Source: Schistosoma haematobium (taxonomy: Eukaryota > Platyhelminthes > Trematoda > Strigeidida > Schistosomatidae). From it: a stretch of 64,000 bases of DNA. The number at the start of each line of letters is the position of its first letter. The first letter of the stretch is position 1. Under the pieces are notes generated by a model that worked only from the letters and a program-made list of their open reading frames with translations, made no database searches and was not told where the DNA came from. A program made the translations under genes and the position numbers. Where the stretch lies: the NCBI RefSeq assembly GCF_000699445.3, contig NC_067202.1, positions 16,277,644 through 16,341,643 on the forward strand, read 5' to 3'. This document shows positions 1 to 64,000 of this stretch, piece by piece.

Positions 1-232
1 TCAACTTCAAACAGTTCAGTCCTAAATTTAAATCCCACCATTTCATCTTATTTGATTTGAAAAAGTGGGTATTATCAAGAGTTACTCCAAGAAATACAGG
101 GATGAAGCAGAATAATTGATCACCGATCACGTGTTATGATTAAAATAAAAAATCCGAAAGTGAAAATATAAGTATACATACAAAGTTTGGAGTTAGTCAA
201 TGAGAAGAAATCAAATATATATTTAAACTTAC
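1..232 (-). other. Intron of the FAPP-like gene
   Basis: AT-rich sequence downstream of the donor at 232-227. The next exon is not visible in the window. Confidence 0.6.
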
Positions 233-596
233 CATATATATTTACGTCTTCTGACTTTAATTGTGCAGTGCCTACTTTTGAACTACCAAGTGCTATAACC
301 CATCTTTGTCGATCTGCCCGCGATAAAGCACGCAAATAATATCTTTGTTCACCAAGGATCAAATCAAATCTTCGTGGATCGGAACTATGAACTGTATCAT
401 TTGTACGCAATAAACTAGCAGTATTTACATGAAACTCACCTATAACATCACATACAGATAATTTGACCGATCCTTTACATCCACTATTCATTTCTTCTTT
501 GGATCGATAGTACGACAGAACTCCATCGTCCAAAATGAAATATCGTTGTTGCCAACCACTAACATAATTTGTCCATTTTAACAAAATACCCTCCAT
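233..596 (-). CDS. PLEKHA3/PLEKHA8-like: FAPP-like PH-domain protein, first coding exon (partial gene)
   Basis: The ATG is at 596-594 and the frame runs leftwards for 121 codons plus one base to a consensus donor (GTAAGT on the minus strand, 232-227). The protein opens MEGILLKWTNYVSGWQQRYF, the hallmark start of FAPP1/FAPP2, and continues through a PH domain (about residues 2-95) with a conserved end around RQRWVIALGSSK. FAPP proteins bind PI4P and Arf1 at the trans-Golgi; FAPP2 also carries a glycolipid-transfer domain. The rest of the gene lies left of the window, so FAPP1, FAPP2 and the related CERT PH proteins cannot be fully separated. An open frame continues past the donor to 120, but that stretch is intronic and has no family similarity. 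The gene is divergent from the basigin-like gene 14 kb to the right. Confidence 0.85.
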
Positions 597-2030
597 TATA
601 TCAAACTAAACTGTCGATTTATCTGAGCAACTTATCTAAAATTAACAATGGAGGCAAATCATGGAAAAACTAAATTCAGTACATTGATAGTATGCTGAAT
701 CCCCAGAAAAAATATCAATAATTCTACATAATTTAGCGTGACATTTTGCGGGGTTACTTGACTTGTTTATCTAACAGTTCTTATGACAAGGAGTGTAACA
801 AACTAGATAGTTGAGAAGGGTGATGATACAGTCAAGCACCTGACTGAAATCGCAAACCACATAACTAATTATAAAACGTTGGCTATAAGTAGTGCATAAC
901 CTTTTACACAGCACACGAATGAATAATTTATTAAGAATCCTAAATAAAGTATTCTCCTTGAGATTCTTACTCACAGTAAATATAACTGAGAAAGCTACTC
1001 CGAATGCAACAACACTAACAAAATGATGCTCTCTGAAAAAGTGACCAATGGCACATTGTGAGAAAAGTTGGTGTTTATCAGTAAAAGCAGCTTTTCCAAT
1101 ATACTGCAGCTAAAGATATTCAATTGATGTTATCTCTAAACGACTGTTCGTTAAACTATATGAGAAGTCTCATGGTGTGCAAACGCTTTTGAGGATGATG
1201 GAAAGCATTGGAAAATAAGTGTGATGTCTTATAACACTGATTGAGGCTGTTAATTAACATCTAACGAATGTCAACGCATTCTGCATCAAGTTGCTGCGAA
1301 ATTGTTCAGAAGTGCAATAGACGTAAATGTAGTTATAAATCCAATGAAATTAGCTCAGTCTACCACAATTAGGACAATTAAGTAGTGATAACAGTCGTCA
1401 CAACAGACGTAATATGTATGCTATCATAATTCATCTTACTAATAACCATGCAAAAGCTAAAATTACCACCGCTTCATGGATTAAGATAACCAATTATTGG
1501 TTCTGGGACGGAGATACCTAACTTGGAAATCTACATTTGTATATGGCACTATGACATTGTAAACTAATTTTGCCTAACATCTCGGTTGATGATAGGATTA
1601 CCCACTTAACAAGATCCAAGTGGTAGTTTGTAAAAACGCATATAGAGACAATAAAAACCTATTTCAGTTTTCTACAATTACGAATTACAATTTAGAATTC
1701 AGTCAGGTTAGGTAAGTGACTATTAGTGAAGAATTGACAAGGTATTATATTCCGAGCTCTATACAATGACGAGTGGTAAGTAAAACCATTTTCGTATGTA
1801 AAGAGTGAATATCAAAGTTATTGGGAAAAAAATCAAAGTTACCACTATTGTCGTACATATATAATACTGGAATGTGCAACGTTTCTCCCTAAATTCTCTA
1901 CCTCCAAACATTGATTCCTGTTTTGCGAAATAAGACCGGAATGCTTACGTTCGAGGCCCAGTGACCTTCTTGACTAAATAATAGACAACCTTTTATTAAC
2001 TAACTATAATAGCAACCACTACAAAGAAAT
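597..2030. other. Non-coding, upstream of the FAPP-like gene
   Basis: Only short chance ORFs with no family likeness. I recognise no repeat or RNA gene. It may hold the FAPP-like promoter and 5' UTR, but no site is clear. Confidence 0.5.
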
Positions 2031-2074
2031 CCATTGACAGTATTATGTGACATGTCACATAGTACTGTCAATGG
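2031..2074. repeat. 44-bp near-perfect palindrome
   Basis: 2031-2052 and 2053-2074 are reverse complements with one mismatch and no spacer. The half-site begins CCATTGACAGTA and the centre is TGACATGTCA. It could form a cruciform or a 22-bp hairpin. No gene overlaps it. Confidence 0.85.
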
Positions 2075-2834
2075 AATGGTATCGTATCGGTGTGATGGGA
2101 TATTTTTAAATTTATTGACGGTGTTTCAGGTTGACCACATGAACAGAATTCTAAACGATAGACAAAGCACAATGATGATAAGTCCCTACATTATTGACCC
2201 AAGCGCAGTACATAGTACAGTAGATGCGTCTTATGTACAATATGAGCAAGCCTTGTGAACTGAAATTTACAGTAATGGCCAACAGTTCACAGCAACGAAC
2301 CAAACAAAGAAACTCCACCACGGGTTGTGACTCACAGAAGAAGCAGCCATAAAGTATTTCTGTCGTCAGGCTCAAGTACCGCAATTTATAAACATAGCGC
2401 TTAAATACAATACCCAATGTCTTGGTCACGAGTTTGTATAAACTGATTGATCTTTTTGCACTCACTTATTGTTATTTTTGTGTGATTCTAGGTACTTAAA
2501 AGTGGTCTTAAAACATTACCGATAAGTCTGTATTGTTAGGATCGATTGATATCTCCCTGTTGACCGTATAGATAGAAGGTGCGACTCTTAAATATTAATA
2601 GCACGTAACGCTGGTCTAAACATCATGTGGTAAGAATCAACGTGTCTGTAGAGAAAGTAAAGCGTCACGGCTCTAGCAACAGCATTTATCAAGCCTGTCA
2701 CTGGGACTCGAATATTTTACCGATCCCCTCAATATCAACGATAATTATTGCGGTTAGTTGATCTGAGTCCGATTTTACGGTGTGATGGTGTTAACGAGAT
2801 GTATATGGCGACTACGCTCGTATATAATTAACGA
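2075..2834. other. Non-coding, nothing recognised
   Basis: Short ORFs on both strands overlap here but none resembles a known protein. Confidence 0.4.
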
Positions 2835-3260
2835 AGCGTTTCGCATTAGAGAGTAGAGTAATAAAATAAGTCAACTACAAGAATAAACTTAAGATACGTA
2901 TGATACATACCCTCGTTACCAAAGGGAAACAGTAAAAGATAGACAAATTGTAGTGCGTCAAAGAGACAGGCATTGGATAAAATAATAATTGACAGACAAC
3001 CACGCACGAAACCCGTAAAAGTAGAAATAGTTTGATAAAAATAAGACGTGTATGTGTGCTGAATGTCGCGGTTTTGTAGTGTCGGTGGGCCCTAACCACA
3101 CAATCCTCAAAGCTGAACACCAGACAACTCGGAAAATAGGTAATTAACATTTAACGCGAAGAAAAACACAACGGTGGAGAAGGCGAGAACAATGAATTGA
3201 ATTAGTCCGAATCCATCGAACGGCATGGCTCTGCCTTGCAGACGTGATTATTATTGAGTG
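2835..3260 (+). repeat. Dispersed repeat E, diverged copy
   Basis: The left end (GCATTAGAGAGTAGAGTAAT and onward) matches the ends of the repeats at 13650 and 63740, and the right part shares GGAGAAGGCGAG-type sequence with 63880-63920. The middle is poorly conserved. Class unknown. Confidence 0.4.
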
Positions 3261-3446
3261 GTAACATACGCTTTTTATTCATATCAAATATATTGTTCTA
3301 TCACTAGCCTAAGCGTGTTCTTCATCATGTGTATTCAATGATTTTTGTAACAACAAAAACAAAACCTTTTCACTAAATTGTCACAATTTATATGCAACCA
3401 CATTTATATTTATTATACTCATATAATTCATGTGTATTTTTTGTGG

Positions 3447-3577
3447 TGCTTGAACGAACTAATGATTTTTTTGGAATCGTTGAGTGCTCGATTTCGAATT
3501 TTAAATACAATACATTCGTTCGTGCTTTTATCGTACTTCTTGATTCAGTTGCGTTATTTCTGGGATTTTTAGTTCGT
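3447..3577 (+). repeat. 5' LTR of gypsy element, left part
   Basis: It starts TGCTTGAACGAACTAATG and matches the LTR at 10125-10280. It is interrupted after TTAGTTCGT by an RTE insertion and resumes at about 6286-6310. The two pieces total 156 bp, exactly the length of the uninterrupted LTR at 10125. Confidence 0.8.
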
Positions 3578-3653
3578 CCTTACTTACTTACTTACGCCTG
3601 TTACTCCTAATGGAGCATAGGCCACTGACCAGCATTCTCCAACCCACTCTGTC

Positions 3654-3965
3654 CTATGCCTTCTTTTCTAATTCCATCCAATTCTTGTTCATTTTTCTCA
3701 TGTCTATTTCCATTTCCCGGCGTAATGTGTTCTTTGGTCTTCCTCTTTTCCTTGTAACGCAGTTGGGTGCTTTCCTCAATGTGTGTCCGATCCACTTCCA
3801 GCGCTTCTTTCTGATTTGTTCATCCGCTGGGATCTGGTTTGTTCTCTCCCACAGTTGGTTGTTGCTAATAGTGTCCGGCCAACGGATCCGAAGTATTTTG
3901 CATAGACAACCGCTAATAAACACCTGTATCTTCTAGAAGATGGCTTTAGTGGTTCTCCAAGTTTC
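3654..3965 (-). pseudogene. RTE-A C-terminal segment
   Basis: It contains the conserved RTE C-terminus ([38 protein letters not shown], then [18 protein letters not shown]). Frames are shifted relative to the intact copy near 39000, and part of the ALTWNPEG segment is deleted. Confidence 0.75.
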
Positions 3966-4203
3966 CTCCCTTCCTTCCTATCCTTGACCATCAGTTGCAC
4001 ATTCGCAACGCAACGTTCGTGAAGCGCGCCAACTGTAGTAGTGATTAAAAACAATCTACATTCATATCTTATAGTTTATCAACCCAGCTATGTAATTTAC
4101 TACAGTGGATATTGTATCATTTATATCAATTCGACCTTGCCTGTAAACTGGCATGCCTCATGTAACAAACTGTTATTTGAGAATAAATTATTATTATTAT
4201 TAT
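3966..4203 (+). mobile_element. Short retroelement insertion with (ATT)n tail
   Basis: Comparison with the second RTE-A copy (39110-39150) shows about 240 bp of extra sequence here, between the codons for an [13 protein letters not shown] segment. It ends AATAAATTATTATTATT, a tail-like run, so it looks like a 5'-truncated retroposon on the plus strand. Its parent family is not identified. Confidence 0.5.
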
Positions 4204-4820
4204 TAAAGTAGAACTGTCTTGACATTCGTATTGAACATTCTGACCTTGGTGTTGGTTGACAGTTGCTTTAAATTCCAGATGTTCCTCAGTCGTAAATATG
4301 CTGCTCTTGCTTTACCGATCCGCGCCTTCACATCTGCATCAGATCCACCCTGTTCATCAATGATGCTGCCCAAATACGTAAAGGTTTTTACATCTTCCAA
4401 ATCTTCTCCGTCAATTGTGATTGGATTGGTGCTTGCTGTGTTGTATCGGAGAATCTTACTTTTCCCTTTGTGTATATTGAGATCTACTGCTGCTGCTACA
4501 CTGGTCGTCTTCTCCTGCATTTGTTATTGCGTTTGGGATAGAAGGGCCAGATCATCTGCGAAGTCTAGATCAACCAACTGCATCCTAGATGTCCACTGTA
4601 TCCCGTGTTTTCCTTCAGACGTTGACGTCTTCATGATCCAGTCGATCACCAGGAGAAAGAGAAATGGTGAGAGTAAGCAACCTTGCCTAACACCGGTCTT
4701 CACTTCGATCAACTTTGTCAACTGTCCTCCATGCACGATTTTGCAATGTAATCCATCATATGAGTTCTGTATGATATTGACTATCTTCTGAGGCACGCCG
4801 TAGTGTCGAAGAAGTTTCAT
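4203..4820 (-). pseudogene. RTE-A reverse transcriptase core, broken
   Basis: Two adjacent frames cover RT motifs: [20 protein letters not shown] and the catalytic [12 protein letters not shown] box (4524-4820), then the thumb-like [15 protein letters not shown] region (4203-4520). The frame breaks at about 4522. The upstream joint to the 4970-6280 frame is also broken by a one-base shift at the start ([10 protein letters not shown]), shared with the copy at 38723. Confidence 0.8.
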
Positions 4821-4969
4821 AGTGTTGTTCTGTCCACGCTATCAAATGCCTTTTCGTAGTCAATGAAGTTGATGTAGAGTGATGAATTCCATTCAATTGA
4901 TTGTTCCACAATGATCCGTAGAGTTGCGATTTGGTCTGTACACGATCTATCCTTACGGAATCCTGCCTG

Positions 4970-6280
4970 TCAATTTCGAAGTTGGGCGTCTACGCAGTCC
5001 TTCATCCTGTTTAACAATACCCTGTTGAAGACTTTTCCCGGTATTGAGAGAAGAGTGATGCCCCTGTAGTTATCACAGTTGCTGAGATCGCTTTTCTTCG
5101 GTATTTTGATCAGAAGTCCTTTCCAGTCTTTTGGTACTTGTTCCTCATCCCAAATCTTATTGAAGAGAATGTGGAGTATCCTTGCAGTTACCGCTACGTC
5201 TGCTTTCAGTGCTTCTGCTGGAATGTTGTCTGGTCCTGTTGCTTTGCCACTCTTGATTTGTCTGATGGCCATGCTGATTTCTTCAATTGTTGGTGGGCCA
5301 ACATCGATTGGGAGGTCCGTAGGTGCTGCTTCGATGTTGGGTGGTTTCAGTGGAGCTGGTCGATTCAAGAGTTCTTTGAAGTGTTCTACCCACCTGTTTT
5401 GTTGCTCTTCAATGTTGATGATTACCTCGCCTTCCTTGCTTTTCACTAGTCGTTCTCGTTTGCGGCGATTTCCAGAGAGTTTCTTTGTCGTGTCATACAG
5501 TTGTCTCATGTTTCCTTCTCTTGCAGCCTTTTCCGCCGTCGTTGCTGAATCTTCCGCATATTTACGTTTGTCGGTTCTGATGCTCTTCTTCACTTGTTCG
5601 TTTACTTCTGTGTATTCAGCTTGTGCCTTGGCTTTTTCTGCTCTTGTTCGACTGGTATTGATTGCTGCCTTCTTGTTCCTCCTTTCTTGAATCTTATCCA
5701 GTGTATCAACAGTGATCCATTCCTTGTGATGGTGCTTCTTGTGATATGTTGAAGTGATTACCTCTTTGATCCCCTTCCAGTTGCTCTCCACAGTGGTTCC
5801 TTCTCCATTGAGTAGATCATGAAAGGCTTGGAACTTGTTGCTGAGGTCTATCTTGAATTTGTTGAGTTTGTTAGTATCCTGAAGAAAGGCCGTATTGAAC
5901 TTTTGTGATATTGTCTGCCCCGTTGTCCAGTGCTTCTTGAGTTTCAATTTCGTCTTGGCGACCAGCAAGTGATGATCTGATGCTATATCAGCTCCTCTCT
6001 TGTTTCTCACATCCTCTATAGTCCTCCTGAACGTTTTGTTGATGCAAACATGGTCGATTTGGTTTTGTGTAGAGTGATCCGGTGAAGTCCATGTGGTTTT
6101 GTGTATGCGTTTATGTGGGAATACGGTGCCGCCTATGACCAGTTTATTGAAGGCACATAGGTTTGCAAACCTCTCACCATTTTCGTTCCTTTCTCCCAGT
6201 CCGTGTCGTCCGATGATGTCTTCATATTCAATGTTGTCCGTTCCAACCTCGGCATTGAAATCTCCCATCAGAATGGTCAA
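4970..6280 (-). pseudogene. RTE-A endonuclease / reverse transcriptase, N-terminal part
   Basis: The frame begins inside the apurinic-type endonuclease (GDFNAEVGTD, the DHSTQNQIDHV block, then ASDHHLLVAKT). It continues through the linker into the first RT motifs (GKATGPDNIPAEALK, NCDNYRGITLLSIPGKV). It ends at an in-frame TGA after VDAQLRN. The longer copy at 39916 stops at the same codon. The N-terminal third of the endonuclease is missing because of 5' truncation. Confidence 0.85.
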
Positions 6281-6285
6281 GTCGT

Positions 6286-6310
6286 ACTATAATTCAAATG
6301 ATTTGGAACA
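6286..6310 (+). repeat. 5' LTR of gypsy element, right part
   Basis: ACTATAATTCAAATGATTTG and the following bases to GGAACA match the end of the LTR at 10256-10280. It is directly followed by TTATATTGGCGTCGCG, whose TGGCG could be the start of a tRNA primer-binding site. The tRNA was not identified. Confidence 0.65.
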
Positions 6311-6338
6311 TTATATTGGCGTCGCGATAGAGCCTTCG

Positions 6339-8180
6339 ATGGAAAATTTAGATATTCATTTAACTTCGGAAGCTTTTGAGGATTATTTGGAAAGGTTCGA
6401 AATCTGGAGCATGACTAAGAAAGATGTTACAGATAATAAAATTGTGTCACATTTCCTGACATTCATTGAGGGAAAAGCGTACAGCTTAGTAAAAATTTTG
6501 GCATATCCAGAAAGACCTATCTCACTTCCTTATGCAACTCTTAAAGAGCTATTATTAAATCATGTAAAGTGCACCAGTTTCGAATGCCGTGACAGGGCGA
6601 AATTTCATAAGATGGTTCGTCAAAATGACCAAAAAGTTCAGGAATTCATCCTTGAATTGCAGAAACAAGCTGCCAAGTGTAATTTCGGTGATCAACTTCA
6701 TGTGCATCTGAGAGATCGACTAATTGCAGGAATTAACATACCGAGTTTGGAAAGAGAACTGTTAAGAATGCCAAACTGTTCCTTTCAAGATGCTAGAACT
6801 GCGTGTATTAACTACGAAGCAGTAAATGAACTTGATATCCAGTCGATGAAGATTTCCAATACTTTGCTTAGTCGTCATGATGAACTACAATCTCAGGGTC
6901 AATCAAACTTGCGTTCATTTAACAGTGATTCCTATTCTCGTGTAAATATGAAAGGTGTTTCAACGAGGAATTACAAAGCAAGTCACAAAGGTGAGATAAA
7001 GTTTGGTAAATGTTTATCATGTGGAAAGTTTCATGCTCGCAATTCATGTGTATTTCGTAATGCTAAATGTTTTAAATGTGGTAAGGTAGGACACATTCAG
7101 TCAGTATGCAAAGCTACTGTCCATTTTGCTTCGAGCTGTACTAAATCTTGTAATTTAAATCTCAATAATTTGGATGTTCCTAGTGATCATTTATCTTTGC
7201 CTACCATTTCGAAAGGTAATGCTCATATTCAAAAGCGATTATATTCATCGCTTGGTTCATTTCATGATTTTATTGTGGACACAAGCAGTATAGAGTCCAT
7301 TATTTCATTCAAGAACTTGAAAGCTTTAGATCCTAACGTTGTTGTACGACCCACTGAAGTATCAATACTGGGGATTACTGGACACAGACTGCCCATACGA
7401 GGATGTTGTGAATTACTAATCAGAGATGATAATTCTTCATACATACCTTGTGAATTTTTAGTTAGCGAAACAGGACTGTCAATACTGCGTCTAAGGAATT
7501 TGAAAAGGCTTAGAGTGGAGTCGTCTTTCCTAGTTTCTAAAGAAAATTCTGATGCTGTACTTAAAGATTTGATAGCTATGTGTGCTAAGTGCAGTGGAGG
7601 TATGGAAATTCAGCCTATAAAACTTCAAGTACAGGGTGATCCAGTCTTTCTTAAAAGACAAATAATTCCTTATGGTCTTCGAGAAGTAGTACAGAAGACA
7701 TTAAACGACTTGTGTGTGAAAGGCATAATTGAACCGATACAGTCTTCAGCATGGGGCAACCCTGTTGTTACGCCACTGAAGTCGGACGGCAAGACCCCTA
7801 GAATTTGTGGTGACTATAGATTAACTCTGAATTCCCGTTTGTTGAAGCAAACGTGCACGACGGTAGAAGCTGAAGATATTCTAAATCGACTTCATGGTTC
7901 TAAAGTGTTCTCGGAAGTTGACCTAAAAGATGCTTATCTTCAAATTCCTTTAGATGAATCTTCATCTATTTTGACGACAATTAACACTCCTTTTGGTCTG
8001 TTTATATACAGCTTCCCTCCATGTGGTCTAAGTTGTTCTCCAGCCATATTTCAGGAAGTCATAAATGAGGTAGTTAGTGATCTTGAAGGTGCTGAAGTTT
8101 ATCAAGATGATATCATTGTTCATGGTTCCAATAAGGTAGTTCATGACCAGAGACATTGCTTTATTACGTCGTTTAATTGA
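6339..8180 (+). pseudogene. Gypsy gag-protease-RT polyprotein, first segment
   Basis: I place the start at ATG 6339 (MENLDIHLTSEAF), just after the LTR; an earlier ATG in the frame belongs to the RTE insertion. Gag is followed by two CCHC-type knuckles at about 7010-7095 (CLSCGKFHARNSC and CFKCGKVGHIQSVC). A protease-like block follows (FIVDTSSIES), with Ser in place of the usual Gly of D-T/S-G. RT then begins (GIIEPIQSSAWGNPVV, FSEVDLKDAYLQIPLD) and reaches the catalytic YQDDIIVHG at about 8100-8126. The frame is lost at about 8143 by a one-base shift. Gag and pol share one frame with no stop between them. Confidence 0.85.
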
Positions 8181-9141
8181 GAAGAAAATTACAATGAATC
8201 CAAATAAGTGTTCATTTCGTGTATCTAGTTCTGAATGTCTTGGATACCTAGTTGATGGTAATGGTTTTAGACCAGATATGAAACGACTAGCTCCACTGAC
8301 TAATGCACTGTCTCCGAAAAATCTTACAGAATTACGTTCACTAGTGGGTGCTCTTCAATACTATTCCCGTTTAATTCCTAATTTTTCTTGTCGTGCAAAT
8401 TGTTTATTTAATATTTTAACATCCAATTCATTCAAATGGAGTGAGGAACAAGAGTCATGCTTACGAAGTCTGCTGAAGTTTCTTCAAAGTGATGCTGTTC
8501 TTCGAACGTACTCCTCTAATGTACATTCTGTGCTTATTACTGATGCATCACCTGTGGGAATTGGTGCAGTTTTGGAACAGGAAGGTAGACCAGTTATTTG
8601 TGCTTCACGCAAACTTACTGTTACTGAACAAGGTTATTCACAGACTCAGCGAGAAGTATTAGCTGTGTTTTGGGCTGTTAAAAGACTTCATAAATATTTA
8701 TTCGGAAAGAAATTCACTATTGTTACTGATCATGAAGCTTTAAAGTTTATTTATCATCCCGAAAAATCCTTAGCACGTTCCTCAGCAGCTATGGTTCAGC
8801 GATGGAGTATTGCTTTGAGTGCATATGACTATACGGTTCAGCACAGAAGTGCCAAACAGATTCAACATGTTGATTACATTTCTCGACAGTCATTACAAGA
8901 TAAACCTATTAATACTTCGGATTGTTTGTTAGTGCAACCTTTACCAGTGAGACGTTCAGATCTCATTAGAGAAACTCGTAGATATTTTGGATGTATACTC
9001 AGTGCTATGAGGAAAGGTTGGAATGCTAATTTGAAACGTAGATTTCCTATCTATTTTTCAAAGCGGTATGAGCTATCCACTACTCCTGTTGGTATTTTGT
9101 GTTTAAATGGTCGTGTTGTCATCCCTCCCTCATTGCGCTAA
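8143..9141 (+). pseudogene. Gypsy RT end and RNase H
   Basis: It continues from the frameshift (RDIALLRRLIEKKITMNPNK) with the RT connection (LGYLVDGNGFRPD). The RNase H domain follows: TDASPVGIGAVL, QTQREVLAVFWAVKRLHKYL, TDHEALKF. Before the stop at 9139-9141 it also reaches the integrase linker. The reading frame resumes after the TAA. Confidence 0.85.
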
Positions 9142-10124
9142 CCTGTTCTTGAAGATCTTCATAGTGGTCATTTAGGTTTTGGGAAAATGAAGTCATTGGC
9201 AAGGCTTACATGTTGGTGAACAGAGATGAATGCAGACATATGTAGTACGGCATACAATTGTGATAAATGTAATCAGTTGAAAAATCAGCCTTCGAAGTGG
9301 ACGCTATGACCATTATCGTCCGAGGCCTGGCAGAGAATTCATGGTGACTATTGTGGTCCGTTTCTTGGTAAATACTCTGCACTAGTAGTTATCGATTCTT
9401 TTTCAAAGTGGCCTGAAGTTTTTTACACAGCTTCACCGAATTCTGGTTTCGCAATCCAAGCATTAAGAAAGGTGTTTAGTCGAGAATGGGTTCCTGTGGT
9501 GTTAGTGACTGATAATGGCTCTCATTTTGCTTCAGATGCAGTTACTGCCTGGTTGAATGGTATAGGTTGCAAACATCTGTTTACTGCTCCCAGACATCCG
9601 TGTTCTAGTGGTCAGGCAGAAATGTTTGTCAGGACATTAAAGACTGCTATTGATTCTATAGCCGCCTAAACATTTAATGAGCTGGAGAGGGGAGTAGATA
9701 CCTTTCTATCGCAATATAGAAATAAAAGACTTTCGGTGACAAAGGAGACTCCAGCGAAGCTATTGAAAGGAAGGATTCTTCAGTCGAATATGAGATGTTT
9801 GGAGTCTGCAGAAGTTACATACTATCGAGGAAATGATCTTCGACCATCTACGGGTATTGTTCTGAAGGATGTCGGAAAATCGATAGTGCGAATTCTAGAC
9901 ATTAATGACTTAAGTACACACAGTCGACATGTTGATCAAATACAATTTCAGGAACCAGGTGAGTCAGTTTCAATTCCGGTTGTTAATTCTAATACTAATG
10001 AGTGCATTCTAGAAAATATAGAGTTATACAATACAATGTCGAACAGACTCAGGATGAATTTGAGAAGAAGACGTACGATTTATTACAAACACCTAGACTC
10101 CAATTTAAGCTGTGGCGGATGTAG
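9142..10124 (+). pseudogene. Gypsy integrase, nonsense-interrupted
   Basis: After the TAA at 9139 the same frame shows an HHCC-like zinc region (HSGHLGFGKMKSLARLTCW to CDKCNQLK) broken by TGA near 9219 and again near 9307. The DDE core follows: GDYCGPF, VTDNGSHFASDA, and the Glu in SSGQAEMFVRTLK. TAA at 9667 breaks it again before the C-terminal domain (9736-10131, LRPSTGIVLKDVG, SRHVDQIQF). The DDE residues survive but the protein cannot be made intact. Confidence 0.8.
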
Positions 10125-10280
10125 TGTTTGAACGAACTAATGATAACATTGTACTTGTTGAATGCTCGATTTCGAATTCTAAATACAATACATTCGTTCG
10201 TGTTTGTGTCGTACTTCTTGATTCAGTTGCGTTATTTTGAGGATTTTGAGTTCGTACTATAATTCAAATAATTCGAAACA
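10125..10280 (+). repeat. Shared middle LTR (156 bp)
   Basis: It starts TGTTTGAACGAACTAATG and ends ATTCGAAACA. It matches the split LTR at 3447/6286 and a third LTR at 12093. It serves as the 3' LTR of the first element and the 5' LTR of the decayed second one. Confidence 0.75.
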
Positions 10281-12092
10281 CTATAATTTTGTAATGCTAA
10301 ATGCTTTAAAGGTGGTAAAATTGAGCACATAAACAGTTTTTAATACTACCATTCAGTTCTCTTCAAGTAATGTTAAACTTTGTAATTTCGATCCTATTAA
10401 GTGTTGCGACCGAATAACCAATAGTCGATTGGAACAACGGACTGACGAACCCAAAATTTATTCGATTAGACCAGACCACGTTCCTCTGTATAGCTCACAA
10501 CGCGTTTTTGAAATACTCGTATTATATTATATTAAAACACAAACTCTGTGCTCAATGTAACAGTTAATGCCAAAGGGTTCGATGCCTGAGAATCAGTACA
10601 AATATTCCCAACAAGATGGGATCAAATACCTATCTGCAGGGATTCCAGCAATCCTCCCAAGCAGACGGTCAGAAGGTTAACAGTCATACACTGAGCCACG
10701 CTGTGACCTTGTGCTTAGTCAAACACGACCTTACTGTCAATGGTCCGGCAACATGTAATAGAAAATTAGGTAACAAAAGATAAGTCTTTAATCAAAATCA
10801 CATAATAAAGGCTCAAACGAGGAAGACTGAAGAACAAAAAATGTGGTTAAACGAGATCTGAACAAAGGTTAAAATACACAACAGGGAAAAGGAACAAATA
10901 AAAGACAATACTGTTCAACAAAGAAGCTGCATAGGGATTTTCATCGTTCTTTTTCCGTTACATTAAGTTGAATGTTACGAGTGAATAACACTGTTCGGGT
11001 TTATGATATTATTTTACTAAATATGCGTTGTCTTAATGACTCATGTATTTCTAATAAAATCATTCACAAATATGTGAAGGATGTTTAGAGTTCACCATAT
11101 CCTGATCAGAACTCTGATATTCTTCTATTGGGTGTGGTTTGCCTTACTGATTAATTTATTTCTAGTGAAATCGTGTCTCAGTGTGAGGAACAAGCTCTAA
11201 ATTAGCTAAACTCGTATCACAGTCCTTATGGTGTCTCATCAGGTGTTATTTGTCCCCACAATAGTTTTGTCTCTAATGATATCAACAGTGAATGTGACAG
11301 ATATGTTTCGAATGAGCCGAGTACTAGTTACCTTTCCGATATTGTATCGGATGTTGGATACTCGCACAAATAGTGTATGTCGAGTAGATTTCCTAGTCAC
11401 TGTTATGATGAATTAGAGGGAGTAGCAAGTTTTCTCGAAGCAATCGGAGAACCGGTTTGCCCAGATATGAAGTTTCCACAGATAGGAAATTCAAACCGAG
11501 TCCAAGTTTATTCTAATGAGTATGAGGCAGACGCATAACTTCCATTTGATTGTTTTGCAGGTGAATCAAGCCAGATGAATCACATGTGTTAATTTTACAT
11601 ATCTACCAATATTTATCTGATAACTGGAACAATGGTCTTATGTATTCTAACGTGAGAAGCAAAAGGAATATGTACCATATTTTATGTGCAAGTCAAATTC
11701 ACATGAAGGAATGCCTCAAATGGTATGTAAGTGTGCGTTCCCAAATACTCACGTATGATACTCAAAGCGTGAGATGTGGGGAGATAATGAAAACTGGGAC
11801 ACAAAGATTCAACATTATTTCATGGAGGGAGGATATTGACGTAAAATCTAAGGTTAAAATTATAGATATCAATAATTTTAGTACACAGCCGACATGTTGA
11901 TCACATTTAGTTCCAGAACCCAGGTGACTTCATTCCAATTTCAGTTGTTAAATCTAATACTACTGAGTATATTCTACGTCATACAGAGTCTACATTCAAT
12001 ACACAGTCGGACAGACACATGATGAACCTAAGCAGAAGAGGTATAATCGACTTCCGAAATTTGAATTCTCATTTGAGCTGTGACGATTGTGA
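10281..12092 (+). pseudogene. Decayed second gypsy body
   Basis: 10290-10345 matches the zinc-knuckle region of the first element (7049-7100). 11860-12092 matches its last 230 bp (IIDINNFSTQPTC versus ILDINDLSTHSRH). RT, RNase H and integrase are deleted. Between these, 10400-11560 does not match the first element; part of it (about 10980-11580) reads as a broken but protein-like frame of unknown family. Confidence 0.65.
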
Positions 12093-12249
12093 TGTTTTTA
12101 TGAACTAATGATTCCTTTGTACTTGATGGCTGTCTGGTTTCGAAGTCCAAGTACAATACGTTCATTTGTGCTCATCTAGTCCTATTCGGACTTAACTGCG
12201 TTATTTCTGGGATTCGTAGTTCGTACAATAATTCAAATACTTTTGATCA
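12093..12249 (+). repeat. Third gypsy LTR
   Basis: About 157 bp similar to the two other LTRs but more diverged (start TGTTTTTATGAACTAATG, end TTTTGATCA). It closes the second, decayed element. Confidence 0.7.
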
Positions 12250-13649
12250 TCACAATAAGTTACATAACAATATAACAGTTTCGGATGAAATGATGATAGT
12301 TTTAATAATCAGAATTGTTTATGTTTGTATATTAGAGACTTGTATAATGTTAAAAAATAATTCTACGCAAACTTGCTTCAACGTGCATCTACCAAACAAC
12401 TAACAGGCATCCTTGTTTATTAGCATCATTTAGGGTTATATACTACATGTTAAGGATATTTAGAGCTCACTTTTGTACAAAAGTTTGTTTATAGTCTATC
12501 TATGACTTGGTAAATAACGCATTTCACTTGCCTGAGTTCAGATTGATACAAATAACTACATTTAACTTAACATTCTCTCAGGTAGTGAATCACAACTACG
12601 CGAAACTACTAATAAACTGGGCTAAGGCTATATAACAAGCAAAAAAATTGCGGAAGTTGAAGTGCCTGTAAAAAAAACTCGTTCATATAAAACTTGTGGG
12701 TAAGAACCTATAGCTTGACTTATTCTTCATGCCTTTTGGCTTAAGCCCAAAACTTTAACCCCATCGGTGTCCTCAATTTCGTGCCGGTGAGTCCCCATCG
12801 TCCTGTCAGTGGAATAAACCGAACCAGTGGTGAATAGGTTTTTATTTTGATCATAGAACAGTACTAATGGAGCACGGAGCTATCTGTCTCAAACTCATTA
12901 GGTTTTTCGACATTGGATATAATGGCAAATACAATACCTATACAATATAAGGAGGCGAACGAATATTTGAGCCATAATGCACATTACTAAGATGTTTACG
13001 GCCAACTATTAGTCCGTTAACCACAGTTATTACAGACTTTAAGTATAACAAACGCAAAAGTAGGCTCAGAAAACTGGTGTAGTTGGTTGTACACTTCTAG
13101 TAAATGAGTTTGGTTTCAGAAAGTCGCGAAACTGAATACGTAGCACTGCTTGACAAAATATTTAGATAAGACAAATTTAAAAGCCGATCCAATCGTCCCA
13201 TTAAACTCATTCCCTATACCAAATGGACTAGTAAAAAAACGTGTGACACTCAAACCCGACAATACGTATTTAAAATTACTGACTAGTACGAATCCAGATA
13301 TATGTTGCGACCACTGAAAGATATATGCATCTTCGATTCATCAGGAAGAATAAAATTTTAATCGATTACTAACAATAATGAAAGGGAGACGACTTAATTT
13401 TAGGGTATTACAAAATGGTTGAACATTTGTAGTTGTGGGTAATGATGTGGCAAATAAACCCCCACGAAAGGTTCGAAATGAACCACGTGTTGTTAACTAA
13501 CCACAGTGTTGTCTGGATTTGTCCTTCAAAGCAAGACCGTGACACTTAAGTTAATTTTAATAACCAAAAAGCTGAATCATATTAGATCGTATGAATGGTC
13601 GTTGCTAAAATATGCATCCTGAATATCCTCGTATATATCATCGACTAAA
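12250..13649. other. Non-coding upstream of basigin-like gene
   Basis: AT-rich with short chance ORFs only. No conserved protein, RNA gene or clear repeat recognised. Confidence 0.45.
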
Positions 13650-14280
13650 ATTGCGTTAGTGAATAACGGAATCAAATAATTCAAATGCGAGAATGAAGTT
13701 TGAATTTGTATATTTGTAGCGTGGTGTCAAGTCCCAATTGACTATGAACACCACTACCAAGAAACACGTGCCAAAGAAATCAGAAGGCGAAGGTTGGCGA
13801 TCCCGTGGTGTCGAACGAATACCAAGATCGTGCCAAGAAATGGTACAAGCGAAAACAGGAAAGTGGAGTACGTGCGAACGAAGCTAAAAACCGCGGAACA
13901 ATGATGGAAGTTAATGGAAGCACAAAATGGCCGTAATTGGCACAGTTAAACAAAATCACGTTAAAACAAGCACTGGTACAGTTGGTTAAAATAATGATTG
14001 TTTTCATTAAACCAGTCGTGTTCTCGTGATCAAAGTGAGTCAGTACATATTTCGTACAATCGTTGATCAGAACAGACAATGGGAGACGAAGCGAAGAAAG
14101 CGAAGAGAAGAGGACAAAACATTACGACACAGAGTCGAGAAGGTGAATGATCCGGCTCGATTTAACCAAGCGTGAATCGATATTCATGGTCCAGCAAAAA
14201 TAAGTCAGAGACATGTGATGAATAGGATAAGAAGTGCACACATACACTTACGTAAGGACAGTCATGGTTGATAAGAAAAT
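13650..14280 (+). repeat. Dispersed repeat E, longest copy
   Basis: 13715-14050 is the reverse complement of 54120-54480 (shared blocks around GTGGTGTCAAGTC and CACTGGTACAGTTGG). 14070-14260 matches 63834-64000. A 99-codon minus-strand ORF inside it is not conserved in the other copy as a protein, so I treat it as repeat sequence. Class unknown. Confidence 0.6.
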
Positions 14281-14672
14281 AATCACCAAAACCAATATTT
14301 GACTCAAGATCAATGAAATGATTAGCCTATTCTGAATCTAGAATAAGTTACGTGGGCTTAACATAGTAACCGACACTGCATAATTTCCAGATATTTGGGA
14401 CAAAATATTCAGACATTTCTTGGCTTACTAATGGATTTAGCGTTGCTACAATAAGACTATTTCAGGTTCTACATAGAAAATATCACAGCTAATGGAAAAG
14501 AACTCCAATAATAAATATTGGTATTAATTATTGTATAAATTCACTATATACCTTCCCTATGGTTTCATAAAAAATTGAAAATATCTTTAATAGTTGAGTG
14601 TCATAAACCTTTATAACTATTATAGGACTTCATCTTTTCAACTATATTGTCAAAGTGAAACGGAACGTCTTG

Positions 14673-14682
14673 TATCTTTAGA
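14673..14682 (+). promoter_or_regulatory. Possible splice acceptor in basigin 5' leader
   Basis: GTATCTTTAG lies 61 bases before the basigin start codon. It could be a cis or spliced-leader trans acceptor. This rests on the motif alone. Confidence 0.2.
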
Positions 14683-14742
14683 TCCTTCATTTCAATCATT
14701 GGACATTGCCTCATCAGTGCGCGTAGTCTAAGTATTGGCAAA

Positions 14743-14797
14743 ATGAGAGTTGGCGTTTGTTTGGTGACATTATTTCTTGCTGTAGTGAATGCTAGAA
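14743..14797 (+). CDS. BSG: Basigin-like exon 1: signal peptide
   Basis: MRVGVCLVTLFLAVVNAR plus one base, then donor GTAAGT at 14798. It shows a short hydrophobic core ending in a VVNA-type cleavage site. An ORF on the opposite strand (14601-14819) is a shadow. Confidence 0.85.
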
Positions 14798-17700
14798 GTA
14801 AGTTTTTGATTTTTTGCATTAAAATATAGCCTAAATGAGTTGGTTTAGCATTTTATGAGTATTTGCTTGATGAAATGCAGTGAGGAAGGCAAAATAGTTA
14901 TCAAACTTCAAATCGTCGTGATTGTTCTCGTCATTGGTTGTTGATTCGTCCTATGAAATATCGGTGTCACTTCCATAAAAGTTTTATGTGCACCATTTCT
15001 CTAGCGAGTGAAATTGCAAGAAGAGCTTTTGTTTAAGATTAATAGATAAAATTATATCGATAAATATATGAAACATTGTTTTTCGTTTCTGGTGATTCAG
15101 AGTACGCTGTGATAGATTGGAACATGAATAAAGTAGTTACTTCCCTAAACAGATACGCATTTGTAACTCACGATGTGCCATTTTTAATCAAGAGCCAATG
15201 CATTTGTTTATGGGTGATATTTCTAGTCAAAGATCAATCCAGCTCCTTACCTGATGATTATTTTCAAAGTTCACTACTCAGTGCTGATATTTCATGTGTC
15301 TGTCCTGGTCGCTGATCCCCATTATGTATTAGGTACTGCTGAAATAAAGGACACCTGTAGTGCAAACAGTTTCGATAGTTTATTGTCATAAAATGAACAC
15401 AGAGTCAACCCATAACCATGTCTTAGGAGGCATTATTCCCTTGGTATCCTCATTTCCTACTCATCTCTTACTCTGTATGGGGGACTTTGCCTTAACGTTT
15501 CATTGTATGTTATTAGGAAATGATTGAACTTCAGCAAAATTCATGGACGATGATCAGTTAATTGATCAACCGTCTGTTTGTAATGTTAACTAAGTATAAC
15601 CGGTATAAACGCCACATTCAAATAGTTATAAGTCGTTTGGCTCTATCTTAGTTTTCGTCAATAGCCTTTTTCCAAAACCCTGACATTTCTAGGAAGTTAA
15701 CGGAATGGTAATTAGCTGAAAGTCATAGTGTGGTGACGCAGATACATTTATCAAATTCTGGGTCGTTCATAACTGACTTATCGATGTACAAGTTATCAGT
15801 TTCCCACCTTTAAAGTAAGACTAACCACAGTATTTCCGTTTCCTCAGAGTTGAGCCGGATACGGACATCGAATGGCTCTCCAAGTAGTCTGTTAATATTA
15901 ACTACATATCACTTATCAAAACTATTCGCTATGCTATACACCTACACCATTCATTAACTGTCCGCTTTCAACAGTCTTTGATGCCAATAAACGATGGTCC
16001 ATCAAAATAATGCTACTGAAATGTAAATTCGAGTGCCTTCAACTATCTTCTAACTGCTGTTTTATATGACCAGTCTCCTGTTCCTGTTTATTCACCACGA
16101 TCTGGTATGTTGTTCTACTAACCCCCATCTACACTGCGTAAAGGTGTTAGTGTTTTTGTCCATTTATCCTAACCTTAGTAAGTGAATGGGGGTGTTCAGG
16201 TTTGCAGTTCTATATTTGAGAGTTCAAGTGTTTTAGTCTGTCTGCTCCAAACATATACATCATACTTAATACTATTTTAATTTGCATGTATACCATCTTG
16301 GGTTCTTTGTCGATTTGATTTCCATATATCTACCTAGTTTAGGCCACAGATAATCGTCAAAATTCATGATTGTTCTACTACACAAAGCTGAGAGACGTCC
16401 GAATGGCGTACGGCTTTTAAGCTTATGAAATCACTTAGAAACACATGAATCAGTTACACAGTACCTACTTATCAATTATTTTTGTTTTTTAATCCAGTGA
16501 AATGAAATAGGTCTCACATAGATATCTGCCTCCTTTACTAATTCTTCTTCAGAAGCAGTTAAGAATATCTAGATATGGTGTTGCAAATACATCAGAACAA
16601 TGGGCAGTTATGCACTAGTGTTGCATCATCATTTAAACATTTTTCAGATGTCTAATGTAAACAACATTTTAGTCTATAATATACTTTATTGTTCTTCATT
16701 TGTTCATTCTCCTTAAACTACTTTCAGCTGTTTGTATATTTCCAACAATTTCATTTTTCTTTTGCAAAATCTTGCTTCAGTTGATTGTGGAAGCCGTGTG
16801 AAACTTGAAGTTGACTTTGAGAACATCCAGTCGCATGGAATATCTTATAAGAAAGCAACCGTCAGGAAAACCACCCCAGTAAATTTAGTTTTTAATGTGA
16901 TTGCTGAGCGAAAGCCGATAGAAGTTTGAAATCTGAATATATGTATAACTTAGTATTGATAATGTAGATCGAATCAATTGATTGGACGTACAATAATGTG
17001 TCAATCAATATTGGTGACAATGATAATCAAGATATATATTATTCAACTGAGAAAGTTAGCTCAGGTTTTACTATTACATTACATATGAAAGCGCCAAGTA
17101 ATCATTTAAGACGACAAGTACTTATAATCTTTAATACATATAGCCTCCCGTGTTGCTGGGACCTGGATTCTTACAGTAAATGCAAAGGATAATTCTAAAC
17201 ATGTTGGATTTTGTTATATTTCGTGTAAGTTTTACGTTTTAGCTTTTATATTTCGTATTACTTCTGATAACTCATCTTAATCGTTTAGATGTTTTCCACA
17301 GCCAAGTTAATAGACTTGCTTGGTTGGAAACGTTGGATAATACGACCGATAATTAGTTAGTGTGGCGCAGGTGCATTCAATCTTCGTCTTCCCTTAGATC
17401 TTGAGTTTCAAAATTGTTTTATACCTTTTATTCCGCTGATTCATTTTTTTCACCATCATTGGTACTTCTGCTACCGTTCATCTTGATAATTTCATCCCAC
17501 TCTCCTGATGTCGTATATAAACCTTGACCGATGCGCATGTATACCAGCTTCTATATTGTTTATAACTGACTAATAAATCATTAGACGATTTTCTGGTTAT
17601 TGTTGGAATAAATTAGAGCATAATAGGCGTAGAACTCACTAGTTTATCACTAGTTTGTTAAGTGTTGACAAATCGAATCTAAAAAGCTTTCCTGACTTTA

Positions 17701-20700
17701 TTTCGTTTTTCGTGAGGTTTTTGGAATCGTTTTCTGACAGTATCTGAATATTTAATGGGCTTAACCATATCATTCGGTCACATGTATACAAGACGTAGGA
17801 TTTCAGTTGGTCATGATCAACATAGGGCCAAATATAAATATGTTTCAACTCAAGCTGCTGTACGACGTTAACGCATCAAAATCAAATTTGTCAATAAGCT
17901 TGGTCTTTACATATCTTCAATCAAATTAACATAAAAGTTTCTCATGTACTAAGCTCTCAAAACTGGTTATGGTAATACATATACACATAAACCAAATTTT
18001 GCATTGATGGCAATATACATAAAAGATCTCTGGTATTAATTTTATGAATTTCCAACTTTTCAAGTAGTTTTTTGCTGGATTAAATTCTCTATTTTTGAGT
18101 AAAATCCACTCCTGGTATATCCTGTATAGCTAACTATATTGTAGAGTAAAGGTTTATGATCTAATTTTCTTTTCAAGGACCTCCAGGAGAACCCTTCCAC
18201 GGTGTGTGCAACTTGAAAGTAATAACCACCTTTATACCTCTAACAACACTCAAGACTGCGTGATTATTGCCAGCCCCCAAAAGTTTTACTAGAGATTCTG
18301 CACTTTATCGATGTGTCTGATGACACCAAACTCCATTTCCTATTCGTTTACTCATGCATATATTTCATAGTATCTTAAATTCAACAAACATTTTAAACCT
18401 TTAAATCTCATTAATCCACTTTTCAAAACTGAATTGACCAGCATAGTCTAACCGCTTCACTTTTGAATATTAACGGCGGAAAGAAAGCAAGCTTTTGTAA
18501 TGCATAATTCCACTTAGATTGCTATAATAATATTCCTTTTCACACTAGATATTTTCTCACTTTGATCACTCTTTAGCTCAACCTGTAATTCGCTCGAGAT
18601 TTGGGGCTGTTCGTGGTCACGAAGGCAATCCATTATCTGTTCTCTGTGAAGTTGATGGCTTCCCAGAACCAAATCAAGTTGTTTGGAGACGTGTAATTGA
18701 AAATGAAGATGATTCGACTAAGAATAGGCTAGTTTCTGTTAGCAATGTGAGTTTTATTTATAAAGAGGAGATAGAAACTATTCTTATCACTTTCCAATAC
18801 TTAGATTTTACTGAGGTAAAAAGTAAGTTAGATTATACTCTTTTATCTTCAATTCTCTAAATTTGGCTTGATGATGTTAATCATTAACACATTTGTGTTT
18901 AGTTGTGGAGTTACGAGGAGTTAATTTAAAAGTGCTATGACTTCATACCACCAGAAACACAATTTTATTCTACTTTTACTGACTCACTGAGTTACTTTTT
19001 AATTCATTCATGTAGACATTACTATAATATTCAGAAAATGAACCTTCTCTTACTTTGTAATTGTGTACTCTTTTTGAAGAATGAATTTTCTCCATGAACG
19101 AGATAGTTTCAGTTTATGTTAGTGGTAGTGTAGTGAAGAAATAGTCAGGTTGGGAAGACCAGTTTATTGTTTAACACAAAATTACGGAATGTCTTCGTAA
19201 AACATGAAAACTATACATTAAGAACTTCGTTTGCACATCTATCATTAGTTGTCTCTTACAAACCTTATGGCTCCTCCATTCCTATTGCTATTACAATTAC
19301 TCTCTGTTTACATTCCTGTTCTCTTCAATTCGATCTTCTCAACCTTCTGCTGCCAGGCGTTCCACTTCTAATTGGTGTTACATACTACTTATGTCGACAG
19401 ATAAGTAGCATACACCTCATTAATAATGTCTGTGACTCACTTGTTTCACGTAATTAAGTATCAATCGTTTAGTCATACAGAATCGAATTCCACACATTTA
19501 GCAAAATATTTCTAGGTATTAATGGCTTTCACGAGTGATTGACAAAGTGTTCAGGGAGTGCACAAACCTCTGGGTACTTACTAAACTACATGATAAAATT
19601 CATCGATAAATTTGATGAAGTGACAAAATATGCTTAATAATAGAATATAATAAACATCCAAATCTTGTATTTCAATATTCAGTCATTTATTTCACCGCTT
19701 TATTGTATTCCTCCTTTTTGAACTATATCCTGTATTCATTTATATTGGTTGTTCGAATCTTCCCATTAATGTTTAAGACTGCTAATAATCAGTCTCTTTC
19801 GGCGTATGTGCATCCTGTGCTGTTTGCTTCGATATTCTTTTAAGTCACAAGCATTATAAGCAGATATGGATAGTGGCTTAGAAGGGGGGAATACAAGAGG
19901 GGCGTTTCGTCCTATTTGGGACTCGTCAACAATTCTGAACATCTATATCTTGAAACTCCATACCATTATTAGCAATCAACTAATATTTACAATCAGCGTA
20001 GTGTTGCAGAGATTTTTGAGTTATTATTGAAGTCATGAACCGATCGATGTTAGATCACCATCGAAAATATGGAAGCATTGGATAGCCGTTAAAAATATAT
20101 GTATATTTGTCCTCAGTTTCTCATTTTATTATTTTTATACTTTTGTTAATTTAAAGAAAAGTTTTTCCATTTGGTGAAGAAGTGAAATGAGAATCATAAT
20201 GAATAAAGATTTGTAGAATAGTTAGAATTTTGTTGTCGTTCAATGCAAACTATCTTTGTTGTTATCATTGTGGTTTGTAAAGTTTAGTAATTTTTATACT
20301 TCGTTGGAATGTTATTTTATTCTTCAGGCTATGTTCAAACCGCATGAGAGCACTAAAGATGCTATTATGGAATGGACTGATGCTTCAGATGCTACTGGAT
20401 TTTATATGTGCACAGCAACATCAACATTAGGATCAGACAGTTTATTGTTGGAAGTTCGTATCAAAAGTAAGGATTGAATGATTTATATATTTTCAATATA
20501 CAAATATTTAGGTGTTTATCATCATACCATTATTTTCACCATTATCAGTACGCTCAGTCAGTCAGTCAGTCAGCTACAACGTGAGACCAGGCACATATGT
20601 GCATCGGCTCAAGTTTCCATACCTCTTTAGCACAGCAAGATGAACACCGAACTCATAGAAGTGGTTAATTCAGTGGTGGTAATATATAAAAGAAAGATTG

Positions 20701-23700
20701 CATATAACGATATAGTACAAGAAGAAAAAATTGGTTCGTAGAAAGAAAGATATGAAGCGATTTTAATCTCATCGTTTAAGGGAAGACAGGGATTGTATAC
20801 ACCGACGCCATTGTGATCGATTCTGAGCCATGTCACCAAGAGTCTCCAACCATTGGTTACGATAGTCACGCGGACCCCAACCAAGTAATCTGCATCTCCC
20901 AACATGGCTCAGACTAGAAGTTAGTGACTTCAAGCACTGATGCCACGTTTTGGTTTGGCCACCCCTAACTACCAACCATTCCCAACACTAGCCAGCATTG
21001 CATTCGTGGTAATCGGTATTCAGGCATACGCAACACGGGTAAGCATTTACTGCACGGCCATTTTTGTATTTTTTTTTTGAGTGAAATTTTTTCATCTCTT
21101 TTGAAAAAATTTTTCATCCCCATCTTCCAATAATTTTCATTCTGTTTCGTCCAATCAAATAACTAGTTTTAAGTTCGTTATAAGTGGTCGTTTATTTCTT
21201 AAAATCGATATAAAATATGAGGATTTGACGACAAAGCACATTTTCTTACAATTATGGACGGTAATAACATGCAAAGTACGAGCTCCGTCGTTCCTCACGT
21301 TGTCACAGAAACCGATAACCTATTCTTGAGCACATTGTATCTCGTAGCGTTCCAATCTCTTGAAGAGTTGAATAGCGCCATTAGAACGTATGAAAGAGCC
21401 ACGTACAGCCATTATGTGGTGAGAGATTCTCATTTACATAGAGATCGGAAGTCGTATATTAAATTCGTATGTTGGAGAAATGGCCGTAGAACATCTAGCG
21501 GTTCCTCACAACCGAGTAGACGAACGAGGTAATTTGATCAGTGTTATTATAATTTTTCATAAAGGACTTTCGTAAACACTCAATGTCCTTCCTTCATCTT
21601 TTGTAAGTTCATTGAAGGTTACTGGACTGTTGTTCGTGGGAATGTGCATCACAATCACGAGTGCAATTCCCTAAGGTACCAAAGTAATTATTGGATGCGC
21701 AGGTTAACGGTGGTGGAATTCGAAACAGTGAGACCACTTTTGATATCTGGGACAGCAGCATTCAATATTATACACTTTGTTTACCAACCTTATAGAAAGT
21801 GTATAGATCCTCAAGATGTTTTTAATATGCGCCACAAAGTGTTCTCACAAGCCAACCTTCCTGGTAAGCAATGTGCTTATCTAAATTGTCAACGTTAGGT
21901 GATTACTCCCAATTGAAAGATCACATCATGTCGCTTGGTGGCCTCTGTGAATACCACTTAGATGGAGATAACTGTCTGTTGTATTTCTTCTTCACAACAG
22001 CAGATCAAATGAGTTTATCAAGTCGATTTTTTGATGTTGTTGGTTTTGATGGGATCTACAAAACCAATAAGCAAAATTTATATTTGTATCAGGTTGTAGC
22101 ACTTGATATGAATTTCATGGCAATACCTGTTTGTATTGCATTCATTAGTTCCGAAACATCTAGTTTAATTGCTCATTTCCTGTCGTTCTTCCGCCGATCA
22201 ACTAGCAACCGAGAGGTGGTAGGCATTGTAACAGATGATTCACCTGCAATAGCTGCTGCCATTATGCAGGTGTATCCCGATTCCCACCACATTTTGTGTC
22301 ACGTACACATAATTCGTAATGTGTTAGGGAGGGTAAGTTTTTCGTTGCTTAACATGAAGCCATTAATCGTCATTGTAGAGGCTACGAGCAGAAACTGTAC
22401 AACTTTTCTTCCGTCTGATGTTCACTAGAAATGTCGAAAGGTAAATTAAAATATGCATTACAGTCTTTTGTAGTTTCCATAGTTATCTTCCATTAATTGA
22501 AGCATCAGACGGAAATTTTTACCGATATGTGAGAGATCACTTGTTGCCTAAAAGCACAAGTGGTCAAATGCTTTTCGACCCGCAGCGATGCTCTTGGGAC
22601 AAAGTAATACGAATTTCGTTGAGATAACTCATCGGATTCTTAAATTACATAAGCTGAACAGAAGAATACCCGTGTTGAGATCAATATTCAGTGTGCTTCT
22701 TCGCACTGGATATTGGATCGATGCGCGAATGCAGAAGTATTATTGTGATTGTCGTAATAAAACAATAATCGGTCGGCAGCCAGTAATATGTCGTCTTCGG
22801 GAAAGACTTACACCAGCTGCATGTCAATTACTGAAGCGGCATTTGCGCACTCCTATCACTGAGGTTGTAATGTCCGTGGACTTGTCAACGGCTGTTGATG
22901 GTACAGGCACTTATACAGTCTGCAGTAATCCACTCAATTGTTCATGTGCTTTTTACATTGAAAACCGAATACCTTGTCGTCATATTTTAGCCTACTGCAT
23001 ACGCAGTAATAATGAAGTGAATACTCAGATAATTAGTGATAGATGGTTGCAATCGGACAGGTACATTACCAGTGTTGCGATTGACAATACCTCCCAGTTC
23101 AAATAAGACAGACAAGTGTAAGAAGATCGCTGTATGCCTTACTTAGGCGTATGTTCGAAGAGCAATGTACAATGGTGTATAATAATGCATATCAACTTGT
23201 TTACGGTAGGATACCTCCAGCACCGTCCACCTTACCTGCTGTTACAGAGTCTCAGATAGAAACCTCTACTTCCACTAATGTTACAATGCCGTCGATCCAT
23301 CAGACAGCAGTTACCAGCTATCAACATAACGTTGATATGGATGAAACGTTAAGTAATGACGAGGAAGAAATTGTTTCGATGAATTCAGAGGAGTTTGCTG
23401 AACTAGATGACGACAATGACGAAAACGCGCATGACAACAGACTTTGTGATATTTGCAATCTTGCGCAACCGCCACATGAAACGTTTCATCCATATCAACG
23501 TTATGTTGATAGCTGGTAACTGCTGTCTGATGGATCGACGGCATTGTAACATTAGTGGAAGTAGAGGTTTCTATCTGAGACTCTGTAACAGCAGGTAAGG
23601 TGGACGGTGCTGGAGGTATCCTACCGTAAACAAGTTGATATGCATTATTATACACCATTGTACATTGCTCTTCGAACATACGCCTAAGTAAGGCATACAG

Positions 23701-26700
23701 CGATCTTCTTACACTTGTCTGTCTTATTTGAACTGGGAGGTATTGTCAATCGCAACACTGGTAATGTACCTGTCCGATTGCAACCATCTATCACTAATTA
23801 TCTGAGTATTCACTTCATTATTACTGCGTATGCAGTAGGCTAAAATATGACGACAAGGTATTCGGTTTTCAATGTAAAAAGCACATGAACAATTGAGTGG
23901 ATTACTGCAGACTGTATAAGTGCCTGTACCATCAACAGCCGTTGACAAGTCCACGGACATTACAACCTCAGTGATAGGAGTGCGCAAATGCCGCTTCAGT
24001 AATTGACATGCAGCTGGTGTAAGTCTTTCCCGAAGACGACATATTACTGGCTGCCGACCGATTATTGTTTTATTACGACAATCACAATAATACTTCTGCA
24101 TTCGCGCATCGATCCAATATCCAGTGCGAAGAAGCACACTGAATATTGATCTCAACACGGGTATTCTTCTGTTCAGCTTATGTAATTTAAGAATCCGATG
24201 AGTTATCTCAACGAAATTCGTATTACTTTGTCCCAAGAGCATCGCTGCGGGTCGAAAAGCATTTGACCACTTGTGCTTTTAGGCAACAAGTGATCTCTCA
24301 CATATCGGTAAAAATTTCCGTCTGATGCTTCAATTAATGGAAGATAACTATGGAAACTACAAAAGACTGTAATGCATATTTTAATTTACCTTTCGACATT
24401 TCTAGTGAACATCAGACGGAAGAAAAGTTGTACAGTTTCTGCTCGTAGCCTCTACAATGACGATTAATGGCTTCATGTTAAGCAACGAAAAACTTACCCT
24501 CCCTAACACATTACGAATTATGTGTACGCGACACAAAATGTGGTGGGAATCGGGATACACCTGCATAATGGCAGCAGCTATTGCAGGTGAATCATCTGTT
24601 ACAATGCCTACCACCTCTCGGTTGCTAGTTGATCGGCGGAAGAACGACAGGAAATGAGCAATTAAACTAGATGTTTCGGAACTAATGAATGCAATACAAA
24701 CAGGTATTGCCATGAAATTCATATCAAGTGCTACAACCTGATACAAATATAAATTTTGCTTATTGGTTTTGTAGATCCCATCAAAACCAACAACATCAAA
24801 AATCGACTTGATAAACTCATTTGATCTGCTGTTGTGAAGAAGAAATACAACAGACAGTTATCTCCATCTAAGTGGTATTCACAGAGGCCACCAAGCGACA
24901 TGATGTGATCTTTCAATTGGGAGTAATCACCTAACGTTGACAATTTAGATAAGCACATTGCTTACCAGGAAGGTTGGCTTGTGAGAACACTTTGTGGCGC
25001 ATATTAAAAACATCTTGAGGATCTATACACTTTCTATAAGGTTGGTAAACAAAGTGTATAATATTGAATGCTGCTGTCCCAGATATCAAAAGTGGTCTCA
25101 CTGTTTCGAATTCCACCACCGTTAACCTGCGCATCCAATAATTACTTTGGTACCTTAGGGAATTGCACTCGTGATTGTGATGCACATTCCCACGAACAAC
25201 AGTCCAGTAACCTTCAATGAACTTACAAAAGATGAAGGAAGGACATTGAGTGTTTACGAAAGTCCTTTATGAAAAATTATAATAACACTGATCAAATTAC
25301 CTCGTTCGTCTACTCGGTTGTGAGGAACCGCTAGATGTTCTACGGCCATTTCTCCAACATACGAATTTAATATACGACTTCCGATCTCTATGTAAATGAG
25401 AATCTCTCACCACATAATGGCTGTACGTGGCTCTTTCATACGTTCTAATGGCGCTATTCAACTCTTCAAGAGATTGGAACGCTACGAGATACAATGTGCT
25501 CAAGAATAGGTTATCGGTTTCTGTGACAACGTGAGGAACGACGGAGCTCGTACTTTGCATGTTATTACCGTCCATAATTGTAAGAAAATGTGCTTTGTCG
25601 TCAAATCCTCATATTTTATATCGATTTTAAGAAATAAACGACCACTTATAACGAACTTAAAACTAGTTATTTGATTGGACGAAACAGAATGAAAATTATT
25701 GGAAGATGGGGATGAAAAATTTTTTCAAAAGAGATGAAAAAATTTCACTCAAAAAAATACAAAAATGGCCGTGCAGTAAATGTTTACCCACAACACGTGA
25801 CCCAACGATCTCAGTCGATGAAGATTTACCATCATTCCCTAATACCTTGTGTCTATGCTCACTATTACTTACCCGATGATGCGAGCAATATTTCTAAGGC
25901 ATCTGTTGTCAAATGCTAGTAGCTTACGAATATCTTCGACCATTATTAGCCATGTTGCGCTGCCGTAAAGTAAAACAGAACGAACTGCCGCGCAGTATAC
26001 TCGTCTCTTAATTAATAGATGGATATCTCGCCTTCGGCATAGGTGACGTAAGTTGGCAAAAGCTAAACGAGATTTTCAAATCGGTGCTGAGATTTCGTCA
26101 GACACCAACCCATTAGGGCTGATCAGACTTCCAAGATAAGTGAAGTTGTCAACGCGTTCGACTACTTCACTCCCTATCCTTAGTTCAGGTGTTAACGCAG
26201 ACCAGTCCTGCATTTCGAGGGAGAGTAGCGCATTCTAAACTTTCTGGTATTGTTGCTCAGTGCTACCAGAAGACTTTGCATGTTGTCAGTCTTCACCAAA
26301 CAGGACTATGTCATCTGCGTATTCTAAGTCGATAAGTAGACCTCCTGGTAGGAGACCAATGCCCCAGAATTCAGTCGACGAGAGCGTTATTTCCATCAGT
26401 ATGTCTATGATAAATTTAAACAAAAATGGAGAAAGTGGACAGCCTTGACGAACAACACTTGAGGTAACCGTTTGCCATAAGCTCTGATTAGACTAGTAGT
26501 GTTCGAGTACAGAGCCCTCACAAGATTCATGTACTTCTGAGGTACGTCTTTCAATGACAGACACTGCCAAAAACATCTCGGTCTACCGTGTCAAATGCTA
26601 TTTTCAATTCAGGAAAAACTAACATTGCTGCACACCGATAAGCATGTGTGTGTTCTAAAACCTGACGAATGATGAATATGTGGTCGATGCAGCCACGATC

Positions 26701-29700
26701 AGGTCTGAAGCCAGCGCGATTTTCTCGTGTTTGCAGTTCACGAGTCTTAGTTAGGCGTCCGATAATTGTTGATGCTAGTATTTTAGATTCTAGGTTAGTC
26801 AAACTAATCCCTCTGTCAGTCAGTCAGCTACAACGTAGGACCAGGCACATATGTGCATCGGTCCAGGTTGCCATACCGCATCAGCACAACAAGATGAACA
26901 CCGGATTCATAGCAGTGGTTAGGTCAAAGGTGGTAATATATAAGAGAAAGATTGCATACAGAGATATAGTACAAGAAGAAAAAATTGGTTCGTAGAAAGA
27001 AAGATATGAAGCGATTTTAATCTCATCGTTTAAGGGAAGACAGGGATTGTATACACCGACGCCATTGTGATCGATTCTGAGCCATGTCACCAAGAGTCTC
27101 CAACCATTGGTTACGATAGTCACGCGGACCCCAACCAAGTAATCTGCATCTCCCAACATGGCTCAGACTAGAAGTTAGTGACTTCAAGCACTGATGCCAC
27201 GTTTTGGTTTGGCCACCCCTAACTTTCTTCCAACCATCTCCAATACCGGATAGCATTGCACGTCGTGGTAATCGGTATTCAGGCATACGTAACACGTGGC
27301 CCAACCATCTCAGTCGATGAAGATTCATAACCTCATCAACTGATTTACCATCATTCCCTAATATCCTGCGTCTAACCTCACTATTACTTACCCGGTGATC
27401 CCAGCAGACGCGAGCAATATTTCTAAGGCATCTGTGGTCAAATACTAATAGCTTACGAGTGTCTTCTACTCTTAATGGCCATGTTTCGCTGCCGTAAAGT
27501 AAAACAGAACGAACTGCCGGGCAGTATACTCGTCCTTTTATTGATAGACGGATATCTCGCCTTCGGCATAGGTGGCGCAAGTTGGCAAAAGCCAATCAAG
27601 CTTTTCAAATCCGTGCTGAGATTTCGTCCGATATCAACCCATTAGGGCTGATCAGACTTCCAAGATAAGTGAAGTTGTCAACGCGTTCGATCACTTCACT
27701 CCCTATCCTTAGTTCAGGTGTTAACGCAGACCAGTCCTGAAGCAACAACTTGTATTTCGAGGGAGAGAAGCGCATTCCAAACATCCTGGCATTGTTGCTC
27801 AGTGCTACCAGAAGACTCTGCATTTTGTCAGCGTCTTCACCAAACAGGACTATGTCATCTGCGTATTCTAAGTCGATAAGTGGACCTCCTGGTAGGAGAT
27901 CAATACCCGAGAATTCAGTCGACGAGAAAGTTATTTCCATCAGTAGATCTATGATGAAGTTAAACAAAAATGGAGAAAGTGGACAGCCTTGACGGACACC
28001 ACTTGAGGTTGCAAAAGTAGATGACAGTTCGCCATAAGCTCTGACTCGACTAGTAGTGTTCGAGTAAAGAGTCTTCACAAGGTTTATGTACTTCTGGGGT
28101 ACGCCTTTCAATGACAGACACTGCCACAGAATCTCGCGGTCTACCGAGTCAAATGCTGCTTTTAAGTCGAGAAAGACCACCATTGTCGGACGCCGATAAG
28201 TATGCCTGTGTTCTAGAATCTGACGAATGGTGAATATGTGGTCGATGCAGCCACGTCCAGGTCTAAAGCCAGCTTGGTTCTCTCGTGTTTGCAGTTCACG
28301 AGTCTTAGTTAGGCGTCTGATAATTATCGAGGCTAGTATTTTAGATATTATATTAGTTAAACTAATCCCTCTGTGGTTGTCACAGTATGATTTTGACCCT
28401 TTCTTATATATTGGGACGATAAGTGATTGTGACCAGTTAGATGGAATAACGTCTAACTCCCAGATCTTAGCTAAAATATTAGTCAACCTAATCGCTAAAA
28501 TTGGTCCACCATCCTTAAAGACCTCTGGAGCCAGTCCATCTGGACCAGCTGCCCTTCCTCGTTTCAGATTAACTATAGCCTTTTGAACTTCAGCAAGAGT
28601 TGGGGGACCTACTTCAATGTTCCATTCACACTGTCTGGGAATGGAGGGTAGTTGTAGAGTAGCTGAAGGCCAGCTGAACTGTTCTCTGAAATGTTCCGCC
28701 CATCGTTCTAAACGCCTGGACTGGTAGCAGATGAGAGTATCGTCTTTTTCCGATATAATCTCACTTACACTTGACTTATTAATTCCAGTTTCTTTTATTA
28801 GTCTGTAAAGCTGTCTTGTGTTCCCTATAGTCGCCGCCTTTTCCATCTCTTTTGCTTTCGTTGCCCACCACTGCTCACGGTCGTTTCTTAGACTTTTTCT
28901 TAACCTAGATCTGATTTGTTGTCGCTCTTCATCATGTTCGGAACCTGATGGGACGAGTTTGCGAGAATCCATCAGTGTGATAGACTTTGAAGAAATCCAC
29001 TGGTTCTTTGAAACTCTGTGGTTTAAGTCGCTAATAGATGTCACTGCTGCTTCCACAGCTGCTTGTATTTCATTCCAAGCAACATCTGGGTCAGCCTCGT
29101 CTTCAGAACTACCTAATCGTGACCTCAGTTGTTCCTGGAACCTACTTTTGGTTTTCTCACTACCCAATTCAGTTCTAATGGGTCTTTTTACTGTGGCTTT
29201 TTTGCGTCCAGTGAGGCGCAAGCAGATGCGTGCCCGTATTAGGGCGTGGTCGGAGTCCAAGCAGGTACTCCAGAATGAGCGACAATCTTGTACCGACCCT
29301 CTCCAACGATGACTGATGGCAATATGGTCTAGTTGAGTCCATCGTTGGTTTGGTGCAGGGGGTCTCCACGTTAGACGATGTCTCTCCTTATGCTTAAAAT
29401 TTGTGTTTGCTAAAAATAAGCGATTGTCTGAGCACAGTTGCAGCAGACGGTCACCATTATCTGTTCGCTGTGCCGGAATGCTAAAATGTCCACCTAAATG
29501 CCTTTCTGTTTGGTTTAAACTACCTATCTGAGCATTAAAGTCACCCCCTACGAGTACTATGTCTGAGCGTTTAGCTTTCTGAAGAAGTTCGGACAGCTTT
29601 CTGTAAAATTCATCTTTCACATCATCTGAGCTGCAGTCAGTGGGAGCGTAGGCAGAAACGACGAAAAGGCAACGACGTGTGTCCCTATCCTTCCGAGTTC

Positions 29701-32700
29701 TTACGGAGCCGTTTAGCCGAACAGCACATAGACGACTGTTGACGGGGATCCACTCTAGCAGTGCTTGTTCCGCCCTCATGCTTAGTGCTATGCCTACACC
29801 TGCTAGTCCACGAGAACTGGCCATCGGGTCACCAGATACACGTAGGATGTATCTCGTTGGCTCTCCGTTTTGCCGAGGTGAGGTCAAGTGAATGACCACA
29901 CTGGAATCCTGTATGCGTGTTTCGGAGACACAACATACATCAATGGAAAGAGACTCTAGGGTTTTAGCCAAGGAAGCCTGCTGACCGATTTGACATAGAG
30001 TGCGTACGTTGAAAGCTCCAATGTGTAGTTTGGAGCGAGGTTTCAGTAGACCTGGGACAGAGTTTTGAGCACTAGAATCGTTGGCTATGGTGACACTTGA
30101 GGAGGAAGCCGAAGGAGGAAGTTTAGGTTTGAAAGTCGATGTAGGAGGAATAATAGGAATTGAAGAGGAAGTTTGATTATGAATACAATGGTCTTGGGTG
30201 CTGTTAGAGGTATGAGGGCGGTTATCACTTCCCGGTTGCCCACACCGTGGAAGGGTTCTTCTGGAGGTACCTGAAAAGGAAATTGGATTAGAGGCGGTCT
30301 CAGTGACCTGAGAGCGTGACCGCAGTGCCCAAGGGACAACTGCTTGAGGCCGGTCGCGCACGGCCTTTTTGTGGAAGGTTTTTGACGTGTTAGCTCCGTT
30401 CTTCAAAGGGCCTTACCGCCGGAGACGGAAATCCGTGAGGTAAGGTGAGGTGTGACATTTTTAGGGTCGACCTTTTCTAACCCCACCCCTCGTTGTGGGA
30501 AGGCAGCATCGCTGTTATGCTGGTTGTCCGAGGGAAACACCTTACTGTTGTCACACCTCTGTACAGTCAGCAGTACGATTTCGCCTTCGGACCTTGGGTT
30601 TGTTGCTTTTAGTCTTACCGCTCTTCAACCGACCTGTCTGACATGGTAGGACCTTGAGGAACGTTTGTTCCAGCCAATATAGCTCGGTTGCTTCATCACG
30701 ATAGGCTAGCCCGACCACCACGTCAAGGTAGCAACAACGGTCGGGAATCCCTCTGTGGTTATCACATGATGATTTTGACCCTCTCTTACATATTGGGACG
30801 ATGGGTGATTGTGGCCATTCAGATGGAATTACGTCCAACTCCCAGATTATAGTCAAAATATTAGTCAACCTAATATCTAAAATTGGACCACTATACTTAA
30901 AAACTACTGGAGCTGATCCATTTGAACCAGCTGCTCTTCCTGGTTTCAGATTAGCTATAGCCTTTTGGACTTCAGCTACAGTTGTGGGACCTACTTCAAT
31001 GTTCCATTCAGGCCGTTTGGGAATGGTGGGTAGTTGTAGAGTAGCTGAAGGCCAGCTGAACTGCTGCTTAAAATGTTCCACCCATCGTTCTAAACGTCTG
31101 GACTGGGAGCAGTTAAGTGTCGTCTTTTTTATGAGATAGTCTCACTTACACTTGATCATGTTATTCATTTCAATAGTTTGATGAGAGTAAAATGAATCAT
31201 AGGTGTTTCAACGTGTCAAGACAGTTAAGTATAATACCGGAGTTGATAATATATCGATGTCGGTGGTTTTTTGTACTATGTGTTGTGATAAGTGGCTACA
31301 AGAAACAAGTTTTTAAGTGAATCCATCTGCGTGTGTATACTTTTAGTCAGCTCTTCGATTTTTGTGTATAATTAGAACTAACACATTAAACTACCGAAGG
31401 AAAATGTGACAAAGTGCGAGTACTTCTACAAATTTCAATAACGAGGAATAGCAATTTATACTTTAACCGAAGAATGTTCATACAATTCAACTAACGAAGT
31501 GAGATATTCTTCAATTTGAGGTTGTGGAGATTGTTTAAATTCATTGAATTTATGAACTAGCTTCGAGACTTCATTCTTGGATTTCTAATGAGAAGCCGTA
31601 ACCAATGGAGTACAGCCGTGTCGGGTGTGAAGCATTTATTCACCGAAGACAATGGAAGATGATCGCGCGACATCATGAATTAGTTGATGTTAGACATTGA
31701 CACCATTGGATACTGGTTCATTGGTCTAAAGTTTGAGCGTTCACTCAAGACCGAATGTTGTGGTTTGGATTGACACGTGTAAGATGGTGGATGCGCGTTG
31801 TTGAGTGGTTTGATATTCTGACAAAACGGTCGGCCAGTGCATTCAGGTTTTCAATGTTGGTTTAACATTGATCGGTTCATGATTTCACTAAAATGAGTTA
31901 TACATGTTTGTATTAAGCACCATTCAAAAAAATCTCCATTTGATACTTCCCTTCACAAGACAATGATAAATCGAGATATACTCAAAGACATAAATAGATA
32001 ATTTTAACGATAGGATTTCCACTATAATCAAATATATTTCTCTTCTGACATAATATCACATATTTCTCAGAATTATAACAAACATGTTTCACTAAATAAA
32101 AATTTTTGAAATAAATTACCAATTTCTATACAGATTATACCTTAGTCAGTCAGTCAGTTAGTAACAACGTAGAACTTCGTACGTACGTATATCAGTTCAA
32201 GTTGCCATACCACATTAGCACAGAGATGGTGGTAGAGGTAGTAAAATTATAAACAGTAATCCGAAAGATATTTTCCAAGGAGTATAATACAGTGAAATAA
32301 ATTTGGAAAGAGAAATAAAGGGACATGAAGAATTCAGAAGATTAGAATTTGGGAGAACACAGACTGGATGCACTTGCGCCATTGCAAATGATTTTGAGCC
32401 ATGTCATTCAAGGTCTCTGACCATCGGTTGCTATCATCTCGCGGTCCCGAACTACGTAGTCTACACCTACCAACATGATTCAGTCCACTTGTCAGTAACT
32501 CCATGGATTTGTGCCATGTTTTGGTCTGGCCGCCCCTAGCTTTCTTCCAACCTACTCCTATACCATTGAGTATCGCACGTCGAGGCAGTCGGTCGTTGGG
32601 CATACGTAACACGTGTCCCAGCCATCTCAACTGATGAAGTTTCACCACTTCATCAATCGAGATGATTATACCTTAAATTGTATAGGAAGCACTTGAAATA

Positions 32701-33755
32701 GAATTCTTTTTGAAATCTAAACAAAGTGTACGCTTGTCAATATGAATAATCTTTTTGTTCATTTTAATTATACATAACTTGTCAAGGATATATTGTCAAT
32801 TATATTTGTCCAATATTCACACTTTACAAGATGTGATGAAGACTCTGGGTAACATGGCTCAGAATCGATCACAATGACGTAGGTGTATACACTACTTGTC
32901 TTCTCTTAAACCGTGAGATTAAAATTACTTTATACCTATCTTTCTACGAACTAATTCTTTCTCCCTGTATTATATCCTTGTATGCAATCTTTATTTACAC
33001 ATATTTCTACCATTAAACTAACTGCTTCTATGAATTCGGTGTACATATTGTCGCGCTAATTAGGTATGGTAACTTAGACTAATGCATATATATGCCTGGT
33101 CCTACATTGTAGATGGTTGACTGAATTCGGACTATTTATTCAGAACAAAACCAATGAATTGAGTAGTTATTTATTTATTTATTTGAGGGAACGGAAAGGT
33201 ACAATCAGAAGAAATCTTTCAGTTAAGGGAGACACAACCACTTTTTATGAAGAAAGTAAAAGAAGGTTACAGCAGGATCGCCAGTGGCTTCTATTCTGAG
33301 CCATATCTGATAACGTCTCTAGCCACTGTGTAGCACCATCTCTCGGACCCCAACCAGGGAGTCGTGAAGGACCGACAGAAGCCAGTTCTTTGCAGCTTTC
33401 TTTTATACAACGACACAATGTCATGCACTGACCACCTCTCCGCTTCTTCCAACCAGTCCCAGAGTCGGCAAATAATGCACGACGTGGAATTCTCTGGGAC
33501 GACATTTGTAGAACATGTAGTAATTGTAGTAGTAGTACCGTTTTATTCCGTGCTTCTACAATTATCATTTTAATTTTATCTTTTTCAAATTTCACAGGTA
33601 AATTGGCTCCTTTATGGCCTTTCATTGGAATTATAGCTGAATTGGTGGTACTTGGTATTATAATATTGATTTATGAACGTACTCAAGCTAAACGTCGTCG
33701 TGAAGAAGAACGGACTACGTTGTTAAAACAAAATCCAACTAGTGATCGATGTTAA
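14743..33755 (+). CDS. BSG: Basigin/CD147-like Ig-superfamily membrane protein (7 exons, 291 aa)
   Basis: Coding exons are 14743-14797, 16781-16923, 16968-17097, 17144-17224, 18577-18746, 20328-20466 and 33598-33755. All junctions are GT-AG and phases agree (total 876 nt with stop). Order: signal peptide (residues 1-17), Ig domain 1 (about 19-136), Ig domain 2 (about 137-239, Cys160, Trp173, Cys221), transmembrane helix (about 245-266), short basic tail. ATSTLGSDSLLLEV followed by LWPFIGIIAELVVLG aligns with vertebrate basigin, including the unusual Glu (254) inside the membrane helix. Basigin family proteins chaperone monocarboxylate transporters and act in cell-surface interactions. Domain 1 lacks the usual Ig cysteines. 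Intron 6 is 13.1 kb and full of transposons. Neuroplastin or embigin are alternative names within the family. Confidence 0.92.
14798..16780 (+). other. Basigin-like intron 1
   Basis: GTAAGT to TTGCTTCAG. A chance ORF at 15076-15315 shows no family likeness. I see no repeat that I recognise. Confidence 0.7.
16781..16923 (+). CDS. BSG: Basigin-like exon 2: start of Ig domain 1
   Basis: Residues 19-66, beginning I-D-C-G-S-R. The B-strand region reads PVNLVFNVIAE, with no cysteine where an Ig fold normally has one. The frame would stop two codons later, at 16927, unless the 44-nt intron (16924-16967) is removed. Confidence 0.8.
16968..17097 (+). CDS. BSG: Basigin-like exon 3: middle of Ig domain 1
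   Basis: Residues 67-109, containing the core tryptophan (IDWTYNNVSIN, Trp72) and a sequon at NVS. It is flanked by micro-introns of 44 nt (16924-16967) and 46 nt (17098-17143). Its frame is consistent with both neighbours. Confidence 0.8.
17144..17224 (+). CDS. BSG: Basigin-like exon 4: end of Ig domain 1
   Basis: Residues 110-136 (TSRVAGTWILTVNAKDNS to GFCYIS). The F-strand G-x-Y-x-C motif is replaced by G-T-W-I-L. Donor GTAAGT at 17225. Confidence 0.8.
17225..18576 (+). other. Basigin-like intron 4
   Basis: GTAAGT to CTCTTTAG. Contains no supported gene or clear repeat. Confidence 0.7.
18577..18746 (+). CDS. BSG: Basigin-like exon 5: first half of Ig domain 2
   Basis: Residues 137-193: GNPLSVLCEVDGFPEP then VVWRR, a textbook C-to-W Ig segment. 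Donor GTGAGT at 18747, phase 0. Confidence 0.88.
19130..19440 (+). repeat. Dispersed repeat G, single copy in basigin intron 5
   Basis: Reverse complement of the unit found at 60070-60662 and 61507-61787; the shared block includes CAACCTTCTGCTGCCA. A 96-codon ORF here resembles the minus-strand ORFs in those copies only because the repeat is shared. Confidence 0.65.
20028..20090 (-). repeat. SINE 3' end fragment
   Basis: Carries the tail typical of the tRNA-headed SINEs in this window (GAAGTCATGAACCGATC, then GGATAGCCGTT); compare 46800-46890. It is truncated. Confidence 0.55.
20328..20466 (+). CDS. BSG: Basigin-like exon 6: second half of Ig domain 2
   Basis: Residues 194-239: EWTDASDATGFYMCTATSTL, with D-x-x-G-x-Y-x-C (Cys221), then LLLEVRIK. 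Donor GTAAGG at 20467, phase 1. Confidence 0.9.
21254..23519 (+). pseudogene. MULE transposase, left arm
   Basis: The N-terminal part runs 21254-21528 (MDGNNMQSTSS). The FIEGYWTVVRG segment follows after an apparent 79-nt intron whose phase I could not reconcile. The MULE DDE domain comes next: GFDGIYKTN, VGIVTDDSPAIAAA, SHHILCHVHIIRN. A SWIM zinc finger (CSCAFYIENRIPCRH) lies at about 22938-22990. Micro-introns of 35 nt (21864-21898), 46 nt (22333-22378) and 42 nt (22441-22482) restore the frame. One-base shifts remain in an A-run at about 22552 and at about 23090. The acidic tail ends in the spacer and runs into the other arm. Confidence 0.82.
23351..23479 (+). other. Spacer (loop) of the MULE palindrome
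   Basis: 129 bp present once. On the plus strand it continues the transposase C-terminus (acidic FAELDDDNDENAHDN, then a CDICNLAQPPHET segment). It is what remains of the element beyond the duplicated part. Confidence 0.8.
23480..25575 (-). pseudogene. MULE transposase, right arm (inverted copy)
   Basis: Mirror image of the left arm, reading leftwards from ATG 25575. It shares the left arm's A-run frameshift, so that damage predates the inverted duplication. It has one extra frameshift: a five-base T-run (six in the left arm) at about 24800, just before the first catalytic Asp. One His is Arg (ILCRVHIIRN). The acidic C-terminal segment is absent because the arm ends at 23480. Confidence 0.82.
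27023..27595 (-). pseudogene. RTE-B C-terminal domain
   Basis: The C-terminal part continues just after the stops at about 27600: VLLYGSETWPLRVEDTRK, LRWLGHVLRMP, GGQTKTWHQCLKSL, LGDMAQNRSQW. This block is typical of trematode RTE proteins. In an active element it would be continuous with the 27605-30406 frame. Confidence 0.83.
27605..30406 (-). pseudogene. RTE-B endonuclease-reverse transcriptase (near-intact ORF)
   Basis: A 933-codon frame. It starts with a Ser/Pro-rich N-terminus of about 120 residues. The endonuclease follows: HIGAFNVRTLCQIG, VSETRIQDS, GGDFNAQIG, TQLDHIAIS, SDHALIRAR. RT motifs then run in order: AAGPDGLAPEVFK, NHRGISLTNIISK, QAGFRPGRGCIDH, FLDLKAAFDSVDR, SGVRQGCPLSPFLF and the catalytic LEYADDIVLFGE. 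The frame ends after FTYLGSLIS at an in-frame TGA, with a second stop three codons later. All catalytic motifs look intact, so the element was probably active recently. Confidence 0.87.
31545..31890 (+). repeat. tRNA-headed SINE, diverged subfamily
   Basis: Close relative of 45773-46090 (shared GTGTCGGGTGTGAAGCA and GGTTTGGATTGACACGTG). It has a tRNA-like segment (GGTTCATTGGTCTAAAGTTT) and ends TCGGTTCATGATTTCA like the other SINEs. The hammerhead-equivalent region (TTGAGTGGTTTGATATTCTG) has lost the core. Confidence 0.65.
32140..32660 (-). mobile_element. RTE-B-related LINE, 3' fragment (subfamily B2)
   Basis: (CAGT)n tail at 32140, then 3' UTR and the C-terminal coding block on the minus strand at 32334-32648 (LRWLGHVLRMPNDRLPRRA, LNDMAQNHLQW). 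Closely related to 57098-57625. Confidence 0.8.
32826..33121 (+). mobile_element. RTE-B 3' fragment, plus orientation
   Basis: Reads AACATGGCTCAGAATCGATC, then 3' UTR, to CCTGGTCCTACATTG and TGACTG at 33121. This is the reverse complement of the usual 3' end, and the only plus-strand 3' end of this family seen here. Confidence 0.7.
33168..33515 (-). mobile_element. RTE-related 3' fragment next to basigin exon 7
   Basis: A TTATTTATTTATTT tail at 33168, then a C-terminal frame (RIPRRALFADSGTGWKKRRG, WGPRDGATQWLETL). It belongs to a third RTE subfamily. Its 5' break lies about 80 bp before the exon 7 acceptor. Confidence 0.7.
33598..33755 (+). CDS. BSG: Basigin-like exon 7: transmembrane and cytoplasmic tail
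   Basis: Acceptor TTTCACAG, then residues 240-291: KLAPLWPFIGIIAEL (Glu254 within the helix), VVLGIIILIY, a basic stop-transfer segment (KRRREEERTT), then the stop TAA at 33753-33755. This is the most diagnostic exon for the basigin family. Confidence 0.92.
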
Positions 33756-34869
33756 ACAAATCTGGTAATTATTGCATACATATGTAGTTCAGTGATATGT
33801 TTTAATTAATGCACAAGTTCACAACTGTTGTTGAAAGCACAATTTTATTTGAAGGACACTGGTTTGTCTGTCAGCTTTTGCTTAATATCCTAAACGGAAA
33901 TAGATGGAATCGAGTTTAAAACAATATTCTAATGATTAAAAGTACTCTTAAACACGGTCGCCGCCAGGACTTTGGTTTAAAGCTATTATTTAGTCTATTT
34001 GTCGTACTGAGTATATTAAACCACATATGACATGATAGTGTATACTTGTGGACTATCCCATGTTTTTTGTCTAGAGTACTTCCTAGAGTTCTTCAGATGA
34101 TTAAATTAACTCATTATATCATCTAATTTAAATAAAGGGAATTTGGCTTAGGTAAATGATTTTGTTGAAAAGAAAATTCTCCTGGACTTCTACTGCAAAG
34201 CCGTGACCAATGTAGTTTAACCATATTGTCTATGAAACAGTTCTTTACCTACCAACACGATTGAAGTTTGGTTGAGCTTAAACATGTAAACCTGTTAGAT
34301 GCCAACTCAGTGGTCTAAATGTTTGACAATCTCCGCAAGACCTGATAGTTGTGGACTCAATCCACAATCTTATCTTGGATGTGTACTGTTAAGGTGTCTT
34401 ATACTAATACTAACCAACTTCCCAATACTTCCTTACTAAAAACAATCCATGACGTTAAGGTATAAAATCCAATAGTCTCCTCATAAATCCGTTTAGTAAT
34501 GATATATTATTAATTTGTTTATATTGATGACGACTAATTTCGTTATTCTTACACGCTTTTTTGTTTCAGCTAATTCCTTGTGATTGAATCACATCTGCGT
34601 TTGTTCACCTCGTTCCCTATCTTGTGGTTTTCAGCGTCAGTAACAGTCTCATCTCAGTACTGTTTTCTTTTAAAAACAACATTTATTTGTTTGTTTGCTT
34701 GCTTTTTATTTCTCTTCCTTATCAAGTGGCATATGTTTGTACGTGTGTCTGTGTGTGTATGCAAGTATGCACGTGCTCATGTTTGTATCTATGCCATTTT
34801 TGGCATTGACCCTTAAGTATTCTCACATTCAGATTGGCAAGAGTATTAGCTCATTTGTACTCCGACTGC

Positions 34870-34902
<33 letters not shown>

Positions 34903-35060
34903 CGTCGTTTTATTTTTTTGTGCTGTATTACTTATTTCTGTGTTTCCAACAAAACCTCTTCACCAACTAATTTACCTAATATATTTACTTGCCTATAACA
35001 AAAAAAGGAAAGGTAGTTTGTTTGTTCGTTTGTGTGTGTGTGTGTTTGTGTTGAATACAG
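33756..35060 (+). other. Basigin-like 3' UTR and flank
   Basis: AT-rich. Contains a decayed SINE (about 34165-34400), a CTTATT-type and (ATT)n microsatellite near 34870-34900, and a (TG)n run at 35030-35050. AATAAA at 34132-34137 is a possible poly(A) signal. No other gene seen. Confidence 0.5.
34165..34400 (+). repeat. Decayed SINE
   Basis: Similar in order to 31545-31890 (AAGCCGTGACCAATG, TCAGTGGTCTAAATG, CGCAAGACCTGATAG) but heavily diverged. Confidence 0.45.
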
Positions 35061-36789
35061 ATGAACATTTGAATTCTACACCTATTCATCTTCTCTATAC
35101 TATGTAGTGTAATGAAGATATACAACTTATGTAATCATTGTTTGTTTTTTTCTTTAATTATTTAGTTATATCATTATTTTACCCTTAAATGTATAATTTT
35201 AACTTGTATCTGATTTGTTCATTATATTCATTCATTGTGACTGGGTTGTTTGTTTGTTTGTTTTTCTGTACTCCTTTAGAACAGCTTTATCTTACAATAT
35301 AAAGATAAATAAATTATATATTTAGTTACTGTTTCTTTCTCTATATTTTTTTGTTTGCATATCGTTTGTTGTTGAGTGCTTCTTTGAAATAGACATTTCT
35401 CAATATTTATTGGGTAAGATTCATGGTTCGAGGGAGAAGTTGTACTGTCAATCTTATAGGGGGGTTTCACGGTAGTACAGTGTTTCTTTGGAGACTTTAT
35501 CTTGCCATGATGGAAGGTGGAGGAGGTAGAAAAGGTCGGCTCTAAACACAGCATACTTTACTCCTCGGATTTTTATCACTGATGGTTAGATCGTGTGTAA
35601 CTAACTTCAAGCAGTTGTTGTATGGACTCTAGGGTCACACTCCCAGGCCCAAAAAGACCACTGCTAATTCAGTTTCTTTTACTATTATTATTATGGCTTT
35701 ATTCAATATTATATTTTTGGTACAGTATAGAATTCTTAGCACAAAGCATTTCAAAAAGGTTCCTTTTCTTATTTCTTGATCAATCATGACGATAAATATT
35801 GAGTGATCGCAGTTCAAGAATCGACATTTGAATAATGCTCATTTTTTTCCAATGTATATTGCCTGTCAGCCATCACGATATCTCAGATTGTACTTCTTTA
35901 TAAGTCGGATAGCGAAAGGTCGTAAACTTTTCATAAACACACCTTGATAACTTGTGCGATTAATAAACATAATGATGTGTTCAAACAAGCAAAAACCGAT
36001 AAGTTGTTGAAATATCTAGATGATAGCAACAGGTAGCCAGATATTCTAACAGGCCGCCAAAACTGGGAGATAGCCCCCCCCAAGAAGAGGTGTATTTTTA
36101 CTGTATCGGCACCAGAGGAGTGACAACTACACAAACACATCTCTCACCATTCAAAAGCACTGTGTTTATAATTGGATTCCTTCACTTTGTAATTCTCTGT
36201 TCTTACTACTAGCCATATTACTCCCAGTCAATCATAATAAACGTAGACCTTCAGGGGGACAAAATAAAATTAACACGATGATTGGAAAAGTATCGAAGTA
36301 ATATAGCGAAAAAATTAACAAGAAACGCTAAACATTAACAATATGGTTTGAGAATGAGGAAAGAAAAAAGTATGTATATATAAAGATTGGAACTTCAAAT
36401 CTAGAAGAAGATAATGAGTGAATATGTCTGCGTTATTATGAACTGTTCTAAGCCATTGTTATATACTTACTTTACAGGTTTATTATAAAAAGTTGACCGT
36501 AAATCAAGTTCTCTTGAGTATTGCTTAGTTGTGCTATATTTTGCAGTTGTATTCTTGAACACATTTTGAAACTAAAGTCAAAGTGAAGAATGAAATGACA
36601 TAAATATTCAGAGAGAATATACAGTTGTGTTTCCAATACACTATATTGATTTTTAGTCATTCATTTTAGTTGGATAGTTGACCCTTTCACATTTTAACTA
36701 CAATAATAAAAGTCTTTATATACAGGGAATAATAGTGTATAAATTTGAGAATATAATCCTCTTTGATTAGTTTTAAAATGGCTAAAAGG
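35061..36789. other. Intergenic, nothing firmly recognised
   Basis: AT-rich with a GTTTGTTTG repeat near 35250 and a C8 run at 36076. Some blocks near 35640 resemble 53380-53410 (CCACTGCTAATTCAGTTTC), hinting at another dispersed repeat. Confidence 0.35.
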
Positions 36790-37090
36790 TGAGATTATAA
36801 TATATGGACGAACTTTGAACGACGCCAGACTGTCCTTGAGAGTGTCCACCTGGAATAAATGGGGGTTATAAACCAGTGTGAGGAATTGGAAATATGGTTT
36901 ACAGTTGGTGATTAAGGTTAGAAACTAAATTTAGGGTTTTCATCACGAATTGACATCAGCTATAATGCCAAAATGCCATTTAGCCAAATGAATGAGTGAA
37001 TTTCGCGCCAAAACTCAAGACCTATTATCTTATACCTGATTGGTTCATCCATAAATTATAGTCTGGCCAATTCTCTCGTTGTGAAGTCTG
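36790..37090 (+). repeat. Dispersed repeat F
   Basis: Shares TATGGACGAACTTTGAACGA with 56420-56450. It also shares the stretch from GGTTTACAGTTGGTGATTA through TTGACATCAGCTATAATGC with 50440-50530, and GATTGGTTCATCCATAAATT with 50925 and 57690. Class unknown. Confidence 0.55.
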
Positions 37091-37482
37091 AACCCATGCC
37101 AGAATAAGAGATGAGTTGTCACCATTGAGTTACTACTCATTTGTAATTGACTTGATGTTGTTAATCAAGTTGTTTCTGTATTCATCTATCTGAATTTTTG
37201 ATATATTAATTATATTAAGTTCTTTTTTTCAATCCAATATCTCTGTTAAGTATCTCATTTTAAATGCAACAGTTTTGTGAGGTGATAAACATTAAACCAT
37301 CATAGATAAACACGTATTCATTAATATAAGTAATTTCACCAATGAAAACCTTATTAGAATTTCTAATGTTTTATACAAATAATTATCATGTATATTCTAT
37401 TTAATATTGGTTAGAATAGTACACATTAAGCTGTTTTATGCAACTAATATTAAGTCTTGAATGCTATTACTAATGTTTCCGG

Positions 37483-38055
37483 TGATACAGTGGTCTTGAG
37501 TGTTGTTAGAGGTATGAGGGTGGTTATCAATTCCCGGTCGCTCACACTGTGAAAGGGTTCTTCTGGAGGTACCTGAAAAGGAGATTGGGTTAGAGGTAGT
37601 CTTAATGACCTGAGAGTGTGACCGCAGTGCTCAAGGGATAACTGCTTGAAGTCGGTCACACACGACCTTTTTATGAGTGATTTTGTGTTAGCTCCGTACT
37701 TGTTGAGACCTTAACGCCGGAGACGGATATCCGTGGGATAAGACGAGATGTGCATTTTTAGGGTCGACCTTCTCTAACCCCACCCCTCCTTGTGGGAAGG
37801 CAGCATTGCTGTCATGCTGGTTGTCTGAAGGAAACACCTTACTGCCGTCACACCTCTGTACAGTCAGCAATACGACTTCTCTTTTGGACTTTGAGTTTCC
37901 TGCTTTTAGTCTTACCACTATTCAACTGACCTGTGTGGCATGGTTGGAACTTGAGGAACGTTTGTTCCAGCCAGTATAGCTCGATTGATTCATGACGATA
38001 GGCAATCCCGACCATCACGTCAAGGTAGCAACAACGGTTGGGGTTTTCGGGGATA
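37483..38055 (-). mobile_element. RTE-B 5'-end fragment
   Basis: Matches the 5' UTR and N-terminal coding part of RTE-B copy II (30186-30745), ending CAACAACGGTTGGGG. The rest of the element is absent. Truncation on the 3' side is unusual for a LINE. Confidence 0.75.
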
Positions 38056-38476
38056 ATTTTTGTTTGATCATTGTATTTTGGAGTTTAAGATATGTATCAT
38101 TGTTACCTTCATTTTATGTAAACAAATATTTCACGTAATTGACAGTAGATGTTAGTACGCACAGGTCATATACATTTGTTGTTTCACACGAATTAGAATA
38201 ATCAGTTCACCACTTTTATAAGCTAAATCAAAATGAATAGTAATTTGCATATATAAATGCATGATTCATAAGTTGGCATAGAAAATACTCATCTTTTTAA
38301 AGAAAGAAACAAAGAGTACTGTTAATATGTAAATTTTGTCTCTTAGTTAAAGTTTAATATGTTAACTTTGATTTAATTGATTTTTATGTTGTTCAATTTC
38401 ATATGGTGTTAGATTATCAGCTACTTATTATATTTGTATTGAGTTTTTGGTAGATGTTCATTGGTAATCTTATTAT

Positions 38477-38606
38477 TTTGATGAAGTTTTGTTCTCTGAG
38501 CTGGATGATTTGGTCGTTGAGCTTTCATCATTCTTCTGAACAACATCATCAACACAAACGTGATGCTCCACGATCAAACCATCCATCTCAGATAACAAAA
38601 TCATCT
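38477..38606. repeat. Hairpin repeat H, copy 1
   Basis: 38477-38522 and 38565-38606 are imperfect inverted repeats (GATGAAGTTTTGTTCTCTGA versus the complement of the TCTCAGATAACAAAATCATC region). The same motif recurs in both orientations at 48640-49010. Confidence 0.6.
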
Positions 38607-38642
38607 ACATTAGCTACAAATCCCCACCATCTCAAAATCTTA

Positions 38643-38706
38643 TTATTTATTTATTTACACACATAAACATTGGTACAATAAGGCACCAACTATATATATA
38701 TATATA
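38643..38706 (-). repeat. Repeat C, copy 1, 3' part
   Basis: A TTATTTATTTATTT tail followed by ACATTGGTACAATAAGGCAC, as in copies at 50976 and 62064. It is separated from its remainder (41921-42382) by the RTE-A insertion. Confidence 0.65.
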
Positions 38707-38722
38707 TTACTTACTTACTTAC

Positions 38723-39766
38723 TTACTTACGCCTGTTACTCCCAATGGAGCATAGGCCGCTGACCAACATTCTCCAACCCACTCTGTCCTGGGCCTTCTT
38801 TTCTAGTTCCATCCAATTCTTGTTCATTTTTCTCATGTCTATTTCCATTTCTCGGCGTAATGTGTTCTTTGGTCTTCCTCTTTTCCTTTGGCCTTCAGGA
38901 TTCCATGTGAGGGCTTGTCTTGTGACGCAGTTGGGTGCTTTCCTCAATGTGTGTCCTATCCACTTCCAGCGCTTCTTCCTGATTTCTTCCTCCGCTGGGA
39001 TCTGGTTTGTTCTCTCCCACAGTACGTTGTTGCTAATAGTGTCCGGGCAACGGATCCGAAGTATTTTGCGTAGACAATTGTTGATAAACACCTGTATTTT
39101 CTGGATGATGGCTTTCGTAGTTCTCCAGGTTTCTGCCCCATACAGTAGAACTGTCTTGACATTTGTATTGAAAATCCTGACCTTGGTGTTGGTTGACAGT
39201 TGCTTTGAATTCCAGATGTTCATCAGTTGTAAATATGCTGCTCTTGCTTTGCCGATCCGCGCCTTCACATCTGCATCAGATCCACCCTGTTCATCAATGA
39301 TGCTGCCCAGATATGTAAAGGTTTTTACATCTTCCAAATCTTCTCCGTCAATTGTGATTGGATTGGTGCATTCTGTGTTGTATGGGAGAATCCTGCTTTT
39401 CCCTTCGTGTATATTGAGACCTATTGCTGATGAGGCTGCTGCCGCACTGTTCGTCTTCTCCTGCATCTGTTGTTGCGTTTGGGATAGAAGAGCCAGATCA
39501 TCTGTGAAGTCTAGATCGTCCAACTGCATCTTAGATGTCCATTGTATCCCGCGCTTCCCTTCAGATGTTGACGTCTTCATGATCCAGTCGATCACCAGGA
39601 GAAAGAGAAAGGGTGAGAGTAAGCAACCTTGCCTAACACCGGTCTTCACTTTGAACGACTTTGTCAACTGTCCTCCATGCACGATTTTGCACTGTAATCC
39701 ATCATATGAGTTCTGTATGATATTGACTATCTTCTGAGGCACGCCGTAGTGTCGAAGAAGTTTCAT
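38723..39766 (-). pseudogene. RTE-A RT core and C-terminus
   Basis: [20 protein letters not shown]; a catalytic box [12 protein letters not shown], where copy 1 has FADD (an Ala-to-Thr change); [30 protein letters not shown]; and the C-terminal [15 protein letters not shown] and [17 protein letters not shown]. The frame is intact except at its junction to the upstream half. Confidence 0.87.
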
Positions 39767-39915
39767 AGTGTTGTTCTGTCCACGCTATCAAATGCCTTTT
39801 CGTAGTCAATGAAGTTGATGTAGAGTGATGAATTCCATTCAATTGATTGTTCCACAATGATCCGTAGAGTTGCGATTTGGTCTGTACACGATCTATCCTT
39901 ACGGAATCCTGCCTG

Positions 39916-41736
39916 TCAATTTCGAAGTTGGGCGTCTACGCAGTCCTTCATCCTGTTTAACAATACCCTGTTGAAGACTTTTCCCGGTATTGAGAGAAGA
40001 GTGATGCCCCTGTAGTTATCACAGTTGCTGAGATCGCTTTTCTTCGGTATTTTGATCAGAAGTCCTTTCCAGTCTTTTGGTACTTGTTCCTCATCCCAAA
40101 TCTTATTGAAGAGAATGTGGAGTATCCTTGCAGTTACCGCTACGTCTGCTTTCAGTGCCTCTGCTGGGATGTTGTCCGGTCCTGCTGCTTTTCCACTCTT
40201 GATTTGTCTGATGGCCATGCTGATTTCTTCAATTGTTGGTGGGCCAACATCGATTGGGAGGTCCGTGGGTGCTGCTTCGATGTTAGGTGGGTTCAATGGG
40301 GCCGGTCGATTCAAGAGTTCTTTGAAGTGTTCTACCCACCTGTTTTGTTGCTCTTCAATGTTGGTGATTACCTCGCCTTCCTTGCTTTTCACTGGTTGTT
40401 CTGGTTTGCGGCGATTTCCAGACAGTTTCTTTGTCGTGTCATACAGTTGTCTCATGTTTCCTTCTCTTGCAGCCTTTTCCGCCGTCATTGCTAGATCTTC
40501 CACATATTTACGTTTGTCGGTTCGGATGCTCCTCTTCACTTGTTTGTTTACTTCTGTGTATTCAGCTTGTGCCTTGGCTTTTTCTACTCTTGTTCGACTG
40601 GTATTGATTGCTGCCTTCTTGTTCCTCCTTTCTTGAATCTTATCCAGTGTATCAACAGTGATCCATTCCTTGTGATGGTGCTTGTTGTGACCCAGGACCT
40701 CATGACATGTTGAAGTGATTGCCTCTTTGATCCCCTTCCAGTTGCTCTCCACAGTGGTTCCTTCTCCATTGAGTAGATCATGAAAGGCCTGGAACTTGTT
40801 GCTGAGGTCTATCTTGAATTTGTTGAGTTTGTTAGTATCCTGAAGAAAGGCCGTATTGAACTTTTGTGATATTGTCTGCCCCATTGTCCAGTGCTTCTTG
40901 AGTTTCAATTTCATCTTGGCGACCAGTAAGTGATGATCTGATGCTATATCAGCTCCTCTCTTTGTTCTTACGTCCTCTATAGTCCTCCTGAACGTTTTGT
41001 TGATGCAAATATGGTCGATTTGGTTTTGTGTAGTATGATCCGGTGAAGTCCATGTGGTTTTGTGTATGCGTTTATATGGGAATATGGTGCCGCCTATGAC
41101 CAGTTTATTGAAGGCACATAGATTTGCAAATCTCTCACCATTTTCGTTTCTTTCTCCCAGTCCGTGTCGTCCCATAATGTCTTCATATCCAGTGTTGTCC
41201 GTTCCAACCTTGGCGTTGAAATCTCCCATCAGAATGGTCAGGTCCTTTGTTGGGCACTTCTCGATGATTGACTGCAGCCTATTGTAGAATTGATCTTTAG
41301 CGTCTTCATTGTAGTCGTTGGTAGGCGCATAGCATTGGATGATGTTCATTGAAATACCCTCTTTCTTTGTTTTGAACGAGGCTTTGATGATCCTTGGTCC
41401 ATGAGATTCCCATCCTATAAGCGCATTTTGCGCTTGTTTGGACAGCATCAATGCAACTCCTTGTGTATGTGGTGCATTTTCTTCTTCATGGCCGGAGTAT
41501 AACAGGAGCTCTCCTGTAGTTAGTCGTTGTTGTCCAACTTGTGTCCAATGTGTTTCACTGATCCCAAGTACCTCTAGGTTGTATCTTCTCATTTCTGCAG
41601 CAATTTGGAAGGCTCTCCCGGTGTCCCACATTGTACGAACATTCCATGTACCTAAATAAATGGTTGCTCTGGTTGTCAGAAGGGGCATCGGCCTCGTAAC
41701 TTCCGAAGGGATTCGGCTTTCATCATGAGGCGTCAT
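39916..41736 (-). pseudogene. RTE-A endonuclease and RT N-terminal half
   Basis: Complete apurinic-type endonuclease: LGTWNVRTMWDTGRAFQ, SETHWTQVG, GDFNAKVGTD, TQNQIDHI, ASDHHLLVAK. A linker and RT motifs (AAGPDNIPAEALK, NCDNYRGITLLS) follow. The frame closes at a TGA after VDAQLRN, where other family members would read on into QAGFRKD. Downstream, a one-base shift at about 39767 moves the frame to the 38723-39766 ORF. Confidence 0.87.
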
Positions 41737-41920
41737 AATTCTTCTAAATGAAGACCTGACTCCCAGGGCAGAGTTTAAAAGGTTTGAATAATTTTTTCTG
41801 GTTAGCGTTTTTTAGCGAGTTGGTTTTCTACGGGATGGGGACGCTAACCCCATGCCCAACCCTCCTCCTTTAACCGGGCTTGGGACCGGCAGTAGCCCTC
41901 GGAGCGACTCCAGGCGGAGT

Positions 41921-42382
41921 TATATATATATATATGCCACACTTCATCATTCCATTTGTGTGAGGTCTGGGACACTACCCAGGTTCCGAAACAGAAGCAG
42001 TTGGTTTTCGTAGGGGGTGACACCCGTAGCCTTCGACCGAAAGGTCTGATCCACAAGGAAGTGGAGCAACGTAAGGAGATGCAGTCCCATGGTAGATGGT
42101 GGCCAACAATAGGTTCATACACCAATTGTTCTTTCAGGATCCTGGAGGCCATGTGCACTATTGGTTTGAAATGAGGGTTTCCCAACTCCCCTAGGTGTAA
42201 TCTCTATATCCACCAGCCTGGTTAAAGCGCCGGATATTGGTTTTCGTCCTCTCGATTTCGTAATCACTGCGGGAAGGTAATGAGTAGGACTTGCGTGGCT
42301 GTGGTTGTATATGCGTGTCTATGTGGGAGAGCTAACTATCATCACCGTCAGCCGTAACAAGGCATTAGGGGGCAATTAGTAA
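41921..42382 (-). repeat. Repeat C, copy 1, main part
   Basis: Continues the repeat interrupted at 38706. Shared blocks include GTGTGAGGTCTGGGACACTA, GGAGATGCAGTCCCATGG, CACTATTGGTTTGAAATGAG and GCATTAGGGGGCAA. A minus-strand frame of about 85 codons is open in three of the four copies. Confidence 0.7.
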
Positions 42383-42689
42383 TCATTCTGTTTGTGTTTT
42401 TTACATCCCTAGGAAATATCTATACTAGGTAATTAATCTCTTTGTTATTGTTGTAAAATGTTACTATTCACTTTGAATGTGGATTTTATTCCCATTAATT
42501 ACATTGTTTCCCACTTGTTTCTGTTTTGATAAGAAGAATATATTTCTAAACTTACATTTTTCAGCATACTTTCTACCTTTAATTTGTCGCTGAATTAGGT
42601 AGTGTTATCAATGAACTCACCAGATAAGGATTATTGTATTCAGCTTCAAGTCACATTAAATGTAAGCGTTAGTTGTGCTACTCGGTTGT
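42383..42689. other. Intergenic, nothing recognised
   Basis: AT-rich, no ORF of note. Confidence 0.4.
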
Positions 42690-42790
42690 CTAAACGTAAT
42701 TAGATGAAACAGAGTTTGAGCCTGGGACTTAGTGTTTAGGTGAACGCCTAAACCACTGAACCACCACCCCATTACATTGGTTGAATTCTG
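42690..42790 (-). repeat. tRNA-like SINE head
   Basis: On the minus strand: GTGGTTCAGTGGTTTAGGCG (A-box-like), then CCCAGGCTCAAACTC (B-box-like). It lacks a proper acceptor stem, so it is a SINE, not a tRNA gene. Confidence 0.55.
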
Positions 42791-42898
42791 ATTATATCTG
42801 GAATTGGAACTGTACTCAAATCGCTTGATTGCTTTCAATGTTCTATAGTATTAATCTCTAACTCCTTGTATTCTTAGGAAATATGTAGTTACAAATTC

Positions 42899-44330
42899 CC
42901 ACTACCGGAGACGATGTTGTGTGTGATGTAAGGTGCATTCTTTTTGGTAATCCACTTGTGTGATGCATTCATATTTCGACAAGATATCAGTGAAAAGTTT
43001 GCTCAGAAGTTTGATTACTCGTACACCATGGATTCCATAGTTAGTAGTGGTTATGCCGTTCATATGTAAACGTGTGTTGTTGTCGACTAGTTGTTTTCTA
43101 TGCATGTCTACTAACAGATTGTACGCGCTGAGGAAATCTGCACCGAGAATCGGCTGTTTGACTTGCACTACAATTAAGATCCACGTGAAGTGCCTTCTAA
43201 GTCCGAGGTCTAAGATTAGAGACTGCTCTCCGAAAGTTTTGGTAATTTTTTCGTTGGCCGCTTGCAGTGAAACCTTGCTATATGTGGTGTGTCGCCGTCG
43301 TGAGAGCTCTAATTGGATGATGATAATTTCAGCTCCTGTATCGACTAAGAAGTCGGATCCTAAAATATGACCCCTGATATGAAAAAGACGGCTTGCCGAG
43401 TGGCCAGCAACAGTCGCCGCCATTACTGTCTGGCCGGCCCGTTTCCCTGAGTCTCTTGCTTGTTTGTTGGGAAGGTGCACGGTTGTGTGCAGCGCCGTGC
43501 TTTCTCACCATATTTCTGATGATATCAACAAATTCCGGTTGTCCGCTTAGGTGGCCTAGGGAAATGTCTGGAAAATGATCTTTTAGGCGAGGATCTAGTT
43601 GGTCTGAAATGGATCGTTGCAATGGTGGCCTGCAATGTTACCAACTGCCTTGTCAGCTGTGTTAACTGTTGTCGGAAGCTGAATGTGTTACACGTATCTT
43701 ATTTACTGGCAGTTTGTACCGAGTTAACACCGTGAGTATCTGGGTAGATTTCCATAATCTTGTCCGCCATATCTACTAAATCTTCTAGATTGACGGAGTT
43801 CCCAGACACTGTGAATTTGCCTCACGTTATGTAGTAGGCGTTGAAACCACATTTATTTAAGCAGGGTTTCGTCTAGTTTATATGGACCTGCTAGTTGCTT
43901 CATATGCCGTAACGACTGCCATAGTCTTTTGTCTCCTAATTCGCATGATGTTAACAATTGCTGTAAACGTTTTTCGTCGGAGACTCATGTGCGTTGTATT
44001 ACCGCGGTTTTAATTTTGTCATAAGGTTCGCTCTCTGGCACTTGGTCGATTAAATCCCCGACTTCGGCGGCGATTTCAATAGGGAGTGCACCAACTACGT
44101 AAACATACTTCGTTGCCTGAGAGCGTATACCTCTAGCTATGAATCAAGCCTCTATTTGTGCAAACCAGATCCTCGGGTTATTAGCTCCATATGCTGGGAG
44201 TCTGAATTCAGAAAGAGCGTTAACTGAACTTAAAATATTGTCGTCAGAATGTGATAGTGAGTTAAGGGCATTTACTGGAGGAGAGTCCATGTCAATAAGT
44301 TTGTTTGGAGAATACATTATTTGAAAAATA
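42899..44330 (-). pseudogene. Gypsy-type gag-protease remnant
   Basis: On the minus strand gag begins near 44314 (MYSPNKLIDMDSPP, then FRLPAYGANNPRIWFAQIEA). It continues through a stop-interrupted gag (AAEVGDLIDQVPESEPYDK, RLQQLLTSCELGDKR). The aspartic protease at 42902-43480 shows FLVDTGAEIIIIQ and ILGADFLSAYNLLVD. It is cut off at about 42899, before RT. Several stops and shifts make it non-functional. It belongs to a different gypsy lineage from the 3447 element (DTG present, different gag). Confidence 0.78.
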
Positions 44331-44984
44331 AACCAATGTGTCAAGTAAAAAGAAAAGCAATATGACAATTACAATAAACTCGAGGCTTACCAGATAATTA
44401 TGGTGGACCAAACAATATATGAACTCAAAAATAGCAATAAAGTTACTGCGTACAAGCAGTAATGTTATAATATATTAGTTATAAACACAAGAAAAATTAG
44501 GGACGTTACTTAATTCAGCTTGTAGGACAGATATTTACAACTGATTGATCACAGTGCAGTGATGATTGTCACACTGCATATTCGTAGACATAATACGATC
44601 AACTGTAAAGGTTTAGACAAATATGATATTGAACACCACTCAGTAACTAGCCAATTATATTTAATAATGGTGTTGGCATTGACAATTATTTATACGCACA
44701 TATAGCAAAGAAGGTAGACTTAGTTCACAGATGTATCCTCTAAATTTTAGTCCCTTTAATATTCAATTCAACGGATACAACTTACAATACAACTGTATGT
44801 ATAAAATGACCACATCTCTGCTTATTCTGTCCAGCTTGACGAAAATCACGACAGCATCAAGAATGTTTTAGGTTGACTTAATTAACTTTAACTCTAATTA
44901 TACGTGGTTTGATATGTAGCTCGGTATGATACCATTGTTACACATACAGATACCCAAAGTCTTTAACTTTTTGACTGGGAATGC
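44331..44984 (-). other. Region upstream of gag remnant; possible LTR
   Basis: On the minus strand TGGTCCACCATAATTATC (about 44399-44382) could be a primer-binding site, in which case the sequence to its right would be a 5' LTR. No matching 3' LTR is present, so this is unproven. Confidence 0.3.
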
Positions 44985-45485
44985 TGTTATAACTTGTGGC
45001 CTGAGTGCCCTGTTAATGTATAACGTAACGATCCCACCAATTAAGAAGCAGTGAATTATCGATCGGATCAGTGACGCGTAAAACCCGTATGAGCAGTCTA
45101 GAGTGCTTATCGGTTCTAATTTCTGCCTAATACAGTCAGTTAAGTCCAGAACACCAATCAGAGCCTGTGCGATATGAATCATGTATTTCAAACATACTCG
45201 GTTTATATAAAAAACAAGCAAACCACATTGTACCAATAAAGTATGAAACAACATTTGTACAAGAATTAGCCAGATGTGGCTGTGAATGAGGGAGGTAGTA
45301 ATTAATATACTCAAGAATTGTAAAACGTATAATAATAGTTTATGGGTCAAAATAAAGCTTATAATAAGATGAATATGAATATGCATAGTTTAGTTACTTA
45401 ATAATTATACAATAGAAATATACGTTTAGTATTGGTCCATAAATGGATCCATAAAGTTACTATTCATTATTCTTGTCGGGACATA
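44985..45485 (-). repeat. 500-bp repeat D, copy 1 (probable solo LTR)
   Basis: On the minus strand it starts TGTCCCGACAAGAATAATG and ends CACAAGTTATAACA. It has TTATTATAAGCTTTATTTTG as a possible TATA region. Same length as 58474-58977. No flanking 5-bp duplication is visible. A 162-codon frame inside has no protein likeness. Confidence 0.5.
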
Positions 45486-45564
45486 CCAAATGTACAAATA
45501 ATTTCGTTCTTTTTGGACAAAATCTTCTGATTCACTTGGACAGCAATTAAAATACTTTTTGTGA

Positions 45565-45680
45565 TGCGGTTCTCTACTCCACCTACGGTCCCGCGCTCAG
45601 GAATCGAACTCAGAACCTTTGTTTTTACGCGAACGCTTAACCAGTAGATCACTATTCCGGTATCCAACGTTGTTAACGGC
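45565..45680 (-). repeat. tRNA-like SINE head
   Basis: On the minus strand: ATAGTGATCTACTGGTTAAG (A-box-like), then CTGAGTTCGATTCCTGAG, a good B box. Cloverleaf ends are absent. Confidence 0.6.
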
Positions 45681-45772
45681 TGATGTCAACTTATTCACTA
45701 TGTTCATGATTTAAATGAAATCTAACAATATCCACAACCGGAAACAGAAAATTATCATGTGTTTATTAGTGA

Positions 45773-46090
45773 ATAGCTTCGAGAGGTCATTCTTGGAGTT
45801 CTAATGAGAGTGGAGTTCAACCGTGTCGGGTGTGAAGCAGTTATTCACCGAAGACAATGGGAGATGATCGCGCGACACCGTGGATTGGTTGAAGTTAGAC
45901 ATTAATCATTGGATAGTGGTTCATTGATCTAGAGTTTGAGCGCTCACGCAAGACCGAATGTCGTGGTTTGGATTGACACGTGTAAGATGGTGGATGCGTG
46001 TCGTTGAGTGGTTTGATATTCTGACAAAACGGTCGTCTAGTGCGTTCAGGTTTTCAATGTTGGTTTAACATGGGTCGTTTCACGATTTCA
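45773..46090 (+). repeat. tRNA-headed SINE, diverged subfamily
   Basis: Close copy of 31545-31890 with a tRNA-like GTGGTTCATTGATCTAGAG segment and the end CGTTTCACGATTTCA. The hammerhead core is lost. Confidence 0.65.
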
Positions 46091-46794
46091 ATATAACTTT
46101 ACTTTCTACAAGCGATTCATTCTTATGAAGCTATATTTACGTTTAAGCACTTTAAGCATAAGACATGCCCATTGTTCTCCTTATATATATGCAAAGAAAC
46201 ATAAATAAAATGAACGATTTAATATCGTAGTATCTTCAAAGATTTTAAAGGCCTCCTACTATGGCACTCCAACTTTCCAAAATCAGGTTACTTTCAGGCA
46301 CCTTCAGTAAATCTAGTCATTAATATAACAACTGTATTCATGATTACTATCCAGCAAATCAATATATTGACGTGTATGGACATGTTTGAGACACACATAG
46401 AATGTATGTCATGCCTGATAACTTGAATTTATTATTATTCTTACTCACAGATGGCATTGTAAACAAAAGAAAACTTTGTACAATAATGTACAATTCAACA
46501 GACAATTTAAATAATAAAAGTACTCTACTTTAAACCATACTCATTTTTGTGTAATGGCCATTGATCCTGGGCCTGAAATCGATAAAGATTGAGTGGTATT
46601 AAAATCTACCAATTAGATAATTTTCAACCATCTAATTGTTAAAAGATCCAATTTTCAATCATTAGAATGCAGGTTTGAACCCTGTTCTATTTTTGGTTTG
46701 GTTCCGGAGTAATATCATTAAGTCTCATACGAAAACATAAAGATAGCATATTGCATACATTGCGGAAGTGATTAAAATAATTAGAGAGGATTTT

Positions 46795-46985
46795 GTGGAG
46801 ATTGTAGTAATTTAATCATTGAATTCATGAGTCAATTGAAACTAGACCATCATGGAAAATCTAGAAGCACTGGACAGCCGTTTCTTCCTAGTATGGAATC
46901 CCTCAGCAGTGCGCATCCAGCATCTCACCCCGCAAGATTCGAACAAAATTATTATCGATTGAACGCCTAGTTACTGGTTAACACA
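46795..46985 (-). repeat. tRNA-headed SINE with hammerhead-like core
   Basis: On the minus strand: a head with a B box (TTTGTTCGAATCTTGCGGGG), a CTGAGGG core with stem II TTCC/GGAA and GAAA, then the SINE tail ending TTGACTCATGAATTCAA. The core Ala9-equivalent base is G, so cleavage is unlikely. Confidence 0.6.
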
Positions 46986-47514
46986 ACGTACAATCCTCTC
47001 TGAAATGAGATTTTTTAACGAAAATTAGGGATAGTGAAACTAAGGGATAGATTTAGCCCATATAATCATTGACTATTATTCTGTGCTGTATCAGATTATG
47101 TGGAATTTCTTAGTAGGATCTTCAAAACAATTATTGCCTATATTTGATGATATTGTATGATATGACCGGAAATCTTCACTTATTTTGTTTCGTTTTCTTG
47201 GATACTTGATATCATTTTCATACCTCTTTTTCTTATATTGTATATTATATCATTCTGTAATGTTGCAAGTTATTATAACATAGACCAGTTCACATTTGCC
47301 ATGGGCGCCATGTTGCATTTAATTGTACTACTTTCAAATAAATCACTGTTGCATTGTGATGTGGTGAGAAATCATAACTTGGACAGCAGTAGACCACTGA
47401 AAACTTATCATCGATTAACTGATGTTATCTATCTATCTCTTGCTCACTACATTAATTATTAATAAATACTAATCATTGTTACCAGTGTTTGATTACGACT
47501 TGACGTGTTTGTCA
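46986..47514. other. Intergenic, nothing recognised
   Basis: AT-rich. A 74-codon ORF (47238-47462) has no family likeness. It may hold the POP4 promoter. Confidence 0.4.
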
Positions 47515-47605
47515 GTCAGTCAGTCAGTCAGTAACAACGTAGAACTTCGTACATACGTACATCAGTTCGAGTTGCCATGACACATTAGCACACAGATGGA
47601 ATTGT
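47515..47605 (-). mobile_element. RTE-B2 3' tip
   Basis: (CAGT)n, then AACAACGTAGAACTTCG and about 50 bp more. It is strongly 5'-truncated and lies about 180 bp upstream of the POP4 start. Confidence 0.7.
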
Positions 47606-47747
47606 CAATTTAAATCCTATAGTAGTTGACGTGTTTGTGCATGTGTGTGTGCGTGTATGTATTGACACGTCTCCTATCAAGGAATGGAACTTTTTTTATG
47701 TTTGATAACATTGAATGATCTCATATCTAAAATGTTTATGTTTTATC

Positions 47748-47760
47748 GTTTTGATTCTAG
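47748..47760 (+). promoter_or_regulatory. Possible splice acceptor in POP4 leader
   Basis: TCGTTTTGATTCTAG lies 23 bases before the start codon. It may be a spliced-leader or 5' UTR intron acceptor; only the motif supports it. Confidence 0.25.
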
Positions 47761-47783
47761 TCAAATCGTTGGATTAAATCATC

Positions 47784-48314
47784 ATGACAAAGAAGAAACT
47801 ATCAGAAAAATACAAACAGAAACTATCAAAACATCCTATACCTAAATCAAATAATCCACAAGGAATAACTGTTGTTAGTGAATTTGTTCGACAATTTGTT
47901 CGACGTCATGTTAATGAAAATCAACGTAATCAATCTGATTTATATTGGCGTCCAGGTTCTAATATTAGTCATAATATAAATCTATTACCACAATCAACAA
48001 AAATTCATCGATTAAAACAGAAACAAACGTCTATCACAAATGACAACCCTATCAAAATGAATCATTCTAATATAAAGAAAAAATCTTTCAATAAATCAAT
48101 AATCAATCAAAAACCATCAATTATATCAATGAATTTATCCAATCAATTACATAATTTATGGAATGGTTATTTTCAATCTGTTATGTCTATTCTTCCTACT
48201 AAATTAAATGATCATAATTGTAGTAATTTTAATTTAACAAAAAATTTAGATACAATATTACGTTTGAATTTAATTGGTGCTCAACTTAAAATTCTACGTT
48301 CAACATCATGTCGA
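47784..48314 (+). CDS. POP4: POP4-like exon 1
   Basis: Residues 1-177. Starts MTKKKLSEKYKQKLSKHP; a region like WNGYFQSVMS precedes the Pop4 core, as in other family members. The open frame continues to 48371, but the donor at 48315 fits the family alignment. Confidence 0.83.
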
Positions 48315-51300
48315 GTAAGTAGAAGTATCAGAATGGGTTTTGTGGAGATTTTTAGAAATTTCACTGGTTGAAATCATGAGTCAATTGAAGCTAGACCACC
48401 ATGGAAAACCCGGAAGCACTGTTTAAAGACGGCTGTTTCGTACTAGTATGGGACTCCTCAGCAGTGCTTCCAGGTTTTCCATGGTGGTCTAGTTTCAATT
48501 GACTCATGATTTCAATAAGTAGAAGTAGTTTTAGTTCATTTCTAATTTGTTGTTGTTGTTGTTGATTGTGTCATGATTTAATTTCCTATCATAGGCTGAC
48601 ATCAGTTAATGATCTATGAAGACTAGAAAGGTTTTTTTCTGATGAAGTTTTGTTCTTTGAGATGGATGATTTGGTTGTAGAGATTTCATTGTTCTTCTGA
48701 ACAACAACATCATCATCATCACAAACTTCAGGTAGAAGTGAAGTGTACACAAACCAATCGCAGATACAACCAAAACAAAGAAGTAAACAATGAAAAGTGG
48801 TTAAGGTCAACAAGAACCAATCATTATCGAGGTGTACAGGACAAGCTGTGAATCATATGTGGAGTAATTTGAACACTACACTTCTACATGAAGTTTGTGG
48901 TGATGATGTCGTTCAGAAGAATGTTGAAAGCTCCAAAACCAAACCATTCAGCTTAGAGAACAAAATTCCATCAAAATCATCCACCTGAGTAACAAATCTT
49001 CTCTACCATCTCAGAAAAATGTTTCATTAGTCATTTATTGAAAATGTATACCCAAGCAGAAATATGTTTCCATTCAAGTTGTAATATCCTATAATGGCTG
49101 AAGAGGGGGGGCGGGGCGGTGTGTTAACAGGATGGGTGTAGGAAAGAAGTCGAGATGAGGATGTCAATGATAGTTGCAAATTAAGCTTAAAAAATATGTG
49201 CTCGAACTGAACAGATGTTATCACAGTGAATGAAGAAGTATAAAAATAATATTAAGTTAAAGATTAACATAGAGCATTGATTATTTAGAAACATATCAGC
49301 TGTTTGTATTTAGGATCTCTTACACGATTACCTGCATAATTGTGTAGGTTTGCAGCAAACACTATGGTATTCATCCTCTCTGTCGGAAGATCATCCATTA
49401 TCAGTTTTCAATAATCACCACAAGTTACAGCATCTGTTACTAAAATATTGAGAAGCCCATGTAGATCATCGACAATTTAGAATATTAAACAGTCCATAAA
49501 TGTATATTATTGAATATATTTTAAATGATGGGCAACAATGTAACTCAGGATGCCTCTTTCATCCTGTTTAGAACTCATCAGCCTAACATGCTTACATCTC
49601 AGTGATGATTTTCACACTAAGACTAGGACTCATTGCCCATCTCTAATCCGTTTAATCATAATTTTCTCTTCTTGATTAATAAAATATTTGTTAGTATAAA
49701 TGGTGAAACTATGCTGTACTGACGAACTGATCAGATTTAAGATAGCACCTACAGTTTTTGCACATAGTGATATTTATCTTGTGTGTTATTCAAAGCCAAT
49801 TAAAAAATATTTGCATTTAATTCCAAGGATGCTGATAAGTTGTTAAACATATGTGTTATGCAACCAATGCAGTGTGATGCGTAAGCAAAACTTTAAGAAA
49901 AACCGGCTAACAATACAAGTAGATTTGAAACGCTGTAGATACTTGTTAAACGCACTTGATATGATTCAGGGTATATTCAGGGGTGTTTATGTGAATGGAA
50001 AATATTATCCCAACTCCATAACCGTCACTTCCCACCTTGACCTTGACTTCAAATTCCTAATCCTGATCCTCTTTCACTTATTTTAAAAGTAATTCAACTT
50101 ATGAAAATTCTTTTGTAAGTTACTTTCATGATTAAGTATTGCTTTCTGATTGGATATTGTGACTAAGTACTGTATTCTGACTGGTGAATAAGTTGCTAAG
50201 GGTTGTCAATATAAGCTAGTTTTGCTTGTTTAAACAATTAAAAGTCTCAGGTGAAATTTGAATTTATAGACAACCTTTGAACAACTCTAAAAAGACCTTG
50301 AAAATGTCTATCTACATACTACGACTAAATAAGGGTTGTAAAACAGTGTCAGTCAGTCAGTAACAACGTAGAACTTCGTACGTACGTACATCAGTTCGAG
50401 TTGCCACACCACATTAGCACAGAGATGCAGTGGTTGAGGAATTAGGATTAATATTTACAGTTGATAGTTAGGTTTAGGCATTAGATATTAGGGTTTTCAT
50501 CATGAACTGACATCAGCTATAATGCTAAAATGAGTGTGTTACATCTTGAATGTTGATTTCTTGATATACCGCGTATAACAGAGCACTAGAACACCAAAAC
50601 CCTTCCAAGTCGCAATAAGAAGACAGAACACTAATGAAAGGAATATTATTCCTAACAGTGTCAATTACAATACAAAATTGTCAGGTATTTATAGTTTTTA
50701 GGAAGAACGAAATCATCATTACAGTCCTCCAGTCCGCATACAGGGGGCTATTAGCATTGTCCACGTAGGAATTCTAGAATCTTCTTCTGAAAGGTGATTG
50801 GATGGAATATCTTCGGCTCCTTCTGAGCCTCTTACAGCTTCCTCGAGTTCACCCGTGGTCCGTCGTCACAGAGTGAATGAATCTCTGGCCAAAATCTAAA
50901 ACCTGCTATCTTAAATCTGATTGGTTGGTCCATAAATTCTGGTCTTGCCAAAGTTTCAATAAGTACTCTTTACCTTTTATATTTATTTTATTTATTTATT
51001 TCAACACATAGATATTGGTACAAAGGCACCAAATACATATGCGCCACACAAATCTCATTCGATATGTGTGAGGGCTGTAATACTGTCTGGGTGCCCAAAC
51101 CGAAGCAGGTGGTTTTCTTAGGGGGCCACACCTCGAGTCTTTGACCTAAAGGTCTGACCCACAAGGCAGTGGAGCATGGTAAGGAGATGCAGTCCCATGG
51201 AAGCCAGTGACCAACGATTGGTTCATACGCCATTTGTTTATTGAGGATACTGGAGCCCATGTGCACCATTGGTTTGGGATCCGGTTAAAGCTCCGGACAT

Positions 51301-51888
51301 TCGCTTTTCGTCCTCTCATTTTCGTAAACAACACCCCTGTGGTGTGAGAAGGCAGTGAGTATGACTTCCCTGGCAGAGGCTGTATACGCGTGGCCATGTG
51401 AGAGCATTTGGAGAGGGAGAGCGGACTGTCCCCACTCTCGGCCATACCAGGGCATTTGGGGGCACCTTTTATATAGTGATTATTTCATTATCATATTCAT
51501 CGTTGAATTTCTTTTTTTATTTACATTTTAGGCTGGTATAGAAGGTATTGTAGTAATGGAAACAAAGAATACATTTTGTTTAGCAATAAATTCATTACAT
51601 AATCAATCATCAAATGAATCATTAGTAACTCTTACTACTGTTCCAAAATTAGGTTCATTATTTTCACTCACTTTACCTCATATTGTTAATAAATCAAATA
51701 ATAATCATAATAAACATCAAAAAATTGAAATATTACTTAATGGTGATCATTTAACACATCGATCAGTTGATCGAGCTATACGTAAATGGAGATATATACC
51801 AACAACAGCATATGAATATAATCAAAATGCATTAACAACTGAAGCTATTTTATCGAATGTACTCATTGATAATGTAATAAATAGATGA
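47784..51888 (+). CDS. POP4: POP4/RPP29-like RNase P and RNase MRP subunit (2 exons, 295 aa)
   Basis: Exon 1 is 47784-48314 (177 codons) and exon 2 is 51532-51888 (118 codons and stop). Junctions are GTAAGT and CATTTTAG, phase 0. The conserved Rpp29/Pop4 fold spans the junction: LNLIGAQLKILRSTSCR, then GIEGIVVMETKNTF, VPKLGSLFSLTLP, and KIEILLNGDHLTHRSVDRA. Rpp29 binds the RNA of RNase P and MRP in the nucleus and helps 5' tRNA maturation and rRNA processing. Human POP4 is 220 aa; this protein is longer because of a basic, Asn/Lys-rich N-terminus of about 150 residues and an Asn/His-rich insert in exon 2. I chose ATG 47784 as the first in frame after a CTAG acceptor-like site at 47760. Confidence 0.85.
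48368..48515. repeat. Fold-back SINE: 54-bp inverted repeat
   Basis: 48368-48421 and 48462-48515 are reverse complements with two mismatches and a 40-base loop. On the minus strand the loop region reads CTGAGGAGTCCCATACTAG, then TACGAAAC: a complete hammerhead-type core with one stem II mismatch. The arms are the SINE tail (TTGAAATCATGAGTCAATTG). It begins 53 bp after the POP4 exon 1 donor. Confidence 0.85.
48640..49010. repeat. Hairpin repeat H, inverted pair
   Basis: 48640-48745 and about 48882-49010 are imperfect reverse complements (GATGAAGTTTTGTTCTTTGA versus the complement of the AGAACAAAATTCCATCAAAA region) with a spacer of about 135 bp. Related to 38477-38606. Confidence 0.65.
49525..49790 (-). 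repeat. Sm-alpha-like SINE
   Basis: On the minus strand: GGCAATGAGTCCTAGTCTTA, then ATCATCACTGAGATG, then the hammerhead region. This order is characteristic, to my knowledge, of the schistosome Sm-alpha family. The head is decayed. Confidence 0.65.
49535..49590 (-). ncRNA. Hammerhead ribozyme remnant (Sm-alpha type)
   Basis: Minus-strand core CTGATGA at 49581-49575, stem II GTTC/GGAT pairable with wobbles, GAAA at 49560-49557, expected cleavage after the ATC ending at 49549. Stem III (AGAGGCAU) has lost two pairs, so activity is doubtful. Confidence 0.5.
50262..50560 (+). repeat. Repeat F with RTE-B2 tip inserted
   Basis: Matches 36790-37000. At 50348-50426 an RTE-B2 3' end of about 80 bp, (CAGT)n plus AACAACGTAGAACTTCG, interrupts it. 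Confidence 0.6.
50976..51468 (-). repeat. Repeat C, copy 2
   Basis: TTATTTATTTATTTCAACAC tail, then GATATTGGTACAAAGGCACC, and the blocks shared with 41921-42382, ending GCATTTGGGGGCACC. It stops about 60 bp before POP4 exon 2. Confidence 0.7.
51532..51888 (+). CDS. POP4: POP4-like exon 2
   Basis: Residues 178-295 with stop. Opens AGIEGIVVMETKNTFCLA, the most conserved Rpp29 segment, after acceptor TTACATTTTAG. It ends in a tail of about 30 residues beyond RKWRYIP. Confidence 0.87.
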   Translation, partial: AGIEGIVVMETKNTFCLAINSLHNQSSNESLVTLTTVPKLGSLFSLTLPHIVNKSNNNHNKHQKIEILLNGDHLTHRSVDRAIRKWRYIPTTAYEYNQNALTTEAILSNVLIDNVINR

Positions 51889-52052
51889 TTATTTGAATTA
51901 TTTTGAATTTATATACAGGTAATTTGTTGTAGTTGGTTTTCAGTTTGGACTTTTTTTTGTAAGTGACTCAAGAATTGATTACGTTGTCAGTGAGAGAGTG
52001 TGTGTGTGTGACGATAACTTCAAATTTTTAAGGTAATTATGGTTGCATCCGT

Positions 52053-52470
52053 TACTTATTTACTTACGCCTGTTACTCCTCGTAGATTAGCATAGGCCGC
52101 CCACCAGCACTATCCATCCAACCCTGTCCTGGGCAATTCTTCCCAACTCTTTCTAGTTGTTATTCATCCTTTTCACATGTGCTTCCATTTTCCGACGTAA
52201 TGTGTTCTTTGGCGTTCCTCATTTTCGCTTCCCTTCAGGATTCCAAGTTAGGACTTGCCTTGTGATGCGGTTTAGTGATTTCCGTAATGTATGTCCTATC
52301 CAATTCCAATGTCTTTTCCTAATTTCCTCTTCATATAGAAGTTGGTTTATTCTCTCCCACAGAAGGCTGTTGCTGATGGTATCCAGTCAACGGAAACTGA
52401 ATATCTTACGTAAACAACTGTTTATAAATACTTGTACTATTTTGATGATGATTGTAGTAGCTTTCTGTTG
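52053..52470 (-). mobile_element. RTE-A-related 3' fragment
   Basis: (TTAC)n-type tail with TTACTTACGCCTGTTACTCC, then the C-terminal coding region on the minus strand with many changes. Older than copies 1 and 2. It starts about 165 bp after the POP4 stop. Confidence 0.7.
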
Positions 52471-52929
52471 TATTTGGTCGTCGATGATTGTTGTGCCGGA
52501 AAAAGCCGCTGATCACTTATATTCGGAACGAGGGACTTCCACAATTCCCACGACGCGAAAGTAAGAATACAAAGACTGTTATAAGTGATGATTTATTAAC
52601 CCTAAAACACGATGACGAGTACAACGACTCTAGTAGAAAATACACTGGTTTATATATTGATTGTACACTCATTTTGATTAATAATTAGGATTAAATCACA
52701 TACTCAGTTATAACAAATCACAGACTGAGCATAGTTCATTTCAACTGAATACAAGATTATCGTATATTATACAGAAGAAAATATCATACTTGGAAAACAA
52801 ATCAAATACTACACTGAATGAACGTCACGTTGAATCAAAACGGATATTGAATGTTGAACAAAACTCATAATGAGTAGATCCATCGAAAATTGATTTTTCT
52901 TTCCATCATATCAAGCAATAATTAATCTA
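52471..52929. other. Intergenic, nothing recognised
   Basis: AT-rich, no supported feature. Confidence 0.4.
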
Positions 52930-53112
52930 CTAGGTAGAACTCAAGAATGGTCAATCGTATAATAATATTTCATAGGTCAAAATAAGGTTTATAATAAGAG
53001 GAATATGAATATGCATAGTTTAGTTACTTAATAATTGTACAATAGAAATATACGTTTAGTATTGGTCCATAAATGGATCCCAAAAGTTACCATTCATTAT
53101 GTTTATCGGGTT
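52930..53112 (-). repeat. Repeat D, copy 2 (truncated)
   Basis: Matches the last 175 bp (plus-strand sense) of repeat D at 45310-45485, including TAGTATTGGTCCATAAATGG. Confidence 0.6.
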
Positions 53113-53139
53113 TTAACATTTTCAAAAAACATTATTATG

Positions 53140-53400
53140 CAACTGAATACAATGGTCTTGTGTATGTTTCATTGATTGTGAGCACTTGACAGAAAATCAA
53201 CTATAGTTGCTAATACCTTGAGATGGTGGTCGGGATTGCCTATTGCGATGACTAAATCGAGCCATTTCAGTATAAATACTTTTGTCTATACATCTTACAA
53301 TGTCAAGCAGATCGGTTGAAAAGCGCTATCATGTTGTTCAATATACGGAGATTTTCAGTTCTGCTTTGTTGTCACTCTCTAAGGACAATAAGACCACAAC
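53140..53400 (+). mobile_element. RTE-B 5'-end fragment, plus orientation
   Basis: GAGATGGTGGTCGGGATTGC and TGTCAAGCAGATCGGTTGAA match the 5' UTR of RTE-B copy II read on its own strand. Body and 3' end are missing. Confidence 0.55.
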
Positions 53401-53674
53401 TGATTCAGTTTCCTTTTTAAGTGTTACCATTAAATCACAAGTATTTAATTGATGATAGATAGTGACTAACAGTGGAATCCAGAGCAGGTTTAAGGCTCGT
53501 CAGTTCGTTGTCCCTCTAATTTAATATTGGTGTTCACTCTGAGAATGGAATCCAGTCTCTTTTGAGGCAGTCCACCTAGGGCATACATGTCACAGAAGAG
53601 ATTGATTGGGATGTAAACAATAACAAGAACGAAGAGATTCAAATAAATCATAAAATTCATCGCTGTTGCACCGA

Positions 53675-53880
53675 TGATTGTATTTCTAAAATTAGTAACT
53701 CAATAGGTAAGGTATTGGGGGGGGGTTGAAACGAAAATTTCTGGATTCTAATCCTAGTGTGAACATGAACTCTATGACATGGGTAAATTGAACTGATGAG
53801 CCCCATTTGGGATGAAATGTGCATCCTAGTTTTCACTGTTGGATACTATTCACTTTAACTAAAAAATACTTATGGTTTTT
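53675..53880 (+). repeat. Sm-alpha-like SINE
   Basis: A tRNA-like head (TAGGTAAGGTATTGGG; B-box-like GGATTCTAATCCT) followed by the hammerhead segment and TTGGATACTATTCACT. Confidence 0.65.
53780..53840 (+). ncRNA. Hammerhead ribozyme core (Sm-alpha type)
   Basis: CTGATGA at 53793-53799, stem II 53800-53813 (GCCCC/GGGAT with one mismatch and a wobble), GAAA at 53814-53817, stem III AUG/CAU with a 2-nt loop, predicted cleavage after ATC at 53825. Stem I, formed with upstream sequence, looks weak. As I recall the family, the usual stem III is ACG/CGU, so here both sides changed together. Confidence 0.6.
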
Positions 53881-54119
53881 GTGCCTATATAAATAAATGT
53901 AGAAAAGAAAACTGTATATTTTATACGAAAAAACATGCACAATCTTCTAATTTGACCTAAAACATGTATTGATTTTAATACGGACTTTACTATTTTGTTA
54001 TGTAATGTTACCAAGAAAGCATTGGTAGATTTTCGAACTATGTACCTAACGTGATTGGAGCTTTTTTAAATAAGGTTATATTGAATCAATTAACTAACAA
54101 GTTAATGATCTCGTCAATG
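53881..54119. other. Intergenic, nothing recognised
   Basis: AT-rich, no supported feature. Confidence 0.4.
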
Positions 54120-54480
54120 ATGAACTTGTAGTGACCTACTTTTATCAAGAGAACGCGATTGGTTTAATGGAAACAATTATTATTATAACCAATTGTACCA
54201 GTGGTTGTTTTACTGTACTAAAGACATTCTTCCTTCCGTTGATTGTGACCCTGTACGAATTCGGTTACGCTCAGTAACCACACTTGTACTCCTTTGGCAC
54301 GATCTCGGTATCCTTTCGATACCACGAGATCGCCAACAAATACATCTCGACTATAGCCATCAACTGCCTTCTAATATTTGGCTTACGGGGGATCTTATCG
54401 GTTAACTGGCACTTAGTCTTCTTGTAGTGATGATCATAGTCAACCGCGACTTGACGCCACATTACAAACTTAAGATGAAT
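54120..54480 (-). repeat. Dispersed repeat E, inverted copy
   Basis: Reverse complement of 13715-14050 with scattered differences. It contains an internal 15-bp inverted motif around CGATCTCGGTATCC and GATACCACGAGATCG. Confidence 0.6.
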
Positions 54481-54624
54481 AGTGTTAGTTATGTTATGTA
54501 GTCTGAAGACTATATAAGGTAGAAAAATGATTTAAATAACTATGTTTCATTCTAGGTTAAAAATTGTTTATCATTGGTAAAATAGTTTTGTTTAGTCCAT
54601 AAGTCAATGAAGCAATTTTAGAAG

Positions 54625-54905
54625 ATACAGTCCCATGGTAGCCGGTGACCGACAATAGATTCATATGTCATTTGTTTCCTTAGGATCCTGAAGCCTATGT
54701 ATACTAATGGTTTGGAATGAGGGTTTTCCAACTCCCCTAGATGGATCCTCCGTAACTACCAACCCGGTTAAAGCACCGGAAGTTCGCTTTTCGTCCTCTC
54801 GATTTCATAAACAATACTCGTAATGCAAGAAGGCAGTGAGTAGGACTTGCGCGGCTATGGCTGTATATGCGTGTCCATGTGAGAGCATTTGGGGGCAATA
54901 AATTT
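54625..54905 (-). repeat. Repeat C, copy 3 (truncated)
   Basis: Begins at the GATACAGTCCCATGGTAGCC block and ends GCATTTGGGGGCAATAAATT. Lacks the tail side. Confidence 0.65.
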
Positions 54906-55743
54906 ATTAATTTTGTTACTGAATTTGTATGTACATATATATTGTTACATGTACTGTAATATGTTTCTATAACTAATTATCTAATTAGCATTGCACAGTT
55001 CATTTACTGAAAGAGTGTCATCTGTTCGGAAGTTTAATTGATTTTACACAAATTTGGGTACATTTTATGTAGTGTCTATGACTGAAATACATTACACATG
55101 TCGATAATCAATGCTCAGCCTTAAGGTTCCGTTCATCTTTATTACTAACATAATTAGGCTGCCCAAGATGATATGGACAAAGTGATTATATTACGTGCTA
55201 ACATGACTTGTATCATATCATTAAGAGCTTCTTTATACTGTACTGGTACATGACCAAGAGATTGGCTATATACTTATGCATTTCGATTGTTGATCTGATG
55301 AACCACAGCTTTCATGTGTCCGATAACTTTTGACTCCCAGACAATTACATCATAAAACCTTTTGAACATTCTTTTCAACATTTTCACATACTCTGAAGGG
55401 CAGTTCGCAAGTGAGGGCGACATATCATGTCTCCATTTGATCAGCTTTAATCGTTATTTTAAAACTGGGAGTGTCTTTCCCATTGTAACCATCCATTTTC
55501 CGAACTGAATTCCGAACAGTAAGTTTATTTTCTCTTAAGTTTAGATATCCTTCACATATTGTTAACAAGTCCTTCAGTACCATCGGTAGGTAACTAAATC
55601 ATGTCCTATATAGGTAAACTCGACTGGTTACAGCTTCTCGACAGAATTTCGTGGAGCTCCCTGTTGAAGTTAGTTGCCTGTGAGTAAATGATTATTGATG
55701 TAATGGCTGAGTGAAGACTGTTAAATTTTATAGTTTACATCAC
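54906..55743. other. Intergenic, nothing recognised
   Basis: No ORF of note and no repeat that I recognise. Confidence 0.4.
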
Positions 55744-55920
55744 TAACTGACCAAGTGTGTAGTTAAGCGCTTGCGAATGAGACAGAAGATCCTGGTTTCG
55801 AATCCCGTCTGCGGGATCGTGGATGCTCACTGCTGAGCAGTCCCATACTAGGACGAAACGGCTGTTCAGTGTTTCCTGGTTTTCAGTGATTGTCTAACAT
55901 CAATCGACTTATGAATTCAA
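55744..55920 (+). repeat. tRNA-headed SINE with hammerhead-like core
   Basis: Head GTAGTTAAGCGCTTGCGAAT (A-box region) and GGTTTCGAATCCCGTCTG (B box). Core CTGAGCA, stem II GTCC/GGAC, GAAA at about 55855. Tail TCAATCGACTTATGAATTCAA. The conserved G8 is C, so the ribozyme should be dead. Confidence 0.65.
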
Positions 55921-56399
55921 CTACTAAAAAATTATTTATTAAGACACTTTTATATGAAAACTAAAAGGTCAACCGGACAAATTAAAAAATAGAGTACACA
56001 AAACCAATGTGATAATCATTGTGAATAATAAATCAGTATTATCAGGGTAGATTAAGAGTAAAAACAAGTTGTTTTTGAACACATAAAGGAGGTTCGTAGT
56101 TTTCGTATAGCTAAGGCTTCAATAAACCGTGGTATATACCCTTGAAGGCTTTTGTACAACACTACAAATGCTGGCTTGATATCAACCTTATGAACAATCT
56201 CAACCAAATGTTTCTCCTTGGTGGAAGATATCTGTTTATCTTGTGATCATATTTGACCATTGGAACTTATTTGTTTCTGTAGCTATGTGCTCCGCTACCC
56301 TTAATTGCAAATCACGATTACTCCTCCCTGTGTACATGTTTCCGCAAATAAAAATAAATTAGTAAACACAATGGTCCCATCAAGAATAATGAGTGAATT
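55921..56399. other. Intergenic, nothing recognised
   Basis: May include decayed parts of the Merlin-like element to its right. No ORF. Confidence 0.35.
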
Positions 56400-56523
56400 A
56401 ATTGTTGGGCGAGACTATAATTTATGGACGACCTTTGAACGAACCTTAAGTGATCTTGAGAAATATTAGTCAATCAAAAAACAGGTAGTATAGAGTAAAA
56501 ATATGTTATACAAAACCAAAGAA

Positions 56524-57010
56524 TTAATGTGCACATACTTCGTTAACATGGTTTAAAAACTTTTCAAGGTTGGAAAGAGGTTTAGAGGTTCTGAAATTGT
56601 AATACATACGATAGGGGAAATCATCCATATAACTCCATAATAGTCGACTTCTGGAGCCATGATAAGGTCGTAAAAACTGTTTTAGCCACGACCACATAGC
56701 TTCATTATTGCTTGTGTGCACTCCGGTTGTTGGGTTCGCAAAATGCCACTTGTGGATAACAACACGCTGCATATAATCATGTTTATGTAGGCATCTGTAT
56801 GTTCTCCATCCATGCGTATTACTAGTGCTTTTATTATCCAGTTCGGAACAATTATCATAATTTGCCTTGATCTCGATCTGAATTGATAGAAAAATGTTCC
56901 TCTTCTAACAGATTTCTTCCTCCAACATCTATTATATCGAAAGACCACATCATCAAGATAGTTTGAACAAGGTCCACAAGTCATTTGATTACCACAATTA
57001 CAAATAAACT
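56524..57010 (-). pseudogene. Merlin-type (IS1595/ISXO2-like) transposase remnant
   Basis: Two overlapping minus-strand frames. The first (56984-56682) has CGPC near its start, then a core-like RMDGEHTDAY. The second (56772-56524) has VVIHKWHFANPTTGVHTSNN then EAMWSWLKQFLRPY, the H-x(n)-N-x-x-E-x-x-W block of ISXO2/Merlin DDE transposases. A frameshift separates them. Merlin elements are documented in schistosomes. Terminal inverted repeats were not found. Confidence 0.72.
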
Positions 57011-57097
57011 AACTTTTTAGTAGTCTCATTTGTTGTAGCCGCTGAATTATTACATTTTCTCTAAAATCTACTGTAAACCAATCGTACATGAACATCA

Positions 57098-57625
57098 GGT
57101 CAGTCAGTCAGTAACAACGTAGAACTTCGTACGTACGTACATCAGTTCGAGTTGCCATACCACATTAGCACAGAGATGCAGTTATTGATTCAAATCCCGT
57201 AGTGGTAGAGGCGGTAAGAGCATAAGCAGTAATTGGAAAGATTAGGGTTTAAAGATGTTATTTAAAGAGTATAATCCAGTGAAATAAATTTGGAAAGAGA
57301 AATAAAGGGACATGAAGAATTCAGAAGATTAGAATTTGTGAGAACACAAAGAGTGTATGCACCTGCGCCATCGTAAATGATTTTGAGCCATGTCATTCAG
57401 GGTCTCTAACCATCGGTTGCTATCATCTCGTGGTCCCCAACCAGGTAGTCTACACCTACCAACATGACTCAGTCCACTTGCCAGTGGCTCCATGGATTTG
57501 TGCCATGTTTTGGTCTGGCCGCCCCTAGCTTTCTTCCAACCTACTCCTATACCAATGAACATTGCACGTCGAGGTAGTCGGTCGTTGGGCATACGTAACA
57601 CGTGTCCCAGCCATCTCAATTGATG
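57098..57625 (-). mobile_element. RTE-B2 3' fragment
   Basis: (CAGT)n tail, AACAACGTAGAACTTCG, a 3' UTR, then the C-terminal block at 57329-57619 (MRWLGHVLRMPNDRLPRRA, GWGPRDDSNRWLETL). Very close to 32140-32660. Confidence 0.8.
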
Positions 57626-57926
57626 TGAACATCAAGTATTGAAATGGACACAGTGTCCTTGAAATCCCTCTAACCCTTCTGATTGGTTCGTTCATTAATT
57701 TATACTCTTGTCAAATATTTGATTTATTTCTAAATCATCATCTATTTAAATATTTTCTTTTAATCAATAATACACTTTATTGCAATGATGCATATTTAAT
57801 TTTAAATCTAGATGATTGATCAATTAATCGATAAACTAAAATAATCAATAATTTGAACTGTTCATTCATTTGAATCCCACACAGATATATATATATATAT
57901 ATGTTTATGTTATGTATGTTGTTTAA

Positions 57927-58065
57927 ATAACTCCTCCTGTAGTTCTTCTAAAGCTACTGTTGGTCCCTAGCCGAAGTAAATGAAGAGGGTTGGGTATAGG
58001 GTCGGCAACTTCATCTCATAGAGAATAACCTTGCTAAGAAAAAGAAAAGCTAACCAGTAAGTACT
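57927..58065 (+). mobile_element. RTE-A-related 5'-end fragment
   Basis: Diverged match to the 5' UTR of RTE-A copy 2 read on its own strand (GGCTACTGCCGGTCCCAAGC there; AAGCTACTGTTGGTCCCTAG here). It is flanked by (TA)n on both sides. Confidence 0.5.
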
Positions 58066-58473
58066 GTTTAAATGTCTCTCTCTCTCTATATATATATATG
58101 GATGTTTGTATATGAATGTGTTAGGTAAGTTGAATGAACTCAAAAGAATTTTTCTTTGTGTTTTTTATTCATAGAAATTGAAGAATTTTTTAAAATTATT
58201 ATAATGTAATATTAATAAACATGATAAGATAGAAACGACCTTCAATTTGAAATGATTGATTGATTGATTGATTGGATTCATACTTTTAATTAGAGGTAGT
58301 TATAGTTAGTTAGAAACTAATTGAACTGAAAATATACATGGATCTCATTAGGGGGGTGGGGATATTTCAACGGCGATTCTAGCTAACTAATCAAGTTGTT
58401 TAATACTATAGTTTCGATGAGTTTATTCATTTGAATTAATTGAATATAATTTGAGTAATGAAATATTTCTTTA

Positions 58474-58977
58474 TGTTATAACTTGTGGCCTTGTATCTTA
58501 TTGACGTGTAACGTAATGATACCGCTTATTAGAGAACAATGACTTATCAACCATATCAATGACACATACGAGCAGTCTAGAGTCCTTATCGATCTTGCTC
58601 TTCGCCTAGCCCTGCTTGTTGAGTCCAGGACACCAATCTTAGTCTCCGTTATATGAACCATTTATTTCAAACATACTGAATTTATATTACAAATCAAACT
58701 GACCACATCGTACCATAAAATGGAAAACAACATTTGCAGAAGATCTAATCAAATGTAGCTGTGATTGTGAGAGACTGTAATCACTAGACTGGGCATAAAT
58801 CAAGAATGGTAAATCGTATATTAATAGTCTATGGGTCAAAATAAAGCTTATAATAAGAGAAATATGAATATGCATAGTTTAGCTGCTTAACAATTATACA
58901 ATAAACAAATACATGTATCGTATTGGTCCATAAATGGATCCCAAAAGTTACCATCTTATTATTCTCGTTAGGATATA
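58474..58977 (-). repeat. Repeat D, copy 3 (probable solo LTR)
   Basis: Same length and ends as 44985-45485. The minus strand carries GTATGTTTGAAATAAATGG, with AATAAA in a position fitting an LTR poly(A) signal. Confidence 0.5.
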
Positions 58978-59439
58978 TCACTTGACAATTAACTTTTTAT
59001 GATTCAATATAATCAATATAGAATTTTGCATTTTATTCTTGAAAAAAAATCAATACTAATGAAGAATGCTGAGTGAATCAGCATGAAAAAAGAAAGTATA
59101 AATCGATTGGTTATGATCATCGATTACATAAATACAAAGATTAAAAGAAGGTTAGTATAAATTAAAGTTAAAGAACCAGTTAATTTTCTTTAATGATTAT
59201 GTTAAGTCTTGTTAATTTGAACGCTTTATTCGGTTCCTAAGCTATTCTGGTAACCCGCAAGCTAGAACTTCTCAGCGACCTGAACGCGAGAGAAAAGGCG
59301 CAAAATAAGCGAAAAACACTTTACTCTAAAGGTTCATAGATGTTAACATTTGTTAAATCAACATCACATTTTAGCCAATCTACTAAAAGACATATTATGT
59401 TACTGACCAATAGTAGCACGCCACGTTGATATTCTAGAA
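58978..59439. other. Intergenic, nothing recognised
   Basis: AT-rich, no supported feature. Confidence 0.4.
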
Positions 59440-59574
59440 AACTCCATCATGCTCTGATTGGCTTGGACTCTTCGACTCCTTTAGGGCCTCTGGAGGCTCC
59501 GTTGCAGTTCTTGGAAAGCCGACTCAATAGATTACATAACATTAAAAGAAGGCTCATTTGGAGCAATATGTCCA

Positions 59575-59724
59575 CAGTTGATTACATGCTTTTGTATAGA
59601 ACTAGTAATTGTTTTACATTCTCCTTTCACTTTCCAAAAGCATCTCAGAACACTATTTGGCGTAACTTTTAAAAGGAGGATGTAAAACAATTACTAGTTC
59701 TATACAAGAACATTTAATCAACTG
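59575..59724. repeat. 53-bp inverted repeat with 44-base loop
   Basis: 59575-59627 and 59672-59724 are reverse complements with about four mismatches. The shared core is ATAGAACTAGTAATTGTTTT. The sequence 59440-59570 just before it looks like part of the same repeat. Confidence 0.75.
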
Positions 59725-60069
59725 TGATTACATAACAATTAAAACTAGGTAAACAGATCAGTTAGTTACTCAAAAGAGGTTGTACAAGATTTTTCCAAAT
59801 GTCAATTCCAGTTTTTTTTAAGTAAATTCCTATACCTTACGTTGTATGTTGAAGGTGCCATTCTACAAGTATTGGACAAACTGGACAGGATTCAATGTAT
59901 GGTCTCAAAATGCTTCAATCACGTGAATTTAATCACTTGTAAGATGATGGTTGGAGGTGATCAACAGGAAACCATGGACCTAAGTTTCATGCTACTTGGC
60001 ACTCATTAGCAAGGTATACCTGTGATCTTGATTATAATGTTATTATAATGATATATATGTGTTGTTCAA

Positions 60070-60662
60070 TCAGTGGTATTGTGATGTGTGTTAGTGATGT
60101 CGACAGATATACGTAGTGTGTACCATCAACAATTGAAAGTGAAATACCTGATGGTAGCAGAAGGTTAAGAAAATCGAACAGAAAAGAACAGGAACAGAGA
60201 ATGATTGCTGTGGAAGTGAGGGAACAATCAAGTCTGAGACGATTGATTGACATTATTCAACTGAAGTGTTTACTGTATGATTCTCAGATTTTACTGAGAC
60301 GTTCTGCAATTTTGTTTTCAAATACACTCGATTATCCCCACTTGTATTCTCGTTCACTACAGTAGTACTGTGGTATGTGCTGCCGGCGTTGACAGATATA
60401 TGTAGTATGTACCATCATCAGTCAAAAGTGAAATACTTGGTGGTAGCAGAAGGTTAAGAATATTGAAGGAAAGAGAATGAGAACAAAGAAGGATTGGTGT
60501 GGAAACAAAAGAACAATGAAGTCTGAGATAATTGATCGACATTTTACGAATGAAGTATTTACTGTATGGATCTTAGATTTTACTACGAGATTCTGTTATT
60601 TTGTATTCAAACACATTCGAATGTCCACAAATTTGTTCTCATTCACAGCATTTGGTGTAACT
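60070..60662 (-). repeat. Repeat G: two tandem units of about 297 bp
   Basis: 60070-60366 and 60367-60662 are similar throughout (GACAGATATACGTAGTGTGT versus GACAGATATATGTAGTATGT; both end with a TTCTC-TTCAC-type block). Each has a short minus-strand ORF starting MSIN that reflects the repeat, not a proven gene. Confidence 0.75.
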
Positions 60663-61259
60663 GCCAACCAGGAAGAGGGAAGGGTGCCGTTCTGCCGACG
60701 CCGTTGCGGACCTAGACCTGAGGTGCTAGTTGGGGCGGTCTGTTACTCAGTTATTCAGTTCAGTTGTCGAATTTCCGAGCGTCATTCTTTATGGTTACGC
60801 GAAAACAATTAAGAACAGTCAATAACTTTAAAATTGCACTTTTGACAGACTGAATACAATAAATAATCATAAATAAGTAAATTCAGGGTAGGAAATTACA
60901 AATTATAAGCACAAAACTGATATTTACCTATTCTAATATGAATAAAATTCATATTTGTATTCAAACGTAACTGTCTTACAACCTCCATTATTATAACTTA
61001 TACTTGATTAAACACTTTGTTATTGTACTGCATTAAACCTCATTTATTGTCTCTTCTATTTTTTAACATGAAGAGCCTTAACGTGATTTTTCAAGACTTC
61101 CATCAATAATTATGCGATGATGTCAACTTTAAAATCATTTGCTTCATTTGAACAATATAATTAGACTACTGACCTATGTCATTCTTTATTGTTTTCATAA
61201 ATAGTTCTGAAGTTTATGATTTACATCATGGACGAACTTCACTTCGATGATCACTGAAA

Positions 61260-61395
61260 TCAAACACTCTCATTCTAACAAAGAACTTTTTAGTACCCCT
61301 TAACGACAACTCCATTGCAGACCTAGAACTCATTATCTTCAAGTCACGCAGCGAATGTTTAACTCTTAGACTAATGAACTGGTATCTAATGGTTT
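61260..61395 (-). repeat. Diverged tRNA-like SINE head
   Basis: On the minus strand CCAGTTCATTAGTCTAAGAG, then AATGAGTTCTAGGTC, resembling the SINE heads elsewhere in the window. Confidence 0.4.
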
Positions 61396-61506
61396 ACATT
61401 GGTAGGTAACTGTCACGCACATAACATCATTGGGTTTTTAACATTAACGACTATTTGATTAGCTCATTATCATTTGATTATTTATTCATTTTAGTATTAT
61501 TCATTA

Positions 61507-61787
61507 ATATTGTGATGTGGGCTACTAACATCGATAGATATAAGTAGTATGTATCGTCAATCAAAAGTGAAATGCTTGTCTGCAGAAAGTTGAGAAAATT
61601 AAAGAAAAGATAACGAGAACAGAAAGCGATTGATATGGAAATTAAGGAACAATGAAATCTGAGACAATTGATTGACAACTTTCAACTCAAGTGTTTACTG
61701 TATGATTCTGAGATTTTGCTTTGTATTTAAACACATTCGACTGTTCCCACTTAATGTTCTCATTCATTACAGTATTATTGATTCACT
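61507..61787 (-). repeat. Repeat G, separate copy
   Basis: Same unit as at 60070 with small deletions (ATCGATAGATATAAGTAGTA, then TCAATCAAAAGTGAAATGCT). Confidence 0.7.
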
Positions 61788-62063
61788 CATAAACTTTTTA
61801 AAAAAAATGTTTGATATATCCAAGAGAATTCCTACAAGAAAATAAACTTTGATTTTATTTGGAAAGTATCGTGAAAACGACAAAAGAAGCGTAGAAAAAC
61901 ATTTTCTTATACTTGCAGCTAAGTTGACGTAATAGAATATACTTGAAAAAAAAACTAATCTCAGTTTGCTAAGTTTAACAAATGGTAAACTGTAATTTCT
62001 GTAGGAAATGATTTTCTACACAATTATACCCATTATTTAAGTACTTCAGTTCAGTCAAGCTAT

Positions 62064-62570
62064 TATTTACTTAAATACATAAACATTAGTATAGGGAGGC
62101 ACCCAACAGATATGTGCCATATTTCACCATTCGATTTGTGTGAGGTCTGGGATACTGTCCGGGTGCCCAAACCGAAGCAGCAGGTTTTCTTAGGGGGCCA
62201 TACTCGGAGCCTTCGACCTGAAGGTCCAATCCATAAGGCAGTGGGACGACGTAAGGAGATGCAGTCCCATGTTAGTTGGAGACCAACGATTGGCTCACAC
62301 ACCCTTTGTTCCTCCAGGATCCTGGAGCCCATGTTTACCATTGGTTTGGAATGAGGGCTTTCTAGCTCCCCTAGATGGATCCTCCATATCTAACAGCCCG
62401 GTTAAATTACCGAGCATTCAATTTTCGTCCTCTCAATTTCGTAAACTCCCGTGATTCGAGAAGGCAGTGGCTAGGACTACCCTGGCAGTGGTTGCATGCA
62501 CGTAGCCATGTGACAGCATTTGGAGAGGTAGATCTGACTCTCCCCACTCTCAGCCGTACTAGGACATTTT
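62064..62570 (-). repeat. Repeat C, copy 4
   Basis: TTTACTTAAATACATAAACA tail side, GTGTGAGGTCTGGGATACTG, GGAGATGCAGTCCCATG and the remaining shared blocks. The longest copy. Confidence 0.7.
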
Positions 62571-63444
62571 CTAATGTTTATCGACTTACCTATCTTAGCT
62601 ATTAGAAGACATTTATACAAATTTGGGATTTCTCTTTCGTTGAATGCATAAAACAATTATAATTCCTTGAACTAACGTAAGTGAATATTTTTTAGTTAAG
62701 TATCCATTTGTTGTTTATTTTGCAGACTGTGTAGATAACTTTGATAGTTTCTGTAAACACCATTTGTTTGAACTAATTATTAATATCTATTATTCACAAT
62801 ATTTACTAATGAGCCCTCATTATAGCTTTCTCAACATGGTGTTATGCAAGATATCCTGAAATTCAAGACAAGTCTGAAATTAGTAAGCATGTGTTTTTTA
62901 AAAATCGATATACTACTGATATAATGAAGTATGAGTAGATCAGAATTCGTGTACGTTAAAGGAAATATGAAGTAAGCTATAATCATCAACTGTCAAAAAA
63001 CCCTTACGAATAATAGTAACTATCCTTTTACCACTAGAGTAAAACAACTTAATATGCGATTCTCTGAATTCTAGTTAATAAAATTTAAATTAAGACAAAC
63101 ATATCGGGAAAATTACCTTGATAAAACTAATTCTACCGCATATATCTTATACGCTCATATGTTCACATATAGATACACACCAAACGTCTCTCGGAAAATA
63201 AGCTAAAACTTTTCTGTTACAATGTACTATTTAAAGTTTCCAATGCATTGCGAGATGGTTATCGGAAAATAATTAAGGTATTTGTACGAAATAATGATTT
63301 CGTTCTACGTGATTGCTCACTGACTAAACCTTCTCTACGTTTGTTTATTTTTTTTTAACCAACTTTATATCCCTCTTTTATACATGTTCTAAGAAATTTA
63401 TATCTCTCTTCAGGATGCATATGTTTAGTGGTCCTATATATGAT
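62571..63444. other. Intergenic, nothing recognised
   Basis: AT-rich, no supported feature. Confidence 0.4.
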
Positions 63445-63741
63445 TTCAGTTAAATCCCATAATGTTTATTATCAAAATATACATGCAAACAATCCTCGAA
63501 TACATTTAACAGCTGCAATAAATGTTTTCTGAGCCACCTTTATAACCTTCGTATTAATACTTTCTCAGTAGCATCATTTAGAAACTGTGAATTCAAGTAC
63601 ACTGACTCCTTTGAAATAGTTGTTGTATTCGGTCTTATTTTTATTAAATTTTTGGAGGCGCCATATTTGACTCCAGTTAAATCCCATAATGTTTGTTATC
63701 AGAATACACATGCCAACAATCCTCGAATACATTTTACAGCT
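63445..63741. repeat. 70-bp direct repeat pair
   Basis: 63445-63514 and 63672-63741 match at about 63 of 70 positions (CAGTTAAATCCCATAATGTT, ending ACAGCT) with a 157-bp spacer. Confidence 0.75.
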
Positions 63742-64000
63742 TAATTGGCGTTAGAGAATAACGTGGTAAAATAAGTCAAATACAATAATGAATTTCGAAT
63801 ACACATATTTCATACATTCATTGATCTGGACAGACAATCGAAGTGGAGAAAGTGAGGCGAAATAAAGTGACTCGCAGTGGAGAAGGCCAGCGAACCAACT
63901 CAATTTGATGATCAAGTGTAACTCAATATTCATATTCATATAAAAATAAGTTACAGATACGTGATGAATAGGGCAAGCAATCAACATCCATATGATCATA
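63740..64000 (+). repeat. Dispersed repeat E, internally deleted copy
   Basis: Starts TTGGCGTTAGAGAATAACG and then matches 14070-14260 (GTTACAGATACGTGATGAAT). It runs off the window end. Confidence 0.5.

Follow-up and report, generated by a model that had tools for sequence, protein, structure and literature searches.

A transposase-bearing palindromic Mutator-like element in Schistosoma haematobium and its two-headed relatives

The closest known systems to the element described below are Mu killer of maize and Galileo of Drosophila. Mu killer (Muk), a derivative of MuDR, carries two copies of TIRA and two partial transposase genes in inverted orientation, according to the accessible part of its description (PMC3440606). 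It resembles the schistosome element in that one terminus is present twice, the transposase genes are partial and inverted, and the middle and the other end are missing. However, Muk is a single plant locus with arms of ~1.3 kb and a centre that resisted sequencing (PMC3440606), whereas the schistosome element has arms of 2.3 kb, a readable centre with microhomology, a 9-bp duplication, many two-headed relatives and an animal host. In the foldback-like Galileo, terminal inverted repeats (TIRs) vary greatly in length and are 98-100% alike within a copy. Its authors proposed that one end is repaired from the other and the repeat is thereby extended inward (PMC3573991). Galileo differs in belonging to the P superfamily and in making 7-bp duplications, and the accessible sections of that report describe no copy in which the extension covers the transposase gene.

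Mutator-like elements (MULEs) of animals offer further comparisons, again as far as the accessible parts of the reports go. Tm1 Mutator/Foldback of root-knot nematodes shares a MULE-type transposase, foldback-like ends and 9-bp duplications, but each end is built of short motifs in composite arrays rather than of mirrored coding sequence, the ends of one element being 93% alike on average (PMC3169594). Muta1 of Aedes aegypti, a type 2 foldback MULE with 8-9 bp duplications, differs in its 145-bp TIRs of short repeats and its single transposase gene (PMC5225508). The Curupira MULEs of schistosomes are listed with a SWIM finger, one ORF and 9-bp duplications but without TIRs, and the accessible text is silent on palindromic forms (PMC6446971, PMC8293314). 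Judged by description only, a kinship of the element reported here with Curupira is conceivable: a SWIM finger (1.3e-5) and a 9-bp duplication were found in it, but its two ends are the same for 2.3 kb, unlike those of a group listed without TIRs. A literature search by titles and abstract starts, covering few subscription journals, yielded no account of a two-headed palindromic MULE form.

The window, i.e. the whole stretch of 64,000 nt that was analysed, corresponds to positions 16,277,644-16,341,643 of the forward strand of NC_067202.1 in the S. haematobium assembly GCF_000699445.3. Self-comparison of the window revealed a palindromic element at 21038-25788 (4751 bp) with the same terminus at each end, its first bases being GGTAAGC and its last GTTTACC (Table 1). 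The initial annotation had placed a palindromic Mutator-like element with near-identical 2.3-kb arms and the same terminus at both ends at 21037..25789. The palindrome and its nature were borne out by a MULE domain and by 99.74% identity over 2314 columns between 21037-23350 and the reverse complement of 23480-25789, but the exact ends were corrected after the head had been fixed from relatives. As had also been noticed, the arms differ in two homopolymer lengths (T10/T7 near 21069; T6/T5 near 22027) and a few bases, namely two substitutions (21043 G / 25783 A; 22301 A / 24529 G). The arms make up 4622 of the 4751 bp, and long inverted repeats are most of the element, as in the foldback type. 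No further inverted pair of such size was found in the window among pairs of at least 100 columns and above 75% identity. The palindrome at this position is real and confirmed in the assembled sequence.

Table 1. Positions of the features of the palindromic element and its surroundings (numbered from the first base of the window)
Feature	Position	Strand	Basis
Host RTE-type retrotransposon, left of insertion	20558..21037	-	self-comparison
Target-site duplication, left copy, CGCAACACG	21029..21037	+	flank comparison
Left arm: head (terminus GGTAAGCATTTACTGCACGGCC) and most of MULE transposase gene with putative short introns	21038..23350	+	self-comparison, ORFs
MULE transposase domain PF10551, left arm	22036..22320	+	E 5.7e-20
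Overlap of two ORFs, frame-break region common to both arms, left arm	22552..22627	+	ORFs
SWIM zinc finger PF04434, left arm	22930..22992	+	E 1.3e-5
Centre, 129 bp	23351..23479	+	collinear with L009 and L010
Right arm: inverted copy of left arm, same head at end	23480..25788	-	self-comparison
AAC, 3-bp microhomology, inversion junction	23480..23482	.	comparison with relatives
SWIM finger, mirror copy, right arm	23838..23900	-	position by symmetry
Frame-break region common to both arms, right arm	24203..24278	-	ORFs
MULE domain, mirror copy, right arm	24510..24794	-	position by symmetry
Target-site duplication, right copy, CACAACACG (8/9)	25789..25797	+	flank comparison
Host RTE-type retrotransposon, right of insertion	25798..26816	-	self-comparison
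Unoccupied paralogous target site, CGTAACACG	27288..27296	.	paralogue alignment

In the left arm, Pfam placed the MULE domain at residues 56-150 of the ORF 21871-22425 and the SWIM finger at residues 126-146 of the ORF 22555-23103. The transposase frameshift that had been ascribed to both arms is present, as assembled, in the form of the two ORF overlaps, and the right arm alone has an extra frame break at a T-run near 24802. As assembled, no full transposase is encoded because of the frame break in both arms and the missing C-terminus, so that any movement of the element would need another copy. The element is thus predicted, in its assembled form, to be a non-autonomous MULE derivative.

The flanks 20558-21037 and 25823-26816 align, in order, to an unoccupied paralogue at 26812-28374, with a 20-bp length difference near the insertion site; an adjoining ORF with RVT_1 lies at 27608-30412. 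The outer flanks derive from a single target site, one from either side of it, and the earlier view that the host RTE sequence continues across the element holds. A 7-bp near-duplication had been reported around the whole unit. The duplication exists, but the 7-bp version was dropped for one of 9 bp (8/9 matching), since relatives showed where the head really begins; this length lies within the 8-11 bp expected of a MULE. A match of at least 8/9 would arise by chance with a probability of ~1.7e-4 at the local base composition, a figure for a single boundary, other boundaries having been examined earlier. The order of the flanks and the duplication bounding the element also bear on an assembly artefact, in which a missed-adapter or hairpin read in the contig would have produced a false mirror arm, since such an arm should be accompanied by mirrored flank. 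Of the four places at which the arms differ, two are homopolymer lengths, which long reads often get wrong, as an artefact would have it; the other two are substitutions, and at both the left-arm state is unseen in the aligned relatives. Furthermore, a duplication of the same length (at least 8/9) was found in 13 of the 25 other two-headed elements. An artefact is considered very improbable.

The closest transposase-bearing relatives in the genome, L009 and L010, have one head only. They differ from the window arms by 65-81 substitutions in ~2,300 sites (2.8-3.5%). These single-headed relatives, 96% identical, reveal what the window element has lost, i.e. the C-terminus, the stop codon and the tail; the latter two are present in L010. 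The initial annotation had described the second half as a mirror image of the first and proposed a search for a parent MULE with the missing 3' part, and both points are supported, by the arm alignment and by relatives of the L009/L010 type. The same divergence weighs against two separate MULE insertions, nested or adjacent in opposite orientation and each truncated. Nesting is known in the group, L033 lying within a 66-bp two-headed core, but the arms here are only 2/2310 apart and a single duplication encloses the whole element, which makes two insertions scarcely credible.

Each half of the window element is collinear with the single-headed relatives as far as a point of its own, the left one extending ~130 bp further. 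The centre is collinear with L009 and L010 and therefore represents overhanging sequence of the left half rather than foreign DNA. It forms an asymmetric junction, at which the halves meet at the 3-bp microhomology AAC. The window element alone spans this junction, which was not found elsewhere among the 46 matches listed (40 of 116 first-look candidates being scored). Shared ends and repeats of the left-flank 9-mer gave no convincing right end for L009, L010 or L022. An F2 relative has two unlike ends, and 9-bp duplications were seen by eye in 4 of its 8 copies shown with both ends.

Further copies with two identical ends, which had been proposed as a check, do occur in the genome: its 87 heads include 25 outward neighbour pairs within 10 kb and no inward pair. 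A 9-bp duplication of at least 8/9 was found in 14 of 26 two-headed elements (window included), being perfect in 10, while none of 650 cross-paired flanks, taken as the null, reached this match. Exact direct repeats of 6, 7, 8, 10, 11 or 12 bp were found in none of the 26. A clear target duplication is absent in 12 of them, including the fully read palindromes L032, L056 and L060. That two-headed elements are many and about half of them have 9-bp duplications indicates that a pair of like ends makes a competent substrate. The window element is a transposase-carrying member of this group and not a lone oddity. L067 and L068, of 4302 bp each, have arms without substitutions and perfect 9-bp duplications, and differ from each other by 3-4 substitutions in ~1,698 sites; this near-identity, together with the duplications, indicates that palindromes move as units and have done so recently. 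The initial suggestion that the palindrome itself transposed or formed at insertion is thus, as to transposition, shown for smaller relatives only.

The arms of L033 are 2/1699 apart and differ by 165-170 in ~1,570 sites from four related palindromes, the centres of which can be aligned with its own. Another palindrome that carries transposase sequence, L011, has a different centre and arms 10/1980 apart. Its right arm ends ~230 positions before the head, at a sequence break, and no second head was found in the 2.9 kb beyond that arm. Inner junctions and second-head lengths (~80, 146, 521 bp and upward) vary in L055, L030, L059 and others, which would fit repeated formation events. Two candidates were rejected as two-headed elements: L012 has degraded ends and a second head that sits in the 3' region of an older copy, and L017 is asymmetric without clear ends.

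In L024, an F2 relative, ~620 bp of flank is mirrored and followed by a third, forward copy, and the mirrored flank of L052 measures at least 50 bp. Inverted copies extending into flanks indicate that chromosomal inverted duplication without transposition occurs too. The window palindrome could have begun in this way, with a broken 3' end folding back, or a fork switching template, so that the flanks were mirrored too, the head-to-head part being then excised and inserted with a 9-bp duplication. Two-headed palindromes do transpose, as L067/L068 and the duplications of the group indicate, and the FoSTeST model for Pack-TIRs has this order of events, a template switch and then excision and insertion, as outlined in the accessible part of its report (PMC8277862). 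However, a donor with the same junction was not found among the 40 of 116 candidates that were scored, and the duplication has a mismatch despite almost identical arms. Such a palindrome-first origin appears possible, though somewhat doubtful. The mismatch affects 1 of 9 sites, against 2 substitutions in 2310 between the arms, a divergence at which 0.008 mismatches are expected in 9 sites. This hints, by the argument of a single base, that insertion preceded the formation or equalisation of the arms.

That the window element carries transposase sequence and belongs to a mobile, foldback-like group of two-headed MULEs is accepted with good confidence as regards identity and group. Its formation by repair in place, taken alone, is an even call. 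In this step, a break or excision gap might start repair, and a strand copying one end could run on into, or switch onto, the matching arm and copy inward, to be joined to the other copied end through the microhomology. Both ends being alike, the repaired product would keep the exact termini and the target duplication, and later copying between the arms may keep them alike. Repair from matching ends requires a like-ended parent, and the single head of L009 and L010 is a point against it.

The window element has the inverted transposase copies and two like ends of a Mu killer-like layout. By analogy, it might be a regulatory palindrome, its hairpin transcript feeding a siRNA pathway that silences relatives, which would explain its persistence. 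Mu killer is laid out alike: one end of MuDR occurs twice, and a partial transposase gene is inverted (PMC3440606, accessible part). With the stop codon and tail of L010 lost, transcripts from either head would be predicted to cross the centre, enter the mirror arm and possibly form a long hairpin. In schistosomes, for which no Piwi homologue was known, Ago2 binds siRNAs derived from transposable elements; however, those of SjAgo2 come mostly from LINE and LTR elements, with a smaller share from TIR elements and MITEs (PMC3409120). The maize hairpin model was itself questioned in favour of antisense transcripts (PMC3440606, accessible part), and the 46 matches listed include no second copy of the junction. 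A regulatory role is rated as unlikely. Similarly improbable as a whole, though conceivable, is a MULE lineage turned two-headed, in which like ends would replace the unlike pair, the mirror form would be mobile, arms would be re-copied to stay self-complementary, and transposase-bearing palindromes would act as hairpin silencers in a genus from which Piwi is reportedly absent.

The origin of the long inverted repeats in foldback elements is an unsettled question. This one genome offers a junction that can be read, relatives with a single head, a paralogous site left unoccupied and two-headed elements with 9-bp duplications in a graded series, so that genotyping can be used to weigh in-place copying from an end against inverted duplication with later transposition. 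Near-identical 4.3-kb palindromes could favour chromosome rearrangement and disturb assemblies. Palindromes holding a transposase gene are natural candidates for hairpin RNA in an animal reported to be without Piwi.

The inverted arms of the window element are 99.74% identical and form the only inverted pair of such size in a self-comparison of the window. As the initial annotation had stated, they are distinguished by a few bases and homopolymers, namely two substitutions and two T-run lengths; the centre between them is 129 bp. Pfam recognised a MULE transposase domain (5.7e-20) as well as a SWIM finger (1.3e-5) among left-arm pieces; four of the six pieces submitted gave nothing above the curated cut-off. 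The transposase gene seems to be split by short introns, judging from a by-eye reading; two exons were joined. The frameshift previously reported as common to both arms is present, as assembled, at the same place in each, and the right arm has an additional frame break at a T-run. Even the best named protein matches (11 proteins) reached no more than 70% identity to the searched piece. Both flanks match, in the same order, an unoccupied paralogue with a 20-bp length difference near the insertion site. With the terminus starting at GGTAAAC, as judged from relatives, the element is flanked by a 9-bp duplication with one mismatch (CGCAACACG / CACAACACG). The near-duplication claimed earlier is thus retained, at 9 bp and not 7 bp.

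Coordinates of features in the window and at other loci of the genome (C, contig; L, locus)
Feature	Location	Details
Left arm	21037-23350	
Right arm	23480-25789	
Left flank	20558-21037	
Right flank	25823-26816	
Unoccupied paralogue	26812-28374	Adjoins an ORF encoding reverse transcriptase and endonuclease domains
Retrotransposon copies	4204-6283; 39141-41244	Direct orientation, 94.8% identical over 2.1 kb; more matching pieces alongside
Long ORFs	6078-10131	700, 333 and 153 aa; by eye look like a gag-pol retroelement disrupted by frame changes
Tandem array	C2:86033588-86044499	Five copies, heads in the same orientation, period ~2.72 kb; unit includes the MULE end
Tandem array	C6:8509086-8521116	Five copies, heads in the same orientation, period ~3.0 kb; unit includes the MULE end
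Inverted pairs of more distant relatives	C1:61715188-61721119; C2:47712208-47718345	72-74% match to the arm, extending over several kb
L033	C1:70640000-70647000	4.0-kb palindrome with a perfect 9-bp duplication, nested in a ~66-bp two-headed element with its own 9-bp duplication (8/9)
L024, F2 relative	C2:51704000-51713999	2.8-kb mirror copy including about 620 bp of flank, then a third forward copy
L025	C2:19216000-19225999	Two long F2 stretches tail to tail, <40 bp apart; palindrome reaches the end of the stretch read

The closest relatives outside the window, among the matches listed (at least 44 to the arm, from 39 scored of 379 candidates), are L009 and L010, whose distance from its arms is 2.8-3.5% substitutions (about 2,300 sites compared). 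Both are single-headed, and beyond the stretch that corresponds to the centre of the window element they carry a tail common to L009, L010 and L022. This tail, absent from the window element, corresponds to the missing 3' end that the initial annotation proposed to seek. The L010 frame extends to a Cys/His-rich C-terminus, with Pfam matches (PHD among these) below the cut-off only, and then to a stop codon. The window element is collinear with L010 up to 23482 and then switches to the mirror arm, AAC at 23480-23482 being compatible with both paths. A 271-base query spanning this junction had at least 46 genome matches (40 of 116 candidates scored), of which the window alone crosses it.

Two-headed elements are numerous in the genome; all search counts are lower bounds. 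The 3' part of L009 as query brought up many inverted pairs (at least 82 matches, with 40 of 656 candidates scored). With two mismatches at most, the 22-base head occurs at 87 places or more, and its reversed control at none. Neighbouring heads within 10 kb form 25 outward-facing pairs, which supplies the other copies with two identical ends sought since the initial annotation, no inward-facing pairs and 11 same-strand pairs, eight of them members of two tandem arrays. With the 66-bp core hosting L033 added to the outward pairs, both flanks were read in 26 two-headed elements, the window element among them. In 14 of these the two flanking 9-mers match at 8/9 or better, in 10 perfectly, as against 0/650 cross-paired flanks agreeing at 8 or more positions and 3/650 at 7. 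Since exact direct repeats of 6, 7, 8, 10, 11 or 12 bp occur in none of the 26, the target duplication length is 9. A clear duplication is absent from L030, L032, L052, L053, L055, L056, L060 and the loci at L036, L042, L044, L050 and L061 (12/26), with 7/9 agreement at L036 and L053. A sister-group palindrome outside the 26, L029, has 1035-bp arms that are 99.9% identical, with TCAAATGGA / TCAGATGGA read by eye at its ends.

Transposase-bearing palindromes found in the window-element subgroup are two, the window element and L011. The latter has an unlike centre, arms 10/1980 sites apart and a worn left head, the right one being absent from the stretch read. A span of 4.26-4.36 kb is characteristic of 13 of the 25 outward pairs, at least 10 of which contain inverted 3' pieces in both orientations among the matches listed. 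L032, L067 and L068 of this class were read whole and compared with L033 and L060 (4.9 kb) of the same architecture. L067 and L068, 4302 bp each, have no substitutions between arms over about 1,697 sites, differ from each other by 3-4 over about 1,698, are both flanked by perfect 9-bp duplications and share a non-palindromic centre, which is inverted in one relative to the other. Judged from this pair of sequences, palindromes of this group evidently move as units. The centre of L033 can be aligned with that of L067 and L068 at about 85%. Differences between L033 and the other four palindromes number 165-170 over about 1,570 sites, against 2/1699 between its own arms, suggesting either that arms are kept alike within the element or that palindromes are made anew. 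L032 (10/1698 within, 22-29 of about 1,695 between elements) points less strongly to the same pattern. In a shorter arm comparison, within-element differences were high, at 116/552 in L057, 34/545 in L058 and 11/543 in L059, probably because fixed-length pieces overran internal deletions. Self-alignment gave >99% for aligned pieces >60 bp in all three; two shorter L057 pieces, of 56 bp and 27 bp, were at 96-98%.

Inner junctions vary among the two-headed elements read whole, and the second head measures about 80 bp in L055, 146 in L030, 258 in L052 and 521 in L059, up to whole arms. In L053 one side carries 248 bp of head, but a deletion on the other reduces the inverted pair to 93 bp. The short pairs of L030, L053 and L055 are 90-96% alike; that of L052 and the long arms exceed 99%. 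The ends of a more distant member, L054, pair perfectly over 24 bp, with a 103-bp pair at 92% further in. L056, L057, L058 and L060 appear to derive from the 4.3-kb palindrome by deletion.

In contrast to the two-headed group, the 4.9-kb sister MULE F2 (L023, L026, L028 and a copy in L022) has unlike ends, GAATAATATTG... / ...AATGTCAACC, with 9-bp duplications by eye. The layout of L024 is reminiscent of template-switch events that leave a duplication with an inverted triplication.

Two routes fit the origin of the window palindrome. A gap or break in a like-ended element could be repaired in place: one end would copy inward along the opposite arm, and microhomology would join the copies, preserving termini and target duplication. 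This resembles the inward extension model proposed in the cited account of Drosophila Galileo (PMC3573991). Alternatively, a chromosomal inverted duplication may have come first and transposition second. Such duplications do happen in this genome, as the mirror copies of L024 and L052 extend into the flanks, and a report on Pack-TIRs proposes that template switching precedes movement (PMC8277862). For the window copy, the target duplication carries one mismatch against 0.008 expected at arm divergence, which leans, on the strength of a single base, towards in-place repair.

With the stop codon and tail of L010 lost, a transcript from either head would enter the mirror image. The plan of like ends around inverted transposase pieces matches that of maize Mu killer, which silences MuDR and, in the account cited, has two TIRA ends flanking inverted mudrA pieces; antisense transcripts from its interior are also reported there, and the model proposed rests on these, with a long hairpin as a possible contributor (PMC3440606). 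In Schistosoma japonicum, TE-derived siRNAs are reported on Ago2, with no Piwi homologue known according to that source (PMC3409120), though these siRNAs stem mainly from retrotransposons. An action like that of Mu killer, through a mirror-image transcript, is a possible, not a probable, role of the window element.
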